From: a virus | Virus record (IMG/VR): IMGVR_UViG_3300027754_004885 | Span: 1 to 64,000 of that record | Strand: one strand, 5' to 3' | DNA length: 64,000 nucleotides | Part shown: piece by piece, positions 1 to 64,000 of the stretch | Layout: the number at the start of each line of letters is the position of its first letter | How positions within the stretch are numbered: the stretch's first letter is position 1 | The notes under the pieces: generated by a model | The model's input: the letters and a program-made list of their open reading frames with translations, nothing else | What the model was told of the DNA's origin: nothing | Databases searched by the model: none | Made by a program: the position numbers and the translations under genes

Positions 1-2
1 CA

Positions 3-611
3 GGTGTCCTTGTCGCTGTCGATGAGCCCAAGAAGGAGACGAAGAAGCTCGAGGACGGTCGACTCATTCCGAAGCGTCCAAAGAACCTTCAGTGTGACAT
101 CCACCGCGCAAACGTCAGGAACGGTGACACGTCCGAGTCGTGGCTCGTTCTTGTGGGACTTTCCGATGACAAGCCGTATGAAGTATTTTGCGGAATTCCT
201 GAAAATATCGAGATTCCGAAGAAGTATAGAACAGGTACGCTGGTCAAGAACGGAAAGCGGGATGGCGTCACAACCTATAACCTGCAGGTTCCGGTTGGCG
301 ACGATGACAACCTCGTCTTCAAGGACATCATCAACCTATTCGACAACCCGACGCAGGGTGCTTTCACAAGGACAATCTCTCTAGCTCTTAGACACGGGGT
401 GCCACTCCACTATGTTGTGGAACAGTTGCAAAAGGATAAGAATAGTCATATGTTTTCATTCGCCAGGGTAATCTCCCGGGTACTCAAGGGATACATCAAG
501 GATGGTACTAAATCAACTGAAAAAGGGTGCCCTGAATGCGGCAATCCCGAGCTCGTCTATCAAGAGGGGTGCCTCTCTTGCAAGTCGTGCGGTCACAGCA
601 AGTGCAAGTGA
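3..611 (+). CDS. nrdJ: Class II (B12-dependent) ribonucleotide reductase, C-terminal part, 5' truncated
   Basis: The reading frame is open from the window edge, so only about the last 200 residues are seen. The segment RLIPKRPKNLQCDIHRANV and the end CPECGNPELVYQEGC..CKSCGHSKC are the conserved tail and Cys4 redox/zinc region of adenosylcobalamin-dependent RNR, which makes dNTP precursors from ribonucleotides without oxygen or an accessory radical subunit. The catalytic barrel lies upstream of the window. It opens a nucleotide-metabolism run (glutamine synthetase, ThyX follow). Class II is assigned from the C-terminal Cys pattern; a class I enzyme would lack this finger. Confidence 0.85.
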   Translation, partial: GVLVAVDEPKKETKKLEDGRLIPKRPKNLQCDIHRANVRNGDTSESWLVLVGLSDDKPYEVFCGIPENIEIPKKYRTGTLVKNGKRDGVTTYNLQVPVGDDDNLVFKDIINLFDNPTQGAFTRTISLALRHGVPLHYVVEQLQKDKNSHMFSFARVISRVLKGYIKDGTKSTEKGCPECGNPELVYQEGCLSCKSCGHSKCK

Positions 612-660
612 AGAAGAACTCGAAGAAGTAATCCGAAACCTAACACAAACGGGGTATGCA

Positions 661-1263
661 GTGAATTTCATCGCGGACGTTTCCAATCATATCAAGGCAT
701 TCGAACTCAAGGTCGACCCGATCATCATCCGGGTCAATAAGTTCGACGAGGACTCCGCAAAGGAGTTTGCGGATCTCATGAGTCGAGCCCAGAACACGGG
801 TCAGTCGGTCATCCCCGTGGTGATCGATAGCTACGGAGGTCAGGTCTACGCTCTCATGACTATGATCGGAGCCATCAAGGGATCGCGTATCCCGGTCGCT
901 ACGATCGTAGAGGGTAAGGCGATGAGCTGCGGAGCGCTCCTCTTCTCCTTCGGAGCCGAGGGCATGCGATACATGGATCCGGATGCTACGCTCATGGTTC
1001 ACGATGTTTCGAGCGGTGCTTTCGGGAAGGTCGAAGAGATCAAGGCTGACGCGAAGGAAGTCGATCGACTCAACAAGAAGGTCTACGAGATGATGGCACG
1101 CAACTGCGGCAAGCCGTCCGACTACTTCCTGAAGCTTGTCCATGAGCGTGGTCACGCTGACTGGTACCTTGACGCTCAGGAAGCGAAGAGTCACAACATC
1201 GCGAACGAACTCAGGGTGCCGACTCTCACCTGCAAGATCGATCTCAAGTACACTCTGGACTAA
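661..1263 (+). CDS. ClpP-like serine protease (SDH fold)
   Basis: About 200 aa from a GTG start; an in-frame frame continues upstream to 502 but overlaps the RNR gene, so the start is uncertain. The motif EGKAMSCGALLFSFG matches the ClpP nucleophile elbow (Ser89) and ATLMVHDVSSG the catalytic His block (His114); DSYGG matches the ClpP glycine-rich strand that forms the oxyanion site. A ClpP/S49-like fold is therefore clear. In phages such proteins are either prohead proteases or host-like ClpP homologues; with no capsid gene nearby I cannot decide. Three bases separate its stop from the glutamine synthetase start. Confidence 0.75.
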   Translation: MNFIADVSNHIKAFELKVDPIIIRVNKFDEDSAKEFADLMSRAQNTGQSVIPVVIDSYGGQVYALMTMIGAIKGSRIPVATIVEGKAMSCGALLFSFGAEGMRYMDPDATLMVHDVSSGAFGKVEEIKADAKEVDRLNKKVYEMMARNCGKPSDYFLKLVHERGHADWYLDAQEAKSHNIANELRVPTLTCKIDLKYTLD

Positions 1264-1265
1264 TC

Positions 1266-2300
1266 ATGAATATCGTAGCCGAATACATCTGGCAGGATGG
1301 TACCCTGCCCACTCACAAGCTCCGAAGCAAGACGAAGATCTTTCAGACGCCTGCGAGCGGGAAGAGCCTAACGATAGCTGACATTCCTCAGTGGACATTC
1401 GATGGGTCGTCTACGGGTCAGGCAACGGGAGATCGAAGCGATTGCATTCTGGTTCCCGTGAGTATGATCTTCGATCCTACCCGGGAGAAGAATCACGAGC
1501 GGATTCACATCCTGGTTCTGTGTGAGGTGTTCAACTCCGACGGAACTCCACACGCTACGAACACTCGCGTAGGACTACGTGACGTTGTCACGAAGACGCT
1601 CGATCACGAGCCTCTCTTCGGAATCGAGCAGGAGTACACTCTCTTCAAGGACGGCAAGCCCCTCGGTTGGCCGACAGGTGGTTACCCACCCCAGCAGGGA
1701 CCCTTCTACTGCGGCGTTGGCTCGGATGAGGTCTTCGGTCGTGAGCTCGTTGAGGAACACATGGCTGCCTGCCTTGATTCTCGTCTCGCTATCTGCGGTG
1801 TCAATGCCGAGGTGATGCCCGGGCAATGGGAATTCCAGATCGGGACTGCCGACGCTATCACGGTCGCTGACCATCTCATCTTCGCGCGATGGCTCCTCTA
1901 TCGAATCGGTGAGAAGCATGGCGTCGTTGCGAAACTCGACCCGAAGCCTGTCGCGGAGCTCAACGGTGCTGGTGCTCACACGAACTTCTCGACCCGGAAA
2001 ATGCGGGAGAAGGGAGGCATGGATCACATCGAAGCAGCGTGCGAGCGTCTCCGCCGCTCCCATAGCTGGCACATCACGAACTACGGTCATGGCATCGAGC
2101 AGCGACTCACGGGACATCACGAGACCTGTTCCTACAAGGATTTTCGCTGGGGAGTGAGCGATCGAGGCGCTTCCATTCGCATCCCACTTCACGTTGCTCA
2201 GAACGGTTGCGGATACCTCGAGGATCGTCGACCCTGCGCGAATGTTGATCCGTACGTTGTAACCCGACTTTTACTTGAGACGATCTGTGAGGTAATTTGA
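1266..2300 (+). CDS. glnII: Glutamine synthetase, type II (GSII/eukaryote-like)
   Basis: 344 aa, the usual length for bacterial GSII. The order of conserved blocks is complete: YIWQDG at the N-terminus, WTFDGSSTGQA, FGIEQEYTLF (metal-binding Glu), PLGWPTGGYPPQQGPFYC, CGVNAEVMPGQWEFQIG, NGAGAHTNFSTRKMR, DRGASIRIP and YLEDRRPCANVDPY. It should catalyse ATP-dependent glutamate + ammonia to glutamine in the cytoplasm, supplying amide nitrogen for purine and CTP synthesis. No truncation or missing catalytic residue is visible. Its place between RNR and ThyX suggests an auxiliary role in nucleotide supply; an amino-acid ligase with altered substrate cannot be excluded. Confidence 0.93.
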   Translation: MNIVAEYIWQDGTLPTHKLRSKTKIFQTPASGKSLTIADIPQWTFDGSSTGQATGDRSDCILVPVSMIFDPTREKNHERIHILVLCEVFNSDGTPHATNTRVGLRDVVTKTLDHEPLFGIEQEYTLFKDGKPLGWPTGGYPPQQGPFYCGVGSDEVFGRELVEEHMAACLDSRLAICGVNAEVMPGQWEFQIGTADAITVADHLIFARWLLYRIGEKHGVVAKLDPKPVAELNGAGAHTNFSTRKMREKGGMDHIEAACERLRRSHSWHITNYGHGIEQRLTGHHETCSYKDFRWGVSDRGASIRIPLHVAQNGCGYLEDRRPCANVDPYVVTRLLLETICEVI

Positions 2301-2647
2301 GATCAGCAAAAGTAGAGCTGCTCGCTAAAGTCGTAGCTTGGAGAGCTTTCTCCATGTGCTACGGTTTCTCGATAGCTTACTTTTTCACTGGAAGCGCGGG
2401 AGAGTCTGCCGGGATCGTCCTCATCACAGGGACCACGCTGACTCTCCTTCAGTGGTTTTTTGAGATCATTTGGGATAAACACATTAGGAGCAGTTTGAGA
2501 AATGCCGTTTCAGGACAACAGGGTGGAGCTGGTCGGTTGGTACGGTGGGGACGAAGCGCACGCTCTCTCAGCGTGGACGAGCACGAGTCGGGATCTCACA
2601 GAGGAGAAGAGAAAGCGGGTTCCAGCCCTCCTGAAGATGCTGGCTGA
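2297..2647 (+). CDS. DUF2061-like small membrane protein, long overlap with thyX
   Basis: Starts at TTG inside the TTGA that ends the glutamine synthetase gene. The first about 65 residues (KVVAWRAFSMCYGFSIAYF..TGS...LQWFFEIIWDKH) resemble the DUF2061 pattern of Trp-Arg followed by two membrane segments. The last about 50 residues are charged and low-complexity because the frame overlaps thyX by 146 bases; that tail may be tolerated read-through rather than a domain. Function unknown; location inner membrane by prediction. Confidence 0.6.
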   Translation: MRSAKVELLAKVVAWRAFSMCYGFSIAYFFTGSAGESAGIVLITGTTLTLLQWFFEIIWDKHIRSSLRNAVSGQQGGAGRLVRWGRSARSLSVDEHESGSHRGEEKAGSSPPEDAG

Positions 2648-3170
2648 GAATGGTCATGAGACTCCTTTCGAGAAGAGTTCGCTGCATTTTCTCGTTACCG
2701 TTGACACGGCGACTCACATCCACCTTCTAAAGCATCGTATCGGAGTTTCGATCAACGCTGAGTCAGCTCGCTACAAGGAGCTGAAGGATGACAAGTACGT
2801 CGTTCCAAACGATTGGCCTATGATTGAGAAGGCGAAGTACATCGCTTTCATGGAGGACGCTGTCATGCGCTACCACGAGACTCTCGAGCGTCTTGTCGAG
2901 TGTGGTATGGATCGCAAGCGAGCTAAGGAGTCCGCCCGATTCTACCTGCCCTACGGTAATCAGGTGACAATGGATCTCATGTTCAACTGGCGTTCTTTCA
3001 ATCACTTTCTCGGCCTTCGGATGAAGCAGGACGCGCAGCTCGAGGTACGTGAGCTTGCTCAAAAGATGCTGCATCTCGTGCATGATATTCCCGGAAGTCC
3101 GTTCCACCACACGATCGAAGCGTTCGGTTTCAGTGACGATGTGAAGGAAGCTTTTCATCCACCGTACTAG
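2502..3170 (+). CDS. thyX: Flavin-dependent thymidylate synthase ThyX
   Basis: 222 aa. The signature HRIGVSINAESARY is the ThyX RHR-x7-8-S motif (the first Arg is Lys here), followed by YLPYGNQVTMDLMFNWRSFNHF. The enzyme methylates dUMP to dTMP with methylene-tetrahydrofolate and FAD. The window also holds a ThyA-fold protein (16048) that looks like a hydroxymethylase, so ThyX is probably the only true thymidylate synthase here. Confidence 0.93.
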   Translation: MPFQDNRVELVGWYGGDEAHALSAWTSTSRDLTEEKRKRVPALLKMLAENGHETPFEKSSLHFLVTVDTATHIHLLKHRIGVSINAESARYKELKDDKYVVPNDWPMIEKAKYIAFMEDAVMRYHETLERLVECGMDRKRAKESARFYLPYGNQVTMDLMFNWRSFNHFLGLRMKQDAQLEVRELAQKMLHLVHDIPGSPFHHTIEAFGFSDDVKEAFHPPY

Positions 3171-3189
3171 TCAATTGCTCTCTGACGTA

Positions 3190-3196
3190 ATACTTA
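3190..3196 (+). promoter_or_regulatory. ATAYTTA element (putative late promoter)
   Basis: ATACTTA, 18 bases before the ATG of the 3215 gene, whose leader has GGAGAG. One of a recurrent set; see findings. Confidence 0.45.
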
Positions 3197-3214
3197 ACCG
3201 GAGAGCAAAAAGAA

Positions 3215-3592
3215 ATGAGCTATAACAATCCAGTGATGAGTGAGGGATTCGTCCCAGCGTATCAGGTCTCAGGCACGCCCTTCGTGACGTCATCGTCCGT
3301 TACTTCGACAGCTGCAGTTTACTTTCCCTTCGTGACGAGGTTTTTTACCGTCCAGAATCGAAGCGCTCTCGAGCTAAGGGTTGGATTCACGCAGCTTGGA
3401 GTTCAGGGAAATAACTTTTTTGTTGTTCCGTCGGGAAGCAGCTACACTGCTGAGCTTCGTGTCGATCGACTCTTCCTCTCAAGCTCCACTGCAGCATCGA
3501 TACCTTTCGTGGTGCTCGGTGGTCTCACGAGCATTCCGACGAACAACTTCCAGATTGTCACCGGTTCAAGCGGATTTAACGGCGTAGGCTGA
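3215..3592 (+). CDS. Putative virion surface/structural protein
   Basis: 125 aa, rich in Ser, Thr, Val and Phe with almost no Lys, predicted all-beta (FVPAYQVSGTPFVTSSS..., LELRVGFTQLG, SSYTAELRVDRLFL). This composition suits a phage decoration, neck or fibre-associated protein. A good Shine-Dalgarno (CCGGAGAG) precedes the ATG, and an ATACTTA element lies upstream. No family recognised. Confidence 0.55.
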   Translation: MSYNNPVMSEGFVPAYQVSGTPFVTSSSVTSTAAVYFPFVTRFFTVQNRSALELRVGFTQLGVQGNNFFVVPSGSSYTAELRVDRLFLSSSTAASIPFVVLGGLTSIPTNNFQIVTGSSGFNGVG

Positions 3593-3598
3593 TCGGCT

Positions 3599-3625
3599 TG
3601 TAAAGTAAAGGTGCCCACGTAAAAT
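3599..3625 (+). promoter_or_regulatory. Promoter TGTAAA-N15-TAAAAT, leaderless for 3632
   Basis: -35-like TGTAAA 3599-3604 and -10-like TAAAAT 3620-3625. The ATG of the glycosylase gene is 6 bases past the -10 with no Shine-Dalgarno, so a leaderless mRNA is predicted. Confidence 0.55.
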
Positions 3626-3631
3626 AATGGT

Positions 3632-4057
3632 ATGTGGACACCTCCTAAGTTCGGTCTCATTCAGGAAAAGTATTGGCCAGATGGATGGAAGATCCTTGTC
3701 TGCTGCCTGTGCCTAAACCTAACGAAGCGCGCTCAGATGGAGCCGGTTGTCGAGGAGATGTTCCAACGCTGGCCCACTCCGGGCGCGCTTGCGTCGGCTC
3801 CCGACGCCGATCTCGAGGACCTCATCAAGTCCCTCGGCATGCAACGGAAGCGCACGCAGACCCTCAAGCGGATGTCCGCTGAGTACGCTGCGGGCGGCTG
3901 GAAGCAGGCGAAGGACCTGCACGGTATCGGTAAGTACGGGGACGATGCTTACCGCATCTTCATTCTCGGCGACTGGCGCGCGGTGCAACCGAACGATCAC
4001 GCTCTCAACGATTATCACGAGCACCTGAGGAAAACGCTCGGCGACGGAAATAGTTAG
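3632..4057 (+). CDS. MBD4-like mismatch (T/U/5hmU:G) DNA glycosylase
   Basis: 141 aa, the bare HhH-GPD glycosylase domain. It follows vertebrate MBD4 closely: GLIQEKYWPDGWKILVCCLCL at the N-terminus, a PTPGALASAPDADLEDLI helix pair, then the helix-hairpin-helix LHGIGKYGDDAYRIF (residues 96-110) and AVQPNDHALNDYHEHL holding the catalytic Asp122. MBD4 enzymes remove thymine, uracil and 5-hydroxymethyluracil opposite G, the deamination products of modified cytosines. No Fe-S cluster cysteines are present, as in MBD4 and unlike EndoIII. This fits with the predicted dCMP hydroxymethylase at 16048. It has its own promoter and ends 4 bases before the next gene. Confidence 0.82.
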   Translation: MWTPPKFGLIQEKYWPDGWKILVCCLCLNLTKRAQMEPVVEEMFQRWPTPGALASAPDADLEDLIKSLGMQRKRTQTLKRMSAEYAAGGWKQAKDLHGIGKYGDDAYRIFILGDWRAVQPNDHALNDYHEHLRKTLGDGNS

Positions 4058-4061
4058 GGAG

Positions 4062-5627
4062 ATGATTTCCAAGCCCTACCTGCGAGCTCTCATCGAATCA
4101 GTCCTGCTCGAGAGCTACAAGATCGATCAGCGCTACCTGATCGAAAAGTACCCGGATCACTCGGCTGAGCTCTCGAAGCTTCAGCCCAAGTGGATTGCGT
4201 GGCTCACCGCTCGATTCGGTGAGAATCCGACGAGTTCCGAGAGCGCTACCTTTGAGAAAGCTCTCGAAGCTATCAAGTCCTACGCTCCGCTCGATTCTGC
4301 GATGGGTGAGAAGTACCGCACCAACGATTGGTGGCGGGGACAGGTCGACGCTGCTTTTCCGGACAGGCAGTGGTCATCCCCCTCCGACCCGACGAACATG
4401 ACTGTCGTTGACATGCTAGGGCTCGTCAAGCTTTCGAAGCTCAAGAAACCTCGCATCGAGGTCGATAGATCGCAGAGCATTGAGGGCGATAAGATCGGTC
4501 GGGTCGGTCCTTGGGAGATCTACGAGGCTTCCAGCCGTGAGAACAGCTGCAACATTGTGGGCCTCAACAAGGAATCTGGAAAGCCCAACACCGACTGGTG
4601 CACGGCTCGGACCGACGCCTCGAATCTCTTCTACAACTACGTCGCCCTGTACAGCATGTTCACTCTCGTTCACCAGGGGAACGTTCCCACCCGACGGAAG
4701 TGGGTCTCGATAGCCTTGAATGATAGCGGGACAGTGGAGTATGAGGGTATCCCGGGAGAGCATCCCACGGTCGACGGTGAGAATGATCCTATGAATGAGG
4801 TGGGTCTGAGGCGCATGCTCGGAGAGGACTTCGATGGTGTCATGGAGATCCTGCGAGGGCGTGTAGAAGCACATGGTGGGGTCTCACCTGCGCGGGAGAA
4901 GATCAGGGATGCTGCTCGCGATGCCCAGAGCTTCAATCACATCATGCAGGGTATATCGAAGACGGAGGCTGCTTCCCTGAAGCAGCAGGTCGCGAAAGCC
5001 CCCGGTATCTCGAGTGATATAGCCCAGCTCCTCGCTGATGATCCCGAGTGGCGGGTGAGACATATGCTCGCCCAGAACAATGACATTCCCGTTGACATCA
5101 TCGAGAAGCTCTCCCGAGATGATAGCGTCGATGTGCGCCAGAGGATCGCGAAAAATGAGTCGACTCCTCCCGAGATACTCACGCGCCTCACGAAGGACAA
5201 GGAGGTCGTTCAATATGTCGTTATGAACCCTCACGCTCCGCCCGAGACACTAGCTTCACTCGCAGATATTTCGTTCTTTGACAGGGTACTGGGCCGCACT
5301 GACAGGGATCTTCTCAAGGCTATCGGTAAGAATCCATCGACCCCCGTTAAAACGCTTCAGAATCTTGCTAAGAATTCTGACTATTACATTCGTTTGGGAG
5401 TCGCTCAGAATAGGGGCGCTCCCGCCAGCTTGATTCGCCAGCTCGCAAATGACGAAAACCCCACCGTTCGAGCCTCCGTAGCTTACAATAAAAGCACCGA
5501 CATCAGCATCGTACGTGAGCTCGCGAACGACAAGGACGGAAGCGTTGCGCTGACCGCTCGTGAGGAGTTAAGGAAGCGCGGTATGAGTGAGTCCCGGCTC
5601 CGCAATCTCATCAGACGGATGATCTGA
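4062..5627 (+). CDS. WCTA-domain protein with LRV-type repeats, copy 1
   Basis: 521 aa. Layout: N-terminal tag and helical segment (LRALIESVLLESYKIDQRYL, then EKYPDH..LQPKWIAWLTARFGE); a middle domain (about 135-290) with GPWEIYEASSRENSC, TDWCTARTDASNLFYNY and RKWVSIAL; and from about 310 on, helical repeats of roughly 24 residues with the pattern N-x-x-TP-x-x-L-x-x-L-A-x-D-x-x-x-x-V-R, as in leucine-rich-repeat-variant (LRV) proteins. The C-terminus is another tag, MSESRLRNLIRRMI. Tandem paralogue of the next gene. Probably virion-associated; biochemical role unknown. Confidence 0.7.
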   Translation: MISKPYLRALIESVLLESYKIDQRYLIEKYPDHSAELSKLQPKWIAWLTARFGENPTSSESATFEKALEAIKSYAPLDSAMGEKYRTNDWWRGQVDAAFPDRQWSSPSDPTNMTVVDMLGLVKLSKLKKPRIEVDRSQSIEGDKIGRVGPWEIYEASSRENSCNIVGLNKESGKPNTDWCTARTDASNLFYNYVALYSMFTLVHQGNVPTRRKWVSIALNDSGTVEYEGIPGEHPTVDGENDPMNEVGLRRMLGEDFDGVMEILRGRVEAHGGVSPAREKIRDAARDAQSFNHIMQGISKTEAASLKQQVAKAPGISSDIAQLLADDPEWRVRHMLAQNNDIPVDIIEKLSRDDSVDVRQRIAKNESTPPEILTRLTKDKEVVQYVVMNPHAPPETLASLADISFFDRVLGRTDRDLLKAIGKNPSTPVKTLQNLAKNSDYYIRLGVAQNRGAPASLIRQLANDENPTVRASVAYNKSTDISIVRELANDKDGSVALTAREELRKRGMSESRLRNLIRRMI

Positions 5628-5633
5628 AGCGAA

Positions 5634-5640
5634 ATACTTA
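5634..5640 (+). promoter_or_regulatory. ATAYTTA element
   Basis: ATACTTA only 5 bases before ATG 5646 and without a Shine-Dalgarno, so if it is a promoter the transcript would be leaderless. Confidence 0.35.
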
Positions 5641-5645
5641 CGATC

Positions 5646-7394
5646 ATGATGCTGAACCGTTTCAAACTGCGTGTCCTTGTCGAATCAGTACTCCTCGAGG
5701 GATTCAAGGACGACCAACGCTACCTCGCCGAGAAGTACCCGGATCATGCCCAGGATCTCTCACGCCTTCAACCCAAGTGGATCGGCTGGTTGACTGCTCG
5801 TTTTGGTGAGAGGCCCAAGACTGAGGAGATCCATCCGTTTGAGGATGCGATTGTCACGATCAAAAACTTCTCGAAACGGGACGCTGCGATCGGTGAGAAG
5901 TACAAGGCAAACGAGCAGTTCAGGACTGCTATAGATTCTCGATTCCCACCTGACGCACGCTCGTGGAACTCTCCCGCTGATCCTACCACAATGACAGTTG
6001 ACGAGATGGAGCTGATTCTCGGTCTCTCGGAGATGAAGAAGCAGAGGATCGAGGTCAATGAAGCTGAGGATATCGAGGGCGACCGGGTCGGCAAAGTTGG
6101 ACCGTGGAATCTTTGGTTACCCACGACTCGCGAGAAGAGCTGTAAGATCGCTCAGTACGATCCGGCAACGATGGAGCCCAAGACAACCTGGTGCACAGCC
6201 CGAACTTCGGGATCGAATCTATTCTACAACTACGTCGGCCGACCAGGTCAGGACGTAACGCTCTTCTATGCTATCAAAGATAGTCCCAAATCCGATGTTG
6301 ATTGGGTTTCAATCGGATTCGTGAACGGAAATCCCACTTTGGGCGGCAAAGATGGTGGGCTGTCGGTCGATAGAGCCAATAAAGGTCTCACTCAAACAAG
6401 GTTGCGAGATATTCTCGGTCCTTATCACGATGAGATCATGGTGATATTCAAGGAAAAGAATCGAAGCTTGGGTGGAAGGCATCCTGCTAGTTTGAAAGTT
6501 CAACTCGCTGCGAGAAGCGTTGAAGATTTTAATCACGTGACGAAGGGGATCTCAAAGGACGAGGCGAGCGACCTCATGCATCTCATTCTGAGAGAGCCAG
6601 GAGTTGATGATGGCGTTCTCAAGTTGATGCTCGATAGAGGAAACGTAGGCGTTCGAGCTCAGGTTGTCGGCGGATCGAATCTAACGCTCTCAGATGAGAT
6701 GCTCGATAGAGTAGTTTCCGATCCTGACGCCAGCGTTCGGCGAGCAATCTTGTATTACTTTGAAAAACGAAGAGAAGCCGTACCCGCCTGGCTGGCTCTA
6801 AAATTATGGAACGATCCTGATAATGACAACAAGTACATGATCGCTAAGCACCCATCGATCCCTAAAGAAAGTATCAACGCTTTCTTTGAGGACCTATCAC
6901 GAAGCAAAAACAAAGATGATCGCGGGAGAGCAGCGCGCTCGACAAGAGATCATGTCGTTCTCGCCAAGCTTGCGAGCGATCGCGCGGATGGCGTCAGGGA
7001 AAGAGTCGCACAAAATCTGCACACACCACCAGATGTCTTGGTCAAGCTGTCAAATGACAAAAGAGAAGCTGTGTATATGAGCGCGATCGCAAACAGAAAT
7101 CTGCCCCAAGAGATGCTCGTGTCATTTTCCAGCGATCCCGACCCTATAAAGCGCAGAAGCGTCGCGTGGAACCTGAACACCCCGCCAGAGATCCTCTCTA
7201 AGCTCGCAAGAGATGATGAGGATCAGGTTCGTAGATGGGTCGTGCAGCATTCGAATACTCCGACGGAGGTTATCCGCTCGATGTTGAATGACGATGACCT
7301 CCGTGTCACCCAGCTCGCCGGTGAAGCTCTGAAAAAACGAGAGAAAACAATGAGTGAATCCAGGCTCCGGCAACTCATCAGGCAGATGCTGTAA
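5646..7394 (+). CDS. WCTA-domain protein with LRV-type repeats, copy 2
   Basis: 582 aa paralogue of the 4062 gene, with the same three parts: N-terminal LRVLVESVLLEGFKDDQRYL and EKYPDHAQDLSRLQPKWIGW; a middle domain with GPWNLWLPTTREKSC and TTWCTARTSGSNLFYNYV; then LRV repeats (for example VAQNLHTPPDVLVKLSNDK and VAWNLNTPPEILSKLARDD), ending in MSESRLRQLIRQML. The middle-domain invariants shared by both copies are W, S-C, W-C-T-A-R-T and NLFYNY. The two N-terminal thirds are far better conserved than the repeats, which have diverged and changed in number. Confidence 0.7.
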   Translation: MMLNRFKLRVLVESVLLEGFKDDQRYLAEKYPDHAQDLSRLQPKWIGWLTARFGERPKTEEIHPFEDAIVTIKNFSKRDAAIGEKYKANEQFRTAIDSRFPPDARSWNSPADPTTMTVDEMELILGLSEMKKQRIEVNEAEDIEGDRVGKVGPWNLWLPTTREKSCKIAQYDPATMEPKTTWCTARTSGSNLFYNYVGRPGQDVTLFYAIKDSPKSDVDWVSIGFVNGNPTLGGKDGGLSVDRANKGLTQTRLRDILGPYHDEIMVIFKEKNRSLGGRHPASLKVQLAARSVEDFNHVTKGISKDEASDLMHLILREPGVDDGVLKLMLDRGNVGVRAQVVGGSNLTLSDEMLDRVVSDPDASVRRAILYYFEKRREAVPAWLALKLWNDPDNDNKYMIAKHPSIPKESINAFFEDLSRSKNKDDRGRAARSTRDHVVLAKLASDRADGVRERVAQNLHTPPDVLVKLSNDKREAVYMSAIANRNLPQEMLVSFSSDPDPIKRRSVAWNLNTPPEILSKLARDDEDQVRRWVVQHSNTPTEVIRSMLNDDDLRVTQLAGEALKKREKTMSESRLRQLIRQML

Positions 7395-7416
7395 AATCGG
7401 GAACTTCCTATACAAT
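7390..7416 (+). promoter_or_regulatory. Promoter TGTAAA-N15-TACAAT upstream of Fpg/Nei gene
   Basis: TGTAAA 7390-7395 overlaps the stop of the preceding gene; TACAAT 7411-7416. The leader then carries AGGAGGT at 7424-7430. Confidence 0.5.
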
Positions 7417-7435
7417 ATGAATTAGGAGGTGCGAA

Positions 7436-8245
7436 ATTCCAGAGGGTGCAGAGTGCAAGTTAGCTGCCGAAGGGCTCGCTCGAGCTCTCACCGATCGAAC
7501 GATCACCGGTGTCCAGATCCTGTCGGGTCGTTACGCCAGGAAGCCTTTCGAGGGTCATGCCGATCTTGTCTCCGAACTGCCCAAACGGGTCGTCGGAGCT
7601 GGATGCCACGGCAAGTTCATCTACATCCTGCTCGACGGCGGTGACTCATCGATCTGGTCGACGCTGGGCATGACAGGTCACTGGTCCAGAAGTGCATCGC
7701 GCCACGCCAGAGTGCGTCTGAGCCTCGATGATGGGACGGACGTATACTACAATGACACCCGGAACTTCGGGACTCTGAAGTGGTCCCAGGGCCGGCGGAC
7801 GCTGGCTGCGAAGTTGAAGACTCTCGGACCTGATATGCTGGCTGAGGACGTGAGCCACGAGCGATTCCAGACTGCGATGCTGAGGAAACCGAAGTGGACA
7901 CTCGCCCAGGCGCTCATGGATCAAGGTGTGGTCGCTGGGGTCGGTAACTACGTGAAGGCTGATTCCCTCTGGCTCGCCCGGCTCTCTCCCCATCGCAAGG
8001 TCGACTCACTGAGTCTGGAGGAGTTCGAGGCGCTCAACGAAAGCGTTAAGAGAGTGCTCAGAGCCTCATACGAGTCTCAGGGGGCAACAATCAAATCATA
8101 TAAGGGGTTTGATGATGAGTCGGGTGGTTACGGAAATGAACTTCTCTGCTACGGAAGAAAGACTGACGAAGACGGAGAGGAGATCATAAAGGAGGAGACC
8201 CTCGACGGAAGAACCACTTGGTGGGTCCCAGCTCGACAGAGCTGA
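7436..8245 (+). CDS. Formamidopyrimidine/endonuclease VIII-type DNA glycosylase with zincless finger, ATT start
   Basis: 269 aa if read from ATT at 7436, which stands 6 bases after a perfect AGGAGG. There is no in-frame ATG, GTG or TTG that keeps the N-terminus: a stop lies at 7418 and the first ATG is at 7670. Starting at ATT gives PEGAE, so the catalytic Pro (after Met removal) and Glu are present, with the beta-hairpin Lys in CHGKFIYILL and a helix-two-turn-helix near ALMDQGVVAGVGNYVKAD. The C-terminus (LLCYGRKTDEDGEEI..GRTTWWVPARQ) keeps the finger Arg and Gln but lacks the four zinc cysteines, as in NEIL1-type zincless fingers. It excises oxidised bases. Confidence 0.85.
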   Translation: MPEGAECKLAAEGLARALTDRTITGVQILSGRYARKPFEGHADLVSELPKRVVGAGCHGKFIYILLDGGDSSIWSTLGMTGHWSRSASRHARVRLSLDDGTDVYYNDTRNFGTLKWSQGRRTLAAKLKTLGPDMLAEDVSHERFQTAMLRKPKWTLAQALMDQGVVAGVGNYVKADSLWLARLSPHRKVDSLSLEEFEALNESVKRVLRASYESQGATIKSYKGFDDESGGYGNELLCYGRKTDEDGEEIIKEETLDGRTTWWVPARQS

Positions 8246-8297
8246 TTCCTATAAACTTCTCAGGCGCTGAACTATAATCTCAACGGAGTAAGAACAT

Positions 8298-8537
8298 ATG
8301 AGCACATACACTCTTTCAGATCATGCTATCGTCCGTGTCGTTGACCTCCTCCAGCTCGCTCTGCTGACTGGTACCGACATCATTGACAACCTCAGGACTC
8401 TTCGACTCACGGTCGATGGTGACAAGCTCACCATCAACGAGGATGACAACCAAGCTTTCCTCGATGCCGTCAGGCGTCTCTCGGATAAGGCTGACGAGCT
8501 CGCGGCTGAGGGCATGCAGAATGCCGACGTCAACTGA
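8298..8537 (+). CDS. Small conserved phage protein, function unknown
   Basis: 79 aa; begins STYTLSDHAIVRVVDLLQLALLTGTDIIDNLRTLRL, a helical, hydrophobic stretch followed by an acidic tail. Good leader (AACGGAGTAAG) after a TATAAT. It overlaps the next gene by 17 bases. The name-giving region looks like a family I have seen in marine T4-like phages, but I cannot assign a role. Confidence 0.6.
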   Translation: MSTYTLSDHAIVRVVDLLQLALLTGTDIIDNLRTLRLTVDGDKLTINEDDNQAFLDAVRRLSDKADELAAEGMQNADVN

Positions 8538-8904
8538 CAAGCTAGAGGAGATGTTTGAGCTCCGCGAGGAGTTCATGCAACTTCTCTGCGAGCGTTTCCA
8601 GGGTTACTATCCCCAGTGGCCCGTCGATGTGACTAAGAAGGAGTCACAGATCCTTCTCAGGGACGTCACGCTGAAGGGTGTCGAGGAGATGTTCGAAGCT
8701 CTCCAGGAGCTGAAGAACGCGAAGTCCCACCGGCAGACCGAGGTCCCACATCTCGATCGGGAGGCATTCCTCGAGGAGATCGTGGACGCGATGAAGTACT
8801 TTTTTACGACCCTGAAGCTAGTCGGTGTCACTCCCGATGAGCTGCATGCAGCCTACGTCAAGAAGCACAACAAGATCTGCGAGAGGCTCAAGAACGGCTA
8901 CTGA
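8521..8904 (+). CDS. Dimeric dUTPase-like/MazG-superfamily pyrophosphatase
   Basis: 127 aa from ATG 8521. The pattern is that of all-alpha NTP pyrophosphatases: an early E-E (KLEEMFELREEF), central EEMFEALQELKN, then EEIVDAMKYFFTTLKLVGVTPDELHAAYVKKH and NKICERLKNGY, where EExxD and the Y-x-x-K-x-x-x-N-x-x-R block bind Mg-nucleotide. It would hydrolyse dUTP (or another dNTP) to the monophosphate, feeding dUMP to ThyX and, in a hydroxymethyl-C phage, keeping unmodified nucleotides low. Substrate is inferred from the family. Confidence 0.75.
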   Translation: MPTSTDKLEEMFELREEFMQLLCERFQGYYPQWPVDVTKKESQILLRDVTLKGVEEMFEALQELKNAKSHRQTEVPHLDREAFLEEIVDAMKYFFTTLKLVGVTPDELHAAYVKKHNKICERLKNGY

Positions 8905-8921
8905 TCGCCATAATTTAGGTT

Positions 8922-9143
8922 ATGGCAACGAACTACAGAACATCAGACCTTGCGCTCGCTGCATTCCTAAAGATGCGCGGGCGCAAGCTGCTATCCGCGG
9001 GTAAGCTTCTGGGCGGAAAGTTCGAGTTCACATTTGAGGATGACGGAACCTGCAGTGAGCTCGCCCTTGAATTCGTCAATGGAGAGTTCAGCGCTTATGA
9101 CGCTCAGGTTCGTGCGCTGAAAAAAGCGCTTTACGGATCCTAA
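8922..9143 (+). CDS. DUF5659-like small protein
   Basis: 73 aa. YRTSDLALAAFLKMRG..KLL and GGKFEFTFEDD..CSELALEFVNGEF fit the DUF5659 pattern (a small alpha/beta protein found in phages and plasmids, function unknown). CATAAT lies 7 bases before the ATG with no Shine-Dalgarno, another leaderless candidate. Confidence 0.6.
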   Translation: MATNYRTSDLALAAFLKMRGRKLLSAGKLLGGKFEFTFEDDGTCSELALEFVNGEFSAYDAQVRALKKALYGS

Positions 9144-9184
9144 ACTTCGTTTTCTTTTCCTGGGCGTCACGATAAAATGACACC

Positions 9185-9628
9185 ATGAGTACTACAGAAA
9201 CTGAGAAGAAGAGATTTGCCGCGCAGTATCTTGTCGAAGTCGCGAATGGCTTCAATGAACAACTGGCGCAAAATGAAAAGATGATCGAAGATCGTAAGAT
9301 CGCGCTGGCTGCTGTAACGACTTTCTCCAGCGATATCCTAAATTTCATGGATAAGATCCACGAAAATTTAGAGGACCAAAATCAGGATGCTGAATCTAAG
9401 ATTCAAAACGTCAATGAGGTCGTTAAGTCATTGATTCAATCTCTGAAGGATCTACCAAGAGCTCAGAGAGAGGAAATCATTAGCCTCGAGGCGACTCAAA
9501 ACGGCATGAAGCGATCCATCGAAACGATGGTCAACTTCGCTAATGCCCAGCTGGAGGAGCTGGACGCTCAGAAAACTGAAAAGAAGCAGAAGATCGAACT
9601 CCAGGATGATGACTGGGATGATACTTAA
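9185..9628 (+). CDS. Coiled-coil protein, unknown
   Basis: 147 aa, almost entirely helical and charged (EQLAQNEKMIEDRKIAL, ENLEDQNQDAESKIQNVNEV), ending in an acidic tail DDDWDDT. TAAAAT lies 6 bases before the ATG without a Shine-Dalgarno. No family recognised. Confidence 0.6.
   Translation: MSTTETEKKRFAAQYLVEVANGFNEQLAQNEKMIEDRKIALAAVTTFSSDILNFMDKIHENLEDQNQDAESKIQNVNEVVKSLIQSLKDLPRAQREEIISLEATQNGMKRSIETMVNFANAQLEELDAQKTEKKQKIELQDDDWDDT
9621..9627 (+). promoter_or_regulatory. ATAYTTA element
   Basis: ATACTTA 16 bases before the tag-bearing gene at 9644, whose leader has AGAGG. Confidence 0.45.
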
Positions 9629-9643
9629 CCGTCAGAGGTTACA

Positions 9644-9928
9644 ATGAAGATCACCGAGTCACAGCTCCGTCGTATCATCCGTGAGGAAATCGAGAGCGTT
9701 GATCATGACAAGAAGAAGCTCATAGTCCAATCAGACGAGCTTGAGGAGCAAGAGTTCGGTGGTGGATATAGCACCGAATTCGGTGACATTCCTGGAGCAA
9801 CAAACGAGGACGACTTTCAGAAGATTCGACTCGCTCGTTTGAAAGCGTCTGGAGTCTCCGATGACGACGCTGAGAGAATGTCTCGTTCCAAGCTGCGTCA
9901 TCGTGGAAAGCGTCCGGGCCGCGGCTGA
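9644..9928 (+). CDS. Small tag-bearing protein (ITESQLRRIIREEI)
   Basis: 94 aa. Residues 2-16, KITESQLRRIIREEI, are the cleanest copy of the helical tag that recurs in this window. The remainder is acidic, then basic at the end (RSKLRHRGKRPGRG). Likely packaged in, or processed from, the virion; no enzymatic motif. Confidence 0.65.
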   Translation: MKITESQLRRIIREEIESVDHDKKKLIVQSDELEEQEFGGGYSTEFGDIPGATNEDDFQKIRLARLKASGVSDDDAERMSRSKLRHRGKRPGRG

Positions 9929-9972
9929 GGCCAGTAAAAAAGGACGGTCGTCCTTAAATTTCGGTAGGAGCG

Positions 9973-10062
9973 ATGATGGCACTATCGAAAGAAAGTTTGG
10001 AGATCGTAAGGGCGGCGGCGAAGGACGCGGGGGATCACCTCGACGGAAAGCTGCCGCTTTAA
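9973..10062 (+). pseudogene. 29-codon ORF, possible remnant of a gene cut by the homing endonuclease
   Basis: ATG 9973 follows a good TAGGAG and encodes 29 residues (MMALSKESLEIVRAAAKDAG, then DHLDGKLPL) before a stop. The text looks like the start of a longer alpha-helical phage protein that ends abruptly where the A-rich endonuclease gene begins. Could also be a genuine leader peptide for the endonuclease. Confidence 0.35.
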
Positions 10063-10088
10063 GATCACAAAGAAAAGCTGAAACTTTA

Positions 10089-10796
10089 GTGAAAACTGAG
10101 GGTGTTCAAAAGAATTGCGAAACGTGTTTCGAGGTGTTCGTTGACGTAACTCGCCGCCAAACATCCAGAAATTGCCCGACTTGTGTAAAGTCGAATATGG
10201 TGAAGCTGCGTCGCGAGCGCGGTTCATACGTTCAGAATGAAGCCCAGCGCCTTAAGAAGAGCGAGTCCATGAAAAGACGCTATGAAAGTGGGTGGGACCC
10301 AAACACGCCCGAGCATCGTGAGAAGCTATCACGATCAATGAAAGAACGGTGGTCTTCTGGCGAGATGGAACGTAAGACAAAAGAAACATGCTCACGGAAA
10401 TACAAATGCAATCATCACACGCAAAGAGAAAGTTACATCGAGTCAATTAAGAAAATGTCATTTGCAAAATTTGGATTCCGAGATGACTTATCAACAACTT
10501 TCAGAAGTTCGTGGGAGGCAAACTTTGCGAGGTATTTGACGTATATCGGAAAAAAGTGGAAATACGAACCTTCACGTTTTTCTCTGAAATCAGGTCTTCA
10601 ATACGTTCCGGATTTCTGGGTCGAGGACGACGAAAGATTTTATGAAGTAAAAGGACTGTGGACCGGTCGCGCTAAAGAGAAAGTAGAGGACTTTATCAAA
10701 GAATACAACTTTGGCGTAACACTTATCCAACGAGATGAATACGAGAGAATTAGTGTTGAGTTCGCTGAAAAAATACCGAATTGGGAAAAAAATTGA
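10089..10796 (+). CDS. Probable homing endonuclease, zinc motif plus PD-(D/E)XK domain
   Basis: About 235 aa from GTG 10089 (an in-frame ATG exists at 9861 but would overlap the preceding gene by 68 bases). It has a Cys4 knuckle (CETCFEVF..NCPTC), NUMOD-like basic helices with 'PEHREKLSRSMKERWSSG', then RSSWEANFARYLTYIGKKW, YEPSRFSL, YVPDFWV and YEVKGLW. The E...PDF...EVK order is a PD-(D/E)XK nuclease core of the kind seen in free-standing phage homing enzymes. Base composition is clearly more A-rich than the flanking genes, which suggests recent arrival. A defence or repair nuclease is the alternative. Confidence 0.65.
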   Translation: MKTEGVQKNCETCFEVFVDVTRRQTSRNCPTCVKSNMVKLRRERGSYVQNEAQRLKKSESMKRRYESGWDPNTPEHREKLSRSMKERWSSGEMERKTKETCSRKYKCNHHTQRESYIESIKKMSFAKFGFRDDLSTTFRSSWEANFARYLTYIGKKWKYEPSRFSLKSGLQYVPDFWVEDDERFYEVKGLWTGRAKEKVEDFIKEYNFGVTLIQRDEYERISVEFAEKIPNWEKN

Positions 10797-10801
10797 ATTC
10801 A

Positions 10802-10829
10802 TGCAAACGCACGGGTCTTGTAATATGAT
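10802..10829 (+). promoter_or_regulatory. Promoter TGCAAA-N16-TATGAT for dnaE
   Basis: TGCAAA 10802-10807, TATGAT 10824-10829, then a leader with AGGAGA before ATG 10847. Confidence 0.65.
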
Positions 10830-10846
10830 TAGACACAGGAGATAAC

Positions 10847-13800
10847 ATGTCAGACCTTAGCGAACTTAAACGTCCAGAAAAGTTCTTTGGAATTCATTCG
10901 CACTCGGGGTTTTCGACGTTTGATGGACTTGGTTACCCACAAGAGCACATTGACTTCTGCCTCGAGAACGGTCTCGATGGTTGGAGCCTGACCGATCACG
11001 GTCAGATGAACGGCTTCGGTCACGCGTGGCTTCACGCTGACAAGCTGAAAAAAGCGGGGAAGGACCTGAAGTTCATCCCGGGTTGTGAGATGTACATCCA
11101 CCCGGATCTCAATGCCTGGCAGGCTGAGTACCACGAGTGGCAGCAGCTCAAGCGAGACCGCAAGAGCCACGCGAAGGCGAAGGAGAAGCCCGAGAGCATC
11201 GTGACTCCGATCGTCGCTGTCACCGACGAGAACGATGAGACTATCGGCATCGACACCGACGCCTCCGCCCTCACGATCGAGAACGAGGACGAGACGAAGT
11301 CCACGAAGCACTTCAACCCAATCAACCGTCGTCATCACCTCGTTGTCCTACCGCGTCACAGCAAGGGTCTCGAACGGCTTTTCGGTCTCGTGAGCCGTGG
11401 TTACTCGGAGGGCTTCTACAAGTTCCCACGTGTCGACCTCGCGATGCTAAAGGAGGCACAGGAGGACGATAACTTCATCGTCTCCACTGCCTGCATCGGT
11501 GGTCCGCTCGCCTTCGAGGTCTTCCGCGAGCTGCAGGAGCACAGCTTCGAGAGCCTGAACAGCCGGCTTCTCAATGATCCGTCGATCATGGAGCGCGTCA
11601 TCAACCGAGTCGGTAACTCGTTCGATGGTCTTGCTTGGGCTGTAGGTCGCAAGAACGTGATGCTCGAGCTGCAGTTCAACCGTCTCCCAGCCCAGCACAT
11701 CGTCAACCGCGCGATCATGGAGTTCGCGAAGCGTCAGGGCATGACCGACCAGCTCGTTGTTACCTGCGACTCCCACTATGCCCGCCCTGAGCACTGGAAG
11801 GAGCGCGAGATCTACAAGAAGCTCGGCTGGCTCAACTACGCTGACCTCTCGGCGGATTCCATCCCAAAGAGCAAGGATCAGCTGAAGTGTGAGCTCTACC
11901 CGAAGAACGCATCGCAGGTGTGGGATGAGTTCATGATCTCCCGCGGGACCGATGATTTCTACCGTGGTGAGGAGGAGCTCATTCGCAAGGCGGTCGAGAG
12001 AACCTGGCATCTCGCCCATGAGGAGATCGGTGACGTCCAACCTGATCGCTCCGTCAAGCTTCCGAGCTACGTCATCCCTGAGGGTAAGACGGCGAACCAG
12101 GCTCTTGTCGAATCCGTGAAGCAGGGCCTCATCGCGAAGGGTTTCCACACCGATCCTGTGTACGTCGAACGTGCGAAGTACGAGCTCGATGTCATCAAGC
12201 AGAAGGACTTCTCGTCCTACTTCCTCACGATGAAGGAGATCATCTCCGCTGCGAAGGAGCAGATGTTCGTCGGCGTCGGTCGAGGTTCCGGTGCGGGCTC
12301 CCTCGTCTGCTACGTCCTCGGCATCACTGACGTTGATCCGATCAAGTACGGTCTGCTCTTCGAGCGATTCCTATCCCCTGACCGCGAGGGTCTACCCGAC
12401 ATCGACACCGACGTCGAGAACCGAGATCTCCTACTCTCGATCCTACGTGAGAAGTTTGGCGGCGAGAACATCGTTCCAATCTCGAACTACAACACCTTCA
12501 AGCTGAAGACACTCATCCGCGACGTCTCCCGTCTCTATGACATTCCGCTCGAGGAGGTTAACGAGGCCCTGAAGACCGTCGAACGTGAGGTCATGAACGC
12601 AACGAAGAAGGTTGGGGATGACAAGAACCTGTTCGTCCTGACCTATGAGGACAGCTACGAGCACTGCGAGAGCTTCCGAAACTTCATCGATCGCCACCCA
12701 CAGGTCTCGGAATCCATCAAGGTCCTGTTCAAGCAGAACAAGGCTCTGGGGCGACACGCTGGTGGTGTCATCATCTCGGAACGTATTGCCGAGCGGATGC
12801 CACTCATCATGGCGAAGGGAGAGCAGCAGACCCCCTGGGTCGAGGGCATGAACTACAAGCATCTCGAGATGCTGGGGTGGGTTAAGTTCGACCTGCTGGG
12901 GCTTGAAACGCTTCGAACGATCCATCGAACGATCGAGCTAATTCTTCAGCGTCATCATGGGATCAAGAACCCGACGTTCCAGGAGGTCAAGAAGTGGTTC
13001 GATGAGCACATGGCAACCGACGTTATCAACTTCGATGATCAGAAGGTGTATGAGAACGTCTACCACGAGGCAACATCCCGAACGCCAGGTGTCTTTCAGC
13101 TCACCAGCAAGGGTGCCCAGCGTCTCTTCCAGAACGCCAAGCCACGATCGATCATCGACATCGCCACCCTGACTTCGGTCTTCCGACCTGGTCCGCTCGC
13201 GGCGAAGGTTGACAAGCTCTACCTCGAGGCGAAGGCGAACCCGCGAGACATCGACTACAAGCATCCACTCATCAAGCAGGTCCTCGAGCCGACATTCGGA
13301 TGCATCATCTTCCAGGAGCAGCTCATGCAGCTCTGCAACGTGGTGGCTGGGTTCCCAAAGTCCGAGTGCGACAAGGTTCGAAAGAACATCCTGAAGCGTC
13401 AGGGCGGTAACCCTGAGGAGTCGATGAAGAAGGCGAAAGCGATGAAGGACAACTTCGTCAACGGCGCGGTGGGCAATGGCATCAGGGAATCCGTCGCCTC
13501 TAAGCTCTGGGACGACATCCTCTTCTTCGCGGGGTACGGGTTCAACCTCTCCCACGCCCTGGCCTACGCTATCGATTCCTTCTACTGCGCCTGGCTCCTC
13601 ACGTACTTCGAATCCGAGTGGCTCTGCGCCTACATGGAGTCGATGATCGGTAACCCTGACGATCGTGCCCAGGCGATCTCCGATGTGAAGAAGATGGGGT
13701 ACGATATCGGCAACGTCGACATCAACCTCTCCACGAATCAGTGGTCGGTCGACTCTGAGCGTAAGCTCCTCATCCCATCCTTCAACACTATCAAGGGAGT

Positions 13801-14470
13801 CGGTGAGACAGCAATCGAGGAGATCGTGGCATGCCGACCTTACCGCAGCATCGAGGAGATGCTCTGGAAGGAGGACGGTCAGTGGCGACCCTCCAAGTTC
13901 AACAAGCGCGCTCTCGAGGCACTCATCAAGGCAAACGCGTTCGATTCGATGGGAATCGTTGGAAGCGGAAAGCAGTTCTCGTCCTGGAAGCAGATGCACC
14001 ACGTCATCATCGAGAATGCTGACGACATCAAGAAGTGGGCGAAGAAGGATCCACAGCGCGGCATCAAGAAGTTCCGCGAGCTCACTGTCGAGACCGAGGG
14101 CATGCCCGAGTGGACCCGTCGCGAGATTGCCCTGATGCAGATCGAGCTCTCGGGCAAGATGGATCCAATCTCCCTGGTCTCCACCGAACTTCGTCAGAAA
14201 TTTAAGGACAAGGAGGTTTACTCCATCGATAACTGGGAGAGACTTGATGTCTACTGGTTCGTTATCGTGAGCTCTGTCGAGAAGAAGACGAAGAACGGGA
14301 AGCCCTATCTCATGCTTCAGGTGATGGGTGAGGCTGGAAACACGGAAAAGATGTTCATGTGGGACTGGGACGGTAAGATTGCTTTTGAACCATACACGCT
14401 CTGCGTTGCCGAGGTCGATCGGTCTGACTTCGGGTTGTCGACAAAGGGTAAGAAAATCAAGGTTATGTGA
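10847..14470 (+). CDS. dnaE: DNA polymerase III alpha subunit-type replicase (family C)
   Basis: 1207 aa, near-normal DnaE length. The N-terminal PHP domain has FFGIHSHSGFSTFDG and SLTDHGQMNGFG with metal-binding His and Asp, and carries an insertion around residues 90-155. The palm has FVGVGRGSGAGSLVCYVLGI and PDIDTD (Asp518, Asp520 catalytic); the finger region has RHAGGVIIS and FQEQLMQL; a C-terminal OB-like segment (WFVIVSSVEKKTKNGKPYLM) ends the protein. It should be the phage's own replicative polymerase. A phage with a family C rather than family A or B polymerase replicates differently from T4 or T7. No sliding clamp or clamp loader is recognisable in the window. Confidence 0.95.
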   Translation: MSDLSELKRPEKFFGIHSHSGFSTFDGLGYPQEHIDFCLENGLDGWSLTDHGQMNGFGHAWLHADKLKKAGKDLKFIPGCEMYIHPDLNAWQAEYHEWQQLKRDRKSHAKAKEKPESIVTPIVAVTDENDETIGIDTDASALTIENEDETKSTKHFNPINRRHHLVVLPRHSKGLERLFGLVSRGYSEGFYKFPRVDLAMLKEAQEDDNFIVSTACIGGPLAFEVFRELQEHSFESLNSRLLNDPSIMERVINRVGNSFDGLAWAVGRKNVMLELQFNRLPAQHIVNRAIMEFAKRQGMTDQLVVTCDSHYARPEHWKEREIYKKLGWLNYADLSADSIPKSKDQLKCELYPKNASQVWDEFMISRGTDDFYRGEEELIRKAVERTWHLAHEEIGDVQPDRSVKLPSYVIPEGKTANQALVESVKQGLIAKGFHTDPVYVERAKYELDVIKQKDFSSYFLTMKEIISAAKEQMFVGVGRGSGAGSLVCYVLGITDVDPIKYGLLFERFLSPDREGLPDIDTDVENRDLLLSILREKFGGENIVPISNYNTFKLKTLIRDVSRLYDIPLEEVNEALKTVEREVMNATKKVGDDKNLFVLTYEDSYEHCESFRNFIDRHPQVSESIKVLFKQNKALGRHAGGVIISERIAERMPLIMAKGEQQTPWVEGMNYKHLEMLGWVKFDLLGLETLRTIHRTIELILQRHHGIKNPTFQEVKKWFDEHMATDVINFDDQKVYENVYHEATSRTPGVFQLTSKGAQRLFQNAKPRSIIDIATLTSVFRPGPLAAKVDKLYLEAKANPRDIDYKHPLIKQVLEPTFGCIIFQEQLMQLCNVVAGFPKSECDKVRKNILKRQGGNPEESMKKAKAMKDNFVNGAVGNGIRESVASKLWDDILFFAGYGFNLSHALAYAIDSFYCAWLLTYFESEWLCAYMESMIGNPDDRAQAISDVKKMGYDIGNVDINLSTNQWSVDSERKLLIPSFNTIKGVGETAIEEIVACRPYRSIEEMLWKEDGQWRPSKFNKRALEALIKANAFDSMGIVGSGKQFSSWKQMHHVIIENADDIKKWAKKDPQRGIKKFRELTVETEGMPEWTRREIALMQIELSGKMDPISLVSTELRQKFKDKEVYSIDNWERLDVYWFVIVSSVEKKTKNGKPYLMLQVMGEAGNTEKMFMWDWDGKIAFEPYTLCVAEVDRSDFGLSTKGKKIKVM

Positions 14471-14478
14471 GGTAAAAG

Positions 14479-15534
14479 ATGCGAATTCTATATTCATTCT
14501 GGGGTTTCGTGACCCCATTCGAGAAGCAGACAGTTTCGAACACTCCTGACCACTATCGTGGTGGTCGAGTCGATCTCGTGGACGAGATGCATCGTCACGG
14601 ACATACTGTTGTTCAGGTGCAGAAGCGTCGTGATGATGAGCCATACCCTGGCGTCGAGTACGATGACGCTGGATTCCCCGAGGGAGACGTTCTCTTCGTC
14701 GAGTGGCGTTGGCCTACCTGGAAGAACGACGAGTCCATCGGCGGCGAGCGTGCTACTGAGCCCGATTACAAGCGTCAGTGCGAGCTCCTCGATCACTATC
14801 ACGCGAAGGGAGTTCCCATCATCATCCATGACGGTGATCTGAAGATGACTCCGGAGGAGGAGCTTCGATGGCCCAACGCGCAACTCGCTGATGCTTGCAT
14901 CAAGCCGCGTGAACAGACCCGAGCCAGGATCTCGATGCCATGGGCTTCTTCGGCTCGGCGTCTCTTCAAGCCCGTTGAGTACTCGTACAACTACACTTAC
15001 GTCGGTAACAACTACGATCGCGATCCGCAGTTCCGAAAGTACTACTCCGTCCCGAGTCACTCCCTCAGGACTCGCGGGATTCAGACGAAGGTGTGGGGTA
15101 ACTGGCTCGAAAGGAGCCCGGAACGTAAGGACCCGAGCGTTCTTCTGCAGGAGAATCCTCACGTCGCTTTTGGTACCCGCCTCGCTTACAAGGAGATCTT
15201 CGGAGTCATCAACAACTCCATCGCTGTGACTCACATCACCCGCGACGATTACACACCCTACGGTAACATCACGATGCGATTCACGGAAGCGATTCAGGCG
15301 GGGGTTGTGTCTCTCATCCCGAACGAGTACGTTCACGCTCGTCCGGTCGGTCTGGGCGATTTCCTCGTCAACGATCCAGAGGACGTCGTTCGAGCTGTGA
15401 CCCGTCTCTCCAAGATGAGCGTTGCTGAGCGGACCGATATCATCAATCGTCAGGAGGAAGCGCTTCGCCAGGTTGTAGATTTCAGCCCGTCGCATAAGAT
15501 TGATTTGATCGAGCAACACGCAAAGCGAGGTTAA
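14479..15534 (+). CDS. Putative GT-B glycosyltransferase
   Basis: 351 aa. The N-terminus MRILYSFWGF begins a Rossmann-like domain; the C-terminal half (YVGNNYDRDPQFRKYY, KVWGNW, then FGVINNSIAVTHI..YGNITMRFTEAIQAGVVSLIPNEYV and DFLVNDPEDVVRAV) matches the acceptor-sugar-nucleotide half of CgeB/GT-B enzymes, with an E-A/G-x-x-V-x-L loop. It starts 8 bases after dnaE and is followed at once by a dNMP kinase and a dCMP hydroxymethylase-like gene, so DNA glycosylation of hydroxymethylcytosine is the obvious hypothesis. Glycosylation of a protein or lipid is possible. Confidence 0.6.
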   Translation: MRILYSFWGFVTPFEKQTVSNTPDHYRGGRVDLVDEMHRHGHTVVQVQKRRDDEPYPGVEYDDAGFPEGDVLFVEWRWPTWKNDESIGGERATEPDYKRQCELLDHYHAKGVPIIIHDGDLKMTPEEELRWPNAQLADACIKPREQTRARISMPWASSARRLFKPVEYSYNYTYVGNNYDRDPQFRKYYSVPSHSLRTRGIQTKVWGNWLERSPERKDPSVLLQENPHVAFGTRLAYKEIFGVINNSIAVTHITRDDYTPYGNITMRFTEAIQAGVVSLIPNEYVHARPVGLGDFLVNDPEDVVRAVTRLSKMSVAERTDIINRQEEALRQVVDFSPSHKIDLIEQHAKRG

Positions 15535-15535
15535 G

Positions 15536-16051
15536 ATGCTTATCACATTCGAGGGTCCAGATCGATGCGGAAAGTCGGAGATGGCAGCCGAGCTTTCTCG
15601 GCAGCTCGGGATTCCTGTTTTTAAGAACTCGGGTGAGTGGTTCACCGACCTTCGTGATCCAAGCTACTTCAAGAATCTGCTGACGTACGGAGCGACGTTT
15701 CTAGCAGATTTTCTCTGCCAGACAAAGGCTAGCGCCATCATGGACAGGAACTATGCATCGGAATGGGTCTACTCGAGGCACTTCAATCGTGAGACGGATG
15801 ACGTCGTCCTTCGCAAGGTTGACGAGAAGTTTGCTGAAGCCGGCGGTAAGATTGTCATTTGTCGCCGGAAGAGCTATAATGGGATACGCGACGACCTCCA
15901 CAGTTACATTGACGCTCACGCGCTCGAGGGGCTTGACAGCCTCTATCAGGAGTTCGAGGACTGGACGAAGTGCGAGGTTCTCACGATCTGGGTTGATGAC
16001 GAGAATCTTGAGCGCGAGACGCTCGAAATTAGGGAGTGGCTGAAGGTATGA
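15536..16051 (+). CDS. Thymidylate/deoxynucleoside monophosphate kinase
   Basis: 171 aa. LITFEGPDRCGKSE is the P-loop of the Tmk family, MDRNYASEWVYSR the DR(S/Y) block and ICRRKSYNGIRDDLHSYID a LID region. It would phosphorylate dTMP, or by context hydroxymethyl-dCMP, to the diphosphate. It overlaps the next gene by 4 bases (ATGA), implying coupled translation with the hydroxymethylase. Confidence 0.75.
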   Translation: MLITFEGPDRCGKSEMAAELSRQLGIPVFKNSGEWFTDLRDPSYFKNLLTYGATFLADFLCQTKASAIMDRNYASEWVYSRHFNRETDDVVLRKVDEKFAEAGGKIVICRRKSYNGIRDDLHSYIDAHALEGLDSLYQEFEDWTKCEVLTIWVDDENLERETLEIREWLKV

Positions 16052-17034
16052 AGACTTACGGAAATTTCTCACATGCTTACGTCGATCTTTGCCGTTTGAT
16101 TCGAGATGAGTCCGATTTCATCTCTTCTCCTCGTGGCATGAAGATCAAGGAGAAGCTGGGGGTTCAGTTCAGGATCAAGAACGTTCGAGATCGCCTTCCT
16201 TACATCGAAGCTCGCAACTTCTCGCTCTCCTACTTTGTGGCTGAGACTCTCTGGTACATGAGCGGAAGCAACTCCACCGAATGGATCTCGAGATACGCTT
16301 CCTTTTGGAAGGACATCAGCGATGATGGAAAGACTGCAAACTCCGCGTACGGCGCTCGAATCTTCAAGCTTCATCCGAGGATCGCTGATGGTGGGCTGAA
16401 TCAGTGGGAGTACGTCAAGAGCGAGCTCAAGCGCGATCCTGACAGTCGCCGCGCTGTTATTCATATCAGGACCCCTGACGATTCGATCTACGCCGTGAAG
16501 GACGTTCCATGCACTCTCGCGCTCCAATTCTTCATTCGCGAGGGTAAGCTCCACCTTCACGTCAACATGCGATCCAGCGACATCATCCTTGGGATCGCAT
16601 ACGATGTTCCAGCTTTCACAACTATGCAGGAGGTTCTGGCGAATGAGCTTAACGTCGAACTTGGCGAGTACGTACACACATCAAATTCTCTCCACTGCTA
16701 TGAACGTGATTTCGAGATGCTGGACGCGATTGCGAATTCAAGCGACAATCTTGGCCGTCCGATGCCAGCATATCCTCGATCTTTTCCGATCCATGATCTG
16801 ATGCGAGTTGAGGAGCGGGTTCACAAGATGACCGATGGCGAATTCCTCGACGGTTTCATGCTTATCAGTCCCAAGCTCAGCGACGAGATGGATGATCCAG
16901 CCTTCTACCAGCTTGTTAATGACTGGAGAAACATTCTCTGCTCGTTTAGGGCTAGAAAGATGAAGGATCAAAAGCTTGCCCAGAGATACCTTCTCTCGAC
17001 AAATCATCAGGGCTATCATTTCTTCAAGAGGTAA
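16048..17034 (+). CDS. ThyA-family enzyme, predicted deoxycytidylate hydroxymethylase
   Basis: 328 aa. The thymidylate-synthase fold is plain: NSAYGARIF, RDPDSRRAVIHI, VPCTLALQFF (nucleophile Cys155), HVNMRSSDIILGIAYDVPAF and NSLHCYERDF. At the position of the ThyA Asn that reads uracil O4/N3 there is Asp186 (IAYDVPA), the substitution that marks cytosine-specific hydroxymethylases such as T4 gp42 and MilA; CT after the Cys and VNMRS-x-D also match gp42 better than ThyA. ThyX already supplies dTMP. I therefore predict formation of 5-hydroxymethyl-dCMP. A dTMP synthase with unusual residues is the alternative. Confidence 0.75.
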   Translation: MKTYGNFSHAYVDLCRLIRDESDFISSPRGMKIKEKLGVQFRIKNVRDRLPYIEARNFSLSYFVAETLWYMSGSNSTEWISRYASFWKDISDDGKTANSAYGARIFKLHPRIADGGLNQWEYVKSELKRDPDSRRAVIHIRTPDDSIYAVKDVPCTLALQFFIREGKLHLHVNMRSSDIILGIAYDVPAFTTMQEVLANELNVELGEYVHTSNSLHCYERDFEMLDAIANSSDNLGRPMPAYPRSFPIHDLMRVEERVHKMTDGEFLDGFMLISPKLSDEMDDPAFYQLVNDWRNILCSFRARKMKDQKLAQRYLLSTNHQGYHFFKR

Positions 17035-17036
17035 AA

Positions 17037-18053
17037 ATGAATAACAAGCGTGCCCTTGTAACGGGCGGATGTGGTTTTATCGGTTCTCATGTTGTTCGTG
17101 AGCTCATCATGAACGATTACATCGTCGACGTTATCGACGACATGTCCAACGGCTCACTTGATTCTCTCAACGGAATCTCATTTCGAGCAGTTCCTGCCGA
17201 TCTTATTGGGGCTTTCGAGCTGAAGCACCCTGAGTCCGAAAGGGTCGCTGGCTCTGTTCTCGTGATCGAGGGCGATTTCGCTCATCGTGAGATTCTGTCT
17301 CGCTCCAAGGCTGGGCTCTACGATGTCATCTTCCATCTCGCTGCGATGCCACGCGTTGAGTACTCCGTCCAGCTTCCTTTCGAATCGAACGATCTCAACG
17401 TCACTCGCACCCTTGCTCTCCTCGATGCGATTCGTGGTGGAAGCACCAAGTTCGTGTTCTCCTCGTCTTCGTCCGTCTACGGCGAGATCGACCAGCTGCC
17501 AACCACCGAGTTCTCGCCCTCCAACCCTCAGTCTCCGTACGGTCTGCAGAAGCGGATGATCGAGGATTACCTGACCCTCTTCGGGCGACTCTACCAGCAG
17601 AAGAGTGTCTGCCTACGTTACTTCAACGTCTACGGTCCCGGCCAGGACGGCAAGTCTCCCTACTCGACAGCAGTCGCCGCGTGGTGCTCAGCTCTGAAGG
17701 AGGGACGTCCACTTCGCTCTGACGGTGATGGATACCAGACTCGAGATCTTGTCTTCGTCAAGGACGTTGCTCGGGCGAATCGTTTGGCAGCTGAATCTCA
17801 GCATGACTTCCGCGGGCACGCTTTCAACGTTGGGTCGGGCGAGTCACTTTCGAACAATGAAGTCCTCGACCTCCTTCGTCTCAAGTTTCCGAACCTCGAG
17901 GTGAACAGTGCACCGGTCCGCGCGGGCGATGTGCGGGATACTCTTGCGGACGTGACGATCATTGAGCAGGTTCTTGGGTGGAAGCCGCAGGTCAAGTTTG
18001 TGGATGGTCTTAAGATGACTCTTGATTGGTGGGATTTTAATGAGGGCTCCTAA
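17037..18053 (+). CDS. NAD-dependent nucleotide-sugar epimerase/dehydratase (extended SDR)
   Basis: 338 aa. VTGGCGFIGSHVV is the NAD-binding glycine motif, FSSSSSVYGE the Ser block and YGLQK the catalytic Tyr-x3-Lys; RYFNVYGPGQ and TRDLVFVKDVARA are typical of GalE/WbpP-type enzymes. It would epimerise a UDP- or GDP-sugar, giving donor for the glycosyltransferase three genes upstream. Ends overlapping the cupin gene by 14 bases. Exact sugar cannot be read from sequence. Confidence 0.88.
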   Translation: MNNKRALVTGGCGFIGSHVVRELIMNDYIVDVIDDMSNGSLDSLNGISFRAVPADLIGAFELKHPESERVAGSVLVIEGDFAHREILSRSKAGLYDVIFHLAAMPRVEYSVQLPFESNDLNVTRTLALLDAIRGGSTKFVFSSSSSVYGEIDQLPTTEFSPSNPQSPYGLQKRMIEDYLTLFGRLYQQKSVCLRYFNVYGPGQDGKSPYSTAVAAWCSALKEGRPLRSDGDGYQTRDLVFVKDVARANRLAAESQHDFRGHAFNVGSGESLSNNEVLDLLRLKFPNLEVNSAPVRAGDVRDTLADVTIIEQVLGWKPQVKFVDGLKMTLDWWDFNEGS

Positions 18054-18444
18054 GCATGCTTGGGTCACCAAGTCATCGAACGAGATAAAGCCGTGGGGCA
18101 CTGCTCAGGTTTGGAGCTCCACTGCTGACTTTCAGGGAAAGCTCATCACGATCAGGAAGGGCCATAGAACGAGCCTGAAGTTTCATAAGATTAAGAATGA
18201 GTTCTTCCTGATAATGAGCGGACTTGTTAAGGTGACGTTTGGCAGCTCGCGGACGATTGAAAAGCCAGAGAAGTATCCCTGGGAAGAGAGAATTCTTTCT
18301 CCAGGCGATGTCTTCAACGTGCAATCCGAGTGTCCATACAGACTTGAGGCTCTCGAAGAAAGTGTTGTCATTGAGATCGGCGACAAGTCGAACGACGGTT
18401 CGATCATAATAGAGGATGATTACGGGAGAACGAATGCAGGGTAA
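18040..18444 (+). CDS. Cupin, mannose-6-phosphate isomerase type II-like
   Basis: 134 aa from ATG 18040, the second in-frame start. KPWGTAQVWSS, then KGHRTSLKFHKIKNEFFLIMSG and LSPGDVFNVQ...CPYRLEALEESVVIEIGD reproduce the two cupin motifs (G-H-x-x-S..H-x-x-x-x-E-x-F; G-D..P) of the C-terminal domain of ManC/AlgA proteins. Likely sugar-phosphate isomerase supporting sugar-nucleotide synthesis, in line with the epimerase it overlaps. Confidence 0.65.
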   Translation: MRAPKHAWVTKSSNEIKPWGTAQVWSSTADFQGKLITIRKGHRTSLKFHKIKNEFFLIMSGLVKVTFGSSRTIEKPEKYPWEERILSPGDVFNVQSECPYRLEALEESVVIEIGDKSNDGSIIIEDDYGRTNAG

Positions 18445-19009
18445 TCCAAATCTTGTTATTTTCTGTGGTCCGATGTGGGGCTCCAAGACATCACGTCTGA
18501 TCGCGTCCATCGAGCGTCTTAAGCTTCAGGGTCGGACGGTGATAGCGTACAAGCCCTCGATGGACGCGAGATACGAGCAATCTCAGATCTGCACCCACTC
18601 AGGTGCCAAGTGGCCTGCTACCTGCGTCAGCTCGGGAGCTGCCCTTCTGAACCACTTCAGAAGCATCAAGGGTGATATTGATGCGGTGGCCATAGACGAA
18701 GCCTTCATGATAGACGGGGTGGCACCAGCGGCCCTGGAGATCATGCGGAGTGGTGTTGACGTGCTGATCGCGACCCTTGATCTGAGCGCGAAGTGTCGTC
18801 CCTTCGAGGAGGTGACCTCACTTCTACCGTTCGCTACGAAGGTCGAAAAGTGCCCTGCTGTGTGCCCAGCTTGCGGAAGCGATGCGTACTACACAGCGAA
18901 GCTCACAAACGATGACAAGGAGATCGAGGTCGGTGGGAAGAATCTCTACGAACCAAGGTGTTTCAGGCATCACCCGATAATGTGCAATCCGAACGAGAAC
19001 GTGGGATAA
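18434..19009 (+). CDS. tdk: Thymidine kinase, TK1 type
   Basis: 191 aa from ATG 18434, overlapping the cupin stop. FCGPMWGSKTSRLIASIERL is the P-loop, AVAIDEAFMID the Walker B/catalytic Glu block, and CPAVCPACGSDAYYTAKL with a later R-C-F-R-H-H the zinc ribbon of TK1 enzymes. The usual GK of Walker A is SK here (WGSKT). It salvages thymidine to dTMP. Confidence 0.88.
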   Translation: MQGNPNLVIFCGPMWGSKTSRLIASIERLKLQGRTVIAYKPSMDARYEQSQICTHSGAKWPATCVSSGAALLNHFRSIKGDIDAVAIDEAFMIDGVAPAALEIMRSGVDVLIATLDLSAKCRPFEEVTSLLPFATKVEKCPAVCPACGSDAYYTAKLTNDDKEIEVGGKNLYEPRCFRHHPIMCNPNENVG

Positions 19010-19029
19010 TAGTTTAGTCCGGAGCTTAC

Positions 19030-19878
19030 GTGAATATGCTAGAACCGTCCAGCGTCGATCTCGTCATCTATCATGAAAACTGCACCGATGGTTTTGGGGC
19101 TGCTTACGCAGCCTGGAAGCTGCTCGGTGATCGGGCGGAGTACCTCGCTGCGAAGCACGGAGAGCCTCCACCTGACGTGACAGGAAAGAATGTGGTCGTC
19201 CTGGACTTCTCCTACGATAACGCCACCACGAAGCGTATGATGCAGGAGGCCAAGAACCTCCTCATCATCGACCACCACAAGTCAGCTATGGTCGAGCTCC
19301 ATGATGTCTCATGCACGCGTTTCGACATGAACCACAGCGGAGCGATGCTCGCCTGGAAGTTCTTCCATCCCGGGAAGGAAGCTCCTCGACTCATCAAGTT
19401 CATCGAGGATCGTGACCTTTGGAAGTGGGAGATCCCCTACTCCAAGGAGTTCGCTGCGGCCTTCGACATGGTAAAGTTTGATTTTGAGGAGTTCGACAAG
19501 TATCTCGACGATTCCGAAGTGGACAGTGCCCAGGAGCGCGGTGCTTACATCCTTGCCTACTCCAAGACCGTTATCTCCAAGATTACGAAGAACGCCTCAC
19601 ATCGGAAGATCGCTGGAAAGAGCGTGCTCGTGGTTAACTCTTCACATTGGATGTCTGAAATCGGCGCTGCTCTCTCTCCAAAGTGCGATTTCTCCGTGAT
19701 CTGGTACTACGATCATGAGAGCCGCCGTGTTAAGGCAAGCCTTCGAGCGCACCATGATGACGCTGACGTGAGCGAGGTCGCGAAGAAGTTCGGCGGTGGC
19801 GGTCATCGGAAAGCTGCTGGATTCAGCTTGCCTCCCAACGTTAGCATTGAAACAATCTTCGACACGGTGAACACTTGA
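19030..19878 (+). CDS. DHH-family phosphoesterase (NrnA-like)
   Basis: 282 aa from GTG 19030 (ATG 19036 is equally possible). NCTDGFGAAYAAWK and VLDFSYD give motifs I-II, LLIIDHHKS the DHH motif, and FGGGGHRKAAGF the DHHA1 end. Members degrade short oligoribonucleotides or cyclic dinucleotides in a Mn-dependent way. In an infected cell it could complete RNA turnover or remove a cyclic (oligo)nucleotide defence signal; the latter is speculation. Confidence 0.85.
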   Translation: MNMLEPSSVDLVIYHENCTDGFGAAYAAWKLLGDRAEYLAAKHGEPPPDVTGKNVVVLDFSYDNATTKRMMQEAKNLLIIDHHKSAMVELHDVSCTRFDMNHSGAMLAWKFFHPGKEAPRLIKFIEDRDLWKWEIPYSKEFAAAFDMVKFDFEEFDKYLDDSEVDSAQERGAYILAYSKTVISKITKNASHRKIAGKSVLVVNSSHWMSEIGAALSPKCDFSVIWYYDHESRRVKASLRAHHDDADVSEVAKKFGGGGHRKAAGFSLPPNVSIETIFDTVNT

Positions 19879-20300
19879 GCTCACGACCCTCCTGGGATCG
19901 GATCTGGTCCGATGTCGTTTTTACGATCTCCAAGAGATCCTCAGATCCCTCATTCAAAGTTGCGGCGATAATTGTAGCTGATGACAACACGCAGCTCCTA
20001 TCACTCGGGTACAATGGCGATCATGCCGGAGGACCGAATTGTCGGGAGTCCGACAATCCTGGAGATTCTGGATTCATTCACGCTGAAGTGAACGCTCTTA
20101 TCAAGCTTGACTTCAACAGCCCGAAACGGAAGAAGATGTATGTGAGCCTCAACCCTTGTCGCATGTGCGCGAAAGCGATCATAAACGCGAAGATAGACGA
20201 GGTCATCTACATCGACAGGTATCGAGACGAGTCTGGAATCACTCTTCTTACAAATGCTGGCATCAAGGTTCGTCAGTTATGCGAAGTGGAAGATACTTAG
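19875..20300 (+). CDS. Deoxycytidylate deaminase
   Basis: 141 aa from TTG, overlapping the preceding stop (TTGA). HAEVNAL and NPCRMCAKAI are the zinc-binding HxE and PCxxC motifs; SLGYNGDHAG and DPSFKVAAIIV are typical of dCMP deaminases. It turns dCMP to dUMP for ThyX and competes with hydroxymethylation for the dCMP pool. Confidence 0.9.
   Translation: MSSRPSWDRIWSDVVFTISKRSSDPSFKVAAIIVADDNTQLLSLGYNGDHAGGPNCRESDNPGDSGFIHAEVNALIKLDFNSPKRKKMYVSLNPCRMCAKAIINAKIDEVIYIDRYRDESGITLLTNAGIKVRQLCEVEDT
20293..20299 (+). promoter_or_regulatory. ATAYTTA element
   Basis: ATACTTA overlapping the end of the deaminase gene, 26 bases before ATG 20326; a TATACT at 20314-20319 lies closer to the gene. Confidence 0.3.
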
Positions 20301-20325
20301 TCCCTAGTAGAGGTATACTCTCGGG

Positions 20326-21759
20326 ATGAGGACCGCTGAGAAGAAAATGAAAAACTCCATGAGTGATCACGACATTTACTCTCTGAACGAGATGAGCATG
20401 AGCTTTCTGCTCGACGAGGCTGTCGACAGGTCCATGTTCGACACTGCACTTAGGACGATCGAACCTCTTTCTGAGCTCGAGGATCTAATAACTGCAGGTT
20501 CAAACGAGATGCCGAATACTGCGAAGGCAATCAGAGACGTCATTAAATCCGTCAACGATTCCATCTCGGCGAAGCCGAATCCGATTCTCAGCGCCATGGG
20601 TCTCGCTGACCCGCAGAGGGATCTGCTCAACGCTATCACGACCGCCGAGGTTCTGAAGTTCTCGATCCTCAACGCGATGGATGCTGTCAGGATGATGTTC
20701 ATAACTGACTTCAAGAAGAATAACCTAAAATTCTTCGAAGAGGAAGCTGTGGTTTACAATGTGGTGGACGCGGGCCCTGGGGCTGCGAGACTCTCAACGC
20801 CACAAAGAGTTCCCATCTCGAAGGTTAAAGAGCTGGGCTCGTATGAGATATACGAGCAGGGAAACAACTATATGCTGATCGGTCCGGAAAGCGCCGGTGC
20901 GGGTAGAACTGCCACCTGGAATATCCCTGGCGTCGGAAGCTTCGCAATCTCGAACCTCTCACTCGGTAAGATGTACCTCGTCGGTCGAGGTTCTGATGGA
21001 GAGCCCACGCCCGTACCGGACGGGTTTAAGACCCTGTTCCTCCGCGTCGTTAAGCCCGCCGATCGTGGTGTTCTTGACAAGACTATTGACTTCCTTGCAA
21101 CGGATCCTTCACGAGGAAACAAGACCTTCGACCTTGGAAAAGTCGTGAAGGATAACTTGCGAGTTCCTCAACCAGTTGAGGGAACCATCGTCAGCATATA
21201 CAGGGCGATAAGAAAGAAGCAGGCGATACAACCTACCACGTTAACTCCGATCGAACTAACATCCGATATCGAGGGAATCACACTCGATGCTTTTAGGAAA
21301 TACTTCGAAGCTCTCGTTGAAAAAACTACGAACTCGACAGGAGACATGGTCTCTTACGATATCGCTGACACTCTCGTGTTCGGAGGGCTTGCGTCAATCT
21401 CGGGGATGCTGGGTTTGACTCGACCAGAGGGCGGTCGCGAAGATGGATCAGTTGCGGGCGGCGGTGCATCAGCTGGAGGTGGACGAGGCACAGGCAGCGC
21501 CGGTGGTTCTGGCGGCAGCGCTGGTGCAGTTCGTGGTGCCTCTCGATCCCATTCTTTCAACAACTTCATAAATACTCCCTCGATCGTCAAGGGGGCTACG
21601 CCAACTGAACGCGCTGCAAATCTGAGCACCGTTCTAGGGCTGATAGACAGGGACTCGATGAGACAGGAACTTAACAGATTCGTTGCCCCGAACGTAGTAT
21701 TTACCGAAGGCACGATCGACAGATGGTGCGAGCTTGCAGGAATCAAGGAAGGAAAATGA
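20326..21759 (+). CDS. Putative virion protein with Gly-rich linker
   Basis: 477 aa. Helical N-terminus, a middle beta-rich region (YEIYEQGNNYMLIGPES), and a Gly/Ser-rich linker near residues 360-400 before a conserved-looking C-terminal helix set (NTPSIVKGATPTERAANL). TATACT ends 6 bases before the ATG and there is no Shine-Dalgarno. Same direction and tight spacing with the tag-bearing genes downstream. No family recognised. Confidence 0.6.
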   Translation: MRTAEKKMKNSMSDHDIYSLNEMSMSFLLDEAVDRSMFDTALRTIEPLSELEDLITAGSNEMPNTAKAIRDVIKSVNDSISAKPNPILSAMGLADPQRDLLNAITTAEVLKFSILNAMDAVRMMFITDFKKNNLKFFEEEAVVYNVVDAGPGAARLSTPQRVPISKVKELGSYEIYEQGNNYMLIGPESAGAGRTATWNIPGVGSFAISNLSLGKMYLVGRGSDGEPTPVPDGFKTLFLRVVKPADRGVLDKTIDFLATDPSRGNKTFDLGKVVKDNLRVPQPVEGTIVSIYRAIRKKQAIQPTTLTPIELTSDIEGITLDAFRKYFEALVEKTTNSTGDMVSYDIADTLVFGGLASISGMLGLTRPEGGREDGSVAGGGASAGGGRGTGSAGGSGGSAGAVRGASRSHSFNNFINTPSIVKGATPTERAANLSTVLGLIDRDSMRQELNRFVAPNVVFTEGTIDRWCELAGIKEGK

Positions 21760-22085
21760 GAACGTCCTCTGATAAAAAGATCATTCGTCTGATGAGAGAG
21801 AGCTACGAGCAACGCATTTACACGACGCTTCTTGAGATGGAAGTCATCGGGTCAGGTGGAAAGGTCCGGATCGATGCGGGTCTTGAGGTTACTGATGTTA
21901 AGACAGGCGAAAAATTCACCGTCCAGAGCGTGCAGAAGAATGGAAGCGATATCACGGTCAATCTGATATCACCCGAGAACATCACTGGTCCGATAACTTC
22001 AAATGGCGCTCAAACATTAGTTTCACCTGGACAGAACTCACACTCTTACAGCATCGAAGATTTCGAAAAGAAATTCAAGGTTTAA
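21756..22085 (+). CDS. Tag-bearing protein, unknown
   Basis: 109 aa from ATG 21756 (AAGGAAGG upstream; ATGA overlap with the previous gene). Begins MRTSSDKKIIRLMRESYEQR, a variant of the recurrent tag, followed by a beta-rich segment (VTDVKTGEKFTVQSVQKNG). No known domain. Confidence 0.6.
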   Translation: MRTSSDKKIIRLMRESYEQRIYTTLLEMEVIGSGGKVRIDAGLEVTDVKTGEKFTVQSVQKNGSDITVNLISPENITGPITSNGAQTLVSPGQNSHSYSIEDFEKKFKV

Positions 22086-22094
22086 GGACATAAA

Positions 22095-22820
22095 ATGAAA
22101 GACCCATTAAAGATCGCAGGTCTATCTGAGAAAGAGATCGTTGACGTGATTCGCGAATCTCTGACTCTTCCGAAGAAGCAGGAGCAAAGCCCGAAGCCTT
22201 TGAACGAAGCTTACGTCGTGTCGACAACCAAATTCGACCTGAGGACTGAGAAGCTTAGCGAGGAAAACAAGGCTGCGCACCAGGAGCTCATGGACGGGTA
22301 CATAAAATCCCTCAATGAGATATCTGCGGGTCTAGACTCTGCGGATCGTGAGAACGCGAACCCAAACAACTCCACCTTCAGAAACATGAAGATGGACGAG
22401 ACACACAATCTAAATGCAGCATTTCTCCATGGAATGTTCTTTGAGAACATCTCTGATGTGAGATCGACCCTGGCGATGGACTCGCTCGCCTACATGCGCA
22501 TCGAACGTGACTGGGGCAGCTTCGACGCGTGGCAAAGAGACTTTATCGCCTGCGCGATGAGCTCAAGGAACGGTTGGGTCGTTATGGCGTACAACATGTT
22601 CCTCAAGCGCTACGTCAACGTTGTGGTGGATCTTCATAACTCGGGAGTTCCATTTTCGAGCTACCCAGTGATTGTTCTCGATTGCTGGGAACACTCTTAT
22701 TATCGAGATTACCTGAAGGATAGAAAATCGTACATCTTCTCGATGATGAAAGAGCTCAAGTGGTCAATCATTGAAGATCGAATCAGGAAGGTCGAGAGAA
22801 TGATGGAGGCTGCAAAATGA
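22095..22820 (+). CDS. Tag-bearing protein with Fe/Mn superoxide dismutase domain
   Basis: 241 aa. Residues 1-24 carry the tag (LSEKEIVDVIRESLTL). From about 53 the protein follows Fe/Mn-SOD: LSEENKAAHQELMDGYIKSL (His62), NAAFLHGMFFENI (His112), GSFDAWQRDFIACAMSSRNG..W (SOD FGSF...GSGW), and VIVLDCWEHSYYRDYLKDRK (Asp196 and His200 in D-x-W-E-H). All four metal ligands are in register. If folded and metallated it would dismute superoxide, possibly inside the particle; it may instead be a structural exaptation. The 3' end overlaps the next gene by 4 bases. Confidence 0.72.
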   Translation: MKDPLKIAGLSEKEIVDVIRESLTLPKKQEQSPKPLNEAYVVSTTKFDLRTEKLSEENKAAHQELMDGYIKSLNEISAGLDSADRENANPNNSTFRNMKMDETHNLNAAFLHGMFFENISDVRSTLAMDSLAYMRIERDWGSFDAWQRDFIACAMSSRNGWVVMAYNMFLKRYVNVVVDLHNSGVPFSSYPVIVLDCWEHSYYRDYLKDRKSYIFSMMKELKWSIIEDRIRKVERMMEAAK

Positions 22821-23596
22821 CCACAAGCCGTTCGGTGCTAAGACGACTTGTTATTCAGGAAATGTATAACACAAAGTTGTCAAATCTTTACGAGCAGGCG
22901 CCTCCTGCTGATCCGGCCGCAACTGCTCCCGCAGCAGATCCAGCTGCCACAGCTCCAGCGACCGATCCGGCTGCTGCAGGCACTGCCCCCGCAGTTGACC
23001 CGGCTGCAGCGGCTCCCGGAGCTCCTGCAGTGCCTGCAGCTCCCGCTGCGCCTGCCACGCCAGCAGTCCCCGCTCCCGCTCCCGCAGCTGCCCCCGGAGC
23101 TGCCCCCGCAATTCCAGGGACCCCAGCACCCGCTCCGGGAGCCGCTGCAGCCGGAGCGACTGCAAAAAAGAAAGCGAAAGCGCCTGATCCCGTTAAGGAG
23201 CCCGTCAAATCGCAGGTTAACAAGGCACTTATGAAAGCGACCTCATCCGCCGAAGAAGACTCAGAGTCTGCCGCGAATGAAAGTCTTCGTAGGAAGTCTC
23301 TTCGATTCCTCATCGAGCAGGAAGACAAGAAGCCCAAGATCGATATGGAGGTGTATGCCGGCGAAATTGCGAAGCTGATTAAGAACTACACGTCCCTTGT
23401 CGATGTTAAGAAGAATGTGATCACTCAGGCGGAGGAATATCTCGACAACGATTTTCCCAATGAGACCGACAGTCTCAAGAAGCAGCTGAAGGATTTACTT
23501 CGAAAGGATTACAACATATCATTGGAACGTCCAGAGGCACCACCGGATTCATATGCAGTCGGAGCAGGAGCAGGAGGCGGCGGAGGAGCTGCGTAA
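22817..23596 (+). CDS. Tag-bearing protein with Pro/Ala linker
   Basis: 259 aa. N-terminal tag (SRSVLRRLVIQEMYN), about 95 residues of Pro/Ala repeats (ADPAATAPA-like), a second tag-like helix (ESLRRKSLRFLIEQED), then a helical C-terminal domain (YAGEIAKLIKNYTSLVDVKK) and Gly-rich end. The Pro/Ala stretch predicts an extended spacer as in virion or TonB-like proteins. The repeat makes long false ORFs in other frames. Confidence 0.65.
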   Translation: MTTSRSVLRRLVIQEMYNTKLSNLYEQAPPADPAATAPAADPAATAPATDPAAAGTAPAVDPAAAAPGAPAVPAAPAAPATPAVPAPAPAAAPGAAPAIPGTPAPAPGAAAAGATAKKKAKAPDPVKEPVKSQVNKALMKATSSAEEDSESAANESLRRKSLRFLIEQEDKKPKIDMEVYAGEIAKLIKNYTSLVDVKKNVITQAEEYLDNDFPNETDSLKKQLKDLLRKDYNISLERPEAPPDSYAVGAGAGGGGGAA

Positions 23597-23876
23597 GCAG
23601 ATCGATTTTATCATCGATCCGCGGAAGTGCGTTCATATCAAACTTCCCGCCGAGCTCCACGCTGAGATGCGCGTTTTTGGATTGAGAAAAAAACTCTCTC
23701 TGCAAGAGATGTTCGTAGAATTTTGCCAATTGATAGTTGACGGCGACATGAGTATCCAAAAAAAGATGGACGATTTAGCGAAGCGTAAGAAAGAGAATCG
23801 GATCAAGAAGCTGACAGAGAAAGATTCGAATGACATTTACGATTTCATCGCCAACCAGACGGGTCGCGAGCCGTGA
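23553..23876 (+). CDS. Small possible ribbon-helix-helix protein
   Basis: 107 aa, overlapping the previous gene by 44 bases. CVHIKLPAELHAEMRVFGLR..LSLQEMFVEFCQLIVDGD resembles the beta-helix-helix of MetJ/Arc-type DNA-binding proteins; the remainder is a basic helix. Regulatory role inferred only. Confidence 0.5.
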   Translation: MQSEQEQEAAEELRKQIDFIIDPRKCVHIKLPAELHAEMRVFGLRKKLSLQEMFVEFCQLIVDGDMSIQKKMDDLAKRKKENRIKKLTEKDSNDIYDFIANQTGREP

Positions 23877-24139
23877 AATTTCTACGTTCAATTCTGGGTT
23901 TCCCAGATGATCGAAAGGAGATTGAGTCTCTTCGAGCTCGACTCGACGAAAGTGATAAAAAAATTGAAAAATTGATCGAGATGTTTAATATTTTAGCTAC
24001 GTTCGACGAACAGATGGCTAATGACATTAGAAGGGTCGCGTCCCATGTTGCTCTCATGGAAATCTCCATGCTAAACAAGGGTAAAGCAGGACCTGCTCCT
24101 CTAAGAAGAAAATCGAACGATGATGATATAATCAACTAA
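23873..24139 (+). CDS. Small coiled-coil protein, unknown
   Basis: 88 aa from GTG 23873, 4-base overlap. Helical (KEIESLRARLDESDKKIEKL) with a hydrophobic second helix; no family recognised. Confidence 0.55.
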   Translation: MKFLRSILGFPDDRKEIESLRARLDESDKKIEKLIEMFNILATFDEQMANDIRRVASHVALMEISMLNKGKAGPAPLRRKSNDDDIIN

Positions 24140-24152
24140 GGAGAAGACAAAA

Positions 24153-24419
24153 ATGGAAATGATCAAGAACAACAAGCTCGTCGCAGCTCTCATCGCAGCT
24201 CTCATCGCTGGACTCACCGCTTTCCTCGCGACCATGAAGGACGATGAGAAGGTTGAGGCTGCTCCCGCAGCAGAGACGACGCCTGTCGCAGCAGAGACGG
24301 CCCCCGCGACCCCCGAGGTTGCTCCCGAGGTCAAGCCTGCCGACGCTGCCCCGGCCGACGCTGCTGAGGCTAAGCCTGCGGAGACGGCCCCCGCCGCTCC
24401 TGCTGTCGAGAAGAAGTAA
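24153..24419 (+). CDS. Small single-pass membrane protein with Pro/Ala tail
   Basis: 88 aa. One N-terminal membrane segment (KLVAALIAALIAGLTAFLAT) followed by a Pro/Ala/Glu-rich tail of about 50 residues. Strong leader AAGGAGAAGAC. Closes the operon at the terminator just downstream. Possibly a periplasm-spanning or signal-anchored protein. Confidence 0.6.
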   Translation: MEMIKNNKLVAALIAALIAGLTAFLATMKDDEKVEAAPAAETTPVAAETAPATPEVAPEVKPADAAPADAAEAKPAETAPAAPAVEKK

Positions 24420-24445
24420 TCTAATCTAGATAGCTTCTTAAAAAG

Positions 24446-24470
24446 AAAAGGCCGCATCATGCGGCCTTTT
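24446..24470 (+). terminator. Rho-independent terminator
   Basis: Perfect 10-bp stem AAAAGGCCGC / GCGGCCTTTT with loop ATCAT. The A-run before and T-run after could make it act in both directions. Confidence 0.9.
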
Positions 24471-24492
24471 CGATTTCTATTCGCGTTATATG

Positions 24493-24499
24493 ATATTTA
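24493..24499 (+). promoter_or_regulatory. ATAYTTA element
   Basis: ATATTTA 26 bases before ATG 24526, immediately after the terminator, where a promoter is needed. Confidence 0.5.
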
Positions 24500-24525
24500 G
24501 TGTAGATTCCACGGAAGAACAACGC

Positions 24526-26061
24526 ATGTCAAATGTCAAGATCAAAAAGTCTGTGCTTCAGAGCATCATCAAAAAGTCATTAAGCGAGTCGGGCGGCAAG
24601 CATAGCGACGTTTCAAGACGTCTCACGGTTGGACCCGAAAGCTCATCTTTACCCTCAATGCTGCCGCTTTCTCCGAGCGACAGGATGTCGACTCAGCTCG
24701 ATGTTGAGCGTCCGCCCGTTGAGGATCCTGAGTACATTCCAGCGAATTCAAAGGAGCTCGGTTTCGCGCTTCAGGCTCTCGCAGAGATGGTACCCGATGA
24801 TCAAGTGGACCAGGCTTACTCAGAGTTCCAGAGAGTCATTGAGAAGCTAGAGAGCGAAGCGTCCGACAATAAGGACATGCAGATCGAATCACTTCGTCGA
24901 GCGAACGCCCGCCTGAAGGCACGCCTTCGCGAATCTGAGGGGATCGATGATGACGATGACGAAGAGCTCACCCCCGAGGAAGAGGCTGAGCTTGCTGCGA
25001 TCGAGCGTCAGGAGGCCACCGGTCCCGACGCGATGTACTTCAAGTATGAGCGCGTTCTTCAGGCATATGGTCTTGGGCGTATACACTTCGACAACATCAT
25101 ACGCTCCACTCGCGATGGTCGTATTTCGACGAGCGACATCGAGGATTTCTTCGAGCTTCTTGGTGCTCTTCAGAATGATCCTGCGATCGTTGACAGGGTC
25201 GGAGCTCGTCTCCGGAACCCGAACGATCGTGGTCTCGTCGCATTCATCAGCAGGTTCAAGGACGATTACGAGGACCAGGTCACTCGTGACGCCGCCGCCG
25301 CCGCCGAAAAGGCGTCGCCCAAGTTCGAGTACCAGACCGCTGCAAAGCCTTACGGGTATGCAGCCGCATCCGGACTCCGTCAGTCGTTCATCCGCGACGT
25401 GCTCGGCGTCCGGGGACTCAACGCGTTCGTCGCTCCTAGAAGGATTCAGCGTTACGTCTACAACTCCATCCGTGAGGCTTTCGAGGACGCTTTCGAACTT
25501 CCTGAGAACCAGGAGTTCCTGAAGACGCTCTTCGACGAGGAAGGTCTCGATGAGTACAAGGCAATCATGAAGGATCAGGCCGCTCTCAACCACTCAGCTC
25601 TATTTCAGAATTTCGCTGGAGCCATAACTTACGAGGCACTCGCTTCTATCGCTGAGCTCAACTTCAAGCCGCATCGTGGACAGCCAGGTCGACAGATCGG
25701 TAAGGCGTTCATGACTGAGTTTGGAGAAGAGAATAAGAAGCTGCAATCTTTCGAAGAGGATCAGCTCGAGCAGATGGCACAGCGCGGTGAATACGCCGAC
25801 TTCGTGAACGATGTCCTGGAAACTTCGGAGGAGAATGGTCACAGAGGCCTTCTCACCGCGGCTGCTGCGATGACCGCAGATGATGCCGATAAGGAAGAGT
25901 ACGGCAGCTATGCCTCACCCGCATTCTCAACGATGAAGAAGGCGGCGTCTGTTTCCAAGCCCCCCGAACTTCACGTTGCGGATTACATGGGCAAGGACGA
26001 GCCGATGGTCGGTCAGATCAAGGCAGCGGATAGGGCGGCTCGTAAGGCTGCGAGGAAGTAA
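24526..26061 (+). CDS. Tag-bearing large virion protein, unknown
   Basis: 511 aa from ATG 24526 (an upstream in-frame start at 24490 lies on top of the ATATTTA element). N-terminal tag VKIKKSVLQSIIKKSLSESG, a second helix set with LRRANARLKARLRES, an acidic stretch DDDDEELTPEEEAEL, and a long helical C-terminal domain ending in basic DRAARKAARK. First gene after the terminator. Abundance in the particle is suggested only by context. Confidence 0.6.
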   Translation: MSNVKIKKSVLQSIIKKSLSESGGKHSDVSRRLTVGPESSSLPSMLPLSPSDRMSTQLDVERPPVEDPEYIPANSKELGFALQALAEMVPDDQVDQAYSEFQRVIEKLESEASDNKDMQIESLRRANARLKARLRESEGIDDDDDEELTPEEEAELAAIERQEATGPDAMYFKYERVLQAYGLGRIHFDNIIRSTRDGRISTSDIEDFFELLGALQNDPAIVDRVGARLRNPNDRGLVAFISRFKDDYEDQVTRDAAAAAEKASPKFEYQTAAKPYGYAAASGLRQSFIRDVLGVRGLNAFVAPRRIQRYVYNSIREAFEDAFELPENQEFLKTLFDEEGLDEYKAIMKDQAALNHSALFQNFAGAITYEALASIAELNFKPHRGQPGRQIGKAFMTEFGEENKKLQSFEEDQLEQMAQRGEYADFVNDVLETSEENGHRGLLTAAAAMTADDADKEEYGSYASPAFSTMKKAASVSKPPELHVADYMGKDEPMVGQIKAADRAARKAARK

Positions 26062-26064
26062 ATC

Positions 26065-26451
26065 ATGAGGACCCCTCGGGTCTCGAACCTGCTGCGGGAG
26101 TACTTCGAGCATGAGGTACCCCCGCAGTACTTTCCACGTGAGTTCTCTTTCGATACTCGCGCTCTTCCCGTTGTTCCGAAGTCTGAGAACAAATGGCACG
26201 TGAAGCAGTCACCTGAGCGACTCTGCCGGACATACACATTTGGAGACAGAAGATCGGCCCGCTCTTTTATCGAAGAGCTAATGAACTACGAAGACCAGAG
26301 AGATCATCACGCCGAGATCAAGTGTAAGGGTCCGGTTGTGACAGTGGAAGTTTTCACTCACGGTGTCGAGTGCGTAACCGAGATCGACAAGGAGTACGCG
26401 AATGAGGCAGAGGGCATCTACAACGACGTCTGCTCTTACGGGTATAGATGA
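26065..26451 (+). CDS. Pterin-4a-carbinolamine dehydratase-like protein
   Basis: 128 aa. The second half has the PCD/DCoH pattern: a W, then FGDRRSARSFIEELMNYED, the DHHAEI site (catalytic His-His) and VTVEVFTHGV..VTEIDKEYANEAE (the T-H and D-x-x-x-A-x-x block). PCDs dehydrate pterin carbinolamines; phage versions are rare and could act on folate chemistry used by ThyX and the hydroxymethylase. Confidence 0.6.
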   Translation: MRTPRVSNLLREYFEHEVPPQYFPREFSFDTRALPVVPKSENKWHVKQSPERLCRTYTFGDRRSARSFIEELMNYEDQRDHHAEIKCKGPVVTVEVFTHGVECVTEIDKEYANEAEGIYNDVCSYGYR

Positions 26452-26467
26452 CTCGAAATCGTACGTG

Positions 26468-26758
26468 ATGATGTCAGAGGGTCTCGAAAGCGAGATTCAG
26501 CTGGAAGATGAGCGTGAGAATAGGAAAGGAGTCACAGTAAAGATCGATGGAAGGGCCGTGAACCTTCAGTTCATTTCTGTCGAGCTCACGGATGATCATC
26601 TCATAACTCTCTGCGTTGATTGCTTCGGAAAGATCGATTCAATGATAAACGCTCTTCTCGAAAAGTCGAATCTTCCCGTGACTCTTTCGGGTAAAGAGTT
26701 TAAGTCCCAAGTTTTGAAAGTAGAGTCAGGACGATGCTATTTAAGATTGTTGAGGTAA
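26468..26758 (+). CDS. Small protein, unknown
   Basis: 96 aa from ATG 26468 (ATG 26471 also possible). Mixed alpha/beta (VTVKIDGRAVNLQFISVELT); no motif recognised. Confidence 0.5.
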   Translation: MMSEGLESEIQLEDERENRKGVTVKIDGRAVNLQFISVELTDDHLITLCVDCFGKIDSMINALLEKSNLPVTLSGKEFKSQVLKVESGRCYLRLLR

Positions 26759-26764
26759 TCAAAC

Positions 26765-26941
26765 ATGCAAGAATTTGAATTCGATAAGTTTATGAAGGAC
26801 ATCGTTCAGCGCGAGGACAACGCCCGCGAGAAGATCAAGGAGTACGCAGAGAATCACGCTGACAGCCCAGCGCGTAGGTACAACGAGAGATATCGTGAGA
26901 AGACTCATAACAGGATACGCTACACCCAGGACGGTGAGTGA
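26765..26941 (+). CDS. Small basic helical protein (58 aa)
   Basis: ATG 26765 to TGA 26941. EFEFDKFMKDIVQREDNARE is followed by HADSPARRYNERYREKTHNR, an amphipathic, Arg-rich helix. Its stop shares one base with the next ATG. Coding is supported by spacing, a leader, and codon use like its neighbours. Confidence 0.6.
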   Translation: MQEFEFDKFMKDIVQREDNAREKIKEYAENHADSPARRYNERYREKTHNRIRYTQDGE

Positions 26942-27438
26942 TGAAAACGATCAAAAGCGAAAGGGAGCTTATCAGCTTCTTACGTGGTCTGAGGGAGCAG
27001 GCTACACCACCCGCGCCCGCACCCGCGGCAGATCCAGCAGCTCCTGCTTCTGCAGCCGGGCCCACGCCCGATGCTTCACAACCCGGCGCCCAGCAGCCCA
27101 TAACGGTTGATGATATTATAGAGAAACTCAACATCGTTCGAGCGGGTCGGTCGACCAAAGACGCTGACGTGAAGAGAGAACTCGAGGAGTACATCGGCCA
27201 ATTCAATGAGGACGAGAAGATGGCCCTAGTGGCCTTCCTCCAGGGTCTGGGCCAGATCCTGACGAGTGGTGTAGACTCTGCTGATGCCGCTGATCCAGCT
27301 GACCCTTACTCTTTGCAGATCAAGAAGTCGCTGGGAGCAAGCACTGCGAACGCGACTCGAGCCCCGAGTCCCTCTGTCTCTGCACCCGCAGCAGCCCCTT
27401 CGACGGGTCCCGTTCCCATCAAGGTTGGCGGAGCGTAA
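26941..27438 (+). CDS. Tag-bearing protein with Pro/Ala linkers
   Basis: 165 aa. Tag-like start (IKSERELISFLRGLREQ), Pro/Ala linker, a compact helical domain ITVDDIIEKLNIVRAGRSTK..EEYIGQFNEDEKMALVAFLQ, then a second Ala/Pro-rich tail. The central domain recurs in marine phages as far as I can recall; function unknown. Confidence 0.6.
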   Translation: MKTIKSERELISFLRGLREQATPPAPAPAADPAAPASAAGPTPDASQPGAQQPITVDDIIEKLNIVRAGRSTKDADVKRELEEYIGQFNEDEKMALVAFLQGLGQILTSGVDSADAADPADPYSLQIKKSLGASTANATRAPSPSVSAPAAAPSTGPVPIKVGGA

Positions 27439-27443
27439 TACCG

Positions 27444-28613
27444 ATGCCTCACTCTCGTAGGATTCTCGCCGAGAGAATAGGCTCTGTTCCCGCGTCGATG
27501 CGCGCGAGTCCGGAGATGCGAGAGAAGCTGGTCAGCAGCTTTGGGAACATTTTCAAATCGATCTGGTCGTCAACGAAGCTTCTCGGTAACAACCTCATGT
27601 TCAACGCGAGAATGGCTGTCGCAGCGATGGACGGCGATCGCGAGAAGATGAAGGACGCCTTCAAGAAATTCGCGGACGCTAGAGAGGAATTTGCGAAAGA
27701 GTCCGACGAGAACTTACGCTATTTTCGAGACGCTTTTTACGAAAAGTCTCAGACGAAGGATGGCCGAACAATCCAGAAGATGAAGATCGGACCAGCGCTC
27801 CTTGTGGGCATTGGGAACCCGATGCTTCTGCCCGTGATGGCGTATCAACCGGGACGGGGATTTGACGGAGAAATTGACAATCTCATCGACGTTCCTACCT
27901 CAAAGAAAACCAACGTAAAGACCACCAGCGTAGCCTCAGATCGTCTTGAAAGAGCGTTGAGTTTCTTTGAATTTGGTAGGGAATCAAATATCTCGGAGCA
28001 GAAGGCACCCGTAGTCCCAGCTACGCAAGCCATGAATCCTGAAATCCAACAGGAGAAATTAAAGCTGCAGAAGATCGCCCAATCCTTCGTGGAGGGAGAG
28101 AAAGCTCGCGGTCAGCAGCTATTGGATATGATCCTCGGTCGTATAGCTTTCTTCAAGAAGATCGTGGACGCGAAATCCGTGGAGGAGTTCGAGGCTGCCG
28201 CAACGGGTGCCCAGGCTCAAGGAATAAAGATGTCCACGAATGAGATCGTTACTGCCAAATCGAAGATTGAGCAGGAAGCGAAAAAGATGATGAGCGAAAA
28301 GCCTGAGGATTTCGCCGCCTTCATTGCGAAAGCGAGATCACAGTTTCCCGACATTGACAAGAGGGATGATCTAAAAGCTGTTACCGAACTCTCTTTTAGG
28401 CTCTCGAAGTCGAGCATTCAGCAGGAGCTTTCCAACTCTTTCGAAGAAATGATACAGTCGGCGAAGCAAACTATGTTTTTGCCCCTTAGCGAAGAGATGA
28501 AGTCCCAACTTTCCACTTTCCCTGTTGGACAGCAGTACCTCTCTTATCTCACAAGCTTTGAGCAGCAGCTAGAGACTGGAGAAAGGCAGCTGCAAGTTCC
28601 TTCGAACGTTTAA
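27444..28613 (+). CDS. Putative virion protein, unknown
   Basis: 389 aa, mostly helical. MPHSRRILAERIGSVP is a tag-like start; the first 140 residues contain SFGNIFKSIWSSTKLLGNNL and an amphipathic hydrophobic stretch IGPALLVGIGNPMLLPVMAY; the rest is charged coiled coil. Adjacent to the other tag proteins and 5 bases after the previous stop. Confidence 0.6.
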   Translation: MPHSRRILAERIGSVPASMRASPEMREKLVSSFGNIFKSIWSSTKLLGNNLMFNARMAVAAMDGDREKMKDAFKKFADAREEFAKESDENLRYFRDAFYEKSQTKDGRTIQKMKIGPALLVGIGNPMLLPVMAYQPGRGFDGEIDNLIDVPTSKKTNVKTTSVASDRLERALSFFEFGRESNISEQKAPVVPATQAMNPEIQQEKLKLQKIAQSFVEGEKARGQQLLDMILGRIAFFKKIVDAKSVEEFEAAATGAQAQGIKMSTNEIVTAKSKIEQEAKKMMSEKPEDFAAFIAKARSQFPDIDKRDDLKAVTELSFRLSKSSIQQELSNSFEEMIQSAKQTMFLPLSEEMKSQLSTFPVGQQYLSYLTSFEQQLETGERQLQVPSNV

Positions 28614-28643
28614 CTACTACGATAGACGATTTATAAATTTCCC

Positions 28644-28997
28644 ATGAGCAAGAAAAAGCAACCTAAGAATTGGATCCCAGAGATTGTATATGAAGAGGGC
28701 GAGGGACAGCTTCCTTTCATTCACGTACCTCCCGATCAGGAGGACCCGAAGATGCTCTTCATCTTCGTCGCTCATCAGACGGGTGAGTTTGAGCCTGGAT
28801 CCGAGGGCGAAGATGTTCCCGTCATCGACATGGACCTGAAGCAGTTTGTTGATCTCGGTCTTTTGAAGACGGGGTTAAATGAGCAGGAATATGACAAGGT
28901 TCGTAGCGTTCTTGGGCTTGAGCCGCTTCGTCAGGCGGTCGAGAAGGGCAAAAAGATCACGCAAGCTGTTAGAGAAAATGTCGGATCTAATGAATAA
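28644..28997 (+). CDS. Small acidic protein, unknown
   Basis: 117 aa. TATAAA ends 6 bases before the ATG with no Shine-Dalgarno (leaderless candidate). Acidic beta-rich start (IPEIVYEEGEGQLPFIHV) and a helical end. No family recognised. Confidence 0.55.
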   Translation: MSKKKQPKNWIPEIVYEEGEGQLPFIHVPPDQEDPKMLFIFVAHQTGEFEPGSEGEDVPVIDMDLKQFVDLGLLKTGLNEQEYDKVRSVLGLEPLRQAVEKGKKITQAVRENVGSNE

Positions 28998-29075
28998 TGG
29001 TTGCCTGCATAATAGTTAGTTTGTAGCAGGTGAGTCCTTGAACCTCTTTGTTCAGGATGATTTGCAGAGTCAGGA

Positions 29076-29082
29076 ATATTTA
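29076..29082 (+). promoter_or_regulatory. ATAYTTA element
   Basis: ATATTTA 18 bases before ATG 29101, with GGAGG between. Confidence 0.5.
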
Positions 29083-29100
29083 CATGCGGAGGCAACTAAA

Positions 29101-29520
29101 ATGATTTTCGATAAGAACAGAATGGCAAAGCTCTCGGGTCTCATGGTCGAGGGTTCGCACAAGGGTATCAAGGACGCGAAGGCTGATCAGTTCGGCGGTG
29201 GCAAGGAAGAGGGTGATCCCTGGCTCGACGGCGACGTCAGCACTGCCGATCACGATCTTCACGAGGGCGATGAGCCTGAAGACGCCATGGACGAGATGGA
29301 AGAGGAGCCCATGGAAGCTCGTCGCAAGAAGGGCGAGGACGATGAGGAAGGTGCTGTTCGCGAGATGATCCGCACCGAGCTCCGCAAGGCGAAGAGGGCT
29401 ATGGACGATGAGAAGCAGGAGGAGCAGTCTGTTCGTGAGGCTGTCCGCAAGGAGATCCGCTCTGTTCTTCGTTCACGTGGCGTGACCATGGGCGGCGTCG
29501 GCCCCGGATTCCGACGCTAA
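29101..29520 (+). CDS. Tag-bearing acidic protein
   Basis: 139 aa from ATG 29101, chosen because GGAGG is 8 bases upstream and ATATTTA precedes it. Acidic middle (DEPEDAMDEMEEEPMEA), then two successive tag-like helices, AVREMIRTELRKAKRA and SVREAVRKEIRSVLRSRG. The tag at the C-terminus rather than the N-terminus is unusual. Confidence 0.6.
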   Translation: MIFDKNRMAKLSGLMVEGSHKGIKDAKADQFGGGKEEGDPWLDGDVSTADHDLHEGDEPEDAMDEMEEEPMEARRKKGEDDEEGAVREMIRTELRKAKRAMDDEKQEEQSVREAVRKEIRSVLRSRGVTMGGVGPGFRR

Positions 29521-29535
29521 ACGCGCACGAATTCG

Positions 29536-29563
29536 TGCAATAACTTCCTGACCGACTTATAAT
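29536..29563 (+). promoter_or_regulatory. Promoter TGCAAT-N16-TATAAT, leaderless for 29570
   Basis: TGCAAT 29536-29541, TATAAT 29558-29563, ATG 6 bases later. ATGGTGGTA (29562-29570) and TACCACCAT (29586-29594) form an inverted repeat across the start. Confidence 0.65.
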
Positions 29564-29569
29564 GGTGGT

Positions 29570-29989
29570 ATGAGTACAACAGCTCTACCACCATTTCAAG
29601 TCGGTCAAGTCATTTATTTGATCCCCTCGGGAGAGAGGCGCGTGATGCCTGCGCAGGTCACCGAGGAGATCCTTCGAAGAACTCTTAATGGCACGGAGAC
29701 GGTCTGGATGATCCAGCTCGCCGGAAGCCAGAAGAGCGTTCCCCTCGATCCGGAGGCTGCTGAGTACTATGTCAGCATCTCTGATCTGAGATCTACGCTG
29801 ATCGAACGAACCACCCAGCAGGTTAATTCGATGGTTGATAGGGTCGTCGCGGCCGCTGCCGAGGCATTTCCGAGCTCGAGCCCTCCTGTCGATGACTTGA
29901 TTCCTCAAGTAGCGAATGAGTCTCTCGCTGAACACACTGCAACAATCGTACTGCCTGATGGAACTCGGGCGAAGGTTAAGATCCCGTGA
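29570..29989 (+). CDS. Small protein, unknown
   Basis: 139 aa. A beta-rich N-terminus (PPFQVGQVIYLIPSGERRV) like an SH3-type barrel, then helices and an IVLPDGTRAKVKIP end. Overlaps the nuclease gene by 4 bases (GTGA). Confidence 0.55.
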   Translation: MSTTALPPFQVGQVIYLIPSGERRVMPAQVTEEILRRTLNGTETVWMIQLAGSQKSVPLDPEAAEYYVSISDLRSTLIERTTQQVNSMVDRVVAAAAEAFPSSSPPVDDLIPQVANESLAEHTATIVLPDGTRAKVKIP

Positions 29990-30816
29990 AGCACGTTCTC
30001 GTTATCGATGGTCTCAATCTCATTCACCGGGCCCGCGTCGCGATGCAGGATGCCGAGCACGGCTGCACATTCGCAGCACTACGCTCTGTCCGCTCCCTCG
30101 TTGAGCGCTTCAAGCCTGATGTCGCTTACTTCGTCATGGAGGGAGTTCCTCGCAGGCGCATCGAGGCCTCCGAGGGCACCTACAAGGCACAGCGCACTGG
30201 AATGGATGACGCCTTCCGGAATCAGAAGCGACAGATCACAGACATCATCTCACGCCACCTACCGGTCATCGTGACGAGGCATGCGGACTACGAGGCTGAC
30301 GATGTCATCGCTCATCTTGCGGAGAAGCACCATCGTGATGATCGAGTGACGATCGTTTCGACCGACACCGACTTTACCCAGCTCATCCGTCCGGATGATC
30401 GACGTATCACCCTCTACTCTCCCGTGAAGGACATCTTCGTCGAAGCTCCTCCCTACGACTATGTTCGATGGAAGGCGCTTCGTGGTGACGGGGCCGACAA
30501 TATCCCTGGCATTCCTGGCATCGGCGACAAGCGAGCCACTACGCTCGTCACCGAAGCGGGAGCTCTGGAAGCATTCTTCCTTAAGAAGCCAGAGACTCGG
30601 CAGATCTTTGAGCATAACCTCTCCATGATCGGTTTCGAGAATCTGGATGAGACCTGGCACGGGACAACCTTCAGCGCACCATCACGTCGAAATGATGAGC
30701 TCCGTGAGCGCATGCAGGGTCTCGGTATCGCATCCCTCACCAATGACAAGACATGGCCGAAGTGGGTTGGATCATTCGATCGAATGTGGATCCAGTTTCC
30801 ATCCCAGGCTGCGTGA
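29986..30816 (+). CDS. 5'-3' exonuclease/flap endonuclease
   Basis: 276 aa from GTG. VLVIDGLNLIHRA (first Asp), DVAYFVMEG, ADYEADDVIAHLA (E-A-D-D), IVSTDTDFTQLI (D-x-D) and DGADNIPGIPGIGDKRAT (the helix-3-turn-helix) give the full PIN-like FEN active site. It should remove RNA primers and 5' flaps during replication by the phage DnaE. Confidence 0.9.
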   Translation: MKHVLVIDGLNLIHRARVAMQDAEHGCTFAALRSVRSLVERFKPDVAYFVMEGVPRRRIEASEGTYKAQRTGMDDAFRNQKRQITDIISRHLPVIVTRHADYEADDVIAHLAEKHHRDDRVTIVSTDTDFTQLIRPDDRRITLYSPVKDIFVEAPPYDYVRWKALRGDGADNIPGIPGIGDKRATTLVTEAGALEAFFLKKPETRQIFEHNLSMIGFENLDETWHGTTFSAPSRRNDELRERMQGLGIASLTNDKTWPKWVGSFDRMWIQFPSQAA

Positions 30817-30842
30817 TTATAATTTCAACACAAGGAGTCAAA

Positions 30843-31052
30843 ATGGCAAACAACGGTCTTTCTTTCGATCAACCCCTCCCCGATGCCGAGCAGGCTGGGC
30901 TTCGTTCGCGTGGTGTTCTCCAGACCGAGGAGGTCGCTGTTCGAGCTGGCGATCTGCTCGTCGCTGTGAACACCCTCACGGGCGTCCGACGCTCCATCAC
31001 GACCGAGAACATCGTTACCGAGGCGCCTCAGCGCCGCATCCTGAGGGACTAA
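30843..31052 (+). CDS. Small protein upstream of groEL, unknown
   Basis: 69 aa from ATG 30843 (leader AAGGAGTC after TATAAT). Contains VAVRAGDLLVAVNTLTG, a short beta segment. It is where a GroES gene would be expected but lacks the GroES mobile loop and length. Confidence 0.5.
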   Translation: MANNGLSFDQPLPDAEQAGLRSRGVLQTEEVAVRAGDLLVAVNTLTGVRRSITTENIVTEAPQRRILRD

Positions 31053-31055
31053 CGG

Positions 31056-32651
31056 ATGACCGAGGGTTTCAAGGCACTCATATTTGATGATGAGGCACGA
31101 GAGGGTCTGAGACGCGGGGTCGATTCCCTCGCTCAGGCTGTTAGGGTCACCATGGGACCCTCAGGTCAGAACGTGATAATTGAGATACCGGGCGCACCAC
31201 CGGTCGTCACGAAGGATGGAGTCTCCGTCGCCCGTGCGATCGATTTCCGGGATCGTAACATGAATCTCGGTGCTCAGATCGTCAAGGAGGCTGCAAATCG
31301 CACCTGCGATGCTGCTGGTGACGGAACGACGACAGCCACCGTGCTGACCCACGCGATTTTCAACGGTGGGCTTAGGGTGCTTTCGGGTGATCATAGCAGC
31401 CCCGAGGTACGCGCGGGCATGTCGTGGGCAGTTGGTTCCGTTATCGATGAGCTTCGCTCGATGTCGAAACCTGTCTCCTCGGATGAGGAGATCATCCAGG
31501 TTGGAACGATCTCAGCCAATGGAGAACGTGAGATCGGAGAGCTTCTCTCGCGAGCGATGAGAGCTGTCGGTCGCGATGGCACGATCACTGTTGAGGAGGC
31601 AAAGGGTTTCAGCACAAGTCTTCACGTTGTCGAGGGCGCTGAGCTCGATCGTGGGTACCTCTCTCCCTACTTCGTGACAGACAGTGAGAAGATGGTCTCC
31701 TCACTTGAGTCACCATACGTGCTCCTAACTAACAATAGGATCACGGCTCTGAAGGAGATCCTCCCACTTCTCGAGAAGATTCATAATGCCCAGAAGCCCG
31801 TCCTAATCGTCGCTGATGATATCGAGGGCGAGGCGATGCAGGGTCTTGTCGTTAATCGAACAAAGGGTATCCTGCAGGTTTGTGCCATAAAGGGTCCAGA
31901 GTTCGGTGAGAACCGTCTCCACGCTCTTCAGGATCTCGCGGCGCTGCTGGGGACGCGAGTCATTGTTGGAGAGTCAGAGCTAGCCAAGGTCACGATCCAG
32001 GATCTGGGCCGTTGCAAGCGCGCGATTGTCGGTCGATACAGGACGATCCTGATCGATGCAGCCGGCAAGAAAGAGGAGATCGAGGATCGCTCGAAGGAGA
32101 TTAGATCCCAGATCGATGATAACTCACTCGATCAGCAGGAGCGTGAGGTCCTACGTCGTCGACTTGCACGGCTCTCTGGCGGTGTCGCTGTCCTGAGGGT
32201 CGGCGGTGCAACTGAACCGGAGCTGAAGGAACGCAGGGATCGTGTTGATGACGCTCTACATGCCACGAAAGCTGCCGTCGAGGAGGGAATTCTCCCGGGC
32301 GGTGGAACTGCTCTTGTCCGTGCCGCAGCCAAGGTTCGCCGCCGACTCACGAAGAATCGCAGCGATTCATTCAAACAGGGCGCTGAGGTCATCTTTCAAT
32401 CATGCTGCGCCCCTCTCCGTCAGATTGTCTTGAACGCTGGACGCAATCCCGAGCTTGTCCTCTCGAAGGTTGAACGTCTCCGCGATAACATGGGATACGA
32501 TGCTGCCACGGAGCGCTACGTTGATACTCTCGAGTCCGGGATCGTTGATCCTCTGAAGGTGGTTCGCTCCGCTCTAGAGAACGCGCACTCCGCTGCGAGC
32601 ATGTTGCTTTCTGTGGGTTGCACGATCACAGATGACTCTCCTGCGGAATAG
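31056..32651 (+). CDS. groEL: Chaperonin GroEL
   Basis: 531 aa. VTMGPSGQNVIIE, TKDGVSVARAI, AAGDGTTTATVL, a polar apical domain, VGGATEPELKERRDRVDDAL and EEGILPGGGTALVRAA preserve the nucleotide site and catalytic Asp residues. The C-terminal Gly-Gly-Met repeat is missing (ends TDDSPAE), as in other phage chaperonins. Probably folds a phage protein too large or too special for host GroEL. No partner GroES is recognisable. Confidence 0.95.
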   Translation: MTEGFKALIFDDEAREGLRRGVDSLAQAVRVTMGPSGQNVIIEIPGAPPVVTKDGVSVARAIDFRDRNMNLGAQIVKEAANRTCDAAGDGTTTATVLTHAIFNGGLRVLSGDHSSPEVRAGMSWAVGSVIDELRSMSKPVSSDEEIIQVGTISANGEREIGELLSRAMRAVGRDGTITVEEAKGFSTSLHVVEGAELDRGYLSPYFVTDSEKMVSSLESPYVLLTNNRITALKEILPLLEKIHNAQKPVLIVADDIEGEAMQGLVVNRTKGILQVCAIKGPEFGENRLHALQDLAALLGTRVIVGESELAKVTIQDLGRCKRAIVGRYRTILIDAAGKKEEIEDRSKEIRSQIDDNSLDQQEREVLRRRLARLSGGVAVLRVGGATEPELKERRDRVDDALHATKAAVEEGILPGGGTALVRAAAKVRRRLTKNRSDSFKQGAEVIFQSCCAPLRQIVLNAGRNPELVLSKVERLRDNMGYDAATERYVDTLESGIVDPLKVVRSALENAHSAASMLLSVGCTITDDSPAE

Positions 32652-32674
32652 TTAGCGACAGGCATCGTGGAGTA

Positions 32675-32959
32675 ATGATGGACGCAGCCCCTCTTGTGAG
32701 CTTGGTTACTGGTCCCCTGGGGGCTTTGGTTCTTTCAACTGGAATTCTTTATTGGCTGGCGAGTAAGATTCTACCCGTACTCCAGAAGTACCTCGAGGGT
32801 CAGAACGAGAAGTTCGGAGATCTCGTCAAGGCTCTCGAGAAGACCGTCGACAGTCACGAGGCTGATCGCCGGACGTTTGAAGCTGCCATCTCGGGATTGA
32901 CCCAGCGCCTCGATAACGTAGAGGACGACGTCAAGCAGATCAAAGAAAAAATTACCTGA
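32675..32959 (+). CDS. Small membrane-anchored coiled-coil protein, holin-like
   Basis: 94 aa. One membrane segment (LGALVLSTGILYWLASKILP) followed by a coiled coil (VDSHEADRRTFEAAISGL). The topology matches BhlA-type and other small holin-like proteins; lysis role not proven. Confidence 0.55.
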   Translation: MMDAAPLVSLVTGPLGALVLSTGILYWLASKILPVLQKYLEGQNEKFGDLVKALEKTVDSHEADRRTFEAAISGLTQRLDNVEDDVKQIKEKIT

Positions 32960-32983
32960 TGTGAAAATAACGCGCGGGAAACG

Positions 32984-33011
32984 TGCAAACCCCGGTAAGG
33001 CGTGGTATAGT
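32984..33011 (+). promoter_or_regulatory. Promoter TGCAAA-N16-TATAGT for the sigma operon
   Basis: TGCAAA 32984-32989, TATAGT 33006-33011, followed by an 80-base leader with the palindrome GGAAGCTTCC. Confidence 0.65.
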
Positions 33012-33092
33012 AATAAAGGGTGAAGGAAGGAAGCTTCCTCCCCACCGGTGGCGGATATCCCTCCAACGGAACATCAAGCAAAGAGAAAGAAA

Positions 33093-33353
33093 ATGGCAGG
33101 TAGGAATGTACCCGTTCACGACCGTGACTATATTGCGGTCATCCCCGAGGATGACCTTCGTGGGAAGGTAGTCCAGTACCGTGGTTGGATCGAAGCCGAT
33201 CGCCGCCGTGGTCAGGACACGCACGCCCTCGAGGTCGAGTATTGCTATCTCGCCGAAGAGCTTCAGCTCCGTGAGACGCGCAAGCGTAATCACATGGAGT
33301 TCATGCGGCGTAATCCGCAGGCCTTCGACGACTACTACTACGACGACAACTAA
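33093..33353 (+). CDS. Small protein before sigma factor, unknown
   Basis: 86 aa from ATG 33093. DRDYIAVIPEDDLRGKVVQY then a helical Arg-rich stretch and DDYYYDDN end. It heads the operon with the sigma factor 15 bases downstream; the region before its ATG (32960-33092) is the promoter and leader, with no other gene. Confidence 0.6.
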   Translation: MAGRNVPVHDRDYIAVIPEDDLRGKVVQYRGWIEADRRRGQDTHALEVEYCYLAEELQLRETRKRNHMEFMRRNPQAFDDYYYDDN

Positions 33354-33368
33354 GGGAAAGGAGTAAAC

Positions 33369-34154
33369 ATGCCGGACATGATGCAGTCATTCTTCAAGGA
33401 AGTTGGTCGCCACAAGCTTCTCGATCGTGAGGGTGAGGTTGAGCTCGCTCAGCAGATGGAGAGCAAGGACGAGGCAGTTCGGGCTGCGGCCCGAAATCGC
33501 ATGGTTCAGTCGAACATTCGACTGGCGATCTCGATCGCGAAGAAGTACCAGAACCGTGGTTGTGACTTCGAGGATCTCATCCAGGAGTCGACTCTCGGTC
33601 TCATGAAGGCGGTCGATCGCTTCGATTGGCGTCGAGGCTTCAAGTTCTCGACCTACGCGACGTGGTGGATCCGCCAGGCGGTCATGCGGCATATCACTCT
33701 CCAGTCCTCTTCCATCCGTCTCCCGGCGGGCGCGAATAACCTCGTGTGGCGTGCCCGTCGGGTTACGGAGGAGTACAATCGACAGTTCGGTGTGCAGCCG
33801 ACCGTGGAGGAGCTCGCCGACCTCCTGGGCGTGGGTTCCGGGTCTCTGGACATTCTTCTCCAGACTTCGAAGTACACTCTCTCGATCGATGCTCCCGGAA
33901 TGGCAGGCGATGATGGCGACGGTCCCACTCTCGGCGAGATGATCCCGGGAACCGGCGCCGATGAGATCAATGACAACATCGACCGAGAGAAGATCGCAGC
34001 AGCGATCCGTCGCGGACTCTCGAAGCTCACGGCTCGTGAGGAGAAGATCCTTCGACTCCGCTTCGGGATCACCGAAAGCTCCACCGATCATGTCAATTTC
34101 CCCATCACCCATGAAGAGCTTCACGCTCTTACCATCAGCTCGGAGATCAAGTAA
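33369..34154 (+). CDS. Sigma-70 family RNA polymerase sigma factor, region 4.2 missing
   Basis: 261 aa. Regions 1.2 to 4.1 are clear: NRMVQSNIRLAISIAKKYQN, DFEDLIQESTLGLMKAVDRF (2.1), FKFSTYATWWIRQAVMRHI (2.2-2.4), QPTVEELADLLG (3), then LTAREEKILRLRFGI (4.1). After it, ITHEELHALTISSEIK and a TAA stop replace the recognition helix of region 4.2. The following ORF begins directly at the next codon in the same frame and has a region-4.2-like HTH. It should direct host RNA polymerase to phage promoters. Confidence 0.9.
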   Translation: MPDMMQSFFKEVGRHKLLDREGEVELAQQMESKDEAVRAAARNRMVQSNIRLAISIAKKYQNRGCDFEDLIQESTLGLMKAVDRFDWRRGFKFSTYATWWIRQAVMRHITLQSSSIRLPAGANNLVWRARRVTEEYNRQFGVQPTVEELADLLGVGSGSLDILLQTSKYTLSIDAPGMAGDDGDGPTLGEMIPGTGADEINDNIDREKIAAAIRRGLSKLTAREEKILRLRFGITESSTDHVNFPITHEELHALTISSEIK

Positions 34155-34454
34155 ATGAGCATGCCCACTGGTTCCAAGTTCAAGAATGGCTACGCGACCG
34201 TGAGCTCCGATTTCGGAGGCATGGAGTATCGAGCTATTGTCGAGAAGATGGCTGAGGGTGGAGACGACATCTCGATCTCGACCGCACGTAATCTGGTCCT
34301 GCGAGCTCTCGAGAAGATCGCTCGTGAGGTTTGCATCCTGCAGGGAACTCCCACGGACAAGCTCGATGAGGAGTCGAAGCGGGTCTCTCTCGACCCGCGA
34401 TTCCAGGAGTCGATGGCTTCGATGCTGGGAGATATTTACACTGGATCGCCGTGA
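34155..34454 (+). CDS. HTH protein, possible detached sigma region 4.2
   Basis: 99 aa. EYRAIVEKMAEGGDDISIST then ARNLVLRALEKIAREV aligns with the T-L-E-E-V..RIRQIEAKALRKLR HTH of sigma-70. Its ATG directly follows the TAA of the sigma gene in the same frame, so read-through would give one sigma protein. Alternative: an independent transcriptional regulator. Confidence 0.6.
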   Translation: MSMPTGSKFKNGYATVSSDFGGMEYRAIVEKMAEGGDDISISTARNLVLRALEKIAREVCILQGTPTDKLDEESKRVSLDPRFQESMASMLGDIYTGSP

Positions 34455-34687
34455 TAGACACCGAAACCAGACTGCTGGAGATTCTCGATTGGGATGAAGC
34501 CCGACTCGAAAGAGTTTACGAGAAAGCTGCTAAATTTCTGGAGAGCCAAACAACGAGCGACATCGGTTCGCTGGAGAGACTTCTGATTTCGCACCTCAGA
34601 AGCAGCATAAGCGAAGAGGGGGCGAGGCTCATTTTTAGAGTTCTCGACCAAAACATTCGAAAAGAAATGAGGATAATTGAAGAATGA
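34451..34687 (+). CDS. Small helical protein, unknown
   Basis: 78 aa from GTG 34451, overlapping the previous stop by 4 bases. Charged helices (RLERVYEKAAKFLESQ); no family. Confidence 0.5.
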   Translation: MIDTETRLLEILDWDEARLERVYEKAAKFLESQTTSDIGSLERLLISHLRSSISEEGARLIFRVLDQNIRKEMRIIEE

Positions 34688-34971
34688 ATTGGAATGAATA
34701 CAAGCTCCGTCGTCGAATTGATGAGCAAATGTGGCTCCTTTCAAAGGGAGTCGTCAGCAGAGAGCAATTTCTGGGTCTTCTGTCAGAATTGGAAGTTGAG
34801 CCGCCGAGTGACGAGCAGATCTCGATTATGTTCCCAACGGAGATGAAGAATGAATCAGTTACCGTCACCCCCGAAGGGATCGATCCGTCTGCCGCACGGA
34901 GCCTGGCTGATGAAGGAGACGGGTCTGGTGTGTCTACCAACGGGAAACGTTCTTCTAAAGTTTCAGTTTGA
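34684..34971 (+). CDS. Small protein, unknown, overlaps the next gene
   Basis: 95 aa. The first 55 residues look natural (YKLRRRIDEQMWLLSKGVVS, then REQFLGLLSELEV); the last about 40 lie in a 122-base overlap with the 34850 gene and are probably low-constraint. Confidence 0.5.
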   Translation: MNWNEYKLRRRIDEQMWLLSKGVVSREQFLGLLSELEVEPPSDEQISIMFPTEMKNESVTVTPEGIDPSAARSLADEGDGSGVSTNGKRSSKVSV

Positions 34972-35119
34972 TGAGTTCGACGAATTCTCAAATATCATCG
35001 ACGACATCTCGACCGTTCTGAAGTCAAACACGAAAGTAACGATGCACACCTGCAAGTCATGCGGAACTGAGATCGAGGAACTCGATTACGAGGAGCCCGA
35101 GGGCGAGGATTTAGCCTAA
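34850..35119 (+). CDS. Small protein, unknown
   Basis: 89 aa. GGAG precedes the ATG. WLMKETGLVCLPTGNVLLKF and FDEFSNIIDDI look like a conserved small alpha/beta phage protein; one CKSCG knuckle near the end. Confidence 0.55.
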   Translation: MNQLPSPPKGSIRLPHGAWLMKETGLVCLPTGNVLLKFQFDEFDEFSNIIDDISTVLKSNTKVTMHTCKSCGTEIEELDYEEPEGEDLA

Positions 35120-35334
35120 TGTCAGCTCTCATACCAGGATCTCTGGTCCGTCTCAATCTCTCACGCAGTCCGCGCTTTGTGTCCACGAAGCACGCGCCTA
35201 ATAGCTGCGACGGTAACCTGGCATTGATCATCAAGAGCGTGGGCAAGGATCCGAACGATCACGAGTATTTTGAAGTGTTGGTAAACGACCAAGTTCTTCA
35301 TGCCTGGGATGATGAGCTTGAAAAAAGAGACTGA
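35119..35334 (+). CDS. KPGDL-family-like small protein
   Basis: 71 aa. IPGSLVRLNLSRSP at the start, LALIIKSVG in the middle and FEVLVNDQVLHAWDDELEKRD at the end follow the KPGDL layout of the 50-63 kb array, outside the array. Overlaps the previous gene by one base. Confidence 0.6.
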   Translation: MSALIPGSLVRLNLSRSPRFVSTKHAPNSCDGNLALIIKSVGKDPNDHEYFEVLVNDQVLHAWDDELEKRD

Positions 35335-35366
35335 GATCATTAATATCAAAGTAAAGGAGATTCAAG

Positions 35367-35594
35367 ATGGCTACCAAGGAAGTTGTTAAGGAACTGGTTG
35401 ACAAGCTCACCTCGATCGAGAACGAGATGGGACTCCTTCGTGAGACCCAGAAGGAGATCCTCTCCGAGTATGAGGAGGGTCACGGGGTCGATGTGAAGGC
35501 TCTCAAGGCTGCGCTCCGCATCGCGAAGATTCGGGCTCGCCTGGGCGACTCGAGCCACGAGGCTGATCAGATGCTCGAGTACATTGACGAGTAG
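35367..35594 (+). CDS. DUF2312/GapR-like small helical protein
   Basis: 75 aa. VKELVDKLTSIENEMGLLRE then QKEILSEYEEGHGVDVKALK and ALRIAKIRARL fit the DUF2312 (GapR-like) coiled coil, a DNA-binding family in alphaproteobacteria and phages. Function inferred only from the pattern. Confidence 0.55.
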   Translation: MATKEVVKELVDKLTSIENEMGLLRETQKEILSEYEEGHGVDVKALKAALRIAKIRARLGDSSHEADQMLEYIDE

Positions 35595-35883
35595 ATCCTA
35601 CCACCTCTACCTTGTGGAGTGCGCTGATGGCACACTCTACTGTGGTATCTCGACGGACGTCGGGAGAAGGGTGGAAGAGCATAACGGCGGCCGCCGAGGA
35701 GCAAAATACACACGCTCCCGGCGGCCCGTCCGTTTTCTAGCATCATGGCTTGTGTGTTGCCTCTCATGCTCCCTGAGGACGGAGAGAAAGGTAAAGCGGC
35801 TCTCAAGGCAAAAAAAGCTCCGGTTGATCGAGTCACCGGAGCTTTTCCAAGAGCTGAGAGTCTGCTGCTTACCTGTCGAGTGA
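35584..35883 (+). CDS. GIY-YIG nuclease, single domain (UPF0213-like)
   Basis: 99 aa from TTG 35584. HLYLVECADGTLYCGIS is the GIY-YIG pair, RRVEEHN the next block and AKYTRSRRPV the third. UPF0213 (YhbQ-like) proteins are stand-alone GIY-YIG nucleases. The last about 20 residues lie over a strong bidirectional terminator, so mRNA may end before the stop codon. Confidence 0.8.
   Translation: MTSRSYHLYLVECADGTLYCGISTDVGRRVEEHNGGRRGAKYTRSRRPVRFLASWLVCCLSCSLRTERKVKRLSRQKKLRLIESPELFQELRVCCLPVE
35813..35846. terminator. Bidirectional terminator between convergent genes
   Basis: AAAAGCTCCGG (35813-35823) and CCGGAGCTTTT (35836-35846) form an 11-bp stem with a 12-base loop; A-run on one side, T-run on the other. 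It serves the minus-strand Dps gene and lies inside the end of the + strand GIY-YIG ORF. Confidence 0.8.
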
Positions 35884-36345
35884 GCGCTTGATCCTCTGCT
35901 GGAGCAGGTAGACATGACCCTCATGAGCGTTTGCATTCGCCATGATCATATCGTCAAGCCCCAGGGTCATCGCGCCGCTCTGCTTGAGCGACTCGTAGAT
36001 GCTTTGTGAGAACTTCAGGAAATCCTTCTCGATCTGAAACCCGATCGCCGCGATGCCAGCCGGCGGGAGCTCACGTGGACTCGGGTACTCGGACATGATC
36101 ATCGTCGCCTGCGCGGTGATCATCATCGGATCACCGCACTCATCCCCAAAGAGACCGATGCCCTTCTCGACAGCCGGATCAACCTGGTCACCGATCGCCC
36201 CGTAGATCTTACCGTAGAGGTTCACATGATCCCCGGAGAAGCTGTCTCCGCGGGTGAGATGATGGGCACCGTGGAACCATAGCTCCATCATACGCAGGAA
36301 GCTGATGTACTCGAGAATCGTCATTTTAACTGCGGCCTGTCTCAT
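35869..36345 (-). CDS. Dps/ferritin-like protein
   Basis: 158 aa from ATG 36345 (upstream in-frame ATG 36366 lies too close to a TATAGAT). LWFHGAHHLTRGDSFSGDHV and GDQVDPAVEKGIGLFGDE give the Dps ferroxidase spacing (His, His 12 later, Asp, Glu 4 later). Dps proteins bind iron and shield DNA from peroxide. A minus-strand gene in a + strand region, with its own terminator. Confidence 0.75.
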   Translation of the reverse strand: MRQAAVKMTILEYISFLRMMELWFHGAHHLTRGDSFSGDHVNLYGKIYGAIGDQVDPAVEKGIGLFGDECGDPMMITAQATMIMSEYPSPRELPPAGIAAIGFQIEKDFLKFSQSIYESLKQSGAMTLGLDDMIMANANAHEGHVYLLQQRIKRSLDR

Positions 36346-36389
36346 TAAACTCACCACCTGCATCATATCTATAGCAGGCGAGGAGAGTT

Positions 36390-36659
36390 ATGAATCCGAA
36401 GGCACATAGTATTAGCATAAAAGATCCAACGCGACTTGCGATAAGTTCACTTCAGCACGGTGGACGCGCTGGTGAGCAGGAGCTGAAGGAGATCGCCGAC
36501 ATGAGCGTTGTCGACTTACTGAGCTCAGGACTAACACTCGAGCAGGCAGAGACCGTCGTCAGGATGGCTGCGATTGAAATTGCAAGAATCTCAGAAACTG
36601 CGCGTATGGTACCGAAGACACCCGCCGTTGAAGTTAAGATCAAGAAGGGAAAGAAATAA
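36390..36659 (+). CDS. Small protein, unknown
   Basis: 89 aa. KELQHGGRAG-like start is absent; it reads SSLQHGGRAGEQELKEIADM then VVDLLSSGLTLEQAETVVRM, a helical protein with basic tail. Ends in the base before the next gene (overlap 1). Confidence 0.5.
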   Translation: MNPKAHSISIKDPTRLAISSLQHGGRAGEQELKEIADMSVVDLLSSGLTLEQAETVVRMAAIEIARISETARMVPKTPAVEVKIKKGKK

Positions 36660-37147
36660 TGGACAAGAAAGCACTTCGTAATATGATCCTGCAAGAGTGC
36701 GGCTGCATGGCTCGTGAGGGACAGCTTCCCAATGCTCTTGCGGCAGCGATGCCGATGCTCGACATTCTCGGATACGGTCACATGGACGGCGCAGCTCCCT
36801 ATGAGGATGAGGAAGGTCACATGACCTTCGAGGACTCTGACGAGTATGAGGAATCCTCGATGATAAAGGGAAACCTCTACAACATGGCTCAGCAGGCTCA
36901 AGAGCTTCACGACGCCCTTGAGGACGGCGATGATCTCCCTGAATGGGTTCAGGAGAAGATCGCTGTTGCCTCCGAGATGATAGACGTAATTTACGATTAC
37001 CTCAATGCAGAGACGGCACGTGGTGACATGAACGAGGCAAAGAAGCCGTGGTACATGAAGAAGCGCCGCAACATGAAGAAGACCAACGAGTCGGAGTGGT
37101 ATGACATTCCCAAGAAGAAGTCACGCGCCGTAAAAAAAAAGAGATAG
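36659..37147 (+). CDS. Tag-bearing virion-type protein, zero-frame product before a probable -1 frameshift
   Basis: 162 aa. Starts KKALRNMILQECGC (tag). Its central MIKGNLYNMAQQAQELHDAL then EDGDDLPEWVQEKIAVASEM and IDVIYDYLN is a helical domain that I recall as common in marine phages. It ends in a Lys/Arg tract from an A9 run. Slipping back one base at 37135-37141 continues the protein for 62 codons to a TAA at 37333-37335, just before the next gene. Confidence 0.75.
   Translation: MDKKALRNMILQECGCMAREGQLPNALAAAMPMLDILGYGHMDGAAPYEDEEGHMTFEDSDEYEESSMIKGNLYNMAQQAQELHDALEDGDDLPEWVQEKIAVASEMIDVIYDYLNAETARGDMNEAKKPWYMKKRRNMKKTNESEWYDIPKKKSRAVKKKR
37135..37141 (+). promoter_or_regulatory. Slippery heptamer A_AAA_AAG (probable -1 frameshift site)
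   Basis: In zero frame it reads A AAA AAG, the strongest bacterial -1 heptamer. GTCCTGG (37160-37166) and CCAGGAC (37182-37188) could form a downstream 7-bp stem, although 18 bases away. Confidence 0.6.
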
Positions 37148-37335
37148 GTGAGGCCAAGGGTCCTGGAACTGTTCGTCCGCCCCAGGACACGAAAAGCGAC
37201 ACACTTCTCGGACATCCGGAGGACGAGGGAAAATCTTTCACTGGCGTCTCTTTGAGCAACGATGAGGATTATCTCGGTAGACCGATGAAAGGTAAGAAGT
37301 TGAAGAACTTCGACATTTACAAGAAGCACAGGTAA
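37142..37335 (+). CDS. Frameshifted C-terminal extension of the 36659 protein
   Basis: In the -1 frame the text runs EIGEAKGPGTVRPPQDTKSD and on to DYLGRPMKGKKLKNFDIYKK with no stop until 37333. GPGTVRPPQ echoes GPGSVRPPQ at the start of the next protein, so this is real phage coding sequence. Without the frameshift the 189 bases would be an unexplained gap. Confidence 0.6.
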
Positions 37336-37336
37336 C

Positions 37337-38686
37337 ATGAACTCAAGAGCTCTTAAAATACTTGTCAGAGAAGAAATCAGCAGGCTCATCGAGAAGGGTC
37401 CCGGTTCCGTTCGTCCCCCACAGGTAACGGACAAGATCCTACCCGGTCATGACACGGAAAGCAAGATTTACGGTGGGGCGACGCTCGACCTGGACGTTGA
37501 GGGCAATCCCAACAATCCGAAGAAGCTTGGAACCCGTGACGTTTACAATAATACTCCCGCTTACAAGAAAGCGAAGACTCTCTCGGAAGGGTTAAACTAC
37601 CACCTGAAGAACAGGATTCCGCTTAGCGAGAACGTTTACCGTCCAGGAACGAAGGAGTTCTTTCGACTTGTCAATGAAGCTCGTCATCTCTGGCTAGAGG
37701 GAAGGTACGCTGCGACCGAGGAAGAGTACGAGATTTTCGAGAGCGATCTGGGAAGGTGGGCGATGCACGAGGGTCGGATGGTCCCACTCGACTTCCCGAT
37801 GTGGGATGAGGGCTTGAGAGAATCGTTCGCCGATCACTACGGAGACCAGCATGGAAGATGGATCGAGCTCTCCCACGATGATCTCATCGAGAATCCGGAG
37901 ATTTACGACGAGATCTTCAGCATCATCGATCAATCATACGCTTACATCGGCGGTCACGCGAACTACAAGTCTGTCGCAGCCGTGAAAGCATCAGACACAT
38001 CGATTTTCGCTCTTATCGATCTTGATGATGACCGCGAGGTCGACGCTGCCAGCATGAGAAAGAGGACCAATTTCGGTCTGAAGAATGTCGCATCCGCGAC
38101 GGATGGCACCGGGCTCGCTAAGTCAGCATTGAAAGCTCGGGTTGGTGAAGAGCTCACCACTCCAGGATACTACGCCGAGGTGAGTGACGCGATGGCAAAA
38201 GTTGCCCTGGGCCGTGGAGCGAAGACCGTCTCTGACGAGAAGGTCGTCAGACAAGTGCTGGACGGAAAGGAAATAGAGTGGTTCGGTGAGCATCCTGACG
38301 GCAAGTTCCCGGGAACCTACGGGTGGTACAGAAGGAACATCGGTGGGGAAGATCACGTAAAAATAATGGTTGGTCTTCCCAACGTCGGCGGCATGAATGA
38401 GGCAAAGTACAAGGGACGGACGGTGAAGCTTGGAAAGGCTGGTGCCTCGAAGTCAGGCGGCCGTGCTCACGTGTTCGTTCGTGACCCGAAGTCCGGAAAC
38501 ATCAGGAAGGTGTCGTTCGGATCGAGCATGCCCGATGCGATGGGATCCGGGCCGAAGGCGAAGGCTCGTCGAAAGAGCTTCGGCGAGCGTCACGGCTGCT
38601 CCGACAAGAAGGACAAGACGAAAGCTGGCTACTGGGCGTGTCGAGCGACGAAACTTTTCGGAAGGAACGTTCCCGGCTGGTGGTAG
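37337..38686 (+). CDS. Tag-bearing protein with DUF5872-like C-terminal domain
   Basis: 449 aa. N-terminal tag SRALKILVREEISRLIEKG, a linker with GPGSVRPPQ, an about 250-residue middle domain (IFSIIDQSYAYIGGHANYKS, FALIDLDDDREVDA, ...GWYRRNIGGEDHVKIMVG) that has acetyltransferase-like features, and a C-terminal basic domain KARRKSFGERHGCSDKKDKT..ARYW-like (KAGYWACRATKLF). Function unknown. Confidence 0.65.
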   Translation: MNSRALKILVREEISRLIEKGPGSVRPPQVTDKILPGHDTESKIYGGATLDLDVEGNPNNPKKLGTRDVYNNTPAYKKAKTLSEGLNYHLKNRIPLSENVYRPGTKEFFRLVNEARHLWLEGRYAATEEEYEIFESDLGRWAMHEGRMVPLDFPMWDEGLRESFADHYGDQHGRWIELSHDDLIENPEIYDEIFSIIDQSYAYIGGHANYKSVAAVKASDTSIFALIDLDDDREVDAASMRKRTNFGLKNVASATDGTGLAKSALKARVGEELTTPGYYAEVSDAMAKVALGRGAKTVSDEKVVRQVLDGKEIEWFGEHPDGKFPGTYGWYRRNIGGEDHVKIMVGLPNVGGMNEAKYKGRTVKLGKAGASKSGGRAHVFVRDPKSGNIRKVSFGSSMPDAMGSGPKAKARRKSFGERHGCSDKKDKTKAGYWACRATKLFGRNVPGWW

Positions 38687-38687
38687 A

Positions 38688-38954
38688 ATGCAACCATACA
38701 CGCAGTCAAAGATTTCAGAGGATCTAATTCTCAGAGAGTTTTCGAAGAGCATCTCAAGTGAGGAGCTTGAATGGCACATGGACCGTCGAGATCGACGAAT
38801 CAAGGTCATCGAGGGTTCTGGCTGGAAACTACAGCTCGAGAGCGGTCTTCCATTCGAGATGAAGGTCGGAGAAGAGTATTCGATTCCAAAAGAAAGCTGG
38901 CACAGAGTGTTAAAAGGCACGGAGAATCTTAAGATTCTGATATCGGAATCTTGA
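38688..38954 (+). CDS. Small cupin-like protein
   Basis: 88 aa from ATG 38688. EEFEW-type text HMDRRDRRIKVIEGSGWKLQ, then SGLPFEMKVGEEYSIPKESW and HRVLKGTENLKI reads as a one-domain cupin with a single H. Probably structural or regulatory; no catalytic set. Confidence 0.55.
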   Translation: MQPYTQSKISEDLILREFSKSISSEELEWHMDRRDRRIKVIEGSGWKLQLESGLPFEMKVGEEYSIPKESWHRVLKGTENLKILISES

Positions 38955-38955
38955 T

Positions 38956-38962
38956 ATATTTA
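38956..38962 (+). promoter_or_regulatory. ATAYTTA element
   Basis: ATATTTA 15 bases before ATG 38978, with GAGAGG between. Confidence 0.5.
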
Positions 38963-38977
38963 GAGAGCGAGAGGAAC

Positions 38978-39688
38978 ATGCGTACGTACACGATTAAAAC
39001 AAGAATCTCCGAGTCTCGTGAGCACAAAGCTCGACTCATGTGGCATCACCTCGGAAATAAAGTGGCGCTGATGGAAGCACGAGGATACACCACACAGCAG
39101 TGTGACAGGTACGTCGGGCGTGTTCTTCTGCAGCTCGAAAGCGGTCGTATTGATGAGGGGTTGATGGATGCTCTCGGTGGGTTCCTGACGACAATCGGAG
39201 ACTCGAGCCTTTCCCAGGGTCTCAAGGGTATGCTCGGCGAGAAGCTCGTCGGGATGATGGGACTCCAGCCTGGATCGTTTCTCGGTCGGGTCATAGCAAA
39301 CTTTGTCGAGAACATCACTGCCACTGAGCTCATCGGACTCTTCGGTGGCGGAGACAAGTGCAAGACGGTCGCCTCCCGTCTCGCAGGCGCAATCCAGGAA
39401 TCACTTTTCGAGGAATTCATCACGTCTCCGAACGGGCTCGAACCCTCGACCCTCCTCGGGAAGACGATCGTAGAAGCCCTAAAGTCACAATTTATCGAGG
39501 GCGGCCCGATCGTGAAGGCGATAACCGACACTGTCTGCAAGATCAACCTTAGCAGCCTTCTTCCGGGAATAGGATCCGCGAAGTCAGCTGGTGACATCGG
39601 AACCACCCTTACGAATCTAGTCCAGGGCGCCGGAAAGGCTGTCGAGGATTTCGGCACCAGCATGGGCGCCGCTGCAAAACCTACCTAA
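38978..39688 (+). CDS. Tag-bearing hydrophobic virion-type protein
   Basis: 236 aa from ATG 38978. RTYTIKTRISESREHKARLM is a tag variant; the remainder has Gly-rich amphipathic helices (LMDALGGFLTTIGDSSLSQG, FLGRVIANFVENITATELIG), reminiscent of membrane-active internal virion proteins. No family recognised. Confidence 0.6.
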   Translation: MRTYTIKTRISESREHKARLMWHHLGNKVALMEARGYTTQQCDRYVGRVLLQLESGRIDEGLMDALGGFLTTIGDSSLSQGLKGMLGEKLVGMMGLQPGSFLGRVIANFVENITATELIGLFGGGDKCKTVASRLAGAIQESLFEEFITSPNGLEPSTLLGKTIVEALKSQFIEGGPIVKAITDTVCKINLSSLLPGIGSAKSAGDIGTTLTNLVQGAGKAVEDFGTSMGAAAKPT

Positions 39689-39708
39689 TTTAGAGAACGG
39701 AGAAAATT

Positions 39709-40083
39709 ATGAGTTTGTCTGAGTCAAAGATCCGCAGAATCATCAGCGAAGAAGCAAAGAGGGTCCTTCGTGAGGGAGCATTTCCTGAGGAGGTTGAGGC
39801 CGTCTACGGAAAGCCTCCTCCCGAGATGGAGGACGAGTTCTCGAGCTTCCATTCTTCGAACACGATGGACCCCGTGGGACTCGTCGAGAAGTACATGACG
39901 AACATCGAGGACCTTTTTGTCGGTGGCTACGATCACGAGGACTCGATGTCAGAGGCTGAGGGCCTGATCGATGATCTCTGCGAGGAGTTGAAGGACTCGA
40001 TGCACATGTGGCTTCGTTCATACCTCATGGAAAATGAGGCGGACCGCGGTGAGCACGAGCGTGATATGGCTGAGGACCGCTAG
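39709..40083 (+). CDS. Tag-bearing acidic protein
   Basis: 124 aa. SLSESKIRRIISEEAKRVLR is an excellent tag; the rest is acidic and helical (SEAEGLIDDLCEELKDSMHM). Preceded by GGAGAAAAT and a TAATTTA. Confidence 0.65.
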   Translation: MSLSESKIRRIISEEAKRVLREGAFPEEVEAVYGKPPPEMEDEFSSFHSSNTMDPVGLVEKYMTNIEDLFVGGYDHEDSMSEAEGLIDDLCEELKDSMHMWLRSYLMENEADRGEHERDMAEDR

Positions 40084-40098
40084 TCGATCCTGAACCCG

Positions 40099-40126
40099 TG
40101 CAATAGCCTCCGTCCTGTGGTACTAT
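40099..40126 (+). promoter_or_regulatory. Promoter TGCAAT-N16-TACTAT for uvsE
   Basis: TGCAAT 40099-40104, TACTAT 40121-40126, then a leader with GGAGG before ATG 40144. Confidence 0.65.
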
Positions 40127-40143
40127 AGGATTGGAGGTTATCA

Positions 40144-41160
40144 ATGGCAACTCGTTTCGGCTACGCCTGTCTCAACATGACCCTTGGTCCCAAACGCGGT
40201 GGCTTCCGCTCGATGATCAAGCGCACTTTCGCCGAGAAGGGCGTGCAGCATGCATCCCGCCTCACCCTGGAGAATGTGGAGACACTCTGCGGTATCATCC
40301 AATGGAACAACACCAACGGGATTCAAGTGTATCGGATGACCTCCGACCTGGCCCCGTGGGCCTCGGAATACGAGTTCGAGCAGCTACCCGATTGGCCCGC
40401 CATCCGGGCTGGCCTCGAGCAGGCTGGCAAGCTCGCCGCGGCAGGTGGTCAACGTCTCTCGTTCCACCCCGGTCAGTTCAACTGCCTGACCTCTCCCCGT
40501 GAGCACGTCGTCGCCAACTGCATCCGCGACCTCCGTATCCACGGCGAGATCATGGACGCCATCGGCCTACCCAACACCCCTGAGGCGAAGATCAACATCC
40601 ACCTCGGCGGCGCCTTCGGCCAGAAGGACGAGTCGATGGATCGCTGGTGCCGCAACTTCGAGCGTGTACCCGAGAACGTCAAGCGGCGGCTCACCGTCGA
40701 GAATGATGACAAGGCGAACTGCTACAGCGTCGTCGATCTTCACAAGGTTCACGAGCGTACCGGCGTCCCAATCGTCTTCGATTACCATCACCACAAGTTC
40801 TGCGATGGCGGCCTCTCCGAACGCGATGCCCTCCATCTGGCAGCCAGCACCTGGCCGATTGGTATCCGCCCCTGCACTCACTACTCCGAGTCAGCCAAGG
40901 ACCGTGAAGGTCGCGACGTCTCCGCCACCGCCCACTCCAACTTCGTCGACGGCCCCGTCGATCCTCACGGTCTCGAGATCGACTGCGTCGTCGAGGCAAA
41001 GGCGAAGGAGCTCGCGGTCATCCAGCTCGTCACTGGCCGGAACATGTCAGCTTTCTACGATGAGCAGCGTGGGACGACCGACGAGAAGCTCAACGAGATC
41101 GCCCGGAAGGACAAGGAGAAGAAGGCTGCTGCCCGGGCTGAGAAGCGCAAGGTCGCCTGA
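40144..41160 (+). CDS. uvsE: UV damage endonuclease UvdE/UvsE
   Basis: 338 aa. RFGYACLNMTL at the start, FHPGQFNCLTSP, HLGGAFGQKD, RLTVENDDK, VFDYHHHKFC and AHSNFVDG cover the metal-binding TIM-barrel residues of UVDE. It nicks DNA 5' to UV photoproducts independently of UvrABC. Some phages carry it alone for repair in surface waters. The last 40 residues are a basic helix. Confidence 0.93.
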   Translation: MATRFGYACLNMTLGPKRGGFRSMIKRTFAEKGVQHASRLTLENVETLCGIIQWNNTNGIQVYRMTSDLAPWASEYEFEQLPDWPAIRAGLEQAGKLAAAGGQRLSFHPGQFNCLTSPREHVVANCIRDLRIHGEIMDAIGLPNTPEAKINIHLGGAFGQKDESMDRWCRNFERVPENVKRRLTVENDDKANCYSVVDLHKVHERTGVPIVFDYHHHKFCDGGLSERDALHLAASTWPIGIRPCTHYSESAKDREGRDVSATAHSNFVDGPVDPHGLEIDCVVEAKAKELAVIQLVTGRNMSAFYDEQRGTTDEKLNEIARKDKEKKAAARAEKRKVA

Positions 41161-41161
41161 C

Positions 41162-41725
41162 TCAGCCCCGCTTCTTCTTCCTGTGCTGCTGAATCCTCTT
41201 CCACTGTGCGGCGTCGACCTTCCTCGCTGGGCCACCGGCGAGGACCGAGTTCACGCGGGCCATCGCCCACTGGTGCTGACCAGCTCCGGGACGATGTCCG
41301 GTTCTCCAGGCTGCAAGGCCCTTGTTGTAGATCGCTCGGAGCGCTCCGAGAGGAGCATTGGCTGACTTCGCCTTGTTCTTGAGGGCCTGGCTGGCATTCG
41401 ACTTTGCCTCATCGAGCTCTTCAAGCTCTTCAAGCTCGTCGGTCTCAAGAAGCTCGATGGCTTCCCTGATTATCTCACGAATAGCAGATTCATCCAGTTC
41501 CATCGATTCTCCTTCGTCCTTCTTGGGAAAACGCTTGTTTGCAATCTTGGTCCACTTCGACGTCTTCGTCGGCTTCTCATCGCCCGGAGCGGGCTCATAA
41601 GCGTCCGGGTCACCCCAGTGCATCTTGCTCTGTCTCTTGAAGTGCTTCTCACGGGCGGAGCGCGTCTTACCACCGAGCCCGCGGTAATACCCAGGATTGT
41701 TCTTCTGCTGCGATCTTTCGTCCAT
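41162..41725 (-). CDS. Tag-bearing protein with DUF5824-like domain
   Basis: 187 aa from ATG 41725, chosen for GAGG at the right distance (TTG 41749 also in frame). Internal tag MELDESAIREIIREAIELLE, a linker, then ALKNKAKSANAPLGALRAIY and NKGLAAWRTGHRPGAGQHQW with a basic end, which matches the DUF5824 pattern. Convergent with uvsE, 1 base apart. Confidence 0.6.
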   Translation of the reverse strand: MDERSQQKNNPGYYRGLGGKTRSAREKHFKRQSKMHWGDPDAYEPAPGDEKPTKTSKWTKIANKRFPKKDEGESMELDESAIREIIREAIELLETDELEELEELDEAKSNASQALKNKAKSANAPLGALRAIYNKGLAAWRTGHRPGAGQHQWAMARVNSVLAGGPARKVDAAQWKRIQQHRKKKRG

Positions 41726-41739
41726 GATAAGCCTCATCG

Positions 41740-41746
41740 TAAATAT
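41740..41746 (-). promoter_or_regulatory. ATAYTTA element, minus strand
   Basis: Reads ATATTTA on the minus strand, 14 bases before ATG 41725. Strand-correct placement supports a promoter role. Confidence 0.5.
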
Positions 41747-41797
41747 CAATGAAAAGTCGAATTAAAGCTCTTACAATCTAATAGATCATGGAAAAAA

Positions 41798-42340
41798 ATG
41801 AGCAGACACGCTAGCCTACCATATCATTTTTACGTGAATGTCAGGAATGACTTCCTGGGGAGCGGAATGCCCGCAGGTCACACGCCCGCTATCTGGCACG
41901 GCATCCACTGCAGACCTGGTCAGATACCTTCCGCTCACGTACTTCTTGAAAGTGGTGCGCACTGGAGCGGTCTACCACTCCATGCAATTTCGACGTCGAG
42001 CTTCGAGCATGACGAGCACGCCCTGGTCCCGTGGGGTGGAATGGGTGAGAACCTTGACGTCTGGCACGCTCGATACCTAGAGGGCCTTGTTGTCTCCACA
42101 CTAAAACCGATCAAGGAGAAGGGTCGTCACACTGGGATCGTGATCGATTGGAGCGATGGATTCTCCCGATACCCACAGGAGCACAAGCCCCTGAGCTTGG
42201 TGAATCTTGAGTCAGGTCAGTTCGCGCTTCTGCCCAACAACTACTTCACACTCCACGATTCTCACTTCGTGGAGGAAGCTGCGAAGGAAAATCTCAAACA
42301 TTACAAACGCGGTGACGTTGTCTACTGGGAGGATTCCTGA
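41798..42340 (+). CDS. Conserved phage protein, unknown
   Basis: 180 aa. IWHGIHCRPGQIPSAHVLLE and SGAHWSGLPLHAI suggest a compact alpha/beta domain with conserved His/Trp; GGMGENLDVWHARYLEG follows. I recall similar text in marine T4-like phages without a function. Confidence 0.6.
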   Translation: MSRHASLPYHFYVNVRNDFLGSGMPAGHTPAIWHGIHCRPGQIPSAHVLLESGAHWSGLPLHAISTSSFEHDEHALVPWGGMGENLDVWHARYLEGLVVSTLKPIKEKGRHTGIVIDWSDGFSRYPQEHKPLSLVNLESGQFALLPNNYFTLHDSHFVEEAAKENLKHYKRGDVVYWEDS

Positions 42341-42344
42341 CGTC

Positions 42345-42351
42345 CTATTTA
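42345..42351 (+). promoter_or_regulatory. TATTTA element
   Basis: CTATTTA 16 bases before ATG 42368, with GGGAGG between. Confidence 0.4.
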
Positions 42352-42367
42352 GCTTTGGGAGGCCAGC

Positions 42368-42613
42368 ATGACACTGAGCTTATCATCAAAGCAACAACAG
42401 AAGGGACCGTTCGAGAAGGCAAGGGCAAACGTCGAGACGTTAGCCAACAACCTCTATTACACGTTAACCCTCAACAATTACATTCTGAAGCTGCAGTCCG
42501 TGCCCCTCCCAACTTCTATCACGATCGACGAATTAATGGAAAATGATTTTATCGTTGGTAATCTGGTGGCAGCGGATGCTATAATACAAACAACGCAGAG
42601 GATATCTGCTTAA
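42368..42613 (+). CDS. Small helical protein, unknown
   Basis: 81 aa. FEKARANVETLANNLYYTLT then LPTSITIDELMENDFIVGNL; no family. Strong GGGAGG leader. Confidence 0.55.
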   Translation: MTLSLSSKQQQKGPFEKARANVETLANNLYYTLTLNNYILKLQSVPLPTSITIDELMENDFIVGNLVAADAIIQTTQRISA

Positions 42614-42628
42614 CAACCAGGAGCAACA

Positions 42629-42832
42629 ATGATCAAGCCAGGTGATAGAGTCAATCACGTCTACAATATGCGTCTTTTGGGGACTGTAGTCCAGCTCCTC
42701 GAGCAGGCTGGAACGGAGCATTTCGAGGGTGGAACCTCAGCGAAGAAGTTTTTTGCTGTCGTGAGGCTGGACAAGCCCATCGACGGTCAGGAGACGTTCA
42801 CGGCTGCCACTAACGATCTCATGCGGGAGTAA
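42629..42832 (+). CDS. KPGDL-family-like small protein (KPGDRV)
   Basis: 67 aa. Begins IKPGDRVNHVYNMRLLGTVV, then a beta strand FFAVVRLDKPIDG. A dispersed relative of the KPGDL array, with GGAG leader. Confidence 0.6.
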   Translation: MIKPGDRVNHVYNMRLLGTVVQLLEQAGTEHFEGGTSAKKFFAVVRLDKPIDGQETFTAATNDLMRE

Positions 42833-42833
42833 C

Positions 42834-43298
42834 ATGCGCCCACTCATCTTCAGGGACCCTCAGTACAGTGAGGGTCCCCTCCCGACTGCGCTCAAAAAGC
42901 TTGAGAAGTGGCTTGACGAGCGTCGCTGGAGTCTCAACTGGAGCTACTCCCAGGACGATCACGTCGATTTTACCGATCGTCAGATCGTGATCAACTCCAA
43001 TCGGACGCCCCAGAGCCAGATCTTCGGTATCATCCATGAGATCGGTCACATCATGCTCTACGAGTCGCCCGATTACATCGTTCGTTTCGCGAACTCGGAT
43101 GAGTTCAAGAACCGACGCGAGAAGAGCCGGGAGAAGCTCTGCGTCCGGGCCGAGACCCTCGGCGAGGAATGGGAGGCTTGGGCACTTGGAGAGACGCTCT
43201 CCCGCCGGATGGGGCTCGAGATCGATTATCAGGCCTACTACAAGGCACGAAATCGTGATCTAAAATCGTACGCAGAGTGGCTTGTGGGGCACGCATGA
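42834..43298 (+). CDS. Zinc metallopeptidase (HEIGH), ImmA/IrrE-like
   Basis: 154 aa. IFGIIHEIGHIMLYE supplies the H-E-x-G-H zinc site; EEWEAWALGETLSRR the third ligand Glu. Such small proteins cleave repressors or act as uncharacterised phage peptidases. Two bases after the previous stop. Confidence 0.75.
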   Translation: MRPLIFRDPQYSEGPLPTALKKLEKWLDERRWSLNWSYSQDDHVDFTDRQIVINSNRTPQSQIFGIIHEIGHIMLYESPDYIVRFANSDEFKNRREKSREKLCVRAETLGEEWEAWALGETLSRRMGLEIDYQAYYKARNRDLKSYAEWLVGHA

Positions 43299-43396
43299 CG
43301 ACAAACGAGAAGATGGCATACGAGAGGGCGCTCTGGGCTCAATTCCTCGTCGCCGGGGGCGACCCGCTTGTCGCGACGAAGGAGTGGTTCGAATGA
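43295..43396 (+). CDS. 33-aa ORF between metallopeptidase and DUF3310 genes
   Basis: ATG 43295 overlaps the preceding stop (ATGA) and its own TGA overlaps the next ATG (43393). TTNEKMAYERALWAQFLVAG then DPLVATKEWFE. The double 4-base overlaps argue that it is translated. Confidence 0.6.
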   Translation: MTTNEKMAYERALWAQFLVAGGDPLVATKEWFE

Positions 43397-43629
43397 GCAA
43401 GGTCGACCATCCGTCGCACTATCGTAAGGACACCGGTTTCGAGGCGATCGACGTTATCGAAGCGTGGGATCTCAATTTCAACCTGGGAAACACCGTGAAG
43501 TACATCAGTCGCAATGGTAAAAAGGACCCAGACGAGTACATCTTGGATCTTGAAAAGGCTCGATGGTATATTGATCGAGAGATCAAGACTCGTAAGCAGG
43601 CTCTTGACAAGTCGCTTGAGAAGGCCTAG
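43393..43629 (+). CDS. DUF3310 protein
   Basis: 78 aa. DHPSHYRKDTGFEAIDVIEA then NFNLGNTVKYISRNGKKDPD and DLEKARWYIDREI match the DUF3310 phage family, often annotated as nucleotide-kinase-associated, role unknown. Confidence 0.82.
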   Translation: MSKVDHPSHYRKDTGFEAIDVIEAWDLNFNLGNTVKYISRNGKKDPDEYILDLEKARWYIDREIKTRKQALDKSLEKA

Positions 43630-43632
43630 AAG

Positions 43633-43998
43633 ATGATAACCAACGATCGTTTCTACCATGTTCTGGGGGAGATTCCTTCCGAGCATCGACTCAAGATTCG
43701 TCGGCTTCGAAATCCGAAGTGGGTGAAGCACGGTCCCCGAGATTATATGTTCCTGGAGATCCCGCAGAACCCGCTTCGGATAGTCGAGTACGCTGCGGAG
43801 GCGGCGAAGGATGCTCTCCTCTGGGAGGACGTCGAGTGGGGCATCGACTCCGAGGGATGCTGGATCAAGCAGCGGTTTAAGTCATCCAGCGACAGGAACT
43901 ACTTCGAGATTATTGAACGTGATCACCCGCGACATGAGGCGGAAGTTTTTGCCTCGTTGAGGTTGCTCGCGTCAGTATTACACGATCGAAATACTTAA
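43633..43998 (+). CDS. Unknown protein
   Basis: 121 aa. Mixed alpha/beta, Trp-rich middle (LLWEDVEWGIDSEGCWIKQR); no family recognised. Confidence 0.5.
   Translation: MITNDRFYHVLGEIPSEHRLKIRRLRNPKWVKHGPRDYMFLEIPQNPLRIVEYAAEAAKDALLWEDVEWGIDSEGCWIKQRFKSSSDRNYFEIIERDHPRHEAEVFASLRLLASVLHDRNT
43991..43997 (+). promoter_or_regulatory. ATAYTTA element
   Basis: ATACTTA 5 bases before ATG 44003, no Shine-Dalgarno. Confidence 0.35.
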
Positions 43999-44002
43999 GC
44001 GT

Positions 44003-44314
44003 ATGGACAAGATTCAGGAACTACTTCGTGAAATAGCTGACGTCGAGAACCTTCTTGAGAAGCGGAAGTCTCGTAAGAAACGCCGCGGTCGCTCGTTCAA
44101 GCCGCAGAACATCACTGATCTTCTCGCGACCCGAATCAAGGACCCGCTTGATTGGAGAAACAACGTCTATAACGCGATGGCGAAGTCGGGTGGACGAGTT
44201 CCTGATGCTGCGGAAAAGCTGGGGGTCTCAAGCCGAACTCTCTATCGCAACCTCGAGGAACCGGAGCTCGACGACGTCGAGCGCGCCCCGATGGGTCGTC
44301 CCGAAGAGAGCTGA
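44003..44314 (+). CDS. Helix-turn-helix protein
   Basis: 103 aa. Basic N-terminal helix (KRKSRKKRRGRSFKPQ) and VPDAAEKLGVSSRTLYRNLE, a Fis-type HTH. Likely a DNA-binding regulator. Leaderless candidate: ATACTTA is 5 bases upstream. Confidence 0.65.
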   Translation: MDKIQELLREIADVENLLEKRKSRKKRRGRSFKPQNITDLLATRIKDPLDWRNNVYNAMAKSGGRVPDAAEKLGVSSRTLYRNLEEPELDDVERAPMGRPEES

Positions 44315-44316
44315 GA

Positions 44317-45009
44317 GTGGAGACCCGCGCCGCGATAGCATCGGTGCGACCGAAATCGCAGCTGAGCGACAAGATCTGGAGCGACGATGAGCTCAGACCG
44401 GAGATCGCAAACGCGCTCGCGAAGATAGCGAAGAAATTCCTCGAGGAGATCGAGATAGATCTCGATGTTGAGGACATCGTCCTCACTGGATCGTACGCGG
44501 GTCGGACGTGGGGTCCGGGCAGCGATCTCGACCTTCACATCATCGCAGATCTCAGCTCCTACGATGACCCGGAGGCGATCAAGCAGGCTTGCAAGCTTGC
44601 GAAGTTCAAGTGGGAGGAGGAGCACGACATCACGATCCGCGGTATTCCCGTCGAGGTCTACGTCGAGGACACCAACGATGACCCACCGGAGGTGACAGGT
44701 CGCTGGAGCATCCCGGGAAATGAATGGCTTCTCGAGCCCCCGGACGACGGTCCGTCATACGACGAGTCGAAGGTGATAAGAAAGGTGTCCGACTTCCGAG
44801 AGGTCATCAGAAGGGCGGAGAGTTCACGGAAAGAGGGTCCGATGATGTCGGCCATGAAGCGGATCACGAAGATGAGGAAGGCGGGCCTCGAACGTGACGG
44901 TGAGCTCTCGAGCGAGAACCTCGCGTACAGGGTTCTCCGCCGCACGGGTGAGCTGCAGGACGCCTGGGACATGGTTCACGATATTGTGGACAGGAATCTG
45001 TCCATTTAG
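44317..45009 (+). CDS. Nucleotidyltransferase (pol beta superfamily)
   Basis: 230 aa from GTG. LTGSYAGRTWGPGSDLDLHI is the G-S-x(n)-D-x-D motif; VEVYVEDTND supplies the third Asp. Substrate not readable: may be an adenylyltransferase of tRNA or antitoxin type. C-terminal third is helical and basic. Confidence 0.75.
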   Translation: METRAAIASVRPKSQLSDKIWSDDELRPEIANALAKIAKKFLEEIEIDLDVEDIVLTGSYAGRTWGPGSDLDLHIIADLSSYDDPEAIKQACKLAKFKWEEEHDITIRGIPVEVYVEDTNDDPPEVTGRWSIPGNEWLLEPPDDGPSYDESKVIRKVSDFREVIRRAESSRKEGPMMSAMKRITKMRKAGLERDGELSSENLAYRVLRRTGELQDAWDMVHDIVDRNLSI

Positions 45010-45010
45010 G

Positions 45011-45038
45011 TGCAACAAGACCAGTTGTGTGGTATGAT
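45011..45038 (+). promoter_or_regulatory. Promoter TGCAAC-N16-TATGAT, leaderless for 45044
   Basis: TGCAAC 45011-45016, TATGAT 45033-45038, ATG 5 bases later. Confidence 0.65.
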
Positions 45039-45043
45039 TAACC

Positions 45044-45289
45044 ATGGAAACACTGGTCATTGGTTCGCTGCTGAAGCCGAGGGAGGCTACGGTCTGTTGG
45101 AGGGAACGAGATGGAGCTTTTCCACGCGATCTACCGGTTCGTCGCGGGGATCTCCTGCTACTCTGCGACACTGAAACCCTGGAGGTTATCCCAGGGTTGC
45201 ACACGGTGCGGGTCCTCCACCCGAAGTACGGCCACGTGACCTGCGTACTGGATGAGCTTGTTCTTGTAAACACCCAACACGTTAACTAG
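45044..45289 (+). CDS. KPGDL-family-like small protein
   Basis: 81 aa. VIGSLLKPREATVCWRERDG start, then VRRGDLLLLCDTETLEV and HVTCVLDELVLVN at the end. Related in layout to the KPGDL family. Confidence 0.5.
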   Translation: METLVIGSLLKPREATVCWRERDGAFPRDLPVRRGDLLLLCDTETLEVIPGLHTVRVLHPKYGHVTCVLDELVLVNTQHVN

Positions 45290-45292
45290 AAT
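45265..45292 (+). promoter_or_regulatory. Promoter TGTAAA-N16-TAGAAT for 45309
   Basis: TGTAAA 45265-45270 lies in the end of the preceding gene; TAGAAT 45287-45292; leader with TGGAG. Confidence 0.5.
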
Positions 45293-45308
45293 TAACAGTG
45301 GAGATCAA

Positions 45309-45794
45309 ATGAGCGAAGAGAAGAAGCGTAAGCGTAAGATCAAGGAGCCCGTTGAGACCGCACCCGTCGAGCTCCCTGAGCCGGAGGAGCTCGAGGCTGA
45401 TGCCGAGCATGAGGGTGGCTTCGTGGTGAAGCGTCCGCCCTGGATCATGCGGGTCGAGGGGCTCGATCTCGACATCCCACTGACGGGTGTCAAGCTGCCG
45501 ATGTTCACGACTGGCATGATCGATCGGGGCGATATCACGATCGAGACGATCAACGTCCCGGAGATCGCCCTCAACAGCTACTTCCGCGGCTGGCTCATGA
45601 CCCCGAAGCCCCGTCGTGTGACCCTCAAGATGCTTGACGGTGCTGGACTGGACGTCGAGCAGTGGACGATGACCGCGGTTCCGGGAGCGATGGGTTTCGC
45701 AGAGCTCGACATCCAGGACGACGCCCCCTGGGCGACGCAGGTCGCCTTCTCGGCGACGGAAATTAAGATCGAACCGACGAGTTTCAAGGCGTAA
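45309..45794 (+). CDS. Possible tail-tube-like virion protein
   Basis: 161 aa. After a basic/acidic linker, VKRPPWIMRVEGLDLDIPLT then DRGDITIETINVPE, VTLKMLDGAGLDVEQWTMTA and FAELDIQDDAPWATQVAFSA resemble gp19-type tail tube beta-barrels. Low confidence; a decoration protein is possible. Confidence 0.45.
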   Translation: MSEEKKRKRKIKEPVETAPVELPEPEELEADAEHEGGFVVKRPPWIMRVEGLDLDIPLTGVKLPMFTTGMIDRGDITIETINVPEIALNSYFRGWLMTPKPRRVTLKMLDGAGLDVEQWTMTAVPGAMGFAELDIQDDAPWATQVAFSATEIKIEPTSFKA

Positions 45795-45809
45795 TTGCAC
45801 TCGCATCCT

Positions 45810-45816
45810 ATATTTA
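45810..45816 (+). promoter_or_regulatory. ATAYTTA element
   Basis: ATATTTA 21 bases before ATG 45838, with GAGAGG between. Confidence 0.5.
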
Positions 45817-45837
45817 GGGTGAGAGGATTACCAGCAA

Positions 45838-47208
45838 ATGAGAAGTTCGAGAGTTTCTCGTGATATCGATCTCCTGTCGGAGGAGATAAAGAGAGTCCAG
45901 TGCGCGAGATACGGTTTGATGTCGTTGAGCGAGTCAGCGTACATAGTCGACCCTGTCATGAGACCGTATGCTCTTCTTGAGGCGAAGTCCATCATCCGGT
46001 TCGGTATCAGGTCGGGGTACTATCCGAAGCACTACCTGAACTTGCTTGAGTCTAACGACGTCATAGCCCTCCGTCTTGCGACGACCGAAGCGGGCGATCT
46101 GGCTCATAAGAAGCTCGATGAGAGCTTCGGGATGGATCTCGCCCTGGGCATAGGTCAGATGATTCCCGGCGTGAAAACTTTCGCCGGAATCGCCGGCGTC
46201 GCTTACTACGCCTATCAGGCATACGATAGTTTCAACGGCGGTTCAACGCTTGGCGGCGTCGGAAATCTCTTCCTGACCCTTCTCTCCGCTGCTGCGATTG
46301 AACCCCTCGGCGCGACTGCTTTCGTGGGTCCAATCGTCACCGCACTTGGACCCCTCACGAAGCTCGGGCAAGCGTTCGAATCGTTCCTCGGACTTATCAT
46401 CAAGGGAGCTTTCGGTCCTGTCGCCAAGCTGCTCATGAAGAATAAAGCGCTGGCAGCGTTCATCGAGTGGGTTGGAAAGGCGGGACTGCCCGCCCTCGAG
46501 CAGGCAGGCGGATGGCTTTCTAAGAACACAGCTAGTCTCGCAGAGTGGTTGGCCAAAAAGGGCGCGGCGAAGGCGGCTGCCGGGACGGCTGAAGGTCAGC
46601 TCGGGACCGTCGCCGGTTTCCTTTCCAAGAAAGTTGGCACCGCCGCCGAGATGATGTCAAAGTTCATCACGAACCTGAAGACTTTCATCACGACAGCTGG
46701 TAAGCAAGGCTTCAGCACCGCGGCTGGCGCTGAAGCGAAGGCAGCAGGCGCTGAGGCTGGCGCCGCAGCAGCTGCGGCCGAACCGCTTACCCAGACGGCC
46801 GGCGCATTGAAGAATCTCGGATCAGCTGCGATGGCAGATCTACGCGCTTTTAACTCCTTCCTCGATGCCCAGGCTGGGAAGCTGGTAAGTAAAGTTGAGG
46901 CGATGCAGACGAAACAAGCTCTCAACGCCCTCAGAGGCGCAGACCCGATCATCTACACGGACAAAGCGGGAAAGGAAGCTGCCAGAATCTGGATGGACGC
47001 GGAAGGTAAGATTTTCCGTCAGGTGCCTGGAAAATCTGCGACGAGAGCTACTCCCAGTGAACTAATGAAAACTAAAAGATGGTCACAAATTCTTTTGAAT
47101 CAGGGAATTTCTCCCGCAAGGGCTCAACAGATCTCTCGTGGTCTTATCCGTGGCTTGTCAGCGGGAGCTGGAGAGGTTCCCAACGCGGAAGCCGCCGCGG
47201 GCCTGTAA
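45838..47208 (+). CDS. Tag-bearing hydrophobic/Ala-rich virion-type protein
   Basis: 456 aa. Tag-like start (SRDIDLLSEEIKRVQCARYG), then a hydrophobic core (LALGIGQMIPGVKTFAGIAG, LFLTLLSAAAIEPLGATAF) and Ala/Lys-rich amphipathic helices. The I-P-x-x-x-x-x-A-G pattern is shared with the 51160 protein. Suggests a membrane-active internal virion protein. Confidence 0.55.
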   Translation: MRSSRVSRDIDLLSEEIKRVQCARYGLMSLSESAYIVDPVMRPYALLEAKSIIRFGIRSGYYPKHYLNLLESNDVIALRLATTEAGDLAHKKLDESFGMDLALGIGQMIPGVKTFAGIAGVAYYAYQAYDSFNGGSTLGGVGNLFLTLLSAAAIEPLGATAFVGPIVTALGPLTKLGQAFESFLGLIIKGAFGPVAKLLMKNKALAAFIEWVGKAGLPALEQAGGWLSKNTASLAEWLAKKGAAKAAAGTAEGQLGTVAGFLSKKVGTAAEMMSKFITNLKTFITTAGKQGFSTAAGAEAKAAGAEAGAAAAAAEPLTQTAGALKNLGSAAMADLRAFNSFLDAQAGKLVSKVEAMQTKQALNALRGADPIIYTDKAGKEAARIWMDAEGKIFRQVPGKSATRATPSELMKTKRWSQILLNQGISPARAQQISRGLIRGLSAGAGEVPNAEAAAGL

Positions 47209-47230
47209 ATAATCGAGGTGCTCGTATAAT
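47204..47230 (+). promoter_or_regulatory. Promoter TGTAAA-N15-TATAAT, leaderless for 47237
   Basis: TGTAAA 47204-47209 overlaps the previous stop; TATAAT 47225-47230; ATG 6 bases later. Confidence 0.6.
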
Positions 47231-47236
47231 CTCTAT

Positions 47237-47575
47237 ATGAGCACACGATGCACGATAGCTTTCGATCAGAAGGACTTCCATCTCTACCAGGAATGCTTCG
47301 AGAACGACAACGTCTACCTTCAACTTGATGGCGATGGGTGGGCAGCCTCCCTCGACACAGCGAACGTCGACTGGCGGGAGGACACCGGTCCCCGCCCGAA
47401 GCTCGGACTTCGGATCGATGTCACCCTCTGGCGCATGATCGTCGAGGGTTGGCTAGCTTCCGAGTGGGGGAAGGATCTGTCACGCGATCACGAGAAGCCA
47501 GATTTTGATCCCAAATCCACGCTCAAATGGCTCGAAGAATACAACAGGAACAAACAAGATGGCAACACAGAGTGA
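47237..47575 (+). CDS. Conserved phage protein, unknown
   Basis: 112 aa. STRCTIAFDQKDFHLYQECF then DNVYLQLDGDGWAASLDTAN; compact alpha/beta. No Shine-Dalgarno. Confidence 0.55.
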   Translation: MSTRCTIAFDQKDFHLYQECFENDNVYLQLDGDGWAASLDTANVDWREDTGPRPKLGLRIDVTLWRMIVEGWLASEWGKDLSRDHEKPDFDPKSTLKWLEEYNRNKQDGNTE

Positions 47576-47765
47576 AATTCCGGGCCTCAAGCAGATCATC
47601 GAGGAGACCACCCCCGATGGAAAGACCCGTTTCGTGTTCGATATCGATGACGATCGTAGCGATGAGTTCTTCGCAAAGTTCGGTCTCAAGCCCGGTGACG
47701 AGGCGGGTTTCGAGGCTCTTGTGATTGAGACGATCAACAATTTCGTGAAGGGAGGTTCCAGGTGA
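47559..47765 (+). CDS. Small acidic protein, unknown
   Basis: 68 aa from ATG 47559, 17-base overlap with the previous gene. FVFDIDDDRSDEFFAKFGLK; helical end. Confidence 0.55.
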   Translation: MATQSEIPGLKQIIEETTPDGKTRFVFDIDDDRSDEFFAKFGLKPGDEAGFEALVIETINNFVKGGSR

Positions 47766-48199
47766 GAGAAGATCTCGACAAGATTCTCTGCGAGAAGTTC
47801 CCGAAGATCTTTCGGGATCGCAACCGTTCGATGCAGGAGACCTGCATGTGCTGGGGATTCGAGCACGGCGATGGCTGGTACGACATCATCGAGTCGCTCT
47901 GCGCGAACATTCAGAACCACGTAGATTGGAAGCGTCGCCAGCATCCCGAGCTCACCGATGAGGAGTTCGATGCTGAGCACCAGACGATCGCTGTTCAGGT
48001 GAAGGAGAAATTCGGCGGCCTGCGCTTCTACGTTGATAACTGCGATGATTACATTCGCGGTGCGGTCTCGATGGCCGAGAGCGTGAGCTATCGAACCTGC
48101 GAGGACTGCGGTAATAAGGGTCATAGGCGTTCCGGCGGATGGATCCAGACGCTTTGCGACACCTGTCACGGAAGGGGACGGAAGCACGGAGATGAGTGA
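47762..48199 (+). CDS. Zinc-finger protein, unknown
   Basis: 145 aa from GTG 47762. MCWGFEHGDGWYDIIESLCA, then VKEKFGGLRFYVDNCDDYIR and a Cys4 finger (TCEDCG..LCDTCHGRGR). Common in phage genomes as a hypothetical. Confidence 0.65.
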   Translation: MREDLDKILCEKFPKIFRDRNRSMQETCMCWGFEHGDGWYDIIESLCANIQNHVDWKRRQHPELTDEEFDAEHQTIAVQVKEKFGGLRFYVDNCDDYIRGAVSMAESVSYRTCEDCGNKGHRRSGGWIQTLCDTCHGRGRKHGDE

Positions 48200-48205
48200 T
48201 ACTTA
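48199..48205 (+). promoter_or_regulatory. ATAYTTA element
   Basis: ATACTTA 21 bases before ATG 48227, with GGGGGAGG between. Confidence 0.5.
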
Positions 48206-48226
48206 GATGGCAGGGGGAGGTGCTCC

Positions 48227-48748
48227 ATGTCACTAACATCATTAGCTTTTTTGCTCCTATCGTCCACGTCGAGAGCTCAGGATCCTGAGACTTGTCACTT
48301 CGAGGGACCTGTCTCAATGGGCGAGCTCCGTGAGGCCATGAAGACGTGCGTCCTTCCGGTCGGAAGCGTGATCACCCTTCGGGTGGAGGAGGTCACCCCG
48401 GCTGAGACGCAACCCGGTATCGGTTTTCACAGCAACGACAGCGCTCTTACCGACGGCGGGAAGCAGACCATCGACGGAGTTGCCACGATCATGAGTCTGA
48501 GGAAGCAACTTAGCATCAAGGTCGTGGGTTACGCCGATTCAGCTGAGCAGGGTGACCTGCTTGATCTCTCGCTTCGTCGCGCCCAGGTCACGGGCGCTTA
48601 CCTTGTCTCCGAGGGAATCGATCCAGCTCGCATCACCGTTGAGGCAGCTGGCGCTGATGGTCGGATCGACAGCCACGACACGGCGGAGGGACATGCTCGG
48701 AACCGCCGTGTCGAGTTCGTCGTTTCAGCGTCCAAGCCGGTCAAGTAG
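48227..48748 (+). CDS. OmpA-like peptidoglycan-binding protein with signal peptide
   Basis: 173 aa. Signal peptide LTSLAFLLLSSTSRAQ, then an OmpA C-terminal domain: LTDGGKQTIDGVATIM, LSIKVVGYADSAEQG, LSLRRAQVTGAYLVSEG, ARITVEAAGADGR and GHARNRRVEFVV. It should sit in the periplasm and bind peptidoglycan (the Asp and Arg of the pocket are present). Possible roles: spanin-like lysis aid or superinfection control. Overlaps the minus-strand cassette by 24 bases. Confidence 0.85.
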   Translation: MSLTSLAFLLLSSTSRAQDPETCHFEGPVSMGELREAMKTCVLPVGSVITLRVEEVTPAETQPGIGFHSNDSALTDGGKQTIDGVATIMSLRKQLSIKVVGYADSAEQGDLLDLSLRRAQVTGAYLVSEGIDPARITVEAAGADGRIDSHDTAEGHARNRRVEFVVSASKPVK

Positions 48749-49324
48749 GGCGTCGATCCTGTCGGCCGAGGAGGACGTCTCGCCGATGTCCTGCTTCGTC
48801 TTTTCCAGGTCCTTCTCAAGCTTCGCCATCTTGGATTCGATGGCTTTCACGGCTACGACGGTTCCAACCGTCACGACTGCCGCCCCTGCGGCAGCTCCTT
48901 TCGAGGTTCCGAGCGCCGCCGCAACCTTCGCTTGCAGGGCCGAGAATCCACCCATAGCGCTTCCAGCCGCTGCAGTTCCAGCGACGACAGCTGCGGCACC
49001 GACGAGAGCGATCGTCGTCGGGTTAACACCAGTCGCTGGTTCAACGGGCGGAATTGGGATCTCCTTTTCAACCACCGCCGTATGAGCGACAACCACAGCT
49101 GGGGTACTGGGTTTAGGGGTCTCGATAACCGGCGTGGGAGCGACCACGGGCACAACTGGGGCGGAGACCCGTGCAGGCTTTATCTTCTTTGGAATCTCCG
49201 CCACAACGGTTAGATCTGGTGGGGGTCTGATGATGACTCCCGTCTCTATGGTGCACGCAGTGTCAGAGAGACGGGGGTCGATCGGATCGACCGACTCCCC
49301 AGACCTGATGACGCAATCAGCCAT
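48725..49324 (-). CDS. Minus-strand Pro/Val-rich protein with membrane segments
   Basis: 199 aa from ATG 49324. A Cys-containing acidic start, a Pro/Val-rich linker, then a Gly/Ala-rich hydrophobic stretch (IALVGAAAVVAGTAAAGSAM; AALGTSKGAAAGAAVVTVGT) and a coiled-coil end. Part of a four-gene minus-strand set. Confidence 0.55.
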   Translation of the reverse strand: MADCVIRSGESVDPIDPRLSDTACTIETGVIIRPPPDLTVVAEIPKKIKPARVSAPVVPVVAPTPVIETPKPSTPAVVVAHTAVVEKEIPIPPVEPATGVNPTTIALVGAAAVVAGTAAAGSAMGGFSALQAKVAAALGTSKGAAAGAAVVTVGTVVAVKAIESKMAKLEKDLEKTKQDIGETSSSADRIDALLDRLGR

Positions 49325-49784
49325 TCTTCTTCGGCCTGCCGGCCGCCTTCTTGGCTGGAGCTGGTGGCGGAGCTGACTTCGATTTCTTGGGTGGCGGTTC
49401 CGGAGCCGGTGGTTCCGGCGCCACCTTCCCACCCGCGAGGAGGATCTCGAGCTTCGTCTCGATCTTTGCGAGCTTTGCGCGGAGCTCACCAACCTGCTCG
49501 AGGAGGTCCTCCTTTGCCTTCACCGCCGCCTCGAGCTTCACTTCAAGAGCGGTAACACGCTCCTTCAGGTCATCCTTGAACTCGTTCCTCTCCTTGCGAT
49601 CGAGGAGCTTCTCCTCCTTCGTATCCTTACGGACGTTGTCCTTCTCCTTGAAGCCGAGCTCAGCCTTCTTCTTATAGAAGTCCCAGGCGTACTTACCCAA
49701 CGCTCCGGAGACCGCGAGCCCGAGGACTGCCCAGATATTGCCACCGCCAGAGGCCTCAAGGACCTGCGCTAATGGATCAGCCAT
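49317..49784 (-). CDS. Minus-strand membrane/coiled-coil protein
   Basis: 155 aa from ATG 49784. One membrane segment (NIWAVLGLAVSGALGKYAWD), a basic coiled coil (LLDRKERNEFKDDLKERVTA) and a Pro/Lys tail. Holin/spanin-like layout, unproven. Confidence 0.6.
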   Translation of the reverse strand: MADPLAQVLEASGGGNIWAVLGLAVSGALGKYAWDFYKKKAELGFKEKDNVRKDTKEEKLLDRKERNEFKDDLKERVTALEVKLEAAVKAKEDLLEQVGELRAKLAKIETKLEILLAGGKVAPEPPAPEPPPKKSKSAPPPAPAKKAAGRPKKNG

Positions 49785-50125
49785 CACTCACCATCCTTTT
49801 GATAACATGCGTTCTTGCTATGTGACTGAAGATACAGCTCTTCAATACGTTTGATGTCCTGCTCTGCCCGATCGATTCGAGTAGTCTGCTGGACGTCTGT
49901 TGCCCATGGATCGATGCCGGTCGCAGCGTCTCGATTCGCTTGTTGGAGGTCGGTGATGGCTTGCTTCGTCATCGTATTCTCGTTTTCAAGCGCGGCGATG
50001 CGACCGTTCAGCTCAGAGTATCCCCAGACGGCTGCACCAACTGCGCCCAGCAGTGAGATGAGGTTACGTAGGGGTATCGAAATTGCGCTGTCTTCGCTGA
50101 CAGAAAGCTGTTTATTGTCACTCAT
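49784..50125 (-). CDS. Minus-strand membrane/coiled-coil protein
   Basis: 113 aa. PLRNLISLLGAVGAAVWGYS is the membrane segment, followed by a coiled coil (LNGRIAALENENTMTKQAI) and a short tail. Overlaps its neighbours by one base at each end. Confidence 0.6.
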   Translation of the reverse strand: MSDNKQLSVSEDSAISIPLRNLISLLGAVGAAVWGYSELNGRIAALENENTMTKQAITDLQQANRDAATGIDPWATDVQQTTRIDRAEQDIKRIEELYLQSHSKNACYQKDGE

Positions 50126-50601
50126 TACTCCTCCGGGGCCACGTCGGTCGGCACGTTCGCCTTCGTACCGAAGTAGTAGCTGAACACCATGAGCGTGATG
50201 TCCTTGATGAACGTGAGGAGCTGCGAGCTCTCCTCTGGGGAGATCAGCTCTGTGGAGGGGCCAGCGATGAGCTTGTCCGCGATCCAGACTCCGACGATGA
50301 GGGCAAACATCGCGGTGACGAACTGGGTGAGGGCCTTATGCTCCGCCTTCTCGGTCGAGAAGATTCTCCTGACGATCCACTGGATGCCGCCGATGATACC
50401 GATACCGATCGCGATCGCAGCCACCGTGGTTGGAAGCGTATCGTAGAGGCTCGGATAGGTCTTCTCTTTCGGTGGATCCGCGACAACCTCGGCAGTGGTG
50501 CTGATCGAGTGTCCGGCGGCGGTTGGTTCGTTGACAACCTGATCCACGATGTGAGCCTCTTCAGTGGGCTGCGCCTCGGGATTTCCGATAATGGGTTCCA
50601 T
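50125..50601 (-). CDS. Minus-strand two-TM membrane protein, holin candidate
   Basis: 158 aa. Polar N-terminus, two membrane segments (TVAAIAIGIGIIGGIQWIVR; FVTAMFALIVGVWIADKLIA) and a polar end. First gene of the minus operon. Candidate lysis or host-membrane protein. Confidence 0.6.
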   Translation of the reverse strand: MEPIIGNPEAQPTEEAHIVDQVVNEPTAAGHSISTTAEVVADPPKEKTYPSLYDTLPTTVAAIAIGIGIIGGIQWIVRRIFSTEKAEHKALTQFVTAMFALIVGVWIADKLIAGPSTELISPEESSQLLTFIKDITLMVFSYYFGTKANVPTDVAPEE

Positions 50602-50603
50602 TT

Positions 50604-50663
50604 TTACTCCTTAACGTTAAAATTCAGCTCTAACGTACCCGGAGGAGTACAACAGCGACGCAT
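50604..50663 (-). CDS. 19-aa leader ORF upstream of the minus operon
   Basis: ATG 50663 to TAA 50604 on the minus strand: MRRCCTPPGTLELNFNVKE. It carries the AAGGAG of the next gene at its end, so translational coupling is possible. ATATTTA is 12 bases upstream of its ATG. Confidence 0.3.
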   Translation of the reverse strand: MRRCCTPPGTLELNFNVKE

Positions 50664-50675
50664 GACCGCTGCTCG

Positions 50676-50682
50676 TAAATAT
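50676..50682 (-). promoter_or_regulatory. ATAYTTA element, minus strand
   Basis: ATATTTA on the minus strand, upstream of the four-gene minus operon. Confidence 0.5.
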
Positions 50683-50725
50683 CTAGATTAAAGGACATTT
50701 CCTTGAAAAGACGTTAGAATTCTCC

Positions 50726-51160
50726 ATGAGACCAGGTGACCTTGCACACGTCGTGATACCGATCCCGTCAATCTTTGAACCCATTCACGGTGATCCCGTG
50801 AAGGTTATAAGGTCAGGCGATCTCGTGCTGCTCCTGAAGAATGAGCCGACGGGCTGGTACCTCCCATGCTGGCAGGTTCTTTTCGAAAATCAGGTCGGAA
50901 TTCTCGCTTCGAGGTGGATAAGACCGATAAAATTCCGAGATGAGAGATATCTAATGGATGAGGAGAACGAACAAATGGGACTCACCGCTTCAGAACTTAT
51001 CACACTCGTCCCCGAGGCAGAAGCCCTCGTCAAGGCCCTGACCGAGGCCCTCAAGAAGGACGTCGACGGAAAGGTTCACATCACCAAGGAAGAGGGAAAG
51101 AGGATCAAGGAGCTTGCTGCCAAGATCGCGCTTCATCTTGCGAAGGACATCATAGACTAA
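50726..51160 (+). CDS. KPGDL-domain protein fused to a helical domain
   Basis: 144 aa. RPGDLAHVVIPIPSIFEPIH and LVLLLKNEPTGWYLPC form the KPGDL-type N-terminal domain; from about residue 76 a helical part (LTASELITLVPEAEALVKAL then HITKEEGKRIKELAAKIALH). GAGGAG before ATG 50986 may allow the helical part to be made alone. Confidence 0.6.
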   Translation: MRPGDLAHVVIPIPSIFEPIHGDPVKVIRSGDLVLLLKNEPTGWYLPCWQVLFENQVGILASRWIRPIKFRDERYLMDEENEQMGLTASELITLVPEAEALVKALTEALKKDVDGKVHITKEEGKRIKELAAKIALHLAKDIID

Positions 51161-51954
51161 TGAGCCGAAGCATCACCATCATACGCGAGTCCCGCGTAGG
51201 TGTCCCCGGTCTCATGCTCGAGAGCATGGGGATGCGTCAGCTCTACGAGGCGGTCGAGAGCGACGAGAAAAGCAAGAAGGGATTCATGGAGAAGCTGTGG
51301 GAGAAGTTCCGCGACAGCAGCCTCGTCGATCTCGGACTGGATCTGCTGGGTCTCTTCGGGGGCGCGATCGGCTCTTTCCTCGCACCAGAGTCTCTCGGCC
51401 TCACGGCGATCATCGCGATGATACCTGATCTTGTCAACGCGTTCCGTCGTTTCGCACGCGGTGACAAATTCAACGGGGCGCTCTCACTTATCTGCGCGAT
51501 TCCATTCGCTGGAGACGCTGCCGCTGCTTTCATCGAGGGCGAGAAACTTTTGGTGGGCGGTGGAAAGGCCACGATGAACGTTATCAGCAGGATCGCTAAA
51601 TGGGCTGGGACCCACAGGGAATCCATCAAGAAGATCCAGACGAGCTCGGCCGCGATCGCCAAGGTCGCCGCTGAGCACCTCCCAGGCGCAGAGGAGCATC
51701 ATGACGACATCGTCGCTGCCGTGGGTTCTCTCACATCCGGTGACAAGGAGAAGATGATTCAGCTTGCCAAGGAGTCGGGGCTCAAGATCGCTGCACGTGA
51801 GGCGGGGGTGGACGTCGACGATGAGACTGTCACGAAGTTCTCGGGACGAAAGGGTTCCGACAGCTCCTCAGAAGAGGCCCTTTCCGAATCGACGATTCGC
51901 CGCTCACGTCGTTCGCATAAGCTCGTCGATCTCTACCAGGGTAGCCTGTACTGA
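51160..51954 (+). CDS. Hydrophobic virion-type protein with C-terminal tag
   Basis: 264 aa. A hydrophobic core (LDLLGLFGGAIGSFLAPESL; LICAIPFAGDAAAAFIEG) resembling the 45838 protein, then helices and the C-terminal ALSESTIRRSRRSHKLVD tag. One-base overlap with the previous gene. Confidence 0.55.
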   Translation: MSRSITIIRESRVGVPGLMLESMGMRQLYEAVESDEKSKKGFMEKLWEKFRDSSLVDLGLDLLGLFGGAIGSFLAPESLGLTAIIAMIPDLVNAFRRFARGDKFNGALSLICAIPFAGDAAAAFIEGEKLLVGGGKATMNVISRIAKWAGTHRESIKKIQTSSAAIAKVAAEHLPGAEEHHDDIVAAVGSLTSGDKEKMIQLAKESGLKIAAREAGVDVDDETVTKFSGRKGSDSSSEEALSESTIRRSRRSHKLVDLYQGSLY

Positions 51955-51959
51955 TCCCG

Positions 51960-51987
51960 TGCAAACACTAGCCTTCCATGGTATAGT
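51960..51987 (+). promoter_or_regulatory. Promoter TGCAAA-N16-TATAGT, leaderless for 51994
   Basis: TGCAAA 51960-51965, TATAGT 51982-51987, ATG 6 bases later. Confidence 0.7.
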
Positions 51988-52002
51988 GATACCATGGAAG
52001 GC
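51971..52002. repeat. Perfect 14-bp inverted repeat over -10 and start codon
   Basis: GCCTTCCATGGTAT, AGTG, ATACCATGGAAGGC. It spans part of the -10 and the ATG. Because the left arm precedes the expected transcript start, an operator (DNA-level) role is more likely than an RNA hairpin. Confidence 0.8.
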
Positions 52003-52239
52003 GAATCGTATCAGCAGCTGAATCCAGGTGATCTCGTGTTCATGCGCGACCTCGATGAGGTCCGCGGTTGGATCACGAAAAAGGACACCGTCTTCATGAT
52101 CCTCGGGGTCGAGAGGGACCCCGGTGACCACGACAAATTTGGTCGTGACAAGGTTCGTTTCTCCGGTGGAGGGATCGTCGGTGAGACGCTTGCTGGTTAC
52201 TTCGTTCGCTGCGATATCGAGGATCTCCAGAATGTCTGA
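51994..52239 (+). CDS. KPGDL-family protein (LNPGDL)
   Basis: 81 aa. LNPGDLVFMRDLDEVRGWIT, then FMILGVERDPGDHDK; head of a short array, leaderless by position. Confidence 0.65.
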   Translation: MEGESYQQLNPGDLVFMRDLDEVRGWITKKDTVFMILGVERDPGDHDKFGRDKVRFSGGGIVGETLAGYFVRCDIEDLQNV

Positions 52240-52513
52240 GCACAAGCTGAAGGGCGGCGATCTCGTATCGATCGAACCCTGGGACTGCGAGGGTGTCGAG
52301 CCGCCGTGGGGATGGGATCACACCTCCATCCTGGACATGAAGTCGAAGAAAATGAGACGCGCGAACAGGGTCAAGCTCCCGCCCGGCTCACTCGGCATGG
52401 TCGTCTCCTTCGACCACCACGGCGTCGAGGACTTCGATGTCCATTACGTGGTGGTCGTAGGGGAGCGCAGGCTCGGGATCCCGTTTCGTTTCCTCCACAA
52501 GGTGCAAAGCTGA
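52232..52513 (+). CDS. KPGDL-family protein (LKGGDL)
   Basis: 93 aa from ATG 52232, 8-base overlap. LKGGDLVSIEPWDCEG start and PGSLGMVVSFDHHGVEDFDV; a longer member with an insertion. Confidence 0.6.
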   Translation: MSEHKLKGGDLVSIEPWDCEGVEPPWGWDHTSILDMKSKKMRRANRVKLPPGSLGMVVSFDHHGVEDFDVHYVVVVGERRLGIPFRFLHKVQS

Positions 52514-52530
52514 ACCTCCAGCCGTAGGAT
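52503..52530 (+). promoter_or_regulatory. Promoter TGCAAA-N16-TAGGAT for 52536
   Basis: TGCAAA 52503-52508 overlaps the previous gene's end; TAGGAT 52525-52530; ATG 5 bases on. Confidence 0.5.
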
Positions 52531-52535
52531 TGGCC

Positions 52536-52712
52536 ATGAACATCAAGCTCGGTCAGCTCCGTCGCTGGAAGGATGGCGCCTTCAAGGATGGCCTCTTCCT
52601 CGTCCTTGAGATCACAGATCGCACGCTGCTCATCAATGAGTACGGATCGATCCGACAGATCTCTGTCCACGCTGTCCACGCGTCCGAGATTGTCAGCGAT
52701 GTGATAGTGTGA
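52536..52712 (+). CDS. KPGDL-family protein, RRWKDG subgroup
   Basis: 58 aa from ATG 52536. KLGQLRRWKDGAFKDGLFLV then VHASEIVSDVIV end. The RRWKDG motif recurs at 55516 and 57588. Confidence 0.65.
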   Translation: MNIKLGQLRRWKDGAFKDGLFLVLEITDRTLLINEYGSIRQISVHAVHASEIVSDVIV

Positions 52713-52939
52713 GACCCCCGGAGAAGGGCGCTCTCGTGCGCCTTATCGATGAGTGGGGGCGTGACACAGGTCTCGCTGTCTTCATGGATCTCCACCCGCC
52801 GCACTCGGATCTGGCAAACGGAAAGACCCTCGACCTCTTCTGGCACTTCAGCGTCATCGATGAGAAGGGAGAGCTGAGATACCTGAACACGAGCAACTGG
52901 ACCCTCATTCCGGCCGATCCCGATTCATGCAACCCATGA
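52709..52939 (+). CDS. KPGDL-family-like protein
   Basis: 76 aa from GTG 52709, 4-base overlap. EKGALVRLIDEWGRDTGLAV and FWHFSVIDEKGELRYL; layout as the family. Confidence 0.6.
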   Translation: MRPPEKGALVRLIDEWGRDTGLAVFMDLHPPHSDLANGKTLDLFWHFSVIDEKGELRYLNTSNWTLIPADPDSCNP

Positions 52940-52955
52940 CGGGATGTGGTATACT
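52928..52955 (+). promoter_or_regulatory. Promoter TGCAAC-N16-TATACT for 52975
   Basis: TGCAAC 52928-52933, TATACT 52950-52955; leader with AAGGAG. Confidence 0.65.
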
Positions 52956-52974
52956 GGTATCATAAGGAGCGCGA

Positions 52975-54027
52975 ATGAGTCAGGTATACAGCATCGGATC
53001 CAACGGAGTCGCAGTGCAGCAGGTCACCGCAGGATACACGAACGAGGCTGAGCTCGAGTCGATGATCGTCCAGAACCCTGACATCGTCCCTGGGTTCAGC
53101 CGGGGTGATGTCGAGGTCGTGGGCCAGCAGATCCACCTCAACGGTGGCAGCCTGAAGATCGATGTCCTCCTGATCGACCGATCGGGCCTGCTGACCGTCG
53201 TCGAGGCGAAGCTCGCCCGGAACGGTGAGAGCCGGCGTGAGATCGTGGCGCAGGGACTCGACTACGCGTCGGCTCTCGCCGAGTACGACTTCTACGATCT
53301 CGATGACGCCACGGGTGGCCGGCTCTGCGGGGCGATCGATCGTCTGTGTGGCAGTGATGAGGCACTTCGGGAGAGCCTCGAGGAGACCGCCCGTGCCCGT
53401 CTGGCGGCGGGCGATGTGAACGTTCACCTTGCTCTCGACGAGGAGGTCCTCGACCTCTCGCGGATCGTCACCTTCGCCCGGCGTCGTGGCCTCTCGATCG
53501 GCTACACCTGGTTCCCGCGGACAACGGACGGCGCGGGCGGCTTCACGGTCATCCCACAGAGCTCAAGCCCGACCAGTCCGGCGACCCCGTCGAAGGTTGG
53601 CGCATCGGTCGCGCAGGGTCCGCACCTCGCTGATGCGATCGCAGCTTTCAACGCTCTGGGTTGCGGGGTGACCTTCGCAAGCCCATCGGCCCGGGCGACG
53701 TACAAGTACACCAACGTCAGCAAGTACCCGAAGAGCAAGGGCGAGATCCATTACGAGTTCCTCGTCCGCGGGAACACGATCTCGGCTGAGCTACACATTG
53801 AGGTCCCGAAGGGATCCCAACCGACCCAGCAGCAGGCAGCGATGCAGGCTTGCTTTCCTAGCATCGTCAGCACCGTGAACAATCACCTCAGCCATCTGGG
53901 CCTCGCGGCTGTCGTTGACCCGACCTGGTCTCGTGGCGTGGGCGGTCGCATCCGCGTCATGATGCACACGAGTGGCCCGGCGGCTCACATTGCCGAGGCG
54001 ATGCAGATCCTGATTGCAAACTCCTGA
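52975..54027 (+). CDS. PD-(D/E)XK nuclease-like protein (DUF91/NucS-type)
   Basis: 350 aa. NEAELESMIVQNPDIVPG, then LKIDVLLIDRSGLLTVVEAK gives D...E-x-K; the following REIVAQGLDYASAL is typical of the fold. The C-terminal 120 residues form a second domain (VTFASPSARATYKYTNVSKY). Higher G+C and bacterial flavour suggest acquisition from a bacterium. DNA substrate unknown. Confidence 0.72.
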   Translation: MSQVYSIGSNGVAVQQVTAGYTNEAELESMIVQNPDIVPGFSRGDVEVVGQQIHLNGGSLKIDVLLIDRSGLLTVVEAKLARNGESRREIVAQGLDYASALAEYDFYDLDDATGGRLCGAIDRLCGSDEALRESLEETARARLAAGDVNVHLALDEEVLDLSRIVTFARRRGLSIGYTWFPRTTDGAGGFTVIPQSSSPTSPATPSKVGASVAQGPHLADAIAAFNALGCGVTFASPSARATYKYTNVSKYPKSKGEIHYEFLVRGNTISAELHIEVPKGSQPTQQQAAMQACFPSIVSTVNNHLSHLGLAAVVDPTWSRGVGGRIRVMMHTSGPAAHIAEAMQILIANS

Positions 54028-54042
54028 AACCTCCCGTAAGAT
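54015..54042 (+). promoter_or_regulatory. Promoter TGCAAA-N16-TAAGAT for 54077
   Basis: TGCAAA 54015-54020 overlaps the nuclease gene end; TAAGAT 54037-54042. Confidence 0.5.
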
Positions 54043-54076
54043 AGCAAAGTAACGTCCGCAACAAAAAGAGATAAAC

Positions 54077-55264
54077 ATGAAGTACCTGAAGAACGAGGAC
54101 CGCTGGTCCCTCACCCCCGATGCCCAGCTAGATGTCCGGGATGCCCTTCCGGTTGGAAACTACACTGTCTGCCAGAACCCACTCACGAAGGAGTACTTCC
54201 TCGAGGAGAGCGAGGCATTCACCCTTCCGCGGAAGCTCTACGGTAAGACCCGTCGACACGGAGATCGGATCCTCGAGACCTTCCAGAATCGTTCCCGGGA
54301 CGAGCAGGTGGGCGTCTTCCTGAGCGGGACGAAGGGCTCGGGCAAGACTCTCCTGGCGAAGTACGTCGCGAAGACCTCTGGCCTGCCGACAATCATCGTC
54401 AATACCCCGTTCTCGGATGAACGCTTCATGCGGACGATCCAGGGCATCGAGCAGCCCGCCGTCATCATCTTCGATGAGTTCGAGAAGATGTACGACAAGG
54501 ACGCGCAGGAATCGATCCTCACCCTCTTCGATGGTGTATTCACGGCTCGGAACAAGGTGATGATCATCACCTGCAACGACAAGTACTCCGTCCGGGACTT
54601 CTTCCACAACCGACCTGGGCGCCTCCGGTACGCGATCAGCTTCACCGGTCTCACGGCTGAATTCATCGAGGAGTACTGCGGTGATGTCCTTCAGGACAGC
54701 AGCTACCTCGACAAGATCCTCGGTGTGAGCGGGACCTGCGAGGAGTTCAACTTCGACATGCTGCAGACCCTTGTCGACGAGCTCAACCGATACGGTGGTG
54801 ATTTCGATGAGAACCTTGAGGTCCTCAACGTGAAGCCTTTCGGGGGCCCCGCTGGGGGCAAGTGGATCGTCACCGTGGCTACCCCGGATGATCCCAAGCG
54901 CACGTGGAAGGTCACGCACAACTCGAGTCTCAGCGTCTCGCCGCTCATCATGATCAACAGCGAGCGCTACGGAGGGCTCAGTGTCCGAGCGGTCGAGGAT
55001 CTCGGTCGTAAGAACCTGGAGGCGAAGAGGGCAAGCTTGCGAGCCCGTTCCGTTGACGAGGCTGATGAGGAGGATGATGTCCCCAGCGGTCGTCAGTTCT
55101 GGCTCCAGCTCAGAAGCGAGCACCTGTTCAAGGTCGACCCTTACTCGGGAACCTTCCTCTTCAAGATCGAGGACGACGGGGTCGAGTTCCTCGTTCAGAT
55201 CTCCGAGGAACGGAACCACAATGCCTGGGGGACGGGCTACTCCGTCGGTCGGATCGACGTATGA
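54077..55264 (+). CDS. AAA+ ATPase
   Basis: 395 aa. Walker A GTKGSGKTLLAKYVA, Walker B VIIFDEFEKMYD, sensor 1 VMIITCNDKYSVR and NRPGRLRYAI (Arg finger region). FtsH/CDC48-like small AAA core with a C-terminal beta-rich extension (LFKVDPYSGTFLFKIEDDG). May remodel a protein complex; no protease domain. Confidence 0.88.
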   Translation: MKYLKNEDRWSLTPDAQLDVRDALPVGNYTVCQNPLTKEYFLEESEAFTLPRKLYGKTRRHGDRILETFQNRSRDEQVGVFLSGTKGSGKTLLAKYVAKTSGLPTIIVNTPFSDERFMRTIQGIEQPAVIIFDEFEKMYDKDAQESILTLFDGVFTARNKVMIITCNDKYSVRDFFHNRPGRLRYAISFTGLTAEFIEEYCGDVLQDSSYLDKILGVSGTCEEFNFDMLQTLVDELNRYGGDFDENLEVLNVKPFGGPAGGKWIVTVATPDDPKRTWKVTHNSSLSVSPLIMINSERYGGLSVRAVEDLGRKNLEAKRASLRARSVDEADEEDDVPSGRQFWLQLRSEHLFKVDPYSGTFLFKIEDDGVEFLVQISEERNHNAWGTGYSVGRIDV

Positions 55265-55512
55265 TCGCGCTCCTTCTCCTTCTCTCCTGCACCGATAACC
55301 AGCGAACCAAGGTCCTCGGCGGTTCGATGGCGGTGCAGGTTCCCTGCGACCAGCAGATCTTCGACGTGACGTGGAAGGGTGAGAACCTCTGGTACGCCAC
55401 TCAACCCGCCACCAGCGGCTGGAACCCTCAGACGAAGCGATTCATCGAGTACTCGAGCTACGGCCTGGTCGAGGGTGAGGTGCTCCTCGTTGAGAGCCGA
55501 TGCGGCGGTTGA
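55261..55512 (+). CDS. Small predicted lipoprotein
   Basis: 83 aa. IALLLLLSC is a short signal with a lipobox Cys10. KVLGGSMAVQVPCDQQIFDV and TWKGENLWYATQP follow. A phage lipoprotein in the envelope could act in superinfection exclusion or as an outer spanin. Confidence 0.6.
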   Translation: MIALLLLLSCTDNQRTKVLGGSMAVQVPCDQQIFDVTWKGENLWYATQPATSGWNPQTKRFIEYSSYGLVEGEVLLVESRCGG

Positions 55513-55515
55513 GCG

Positions 55516-55734
55516 ATGATTGAGCCAGGGCAGCTTCGACGCTGGAAGTCCGACGGTCTTGCAGGAGTCGGAACTCCGGCGGAGTCCCTGCTCTTCATGA
55601 CGGTCCGTCCCGATCAGATGACATTCTCCTCAACAGTCACCGACAAGATCTGGTGGGTCCTCTCTAATGGTGGGGAGAGGTGGTTCTTCGCTGATGACAT
55701 AGAGAACGAAAGTGAGATCGTAGGAAAGGAGTGA
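55516..55734 (+). CDS. KPGDL-family protein, RRWK subgroup
   Basis: 72 aa. EPGQLRRWKSDGLAG start, a beta core, ends VRFADDIENESEIVGKE-like (WFFADDIENESEIVG). Confidence 0.65.
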   Translation: MIEPGQLRRWKSDGLAGVGTPAESLLFMTVRPDQMTFSSTVTDKIWWVLSNGGERWFFADDIENESEIVGKE

Positions 55735-55737
55735 GCG

Positions 55738-55947
55738 GTGAAACCCGGAGATCTCGTCAGGTTCTACATAGGCACACGCCCCTCCATCATCGGGCTCGTC
55801 ATCGGTACCAGACTCGAGAACCTTAGTATCACTGGTCAGGGTGTGGTGTACGAGGTCCTCACTCCGGAGGACGGTGTTCTGTCCCTGACGGATCTCGCCC
55901 TGCAACCTGTGCAAGACGGGACTGAACCTGGTATGATTCAGGAGTAA
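55738..55947 (+). CDS. KPGDL-family protein
   Basis: 69 aa from GTG. KPGDLVRFYIGTRPSIIGLV then VVYEVLTPEDGVLSLTDLAL. The TGCAAG of the next promoter lies in its last codons. Confidence 0.75.
   Translation: MKPGDLVRFYIGTRPSIIGLVIGTRLENLSITGQGVVYEVLTPEDGVLSLTDLALQPVQDGTEPGMIQE
55910..55937 (+). promoter_or_regulatory. Promoter TGCAAG-N16-TATGAT for 55957
   Basis: TGCAAG 55910-55915, TATGAT 55932-55937, AAGGAG leader. Confidence 0.6.
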
Positions 55948-55956
55948 GGAGACGGA

Positions 55957-56175
55957 ATGAAGCCGGGTGATCTCATCATGTTTGCACGGCCGAATCTAAT
56001 GGAAGAGATCGGTGAACATCCCAACTGGGAGAGGGCCAAGATCGGGCTCTTTCTGGAGGTCACCGCCCGCCGTCCGGGCGATGAGAAGTACGGTGATGAA
56101 TGGTTGGTACTACATAAAAATGAACGATGGTCGGTCCCCAGCACTTGGTGCCGACCCGTCAAGGAGAGCGAATGA
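55957..56175 (+). CDS. KPGDL-family protein
   Basis: 72 aa. KPGDLIMFARPNLMEEIGEH, IGLFLEVTARRPGDEK; 4-base overlap with the phosphoesterase gene. Confidence 0.75.
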   Translation: MKPGDLIMFARPNLMEEIGEHPNWERAKIGLFLEVTARRPGDEKYGDEWLVLHKNERWSVPSTWCRPVKESE

Positions 56176-56846
56176 AGGTCTGGCACATCTCTGATACACA
56201 TGGTTCGCATGGTCAACTCATCGTACCCGAAGGGGTCGACTGCGTCATCCACAGCGGGGACGCCTCGAACTGGCGTGACCCGTACCGCAACGAGTCGGAG
56301 CTCCGTGCCTTCATCGACTGGTTCGCGACGCTCCCGATCCCGACGAAGATCTTCGTCCCGGGTAACCACGACACATCCCTCGAGAAGGGTCTCATCACCC
56401 GTGAGCTCGTCGAGCACCGGAAGATCCACCTCCTCATCAACGAGGAGATCGTCATCGACGGGCTCCGGATCTGGGGATCTCCCTTCAGCCCGCGCTACGG
56501 CGACTGGGCGTACATGAAGGATCGTGGGACGATCAACCGGATCTGGGACAACATTCCGGAGGGACTTGACATCCTGATCACGCACGGGCCCCCGTATGGG
56601 GTTCTGGATGCCACCTACGACCACCACAATAAGGTGGAGCTGGTGGGCTGCAGCGCCCTCCGGAAGCGTGTTGCTAAGGCCCCACCACGGTTCATGCTGT
56701 TTGGTCACGTCCACTCGACGGATGACATCCGGAACGCAGGCACCCGGACGGTGGGCGGCCTGCCGACGGTCTTCAGCAACGGGTCCTGCTGCGACGATGG
56801 GCGGATGGGCACGGTGACGAGCCACGGCAACATCCTGGAGGTCTGA
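56172..56846 (+). CDS. Calcineurin-like metallophosphoesterase
   Basis: 224 aa from ATG 56172. WHISDTHGSHGQL, VIHSGDASNW, FVPGNHDTS, ILITHGPPYGVLD and LFGHVHSTDD are the five metal-binding motifs. MPPED/YfcE-like; substrate (cyclic nucleotide, dNTP or nucleic acid) unknown. Sits inside the KPGDL array. Confidence 0.88.
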   Translation: MKVWHISDTHGSHGQLIVPEGVDCVIHSGDASNWRDPYRNESELRAFIDWFATLPIPTKIFVPGNHDTSLEKGLITRELVEHRKIHLLINEEIVIDGLRIWGSPFSPRYGDWAYMKDRGTINRIWDNIPEGLDILITHGPPYGVLDATYDHHNKVELVGCSALRKRVAKAPPRFMLFGHVHSTDDIRNAGTRTVGGLPTVFSNGSCCDDGRMGTVTSHGNILEV

Positions 56847-57043
56847 TGAAACCAGGTGATCTTGTCCAGATCAAGAAGGGTGTCCAAGGCCGGGGTGAGG
56901 TCGGAGTCGTGATCGGCGAGGTCGAGGATCACCAATGGAACAGCAGCTTCACCCTCCTCGTGGTCCTGTTCCACGATGGTCTTCGTCGCATGCACCCCTA
57001 CAACCTCCAGGAGCCCGATGGGCAGGGGTCGGAGAAAGCATGA
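56846..57043 (+). CDS. KPGDL-family protein
   Basis: 65 aa. KPGDLVQIKKGVQGRGEVGV, IGEVEDHQWN; one-base overlap before and 4-base after. Confidence 0.75.
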   Translation: MKPGDLVQIKKGVQGRGEVGVVIGEVEDHQWNSSFTLLVVLFHDGLRRMHPYNLQEPDGQGSEKA

Positions 57044-57213
57044 AACCCGGTGATCTGATCTGGCTTCGAGATGACATGGGAAAACTCACACCTGCGATCT
57101 ACATCTCCGAGGCACCATCGTATTTCAGCGGACCTCGTATCAGGGTCCTGCAGGGAGGGGTCGTATTCGATATTGGAAAGCACAGGACCAGGGTGATCAA
57201 TGAAACCGGGTGA
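57040..57213 (+). CDS. KPGDL-family protein
   Basis: 57 aa. KPGDLIWLRDDMGKLTPAIY then IRVLQGGVVFDIGKHR, ending VINETG at a 14-base junction with the next gene. Confidence 0.75.
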   Translation: MKPGDLIWLRDDMGKLTPAIYISEAPSYFSGPRIRVLQGGVVFDIGKHRTRVINETG

Positions 57214-57397
57214 TCTCGTTCGCATCAAGGCTGATCACGTCAGAATGGAGGACTGGGAGCAATTCTCGGGTAAGATCGGCATGATAGTCTCCGAGGGCTG
57301 CGCGCTGGGTCCCAAAAGCATTCTCTTCGATGTCCTGATCGGGGGTGAGCGTGTCGCTGCTTTCGAGTACGAGCTGGAAAACCTCTCGTGCAGCTGA
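57200..57397 (+). CDS. KPGDL-family protein
   Basis: 65 aa. KPGDLVRIKADHVRMEDWEQ, IGMIVSEGCALG, ILFDVLIGGERVAAFEYELE. Confidence 0.75.
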   Translation: MKPGDLVRIKADHVRMEDWEQFSGKIGMIVSEGCALGPKSILFDVLIGGERVAAFEYELENLSCS

Positions 57398-57573
57398 GGC
57401 CCGGTGATCTCGTTCACGTGACGGCTGACAATTTCTACTTCGGTCTCGGTCTCATCCTGGCACACCCACATGAGGATCTTCCCGGGTGCGCTTTCTACGT
57501 GATGACGCTGGACGGGAAGTGCATGTACTATTTTGGGGACGAGCTCGAACCCGTGCAACCCGACCCGCTATAG
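57388..57573 (+). CDS. KPGDL-family protein (LRPGDL)
   Basis: 61 aa from GTG, 10-base overlap. QLRPGDLVHVTADNFYFGLG, LILAHPHEDLPG, CMYYFGDELEPVQ. Confidence 0.75.
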   Translation: MQLRPGDLVHVTADNFYFGLGLILAHPHEDLPGCAFYVMTLDGKCMYYFGDELEPVQPDPL

Positions 57574-57581
57574 GGTATGAT
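57554..57581 (+). promoter_or_regulatory. Promoter TGCAAC-N16-TATGAT, leaderless for 57588
   Basis: TGCAAC 57554-57559, TATGAT 57576-57581, ATG 6 bases later. Confidence 0.65.
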
Positions 57582-57587
57582 GGTATC

Positions 57588-57965
57588 ATGATCAAGAAAG
57601 GATACACCGCCGTCGCCCTGCACCGGGGCTCGCAGGCCTGGAAGAACAGGGTCTCGTACAAGAACTTCGAGACCCTGCCTCTAAACACATGCGCCGAGGT
57701 TGTCAGCGTCAGAAGGGACAAGTGGTACAACTTGCGTCCGAGAGCGATCGTCGGGGACCAGATCTACACCCTCTCAGCAAACGACTGGGCGTTCATCCCG
57801 GTCCGGGTCGGAGAGCTCCGTCGCTGGAAGGACGGGCGTGCGGCACCCTTCGTTGTTATCAGCATCGACTCCCGCGGTTGCAGCAGCATGGGCCCTGATG
57901 GAAAGTTTGACGTCTCTCACAGGTACGTCGAGGACAACTCGGAGGTGATCAGTGAAACCGGGTGA
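57588..57965 (+). CDS. Two-domain KPGDL-family fusion
   Basis: 125 aa from ATG 57588. First domain IKKGYTAVALHRGSQAWKNR..DQIYTLSANDWAF; second domain VGELRRWKDGRAAPFVVISI, like the 52536 protein, ending EVISETG at a 14-base junction. Looks like two cassettes joined by loss of the boundary. Confidence 0.7.
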   Translation: MIKKGYTAVALHRGSQAWKNRVSYKNFETLPLNTCAEVVSVRRDKWYNLRPRAIVGDQIYTLSANDWAFIPVRVGELRRWKDGRAAPFVVISIDSRGCSSMGPDGKFDVSHRYVEDNSEVISETG

Positions 57966-58173
57966 TCTCATGCAGATCTCCGATCCTGAGGGGACTTATG
58001 TTGTCAATCTCTCGACGGGCTACGCAATGTCACAACCGTACCCGGAAGGGACCCCTGCGATCGTCCTCGGCCTTCACGAGGTGGCTCACCTACGTGGTGA
58101 GCGCAAGATCCGTGTCCTCGTCGATGGCATACAGGGCTGGGTCTATGAGTCCGGGCTGGAGCCTGTCGAATGA
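57952..58173 (+). CDS. KPGDL-family protein
   Basis: 73 aa. KPGDLMQISDPEGTYVVNLS, AIVLGLHEVAHLRG, IRVLVDGIQGWVYESGLEPV. Confidence 0.75.
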   Translation: MKPGDLMQISDPEGTYVVNLSTGYAMSQPYPEGTPAIVLGLHEVAHLRGERKIRVLVDGIQGWVYESGLEPVE

Positions 58174-58383
58174 AACCCCGGTGACCTCCGACGCTTCGAC
58201 ACAGATGACGAGCATCTGGGGACTGACATGTTCTCAGGGAAGCTCGTCCTCCTCCTCAATCTTGAGGGTGATCGCTGGGTGCCCGAGGAGCCGTACTGGG
58301 GTGCTCTCATCGGGGATTGGCGCTGCCATCTCAGCGAGAGCATGCTCGAGCGCTGGTCGAGTCCCATGCAAACGGGCGGGTGA
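58170..58383 (+). pseudogene. KPGDL-family gene with +1 frameshift after codon 3
   Basis: ATG AAA CCC CGG TGA stops at once because of a fourth C. Dropping one C gives KPGDLRRFDTDDEHLG.. and about 70 residues to TGA 58381. Either an indel, a pseudogene, or +1 frameshifting at CCC-C; the start still overlaps the preceding stop. Confidence 0.7.
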
Positions 58384-58394
58384 TGTGGTATGAT
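58367..58394 (+). promoter_or_regulatory. Promoter TGCAAA-N16-TATGAT for 58418
   Basis: TGCAAA 58367-58372, TATGAT 58389-58394; leader AAGGAG. Confidence 0.65.
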
Positions 58395-58417
58395 TAGTGC
58401 ATAAGGAGCGAGACAAC

Positions 58418-58615
58418 ATGAGCATCCCATACATCGAAGTCAGCCCAACTGATGTCTACCACTGCGAGGAAGACGTCTTCTGGATCGTCACCAAGGACGA
58501 GGACGGCGAGCTTGCCCGAGCAATGTTCTACAGTCTCGATGACGCCAAGGAATACCTCAGCAAGGTGAAGGGCATTCCACTCGAAGACATCAAGATCATC
58601 ACTGGCGAGGAGTAA
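58418..58615 (+). CDS. Small acidic protein, unknown
   Basis: 65 aa from ATG 58418. IPYIEVSPTDVYHCEEDVFW, FYSLDDAKEYLSKVKGIP; alpha/beta, no family. Confidence 0.55.
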   Translation: MSIPYIEVSPTDVYHCEEDVFWIVTKDEDGELARAMFYSLDDAKEYLSKVKGIPLEDIKIITGEE

Positions 58616-58617
58616 AC

Positions 58618-58803
58618 ATGAAGATCACTCGTAAAGCCCAAAAGATTGGCACTCTCTGGAGCGCCATCCAGTCCGAGAAGAGCCAGACGAAGATCATCAA
58701 GGAGCTGGAGGACGGGTTCATCCCGGTGTGGCTCGCACGTGACTGCTTCGAATACGCCTGGCGGATGCTCAAGATGAAAGAAGAGAGGGAGATCGGAGTA
58801 TGA
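58618..58803 (+). CDS. Small basic helical protein, unknown
   Basis: 61 aa. KITRKAQKIGTLWSAIQSEK, a helical pair. Ends 4 bases into the next gene. Confidence 0.5.
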   Translation: MKITRKAQKIGTLWSAIQSEKSQTKIIKELEDGFIPVWLARDCFEYAWRMLKMKEEREIGV

Positions 58804-59171
58804 CACACACCTGGGAACAGCACTACGGAATAAACCGATTCGACCTCTCCGGACCCCGAGGATTCCCATCCGGTGGGATCGGCTGGATCACCCGAAACCC
58901 AGATGAGCCGGTTGAGGGGGCCAAGGTGGTGGTCACCCGCGGCCCCATGGGCTACATCACATCGATGAAGAACATCGACCCACCCGGATCGAAGTGGCAC
59001 TGGCGGGTCTGGTGGCACACCTGGACTGACGGGAAGCTGGTCATTCACACGGATGAGATTCGCCATCCCAAGCGGGCTGACGCAATGAAGTCACTGGAGA
59101 ACAGGTTCGGCATCGATCCTTCGGACGTGACAGAGAAGAAGTGGGAAGGCAACCTGTCGAGTTACGAGTGA
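58800..59171 (+). CDS. Unknown protein, Trp-rich
   Basis: 123 aa. GWITRNPDEPVEGAKVVVTR, SKWHWRVWWHTWTDGKLVIH; beta-rich with a Trp cluster. Confidence 0.5.
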   Translation: MTHTWEQHYGINRFDLSGPRGFPSGGIGWITRNPDEPVEGAKVVVTRGPMGYITSMKNIDPPGSKWHWRVWWHTWTDGKLVIHTDEIRHPKRADAMKSLENRFGIDPSDVTEKKWEGNLSSYE

Positions 59172-59175
59172 TCCG

Positions 59176-59469
59176 ATGACCTTCCTCGATAAGCTCCAGT
59201 CCCACAAGGGCGGACTCATCCGCCTGAAGACCCAGCTCTTCTGGTATGGAGGTCGAGGCTGGGACAACGCTCCGGGTCGGATCTGTCTCATCCTGGATGC
59301 CACTGCCGCTGGCCGCGAAGCCGCCATGACCGCCTGCGCCGAATGCAACGACCTCGACACCACCATACGCCCCGACGCTGCACACCTCCTGATCGACGGG
59401 CAGCCCGCTTGGATCTGGGTGGCTGAGCAAGACATAGAACTTCTTGTAAATGATCAACCAACAAGCTAG
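59176..59469 (+). CDS. KPGDL-family-like protein
   Basis: 97 aa. GGLIRLKTQLFWYGGRGWDN, RICLILDATAAGREA, LLIDGQPAWIWVAEQDIELL keep the family order. Confidence 0.55.
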   Translation: MTFLDKLQSHKGGLIRLKTQLFWYGGRGWDNAPGRICLILDATAAGREAAMTACAECNDLDTTIRPDAAHLLIDGQPAWIWVAEQDIELLVNDQPTS

Positions 59470-59472
59470 AAT
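59445..59472 (+). promoter_or_regulatory. Promoter TGTAAA-N16-TAGAAT for 59488
   Basis: TGTAAA 59445-59450 in the preceding gene's end, TAGAAT 59467-59472; leader GAGGAGC. Confidence 0.55.
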
Positions 59473-59487
59473 ATAAGAGGAGCAAAC

Positions 59488-60780
59488 ATGACCAATCCCT
59501 GTCCAAACTGCGGTGTCGCAGGTCCCAACCTCAACTGCAACCTCCACCCAATGCCCAAGTTTGGAAACATGACCAATCCCTGTAAGGAAATCCCGCTACC
59601 CATCATTGATCGCATTCAGGCCCAGGACCGTGAAAAAGACCTCCTTGCCGAGATCGGTCGACTCTCTCTTCAGCTCCGCGCCTCTGAGCTCCACACCCAC
59701 ACGCTGCAGGCGAAGCTCTCGGATCTTGAGGCCGATGGCGTCATCGATCACATGGGTCGAAAGCTTCCGCTCCCTGGTCACCACAAGGACTGCCCACACG
59801 GACAGAACGGATGGGCAATGTGCACCTGCGATGAACTGAAGGCTCGGGACATCAGGAACGCCAAGGCACTCGATCGGATCTTCGATGACCTGATGGACGA
59901 TGATGAGGGTCCCAAGAAATGCCTCCATGGCAACACGGAATGCAAGCGCTGCAATCCAACCCGAGCCATCAAGACACCCGAAGGCAATCCATTCCTCCCA
60001 GCTGCTGAGTTCTCCAGGATTCGAATCGAGGACAACAAGGAATGCGGTCACTCCGAGTGCAACTACCAGCGACGGACAGGCCGGACCACGGCGATGGTGA
60101 TCAAGGCCCTGGAGTTTGTCAAGGTGAACACATCAAACGATGTAGGCGTGGTCATCGATGTCCATGATCATTCGATGAAGAAGCACATCAAGAAACTCCT
60201 TCTGCACTATGCTGATGAGATGGACGTCTCGCACGGCGCGCTCCTCCGGGTGACATTGAGAACGCTTGATGAGCATCGTCTTCGGTACACAGTTGGCCAG
60301 TTGAACCTCCGTGACAATGCCCTTGATGACGCGAAGAGCTTCAAGGATCTCGTCGATGAGGGACAGGAGCTCCGCAAGAAGTTTGACAAGGACACGGCAG
60401 GAATGCGCGGGGCACCCAACTGTCCCAAGTGTGGTGACACCGGTCTCATCTCATATGGCCCAGGTACCCGCGGAATGAAGCGCTGTGACTGTCAAACCCA
60501 ACGACTGGTCGAGGAGGATGAGTTCACTCGAGTCATGAATGAGACCTACGAGCATCTTCCGCCTCGACCACGCGATCCCCGACAGGACCTGAAGCCCGGC
60601 GATCATGTCCGATTCGAGATCGAGGGGGTCATCAAGGAACGACAGAGAGCAGGCATCTTTCAGGACGAGGACGGAAACGATTTCGAGCCCATCCAGTACG
60701 CCATCAAGGACTCCATCAACAGAATGACCTACTACGTCGGTTACCATCAGATCACCAAGAAGATTGGGAGTGTGGAATGA
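59488..60780 (+). CDS. Multi-zinc-finger protein with P-loop-like segment and C-terminal KPGDH domain
   Basis: 430 aa. CPNCGVAGPNLNCNLH (zinc knuckle); a helical segment; CPHGQNGWAMCTCDE; CLHGNTECKRCNP; CGHSECNYQRRTGRTTAMVI (P-loop-like GRTTA); CPKCGDTGLISYGPG..CDCQ; and finally DLKPGDHVRFEIEGV.., a KPGDL-type domain. A phage zinc-rich architecture; no known match. The first 17 nucleotides of the ORF recur 82 bases downstream (MTNPC twice). Confidence 0.55.
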   Translation: MTNPCPNCGVAGPNLNCNLHPMPKFGNMTNPCKEIPLPIIDRIQAQDREKDLLAEIGRLSLQLRASELHTHTLQAKLSDLEADGVIDHMGRKLPLPGHHKDCPHGQNGWAMCTCDELKARDIRNAKALDRIFDDLMDDDEGPKKCLHGNTECKRCNPTRAIKTPEGNPFLPAAEFSRIRIEDNKECGHSECNYQRRTGRTTAMVIKALEFVKVNTSNDVGVVIDVHDHSMKKHIKKLLLHYADEMDVSHGALLRVTLRTLDEHRLRYTVGQLNLRDNALDDAKSFKDLVDEGQELRKKFDKDTAGMRGAPNCPKCGDTGLISYGPGTRGMKRCDCQTQRLVEEDEFTRVMNETYEHLPPRPRDPRQDLKPGDHVRFEIEGVIKERQRAGIFQDEDGNDFEPIQYAIKDSINRMTYYVGYHQITKKIGSVE

Positions 60781-60989
60781 GCTGGGATAAGATTCCTGAG
60801 ACCGATCCTCTGTTTTCCAAGTGGCTAAAACGAGAGAACCTCGTCCACGATTTCAACCGAGTCCTCTGGCTGAACGACACATGCGGGTGCGCCGTGGTTT
60901 GCCTCGAGGGCCTGGCTCCGAAAGAGGATCACGAGTGTGAGTATGAAGATGAGCGAGACTTTCGACTTGTCAGTGCGATGGGTCGATAA
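60777..60989 (+). CDS. Small protein, unknown
   Basis: 70 aa, 4-base overlap. DPLFSKWLKRENLVHDFNRV, a Cys-containing middle and acidic end. Confidence 0.5.
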   Translation: MSWDKIPETDPLFSKWLKRENLVHDFNRVLWLNDTCGCAVVCLEGLAPKEDHECEYEDERDFRLVSAMGR

Positions 60990-61327
60990 TGCCGAAGCTC
61001 AAAGCAACTTGGTCGATTGACCACACCGATCGTGGTTATCACATGGACATCGAGCCCGGCGGTCTCTACGAGATCTGGCGGACACTCGATGTCCATCCAA
61101 AGCCCACCATCGCGATCAGTCGAATCCCAGACCACCTGGACCACATCGAGATCTGGGAGGTGCTGGTCGATGGGATCCTGATCACCCAGAGGGCAGGCAG
61201 GATCTTCAGGACCGGAACGGCAAAGCCTCCCCCTAGTAACATGGAGGCGATCATGTCAGCGATGAAGGAAGAGATTCAACATGTGGAAGACCAGAAGATC
61301 CTGAAACTCCTCAGTGAGATGACCTGA
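60989..61327 (+). CDS. KPGDL-family-like protein (EPGGL)
   Basis: 112 aa. IEPGGLYEIWRTLDV, IEIWEVLVDGILITQRAGRI, then a helical tail. A divergent member. Confidence 0.5.
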   Translation: MPKLKATWSIDHTDRGYHMDIEPGGLYEIWRTLDVHPKPTIAISRIPDHLDHIEIWEVLVDGILITQRAGRIFRTGTAKPPPSNMEAIMSAMKEEIQHVEDQKILKLLSEMT

Positions 61328-61509
61328 TGCCCATGGACGACTGGCAGCTGAAGACGGCTCTGCAGGTCTGTGAGGCCGATCTTCGGGAAGAGGAGCGTTT
61401 CCTGGAGGTCGTTCTCAACAATGTGAAGATCTACCGTGCGAACATCCGGTCCCTCAAGAAGAAGAGGGAGAATATCCTGAAGAGGATGAATGATGGGAGG
61501 ACTGAATGA
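61327..61509 (+). CDS. Small coiled-coil protein
   Basis: 60 aa. DDWQLKTALQVCEADLREEE, a two-helix charged coiled coil; overlaps both neighbours by 1-4 bases. Confidence 0.55.
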   Translation: MPMDDWQLKTALQVCEADLREEERFLEVVLNNVKIYRANIRSLKKKRENILKRMNDGRTE

Positions 61510-61601
61510 CCCAGAACATCATTGACACCAACGGTCGTCCAGGATGGCGTGAGATTGCCAGACTGGCAGGATTCAACAAGGAGACAGACAACGATGAATG
61601 A
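61506..61601 (+). CDS. 31-aa ORF
   Basis: ATG 61506 overlaps the previous stop (ATGA) and its own stop overlaps the next start. TQNIIDTNGRPGWREIARLA. Chain-like overlaps support translation. Confidence 0.5.
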   Translation: MTQNIIDTNGRPGWREIARLAGFNKETDNDE

Positions 61602-61890
61602 ATCATACAACTGCGTAGTTTCAAGTGAACTGATCAAAGACGTAGCTTTCTATCACTCTTATTCCTCAATCGATGCCCTTCGCGTCAGAATTGAAAAAGA
61701 GTCAGCCTTCGATATCATCTTTCACATAGATCGCTTTGATAAAGCACTCGATGAAGTAGACTTGAAGTTTAAACCTGACGGTTCCATCTTGGCAAATTTT
61801 GGCGGCAGATTGGATTTTATGCTGTGTCATGAGAGCGAAGAGCACAAATTCAACCCTCGATGGGCAGTAGAACATGGTGGGGTCGAGTGA
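61594..61890 (+). CDS. Unknown protein
   Basis: 98 aa from ATG 61594. VVSSELIKDVAFYHSYSSID, LKFKPDGSILANFGGRLDFM; alpha/beta, no family. Confidence 0.5.
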   Translation: MNESYNCVVSSELIKDVAFYHSYSSIDALRVRIEKESAFDIIFHIDRFDKALDEVDLKFKPDGSILANFGGRLDFMLCHESEEHKFNPRWAVEHGGVE

Positions 61891-61895
61891 TCCCG

Positions 61896-61923
61896 CGCAA
61901 CAGGGGCGAGGGTATGGTACAAT
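61896..61923 (+). promoter_or_regulatory. Promoter CGCAAC-N16-TACAAT for the seven-cassette array
   Basis: CGCAAC 61896-61901, TACAAT 61918-61923, ATG 61930 6 bases later. Confidence 0.6.
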
Positions 61924-61929
61924 AGGACC

Positions 61930-62187
61930 ATGAGGAACAATAGCATCATGAAACCCGGTGACCTCGTCAGGATCAGGAGCAAGCACGTCAGTCTCGCTGG
62001 AATCTACGGTTGGTTAGATGCCGAGCCACACACCGACTCAGACGATCATGTCTTCATTCCCGACGGTTCAGTCGCAATGTTCCTGGAGCCTGCACGAATT
62101 CCAGACGGAAAAGCCCGCTTCCTTGTCAACGGTAATGCCCTCTGGGTCCAACCGATCTTCTCGGTGAATATCGATGAAGCCGGGTGA
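61930..62187 (+). CDS. KPGDL-family protein, array cassette 1
   Basis: 85 aa from ATG 61930 by the leaderless rule (ATG 61948 starts KPGDLVRIRSKHVSLAG). Ends SVNIDEAG at a 14-base junction. Confidence 0.7.
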   Translation: MRNNSIMKPGDLVRIRSKHVSLAGIYGWLDAEPHTDSDDHVFIPDGSVAMFLEPARIPDGKARFLVNGNALWVQPIFSVNIDEAG

Positions 62188-62368
62188 CCTCGTCCACATC
62201 ATTCCAGCCCTGGACGATGAACCAGATCGCTATGAGGGTCTCGTCGGCGTGATCATCGAAGAGGTCGGCCACCAGATGGATGAGCCGCTCTTCAGACTCT
62301 TGGTCAATGGGAACCCTGGGTGGGTCATGCTGGAGAGCGACCTCGAGCTGATCGATGAAAGCCGGTGA
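62174..62368 (+). CDS. KPGDL-family protein, array cassette 2
   Basis: 64 aa. KPGDLVHIIPALDDEPDRYE, VIIEEVG, FRLLVNGNPGWVMLESDLEL, ends IDESR. Confidence 0.75.
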   Translation: MKPGDLVHIIPALDDEPDRYEGLVGVIIEEVGHQMDEPLFRLLVNGNPGWVMLESDLELIDESR

Positions 62369-62573
62369 TCTAGCCAAATTTATGAAGCGGCACTTGACCG
62401 CGGCGGGCCTGCACCCCGCGCAAGAAGACATCTACGTCCTCGTCCTTGACGTGAGAAAGGGTGAGCTTCCTGGATTACCCGGTATGGATCTGACTCTCGT
62501 CGACTACCTGCTCAACTCCAGGGTTTACACTTGCGACAGTGACTTGCTTGAGGTGATCGATGAAGCCCGGTGA
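62355..62573 (+). CDS. KPGDL-family protein, array cassette 3
   Basis: 72 aa. KAGDLAKFMKRHLTAAGLHP, YVLVLDVRKGELPG, ends VIDEAR. Ala replaces Pro in the motif. Confidence 0.75.
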   Translation: MKAGDLAKFMKRHLTAAGLHPAQEDIYVLVLDVRKGELPGLPGMDLTLVDYLLNSRVYTCDSDLLEVIDEAR

Positions 62574-62766
62574 TCTTGCGCGTATCAACAACACAGATGC
62601 GAGCTGGGCCCACCTTCACGGCAAGATCTGCCTTCTCATCGAGATTCCTCCGCATGCCAGGAACCTTCAACCAAAAGACCAATTCTGGCGCGTTCTAAAT
62701 GAGGGAGATAGAGGAATCAGCAACATCTGGAAGGGGTTCCTCGAGGTGATCCATGAAGCCCGGTGA
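62560..62766 (+). CDS. KPGDL-family protein, array cassette 4
   Basis: 68 aa. KPGDLARINNTDASWAHLHG, ICLLIEIPPH, ends VIHEAR. Confidence 0.75.
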   Translation: MKPGDLARINNTDASWAHLHGKICLLIEIPPHARNLQPKDQFWRVLNEGDRGISNIWKGFLEVIHEAR

Positions 62767-62950
62767 TCTCCGTCGCTTCCACGATGACGCTTTCTTCGCA
62801 AACGAGAAGGAGTTCAACGGACTTATCTTTCTCGTCCTACCTTGGTGGTCGCCTCATCACATGTCCATCCTGGTGAATGGCAAACTGAGCGCCAGCTGGT
62901 CGTATAACATTCTCCACGATAGCTCGAGACCCATCAATGAAGCCCGGTGA
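62753..62950 (+). CDS. KPGDL-family protein, array cassette 5
   Basis: 65 aa. KPGDLRRFHDDAFFANEKEF (RR subgroup), LIFLVLPWWSPHHMSILVNG, ends INEAR. Confidence 0.75.
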   Translation: MKPGDLRRFHDDAFFANEKEFNGLIFLVLPWWSPHHMSILVNGKLSASWSYNILHDSSRPINEAR

Positions 62951-63146
62951 TCTGGTCAGGATTGTCCACTCAGACGATGAGAAACTCCCTGACGATATCC
63001 TCGGTCACACCGGAGTGATCGTCGAACCCGTCACACTCGAGGACGGCCATCCCATCAACAGTTGGTGCGACTGGTGGGTCCTGATCGATGGTGAGATGCA
63101 ACCATGGGCGGAGGAGAATCTGGAGGTGATCGATGAAAGCCGGTGA
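62937..63146 (+). CDS. KPGDL-family protein, array cassette 6
   Basis: 69 aa. KPGDLVRIVHSDDEKLPDDI, GVIVEPVTLEDGH, ends VIDESR. Confidence 0.75.
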   Translation: MKPGDLVRIVHSDDEKLPDDILGHTGVIVEPVTLEDGHPINSWCDWWVLIDGEMQPWAEENLEVIDESR

Positions 63147-63351
63147 CCTCGTCAGGATCTGCACGCCGGAATACGACAAGGATTATGCCGAGAAATACTG
63201 GGAACAGATCGGTCTTATCATCGAAGTTGGGGCCTACCCGAACCCGTTGAGAGTCCAGACACCGGTCGGTATCGCATGGTTCAAACCTCGCGAAGTCAAC
63301 CTTGTAAACGATACCACTGATGATTACGATAGAGACAAGGAGAACACATGA
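63133..63351 (+). CDS. KPGDL-family protein, array cassette 7
   Basis: 72 aa. KAGDLVRICTPEYDKDYAEK, IGLIIEVGAYPN; last cassette, followed by the 63348 gene with a 4-base overlap. Ends TDDYDRDKENT, free of the DEAR-type tail. Confidence 0.75.
   Translation: MKAGDLVRICTPEYDKDYAEKYWEQIGLIIEVGAYPNPLRVQTPVGIAWFKPREVNLVNDTTDDYDRDKENT
63303..63330 (+). promoter_or_regulatory. Promoter TGTAAA-N16-TACGAT for 63348
   Basis: TGTAAA 63303-63308 and TACGAT 63325-63330 lie in the last cassette. Confidence 0.4.
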
Positions 63352-63560
63352 GAAACTGGGGACAGATCGACCTGGCTGACATTCGAGATGAGGACATCCA
63401 GGATCGTGACAAGGCGATCATCGAGCTCTGGAATGTACTCGAACGGCACGTTAAGATGATTGATGCGACACGTCACCCGAGCGACAGGGATGGGTCGCAT
63501 CCCACTCTTGAGAAGTATCGCCTGTTTGTAAACGAGAACCGCGGACTGTATGGTTTGTAG
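63348..63560 (+). CDS. Small helical protein, unknown
   Basis: 70 aa. IRDEDIQDRDKAIIELWNVL, acidic/basic helices; no family. Confidence 0.5.
   Translation: MRNWGQIDLADIRDEDIQDRDKAIIELWNVLERHVKMIDATRHPSDRDGSHPTLEKYRLFVNENRGLYGL
63527..63554 (+). promoter_or_regulatory. Promoter TGTAAA-N16-TATGGT for 63573
   Basis: TGTAAA 63527-63532, TATGGT 63549-63554, GAAGGAG leader. Confidence 0.45.
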
Positions 63561-63572
63561 GAAGGAGAACCC

Positions 63573-64000
63573 ATGAGTCAGAGAATTGAACGAGACTGGT
63601 TGACCGAGGAGTCTATCCGTGAGCACATCAATGCCGGTGGGACACTGCTCAACAATGAGCAGGTAAGGGTCCTCCTCGATGAGATCGATAGTCTTCGGAA
63701 GGAGTGCTACGAGGCGCATCAGGCCGGAATGGACCTCGACGAAGAGAATGATCGTCTTCGGAAGCTTGTCCCACCTGAGACCGAGCGTGGTCCCGGTTTC
63801 GTTGGGCCAGTCTACGCGGAGAAGGTGGTGGCTGAACGGGATGATGCCCGATATGAGCTCAATACCCTCTGTGAGGACATCCGTGTCCTGAAGGACGAGA
63901 ACGATGACCTTCGGGACGAGGTGGGACAGCTGGGTGATATCATCTCTGCGATGAAGGCGAACACCAAGAGTGAGCACACCAACGTTCACTATGGGAAGGA
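63573..64000 (+). CDS. Coiled-coil protein, 3' truncated by the window
   Basis: At least 142 aa, open to the window end. SQRIERDWLTEESIREHINA, then a long charged coiled coil (IDSLRKECYEAHQ, EENDRLRKLVPPE, EDIRVLKDENDDLRDEVGQL). The leader GAAGGAG makes the start firm. Confidence 0.65.
   Translation, partial: MSQRIERDWLTEESIREHINAGGTLLNNEQVRVLLDEIDSLRKECYEAHQAGMDLDEENDRLRKLVPPETERGPGFVGPVYAEKVVAERDDARYELNTLCEDIRVLKDENDDLRDEVGQLGDIISAMKANTKSEHTNVHYGK

What the first reader, a model, noticed from the sequence alone, without database searches (positions are those of the whole stretch)
36659..37335. Probable -1 programmed frameshift at A_AAA_AAG in a tag-bearing virion-type gene
The gene ends in an A9 run with a perfect zero-frame A AAA AAG heptamer (37135-37141). 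Moving back one base opens 62 more codons with sensible phage protein text (shared GPG-T/S-VRPPQ with the next gene) that ends on a TAA just before the next ATG and fills an otherwise empty 189-base gap. A 7-bp stem (37160-37166/37182-37188) lies downstream. A single-base error in the homopolymer is the alternative.
Basis: partly seen in the sequence, partly recalled or inferred. Interest (0 to 1): 0.76.

Follow-up and report, generated by a model that had tools for sequence, protein, structure and literature searches.

The report
Conserved phage frameshift before a stop
A gene of an uncultured T4-like phage ends in a slippery run of A's that should let the cell's machinery slip back one base and build a longer second protein; related phages keep the site exactly and similar sites recur in other phage genes, so it looks like a deliberate switch and not a sequencing mistake.

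Summary
The 162-codon gene (36659-37147) ends in A9 with an in-phase A_AAA_AAG (37135-37141); the -1 frame adds 64 codons (37141-37335) ending just before the next gene. A9 is the only A/T run of 8 or more in the window. A single-base error is rejected: five syntenic orthologues (67-83% identical) all keep exactly A9-G in phase, with a stop directly behind it and a -1 extension that evolves as coding sequence. In three of them the -1 frame continues through the whole downstream domain; such fusions exist elsewhere as single ORFs. In 315 fetched phage loci the same layout (A_AAA_AAG, immediate TAA/TAG, -1 extension beginning V-x-E) recurs in five further extension families, with A6 to A10. Best reading: programmed -1 recoding that appends a module, behind a prohead-protease-like site, to part of a tagged head-core-type protein. 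A6/A7 sites have a hairpin 5-6 nt downstream, pointing to the ribosome; the window's own site has no convincing stimulator, so RNA-polymerase slippage on A9 may contribute or replace it. Expression, virion location and cleavage are untested.

The parts
36659..37147 (+). zero-frame gene, 162 aa (stop 37145-37147)
   Evidence: orthologues 67-83% identical in L003-L007, conserved synteny
36659..36697 (+). N-terminal tag MDKKALRNMILQE (orthologues ..MIIAE|C): capsid-targeting-like, ends in (I/L)-x-E
   Evidence: alignment A2; similar tags in neighbouring genes; role inferred
36830..37012 (+). helical module FEDSD..EESSMIK.NL..LPEWVQEKIAV..YDYL, found in many T4-like phage proteins
37132..37140 (+). 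A9 run, exactly 9 in all six genomes; its first A is the third base of the preceding codon (GTA/TTA/TCA)
37135..37141 (+). slippery heptamer A_AAA_AAG in the zero frame
37145..37147 (+). zero-frame stop TAG, one codon after the heptamer (directly after it in the five orthologues)
37141..37335 (+). -1 frame extension, 64 aa, ending at TAA just before the next ATG
   Evidence: codon-position conservation; alignments A3 and A8
37144..37152 (+). I-G-E|A (V-x-E|G/D/E in orthologues): candidate prohead-protease site at the joint
   Evidence: in-frame homologues of another family keep [VLM]-x-E-[AG] there; inferred
37160..37188 (+). 7-bp stem (37160-37166/37182-37188); not supported as a stimulator
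37337..38686 (+). downstream gene, 449 aa, own tag plus the C-domain that is fused by the -1 frame in L003, L004 and L007
37394..37546 (+). module in the downstream gene paralogous to the -1 extension (KGPGSVRPPQ...KKLGTRDVY)

Best explanation
This is a programmed -1 recoding site. Most decoding events end right after A_AAA_AAG and make the short protein (tag plus helical module). A fraction slips back one base in the A run and makes a longer protein that carries an extra C-terminal module: 64 aa here, and the whole downstream domain in L003, L004 and L007. The joint lies beside an (I/V)-x-E sequence like the cleavage sites of T4-type prohead proteases, so the added module could enter the prohead on the tagged partner and then be cut free. 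Shown here: the site, its conservation, the coding character of the -1 frame, and the fused architecture in relatives. Inferred: that slippage occurs, its level, that it is mainly ribosomal, prohead targeting, and cleavage.
For: Exact A9-G in phase with an early stop and a -1 extension in six distinct genomes. The A before the Lys codons is kept across GTA/TTA/TCA although these make up only 7.1%, 1.9% and 14.5% of Val/Leu/Ser codons, and Lys is 84% AAG. Codon positions 1 and 2 are conserved against 3 in the -1 frame (fused pairs about 0.85/0.88/0.53). In L003, L004 and L007 the -1 ORF begins within the last 39 nt of the zero-frame gene and contains the C-domain. In-frame fusions of the two domain types exist in L031 and, more weakly, L149. 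The A_AAA_AAG-stop layout recurs: 19 of 26 such ORF ends have a -1 extension of at least 30 codons with no nearby start, 0 have one in +1, background about 6%; 10 of 16 in loci not chosen by the pattern. One extension family is reached by -1 at A7 or A10 in some phages and is in frame in others. A6/A7 sites have a hairpin 5-6 nt downstream.
Against: No expression data. No conserved SD-like element or downstream structure in the window's clade (RNAalifold -2.6 kcal/mol over 150 columns; fold z of the window 0.6-0.7). The clade numbers only six genomes and no cultured phage. The tag and protease roles are by analogy; the window record is a fragment in which no gp23 or gp21-family gene was found.
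Confidence: 0.85

Rival explanations
1. A mechanistic variant of the best explanation: the same two products are made by RNA-polymerase slippage on A9. An mRNA with ten A's puts the extension in frame and ordinary translation makes the fusion.
For: All six genomes keep nine A's, more than the heptamer needs, including a synonymous third-position A. No conserved stimulator. Bacterial slippage on runs of 9 A/T is established, e.g. Thermus dnaX (PMC5009743).
Against: The same stop-abutting layout occurs with A6 and A7 in other phage families, too short for ordinary slippage, and there with a hairpin at canonical spacing. In one extension family the run varies from A7 to A10 while A_AAA_AAG plus TAA stays.
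Confidence: 0.35
2. Sequencing or assembly error (or a recent natural indel) in the homopolymer: the true gene is one long ORF.
For: Homopolymers are error-prone; the fused product is plausible.
Against: Five diverged genomes from separate metagenome records show exactly A9, with the zero-frame stop kept directly behind it. A6/A7 versions of the layout exist.
Confidence: 0.03
3. Two ordinary genes: the extension or downstream domain is translated from its own internal start or by reinitiation.
For: The window, L005 and L006 have a separate downstream gene with its own ATG and tag.
Against: No conserved ATG/GTG/TTG in the -1 frame near the joint; candidates differ between genomes and L005 has none in its extension. 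The -1 frame is conserved right up to the joint.
Confidence: 0.06
4. The -1 extension is the decaying remnant of a lost fusion, without function.
For: In the window, L005 and L006 the C-domain has its own gene; the extension (43-52% identity to the window's) is less conserved than the zero-frame part.
Against: Open in all six, about the same length (63-64 aa) in the split forms, with higher conservation at codon positions 1 and 2 than 3.
Confidence: 0.07

Closest known systems
dnaX-type -1 frameshifting at A_AAA_AAG (E. coli), and the reversed dnaX form with the zero-frame stop directly after the site (candidate in Chlorobium phaeobacteroides; PMC5009743)
   Same: Same heptamer; in the reversed form the stop also abuts the site and the longer product is the frameshift product.
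   Different: Phage tagged structural-type genes; no conserved upstream SD-like element and, at the window's A9, no convincing hairpin; hairpins at the A6/A7 and some other relatives only.
Thermus thermophilus dnaX transcriptional slippage (run of nine; PMC5009743)
   Same: Run of nine A's in the mRNA; two products from one gene.
   Different: In Thermus the long product is the zero-frame one; here the long product is in -1.
Frameshifted structural proteins of other phages (T7/T3 major capsid, Lactobacillus phage A2, Listeria PSA; PMC5009743)
   Same: A fraction of a structural protein gets a C-terminal extension in another frame.
   Different: Unrelated proteins; capsid or tail proteins there, tagged head-core-type proteins of T4-like phages here, with a stop-abutting heptamer reused for several extension families.
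T4 capsid-targeting-sequence proteins processed by the prohead protease (PMC3012670, PMC5694885)
   Same: Short N-terminal tag ending in (I/L)-x-E; L003's genome encodes a gp21-family protease and gp23.
   Different: Packaging and cleavage not shown; recoding of such a protein was not found in the literature searched here.

Membership tests
programmed -1 ribosomal frameshift (dnaX type) | slippery X_XXY_YYZ heptamer in the zero frame | tested here: met
   A_AAA_AAG in phase in all six genomes
programmed -1 ribosomal frameshift (dnaX type) | zero-frame stop shortly after and a conserved coding -1 frame | tested here: met
programmed -1 ribosomal frameshift (dnaX type) | slippery site constrained beyond amino-acid coding | tested here: met
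   codon usage against observed codons
programmed -1 ribosomal frameshift (dnaX type) | stimulators: hairpin or pseudoknot 5-9 nt downstream and/or SD-like element upstream | tested here: inconclusive
   window and most A9/A10 sites: no; A6/A7 sites and L005: hairpin at that spacing; L233 strong, about 9 nt; pseudoknots not modelled
programmed -1 ribosomal frameshift (dnaX type) | -1 product observed, lost on synonymous change of the heptamer | not testable with these tools
   needs reporter or proteomics
programmed transcriptional slippage | homopolymer run of 8-9 or more kept | tested here: met
   exactly A9 in six genomes
programmed transcriptional slippage | mRNAs of mixed run length | not testable with these tools
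   needs RNA sequencing
programmed transcriptional slippage | layout restricted to long runs across the wider set of phages | tested here: not met
   A6 (L057 group) and A7 (L263, L264) sites
T4-type capsid-targeted head-core protein | short N-terminal tag ending in (I/L)-x-E | tested here: met
   MIIAE / MILQE / MILNE in the orthologues
T4-type capsid-targeted head-core protein | phage encodes gp21-family prohead protease and gp23 | tested here: met
   in L003's 142.9-kb record only: PF03420 E=1.5e-27, PF07068 E=7.2e-64; the window record is a fragment
T4-type capsid-targeted head-core protein | protein found in heads and cleaved | not testable with these tools
   needs virion proteomics

The most novel reading that the evidence does not exclude
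A_AAA_AAG directly abutting a stop is a recurrent recoding joint in T4-like phage virion-type genes. It appends interchangeable C-terminal modules behind a V-x-E protease-like site to a fraction of the protein. The sequence just upstream of the joint can be swapped while joint and extension stay together (L250/L251; L057/L067). Phages use either a longer A run or a hairpin to set the level.
Probability: 0.5. Interest if true: 0.75.

Novelty: new variant of a known kind. Interest (0 to 1): 0.64.

Why it matters
Programmed recoding in T4-like phages of uncultured hosts appears little described, and gene callers would split or drop these extensions. If the joint is a general device, it could explain how such phages set the dose of cargo or core modules in the head, gives a searchable signature (A_AAA_AAG-TAR plus a -1 V-x-E extension), and offers a natural series (A6/A7 with hairpin, A9/A10 mostly without) for separating ribosomal from polymerase slippage.

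Tried and rejected
Sequencing error: rejected by five orthologues. The 7-bp stem as stimulator: not more stable than shuffles, 18 nt away, not conserved. SD-like element upstream: GAAGGG-like text in three of six only, within Lys/Gly codons, not conserved. Internal starts for the -1 frame: none conserved. Function from structure: AlphaFold models of the extension plus C-domain (pLDDT 67) and of the N-domain (pLDDT 62); Foldseek found nothing at E below 0.1. Pfam and PHROGs: no confident family for the gene or the extension. No relatives in genome contigs; only weak, partial ones among phage isolates, none for the extension. The extension alignment was too divergent for a collection scan. L237 site: no second orthologue found; L233 not pursued. 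Of the 30 hits of the pattern WA9GTARGTGARG most are ordinary in-frame KKKVSE-type text.

Full report
What is there. The gene at 36659-37147 codes for 162 aa and ends GTA AAA AAA AAG AGA TAG. The run A9 is at 37132-37140, and A_AAA_AAG at 37135-37141 is in phase. Stepping back one base opens 64 codons (37141-37335), closed by TAA immediately before the ATG of the next gene at 37337. It is the only A or T run of eight or more in 64 kb; a first-order model expects 0.14 A runs of nine or more.

Orthologues. IMG/VR holds one identical copy (L002, identical over 10,486 bases, not independent evidence) and five diverged orthologues, L003-L007, 67-83% identical. Gene order from groEL and the sigma factor to the genes beyond is kept wherever the loci reach. 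Each has exactly A9-G in the same phase. In all five the stop (TAA or TAG) directly follows the G; the window carries one extra codon, AGA. Each has a -1 extension with the text (V/I)-x-E ... PPQ/PPR ... D-(I/V)-Y. In L005, L006 and the window the extension is 63-64 aa and the next gene has its own ATG and tag. In L003, L004 and L007 the -1 frame is 256, 257 and 446 codons long and contains the whole downstream C-domain, with no conserved internal start. In those genomes recoding appears to be the route by which the C-domain is made. A tree of concatenated neighbouring proteins places split L006 as sister to fused L003 with 100% bootstrap, so the joint outlived changes in what lies behind it.

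Selection. In the extension, codon positions 1 and 2 are more conserved than 3 in pairwise comparisons; over the full fused frames the values are about 0.85, 0.88 and 0.53. Lys is AAG in 84% of codons of this phage, yet every orthologue uses AAA AAA AAG. The preceding codon is GTA, GTA, TTA, GTA, TCA, TCA, which make up 7%, 2% and 14.5% of the codons of their amino acids. The genomes are related, so these are not independent trials, but the change of amino acid with the A retained argues for selection on the nine-A run itself.

Fused proteins elsewhere. HMM searches of all loci show the two domain types in one ordinary ORF in L031-L033 and (N-part weakly, E=6e-4) in L149, and as adjacent separate genes in L014/L160. 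The C-domain is otherwise a stand-alone gene in many T4-like phages, often with its own tag.

The layout recurs. Scanning 315 loci (2.3 Mb, mostly T4-like phage DNA) for A runs, early zero-frame stops and -1 extensions found the same arrangement in other genes: L250/L251 (A9; the zero-frame protein matches a PHROG 'virion structural protein', E=6.6e-17), L253, L255, L314 (A10) with L263, L264 (A7), L252 (A10), L233 (A10), and the L057 group (A6). Of ORF ends with A_AAA_AAG directly before a stop, 19 of 26 have a -1 extension of at least 30 codons with no start codon near, none in +1, against about 6% for other ORF ends. Some loci had been fetched with a pattern containing this very signature; leaving out everything fetched from that search on gives 10 of 16, and leaving out the window's clade as well gives 5 of 11, all one family. 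Family relatedness means the printed Fisher values overstate significance. For the 'PFV' family the same extension is in frame in L265, L268, L280 and L301 and reached by -1 in L227, L255, L263, L264 and L314, which is strong evidence that the -1 product is a real protein. In L250/L251 and in L057/L067 the zero-frame sequence just upstream of the joint differs completely while joint and extension are shared.

Ribosome or polymerase. Bacterial polymerase slips on runs of nine A or T (PMC5009743); A_AAA_AAG is the classical slippery site of E. coli dnaX, and in a few bacteria the dnaX stop directly follows the site as here (PMC5009743). The A6 and A7 families are too short for ordinary slippage and carry hairpins starting 5-6 nt behind the heptamer (z about -2.0 to -2.5 and -3.3). 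Most A9/A10 sites, the window's included, lack one; L005 (7 nt, z -3.6), L007 (19 nt, z -3.6) and L233 (about 9 nt, z -6.6) are exceptions. My reading is ribosomal frameshifting as the shared device, with long runs raising slippage and polymerase slippage a live alternative at A9. I put the ribosome as main actor here at about 0.6.

What the product may do. The N-terminal tag ends in I-A-E or I-L-x-E, like T4 capsid-targeting sequences, and the joint is (I/V)-x-E followed by G, A, D or E. L003's 142.9-kb genome encodes a gp21-family protease and gp23, and a similarly tagged gene lies next to the protease. In the stop-abutting form the first residue must be Val because TAA/TAG follows G; yet in-frame homologues of the PFV family have VTEA, LEEG or VKEA there, so the motif is not only a by-product of the stop. 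Targeting and cleavage are inferences.

Limits. All evidence is from metagenomic sequence; no host, isolate, RNA or protein data were available. The clade of the window has six genomes. Literature searches covered an open-access library only and turned up no report of this device in T4-like head-core genes.

Noticed in passing
L223/L250, L251; L227/L253, L255, L263, L264, L314; L237/L252; L233; L057, L060, L067, L074, L075, L080: Unrelated T4-like phage genes with A6-A10 ending in A_AAA_AAG, an immediate TAA/TAG and a -1 extension beginning V-x-E; candidates for the same recoding.
   Followed up: partly
L150 about 2127 (+): A6 site AGA AAA AAG AAG TGA at the end of a 191-codon ORF with a 105-codon -1 extension; a further candidate with the stop one codon later.
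   Followed up: no
window 37337-38686 and L007 5513-6850: Domain-insertion hotspot: between PLDFPMWD and EAKYKGR the window gene and L007 carry different inserts of roughly 190 aa, while L003, L004 and L006 have none. Part of the window insert weakly matches proteins of huge uncultured phages.
   Followed up: no
window 56935-63351: Several short paralogous genes beginning MKPGDL (57200, 62560, 62753, 62937, and MKAGDL at 63133; also within the ORF at 56935), about 65-72 aa, partly in tandem with overlapping ends.
   Followed up: no
window 1266-2300, 2502-3170, 10847-14470, 31056-32651, 33369-34154: Phage-borne metabolic and informational genes: a glutamine-synthetase-like protein (by eye), a thymidylate synthase, a large DNA polymerase (PolIII-alpha-like by eye), GroEL and an RNA polymerase sigma factor.
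   Followed up: partly
window 4062-5627 and 5646-7394: Two neighbouring large proteins carry tag-like ends at both termini (N-terminal ..LRALIESVLLE, ..LRVLVESVLLE; C-terminal ESRLRNLIRRMI, ESRLRQLIRQML).
   Followed up: no
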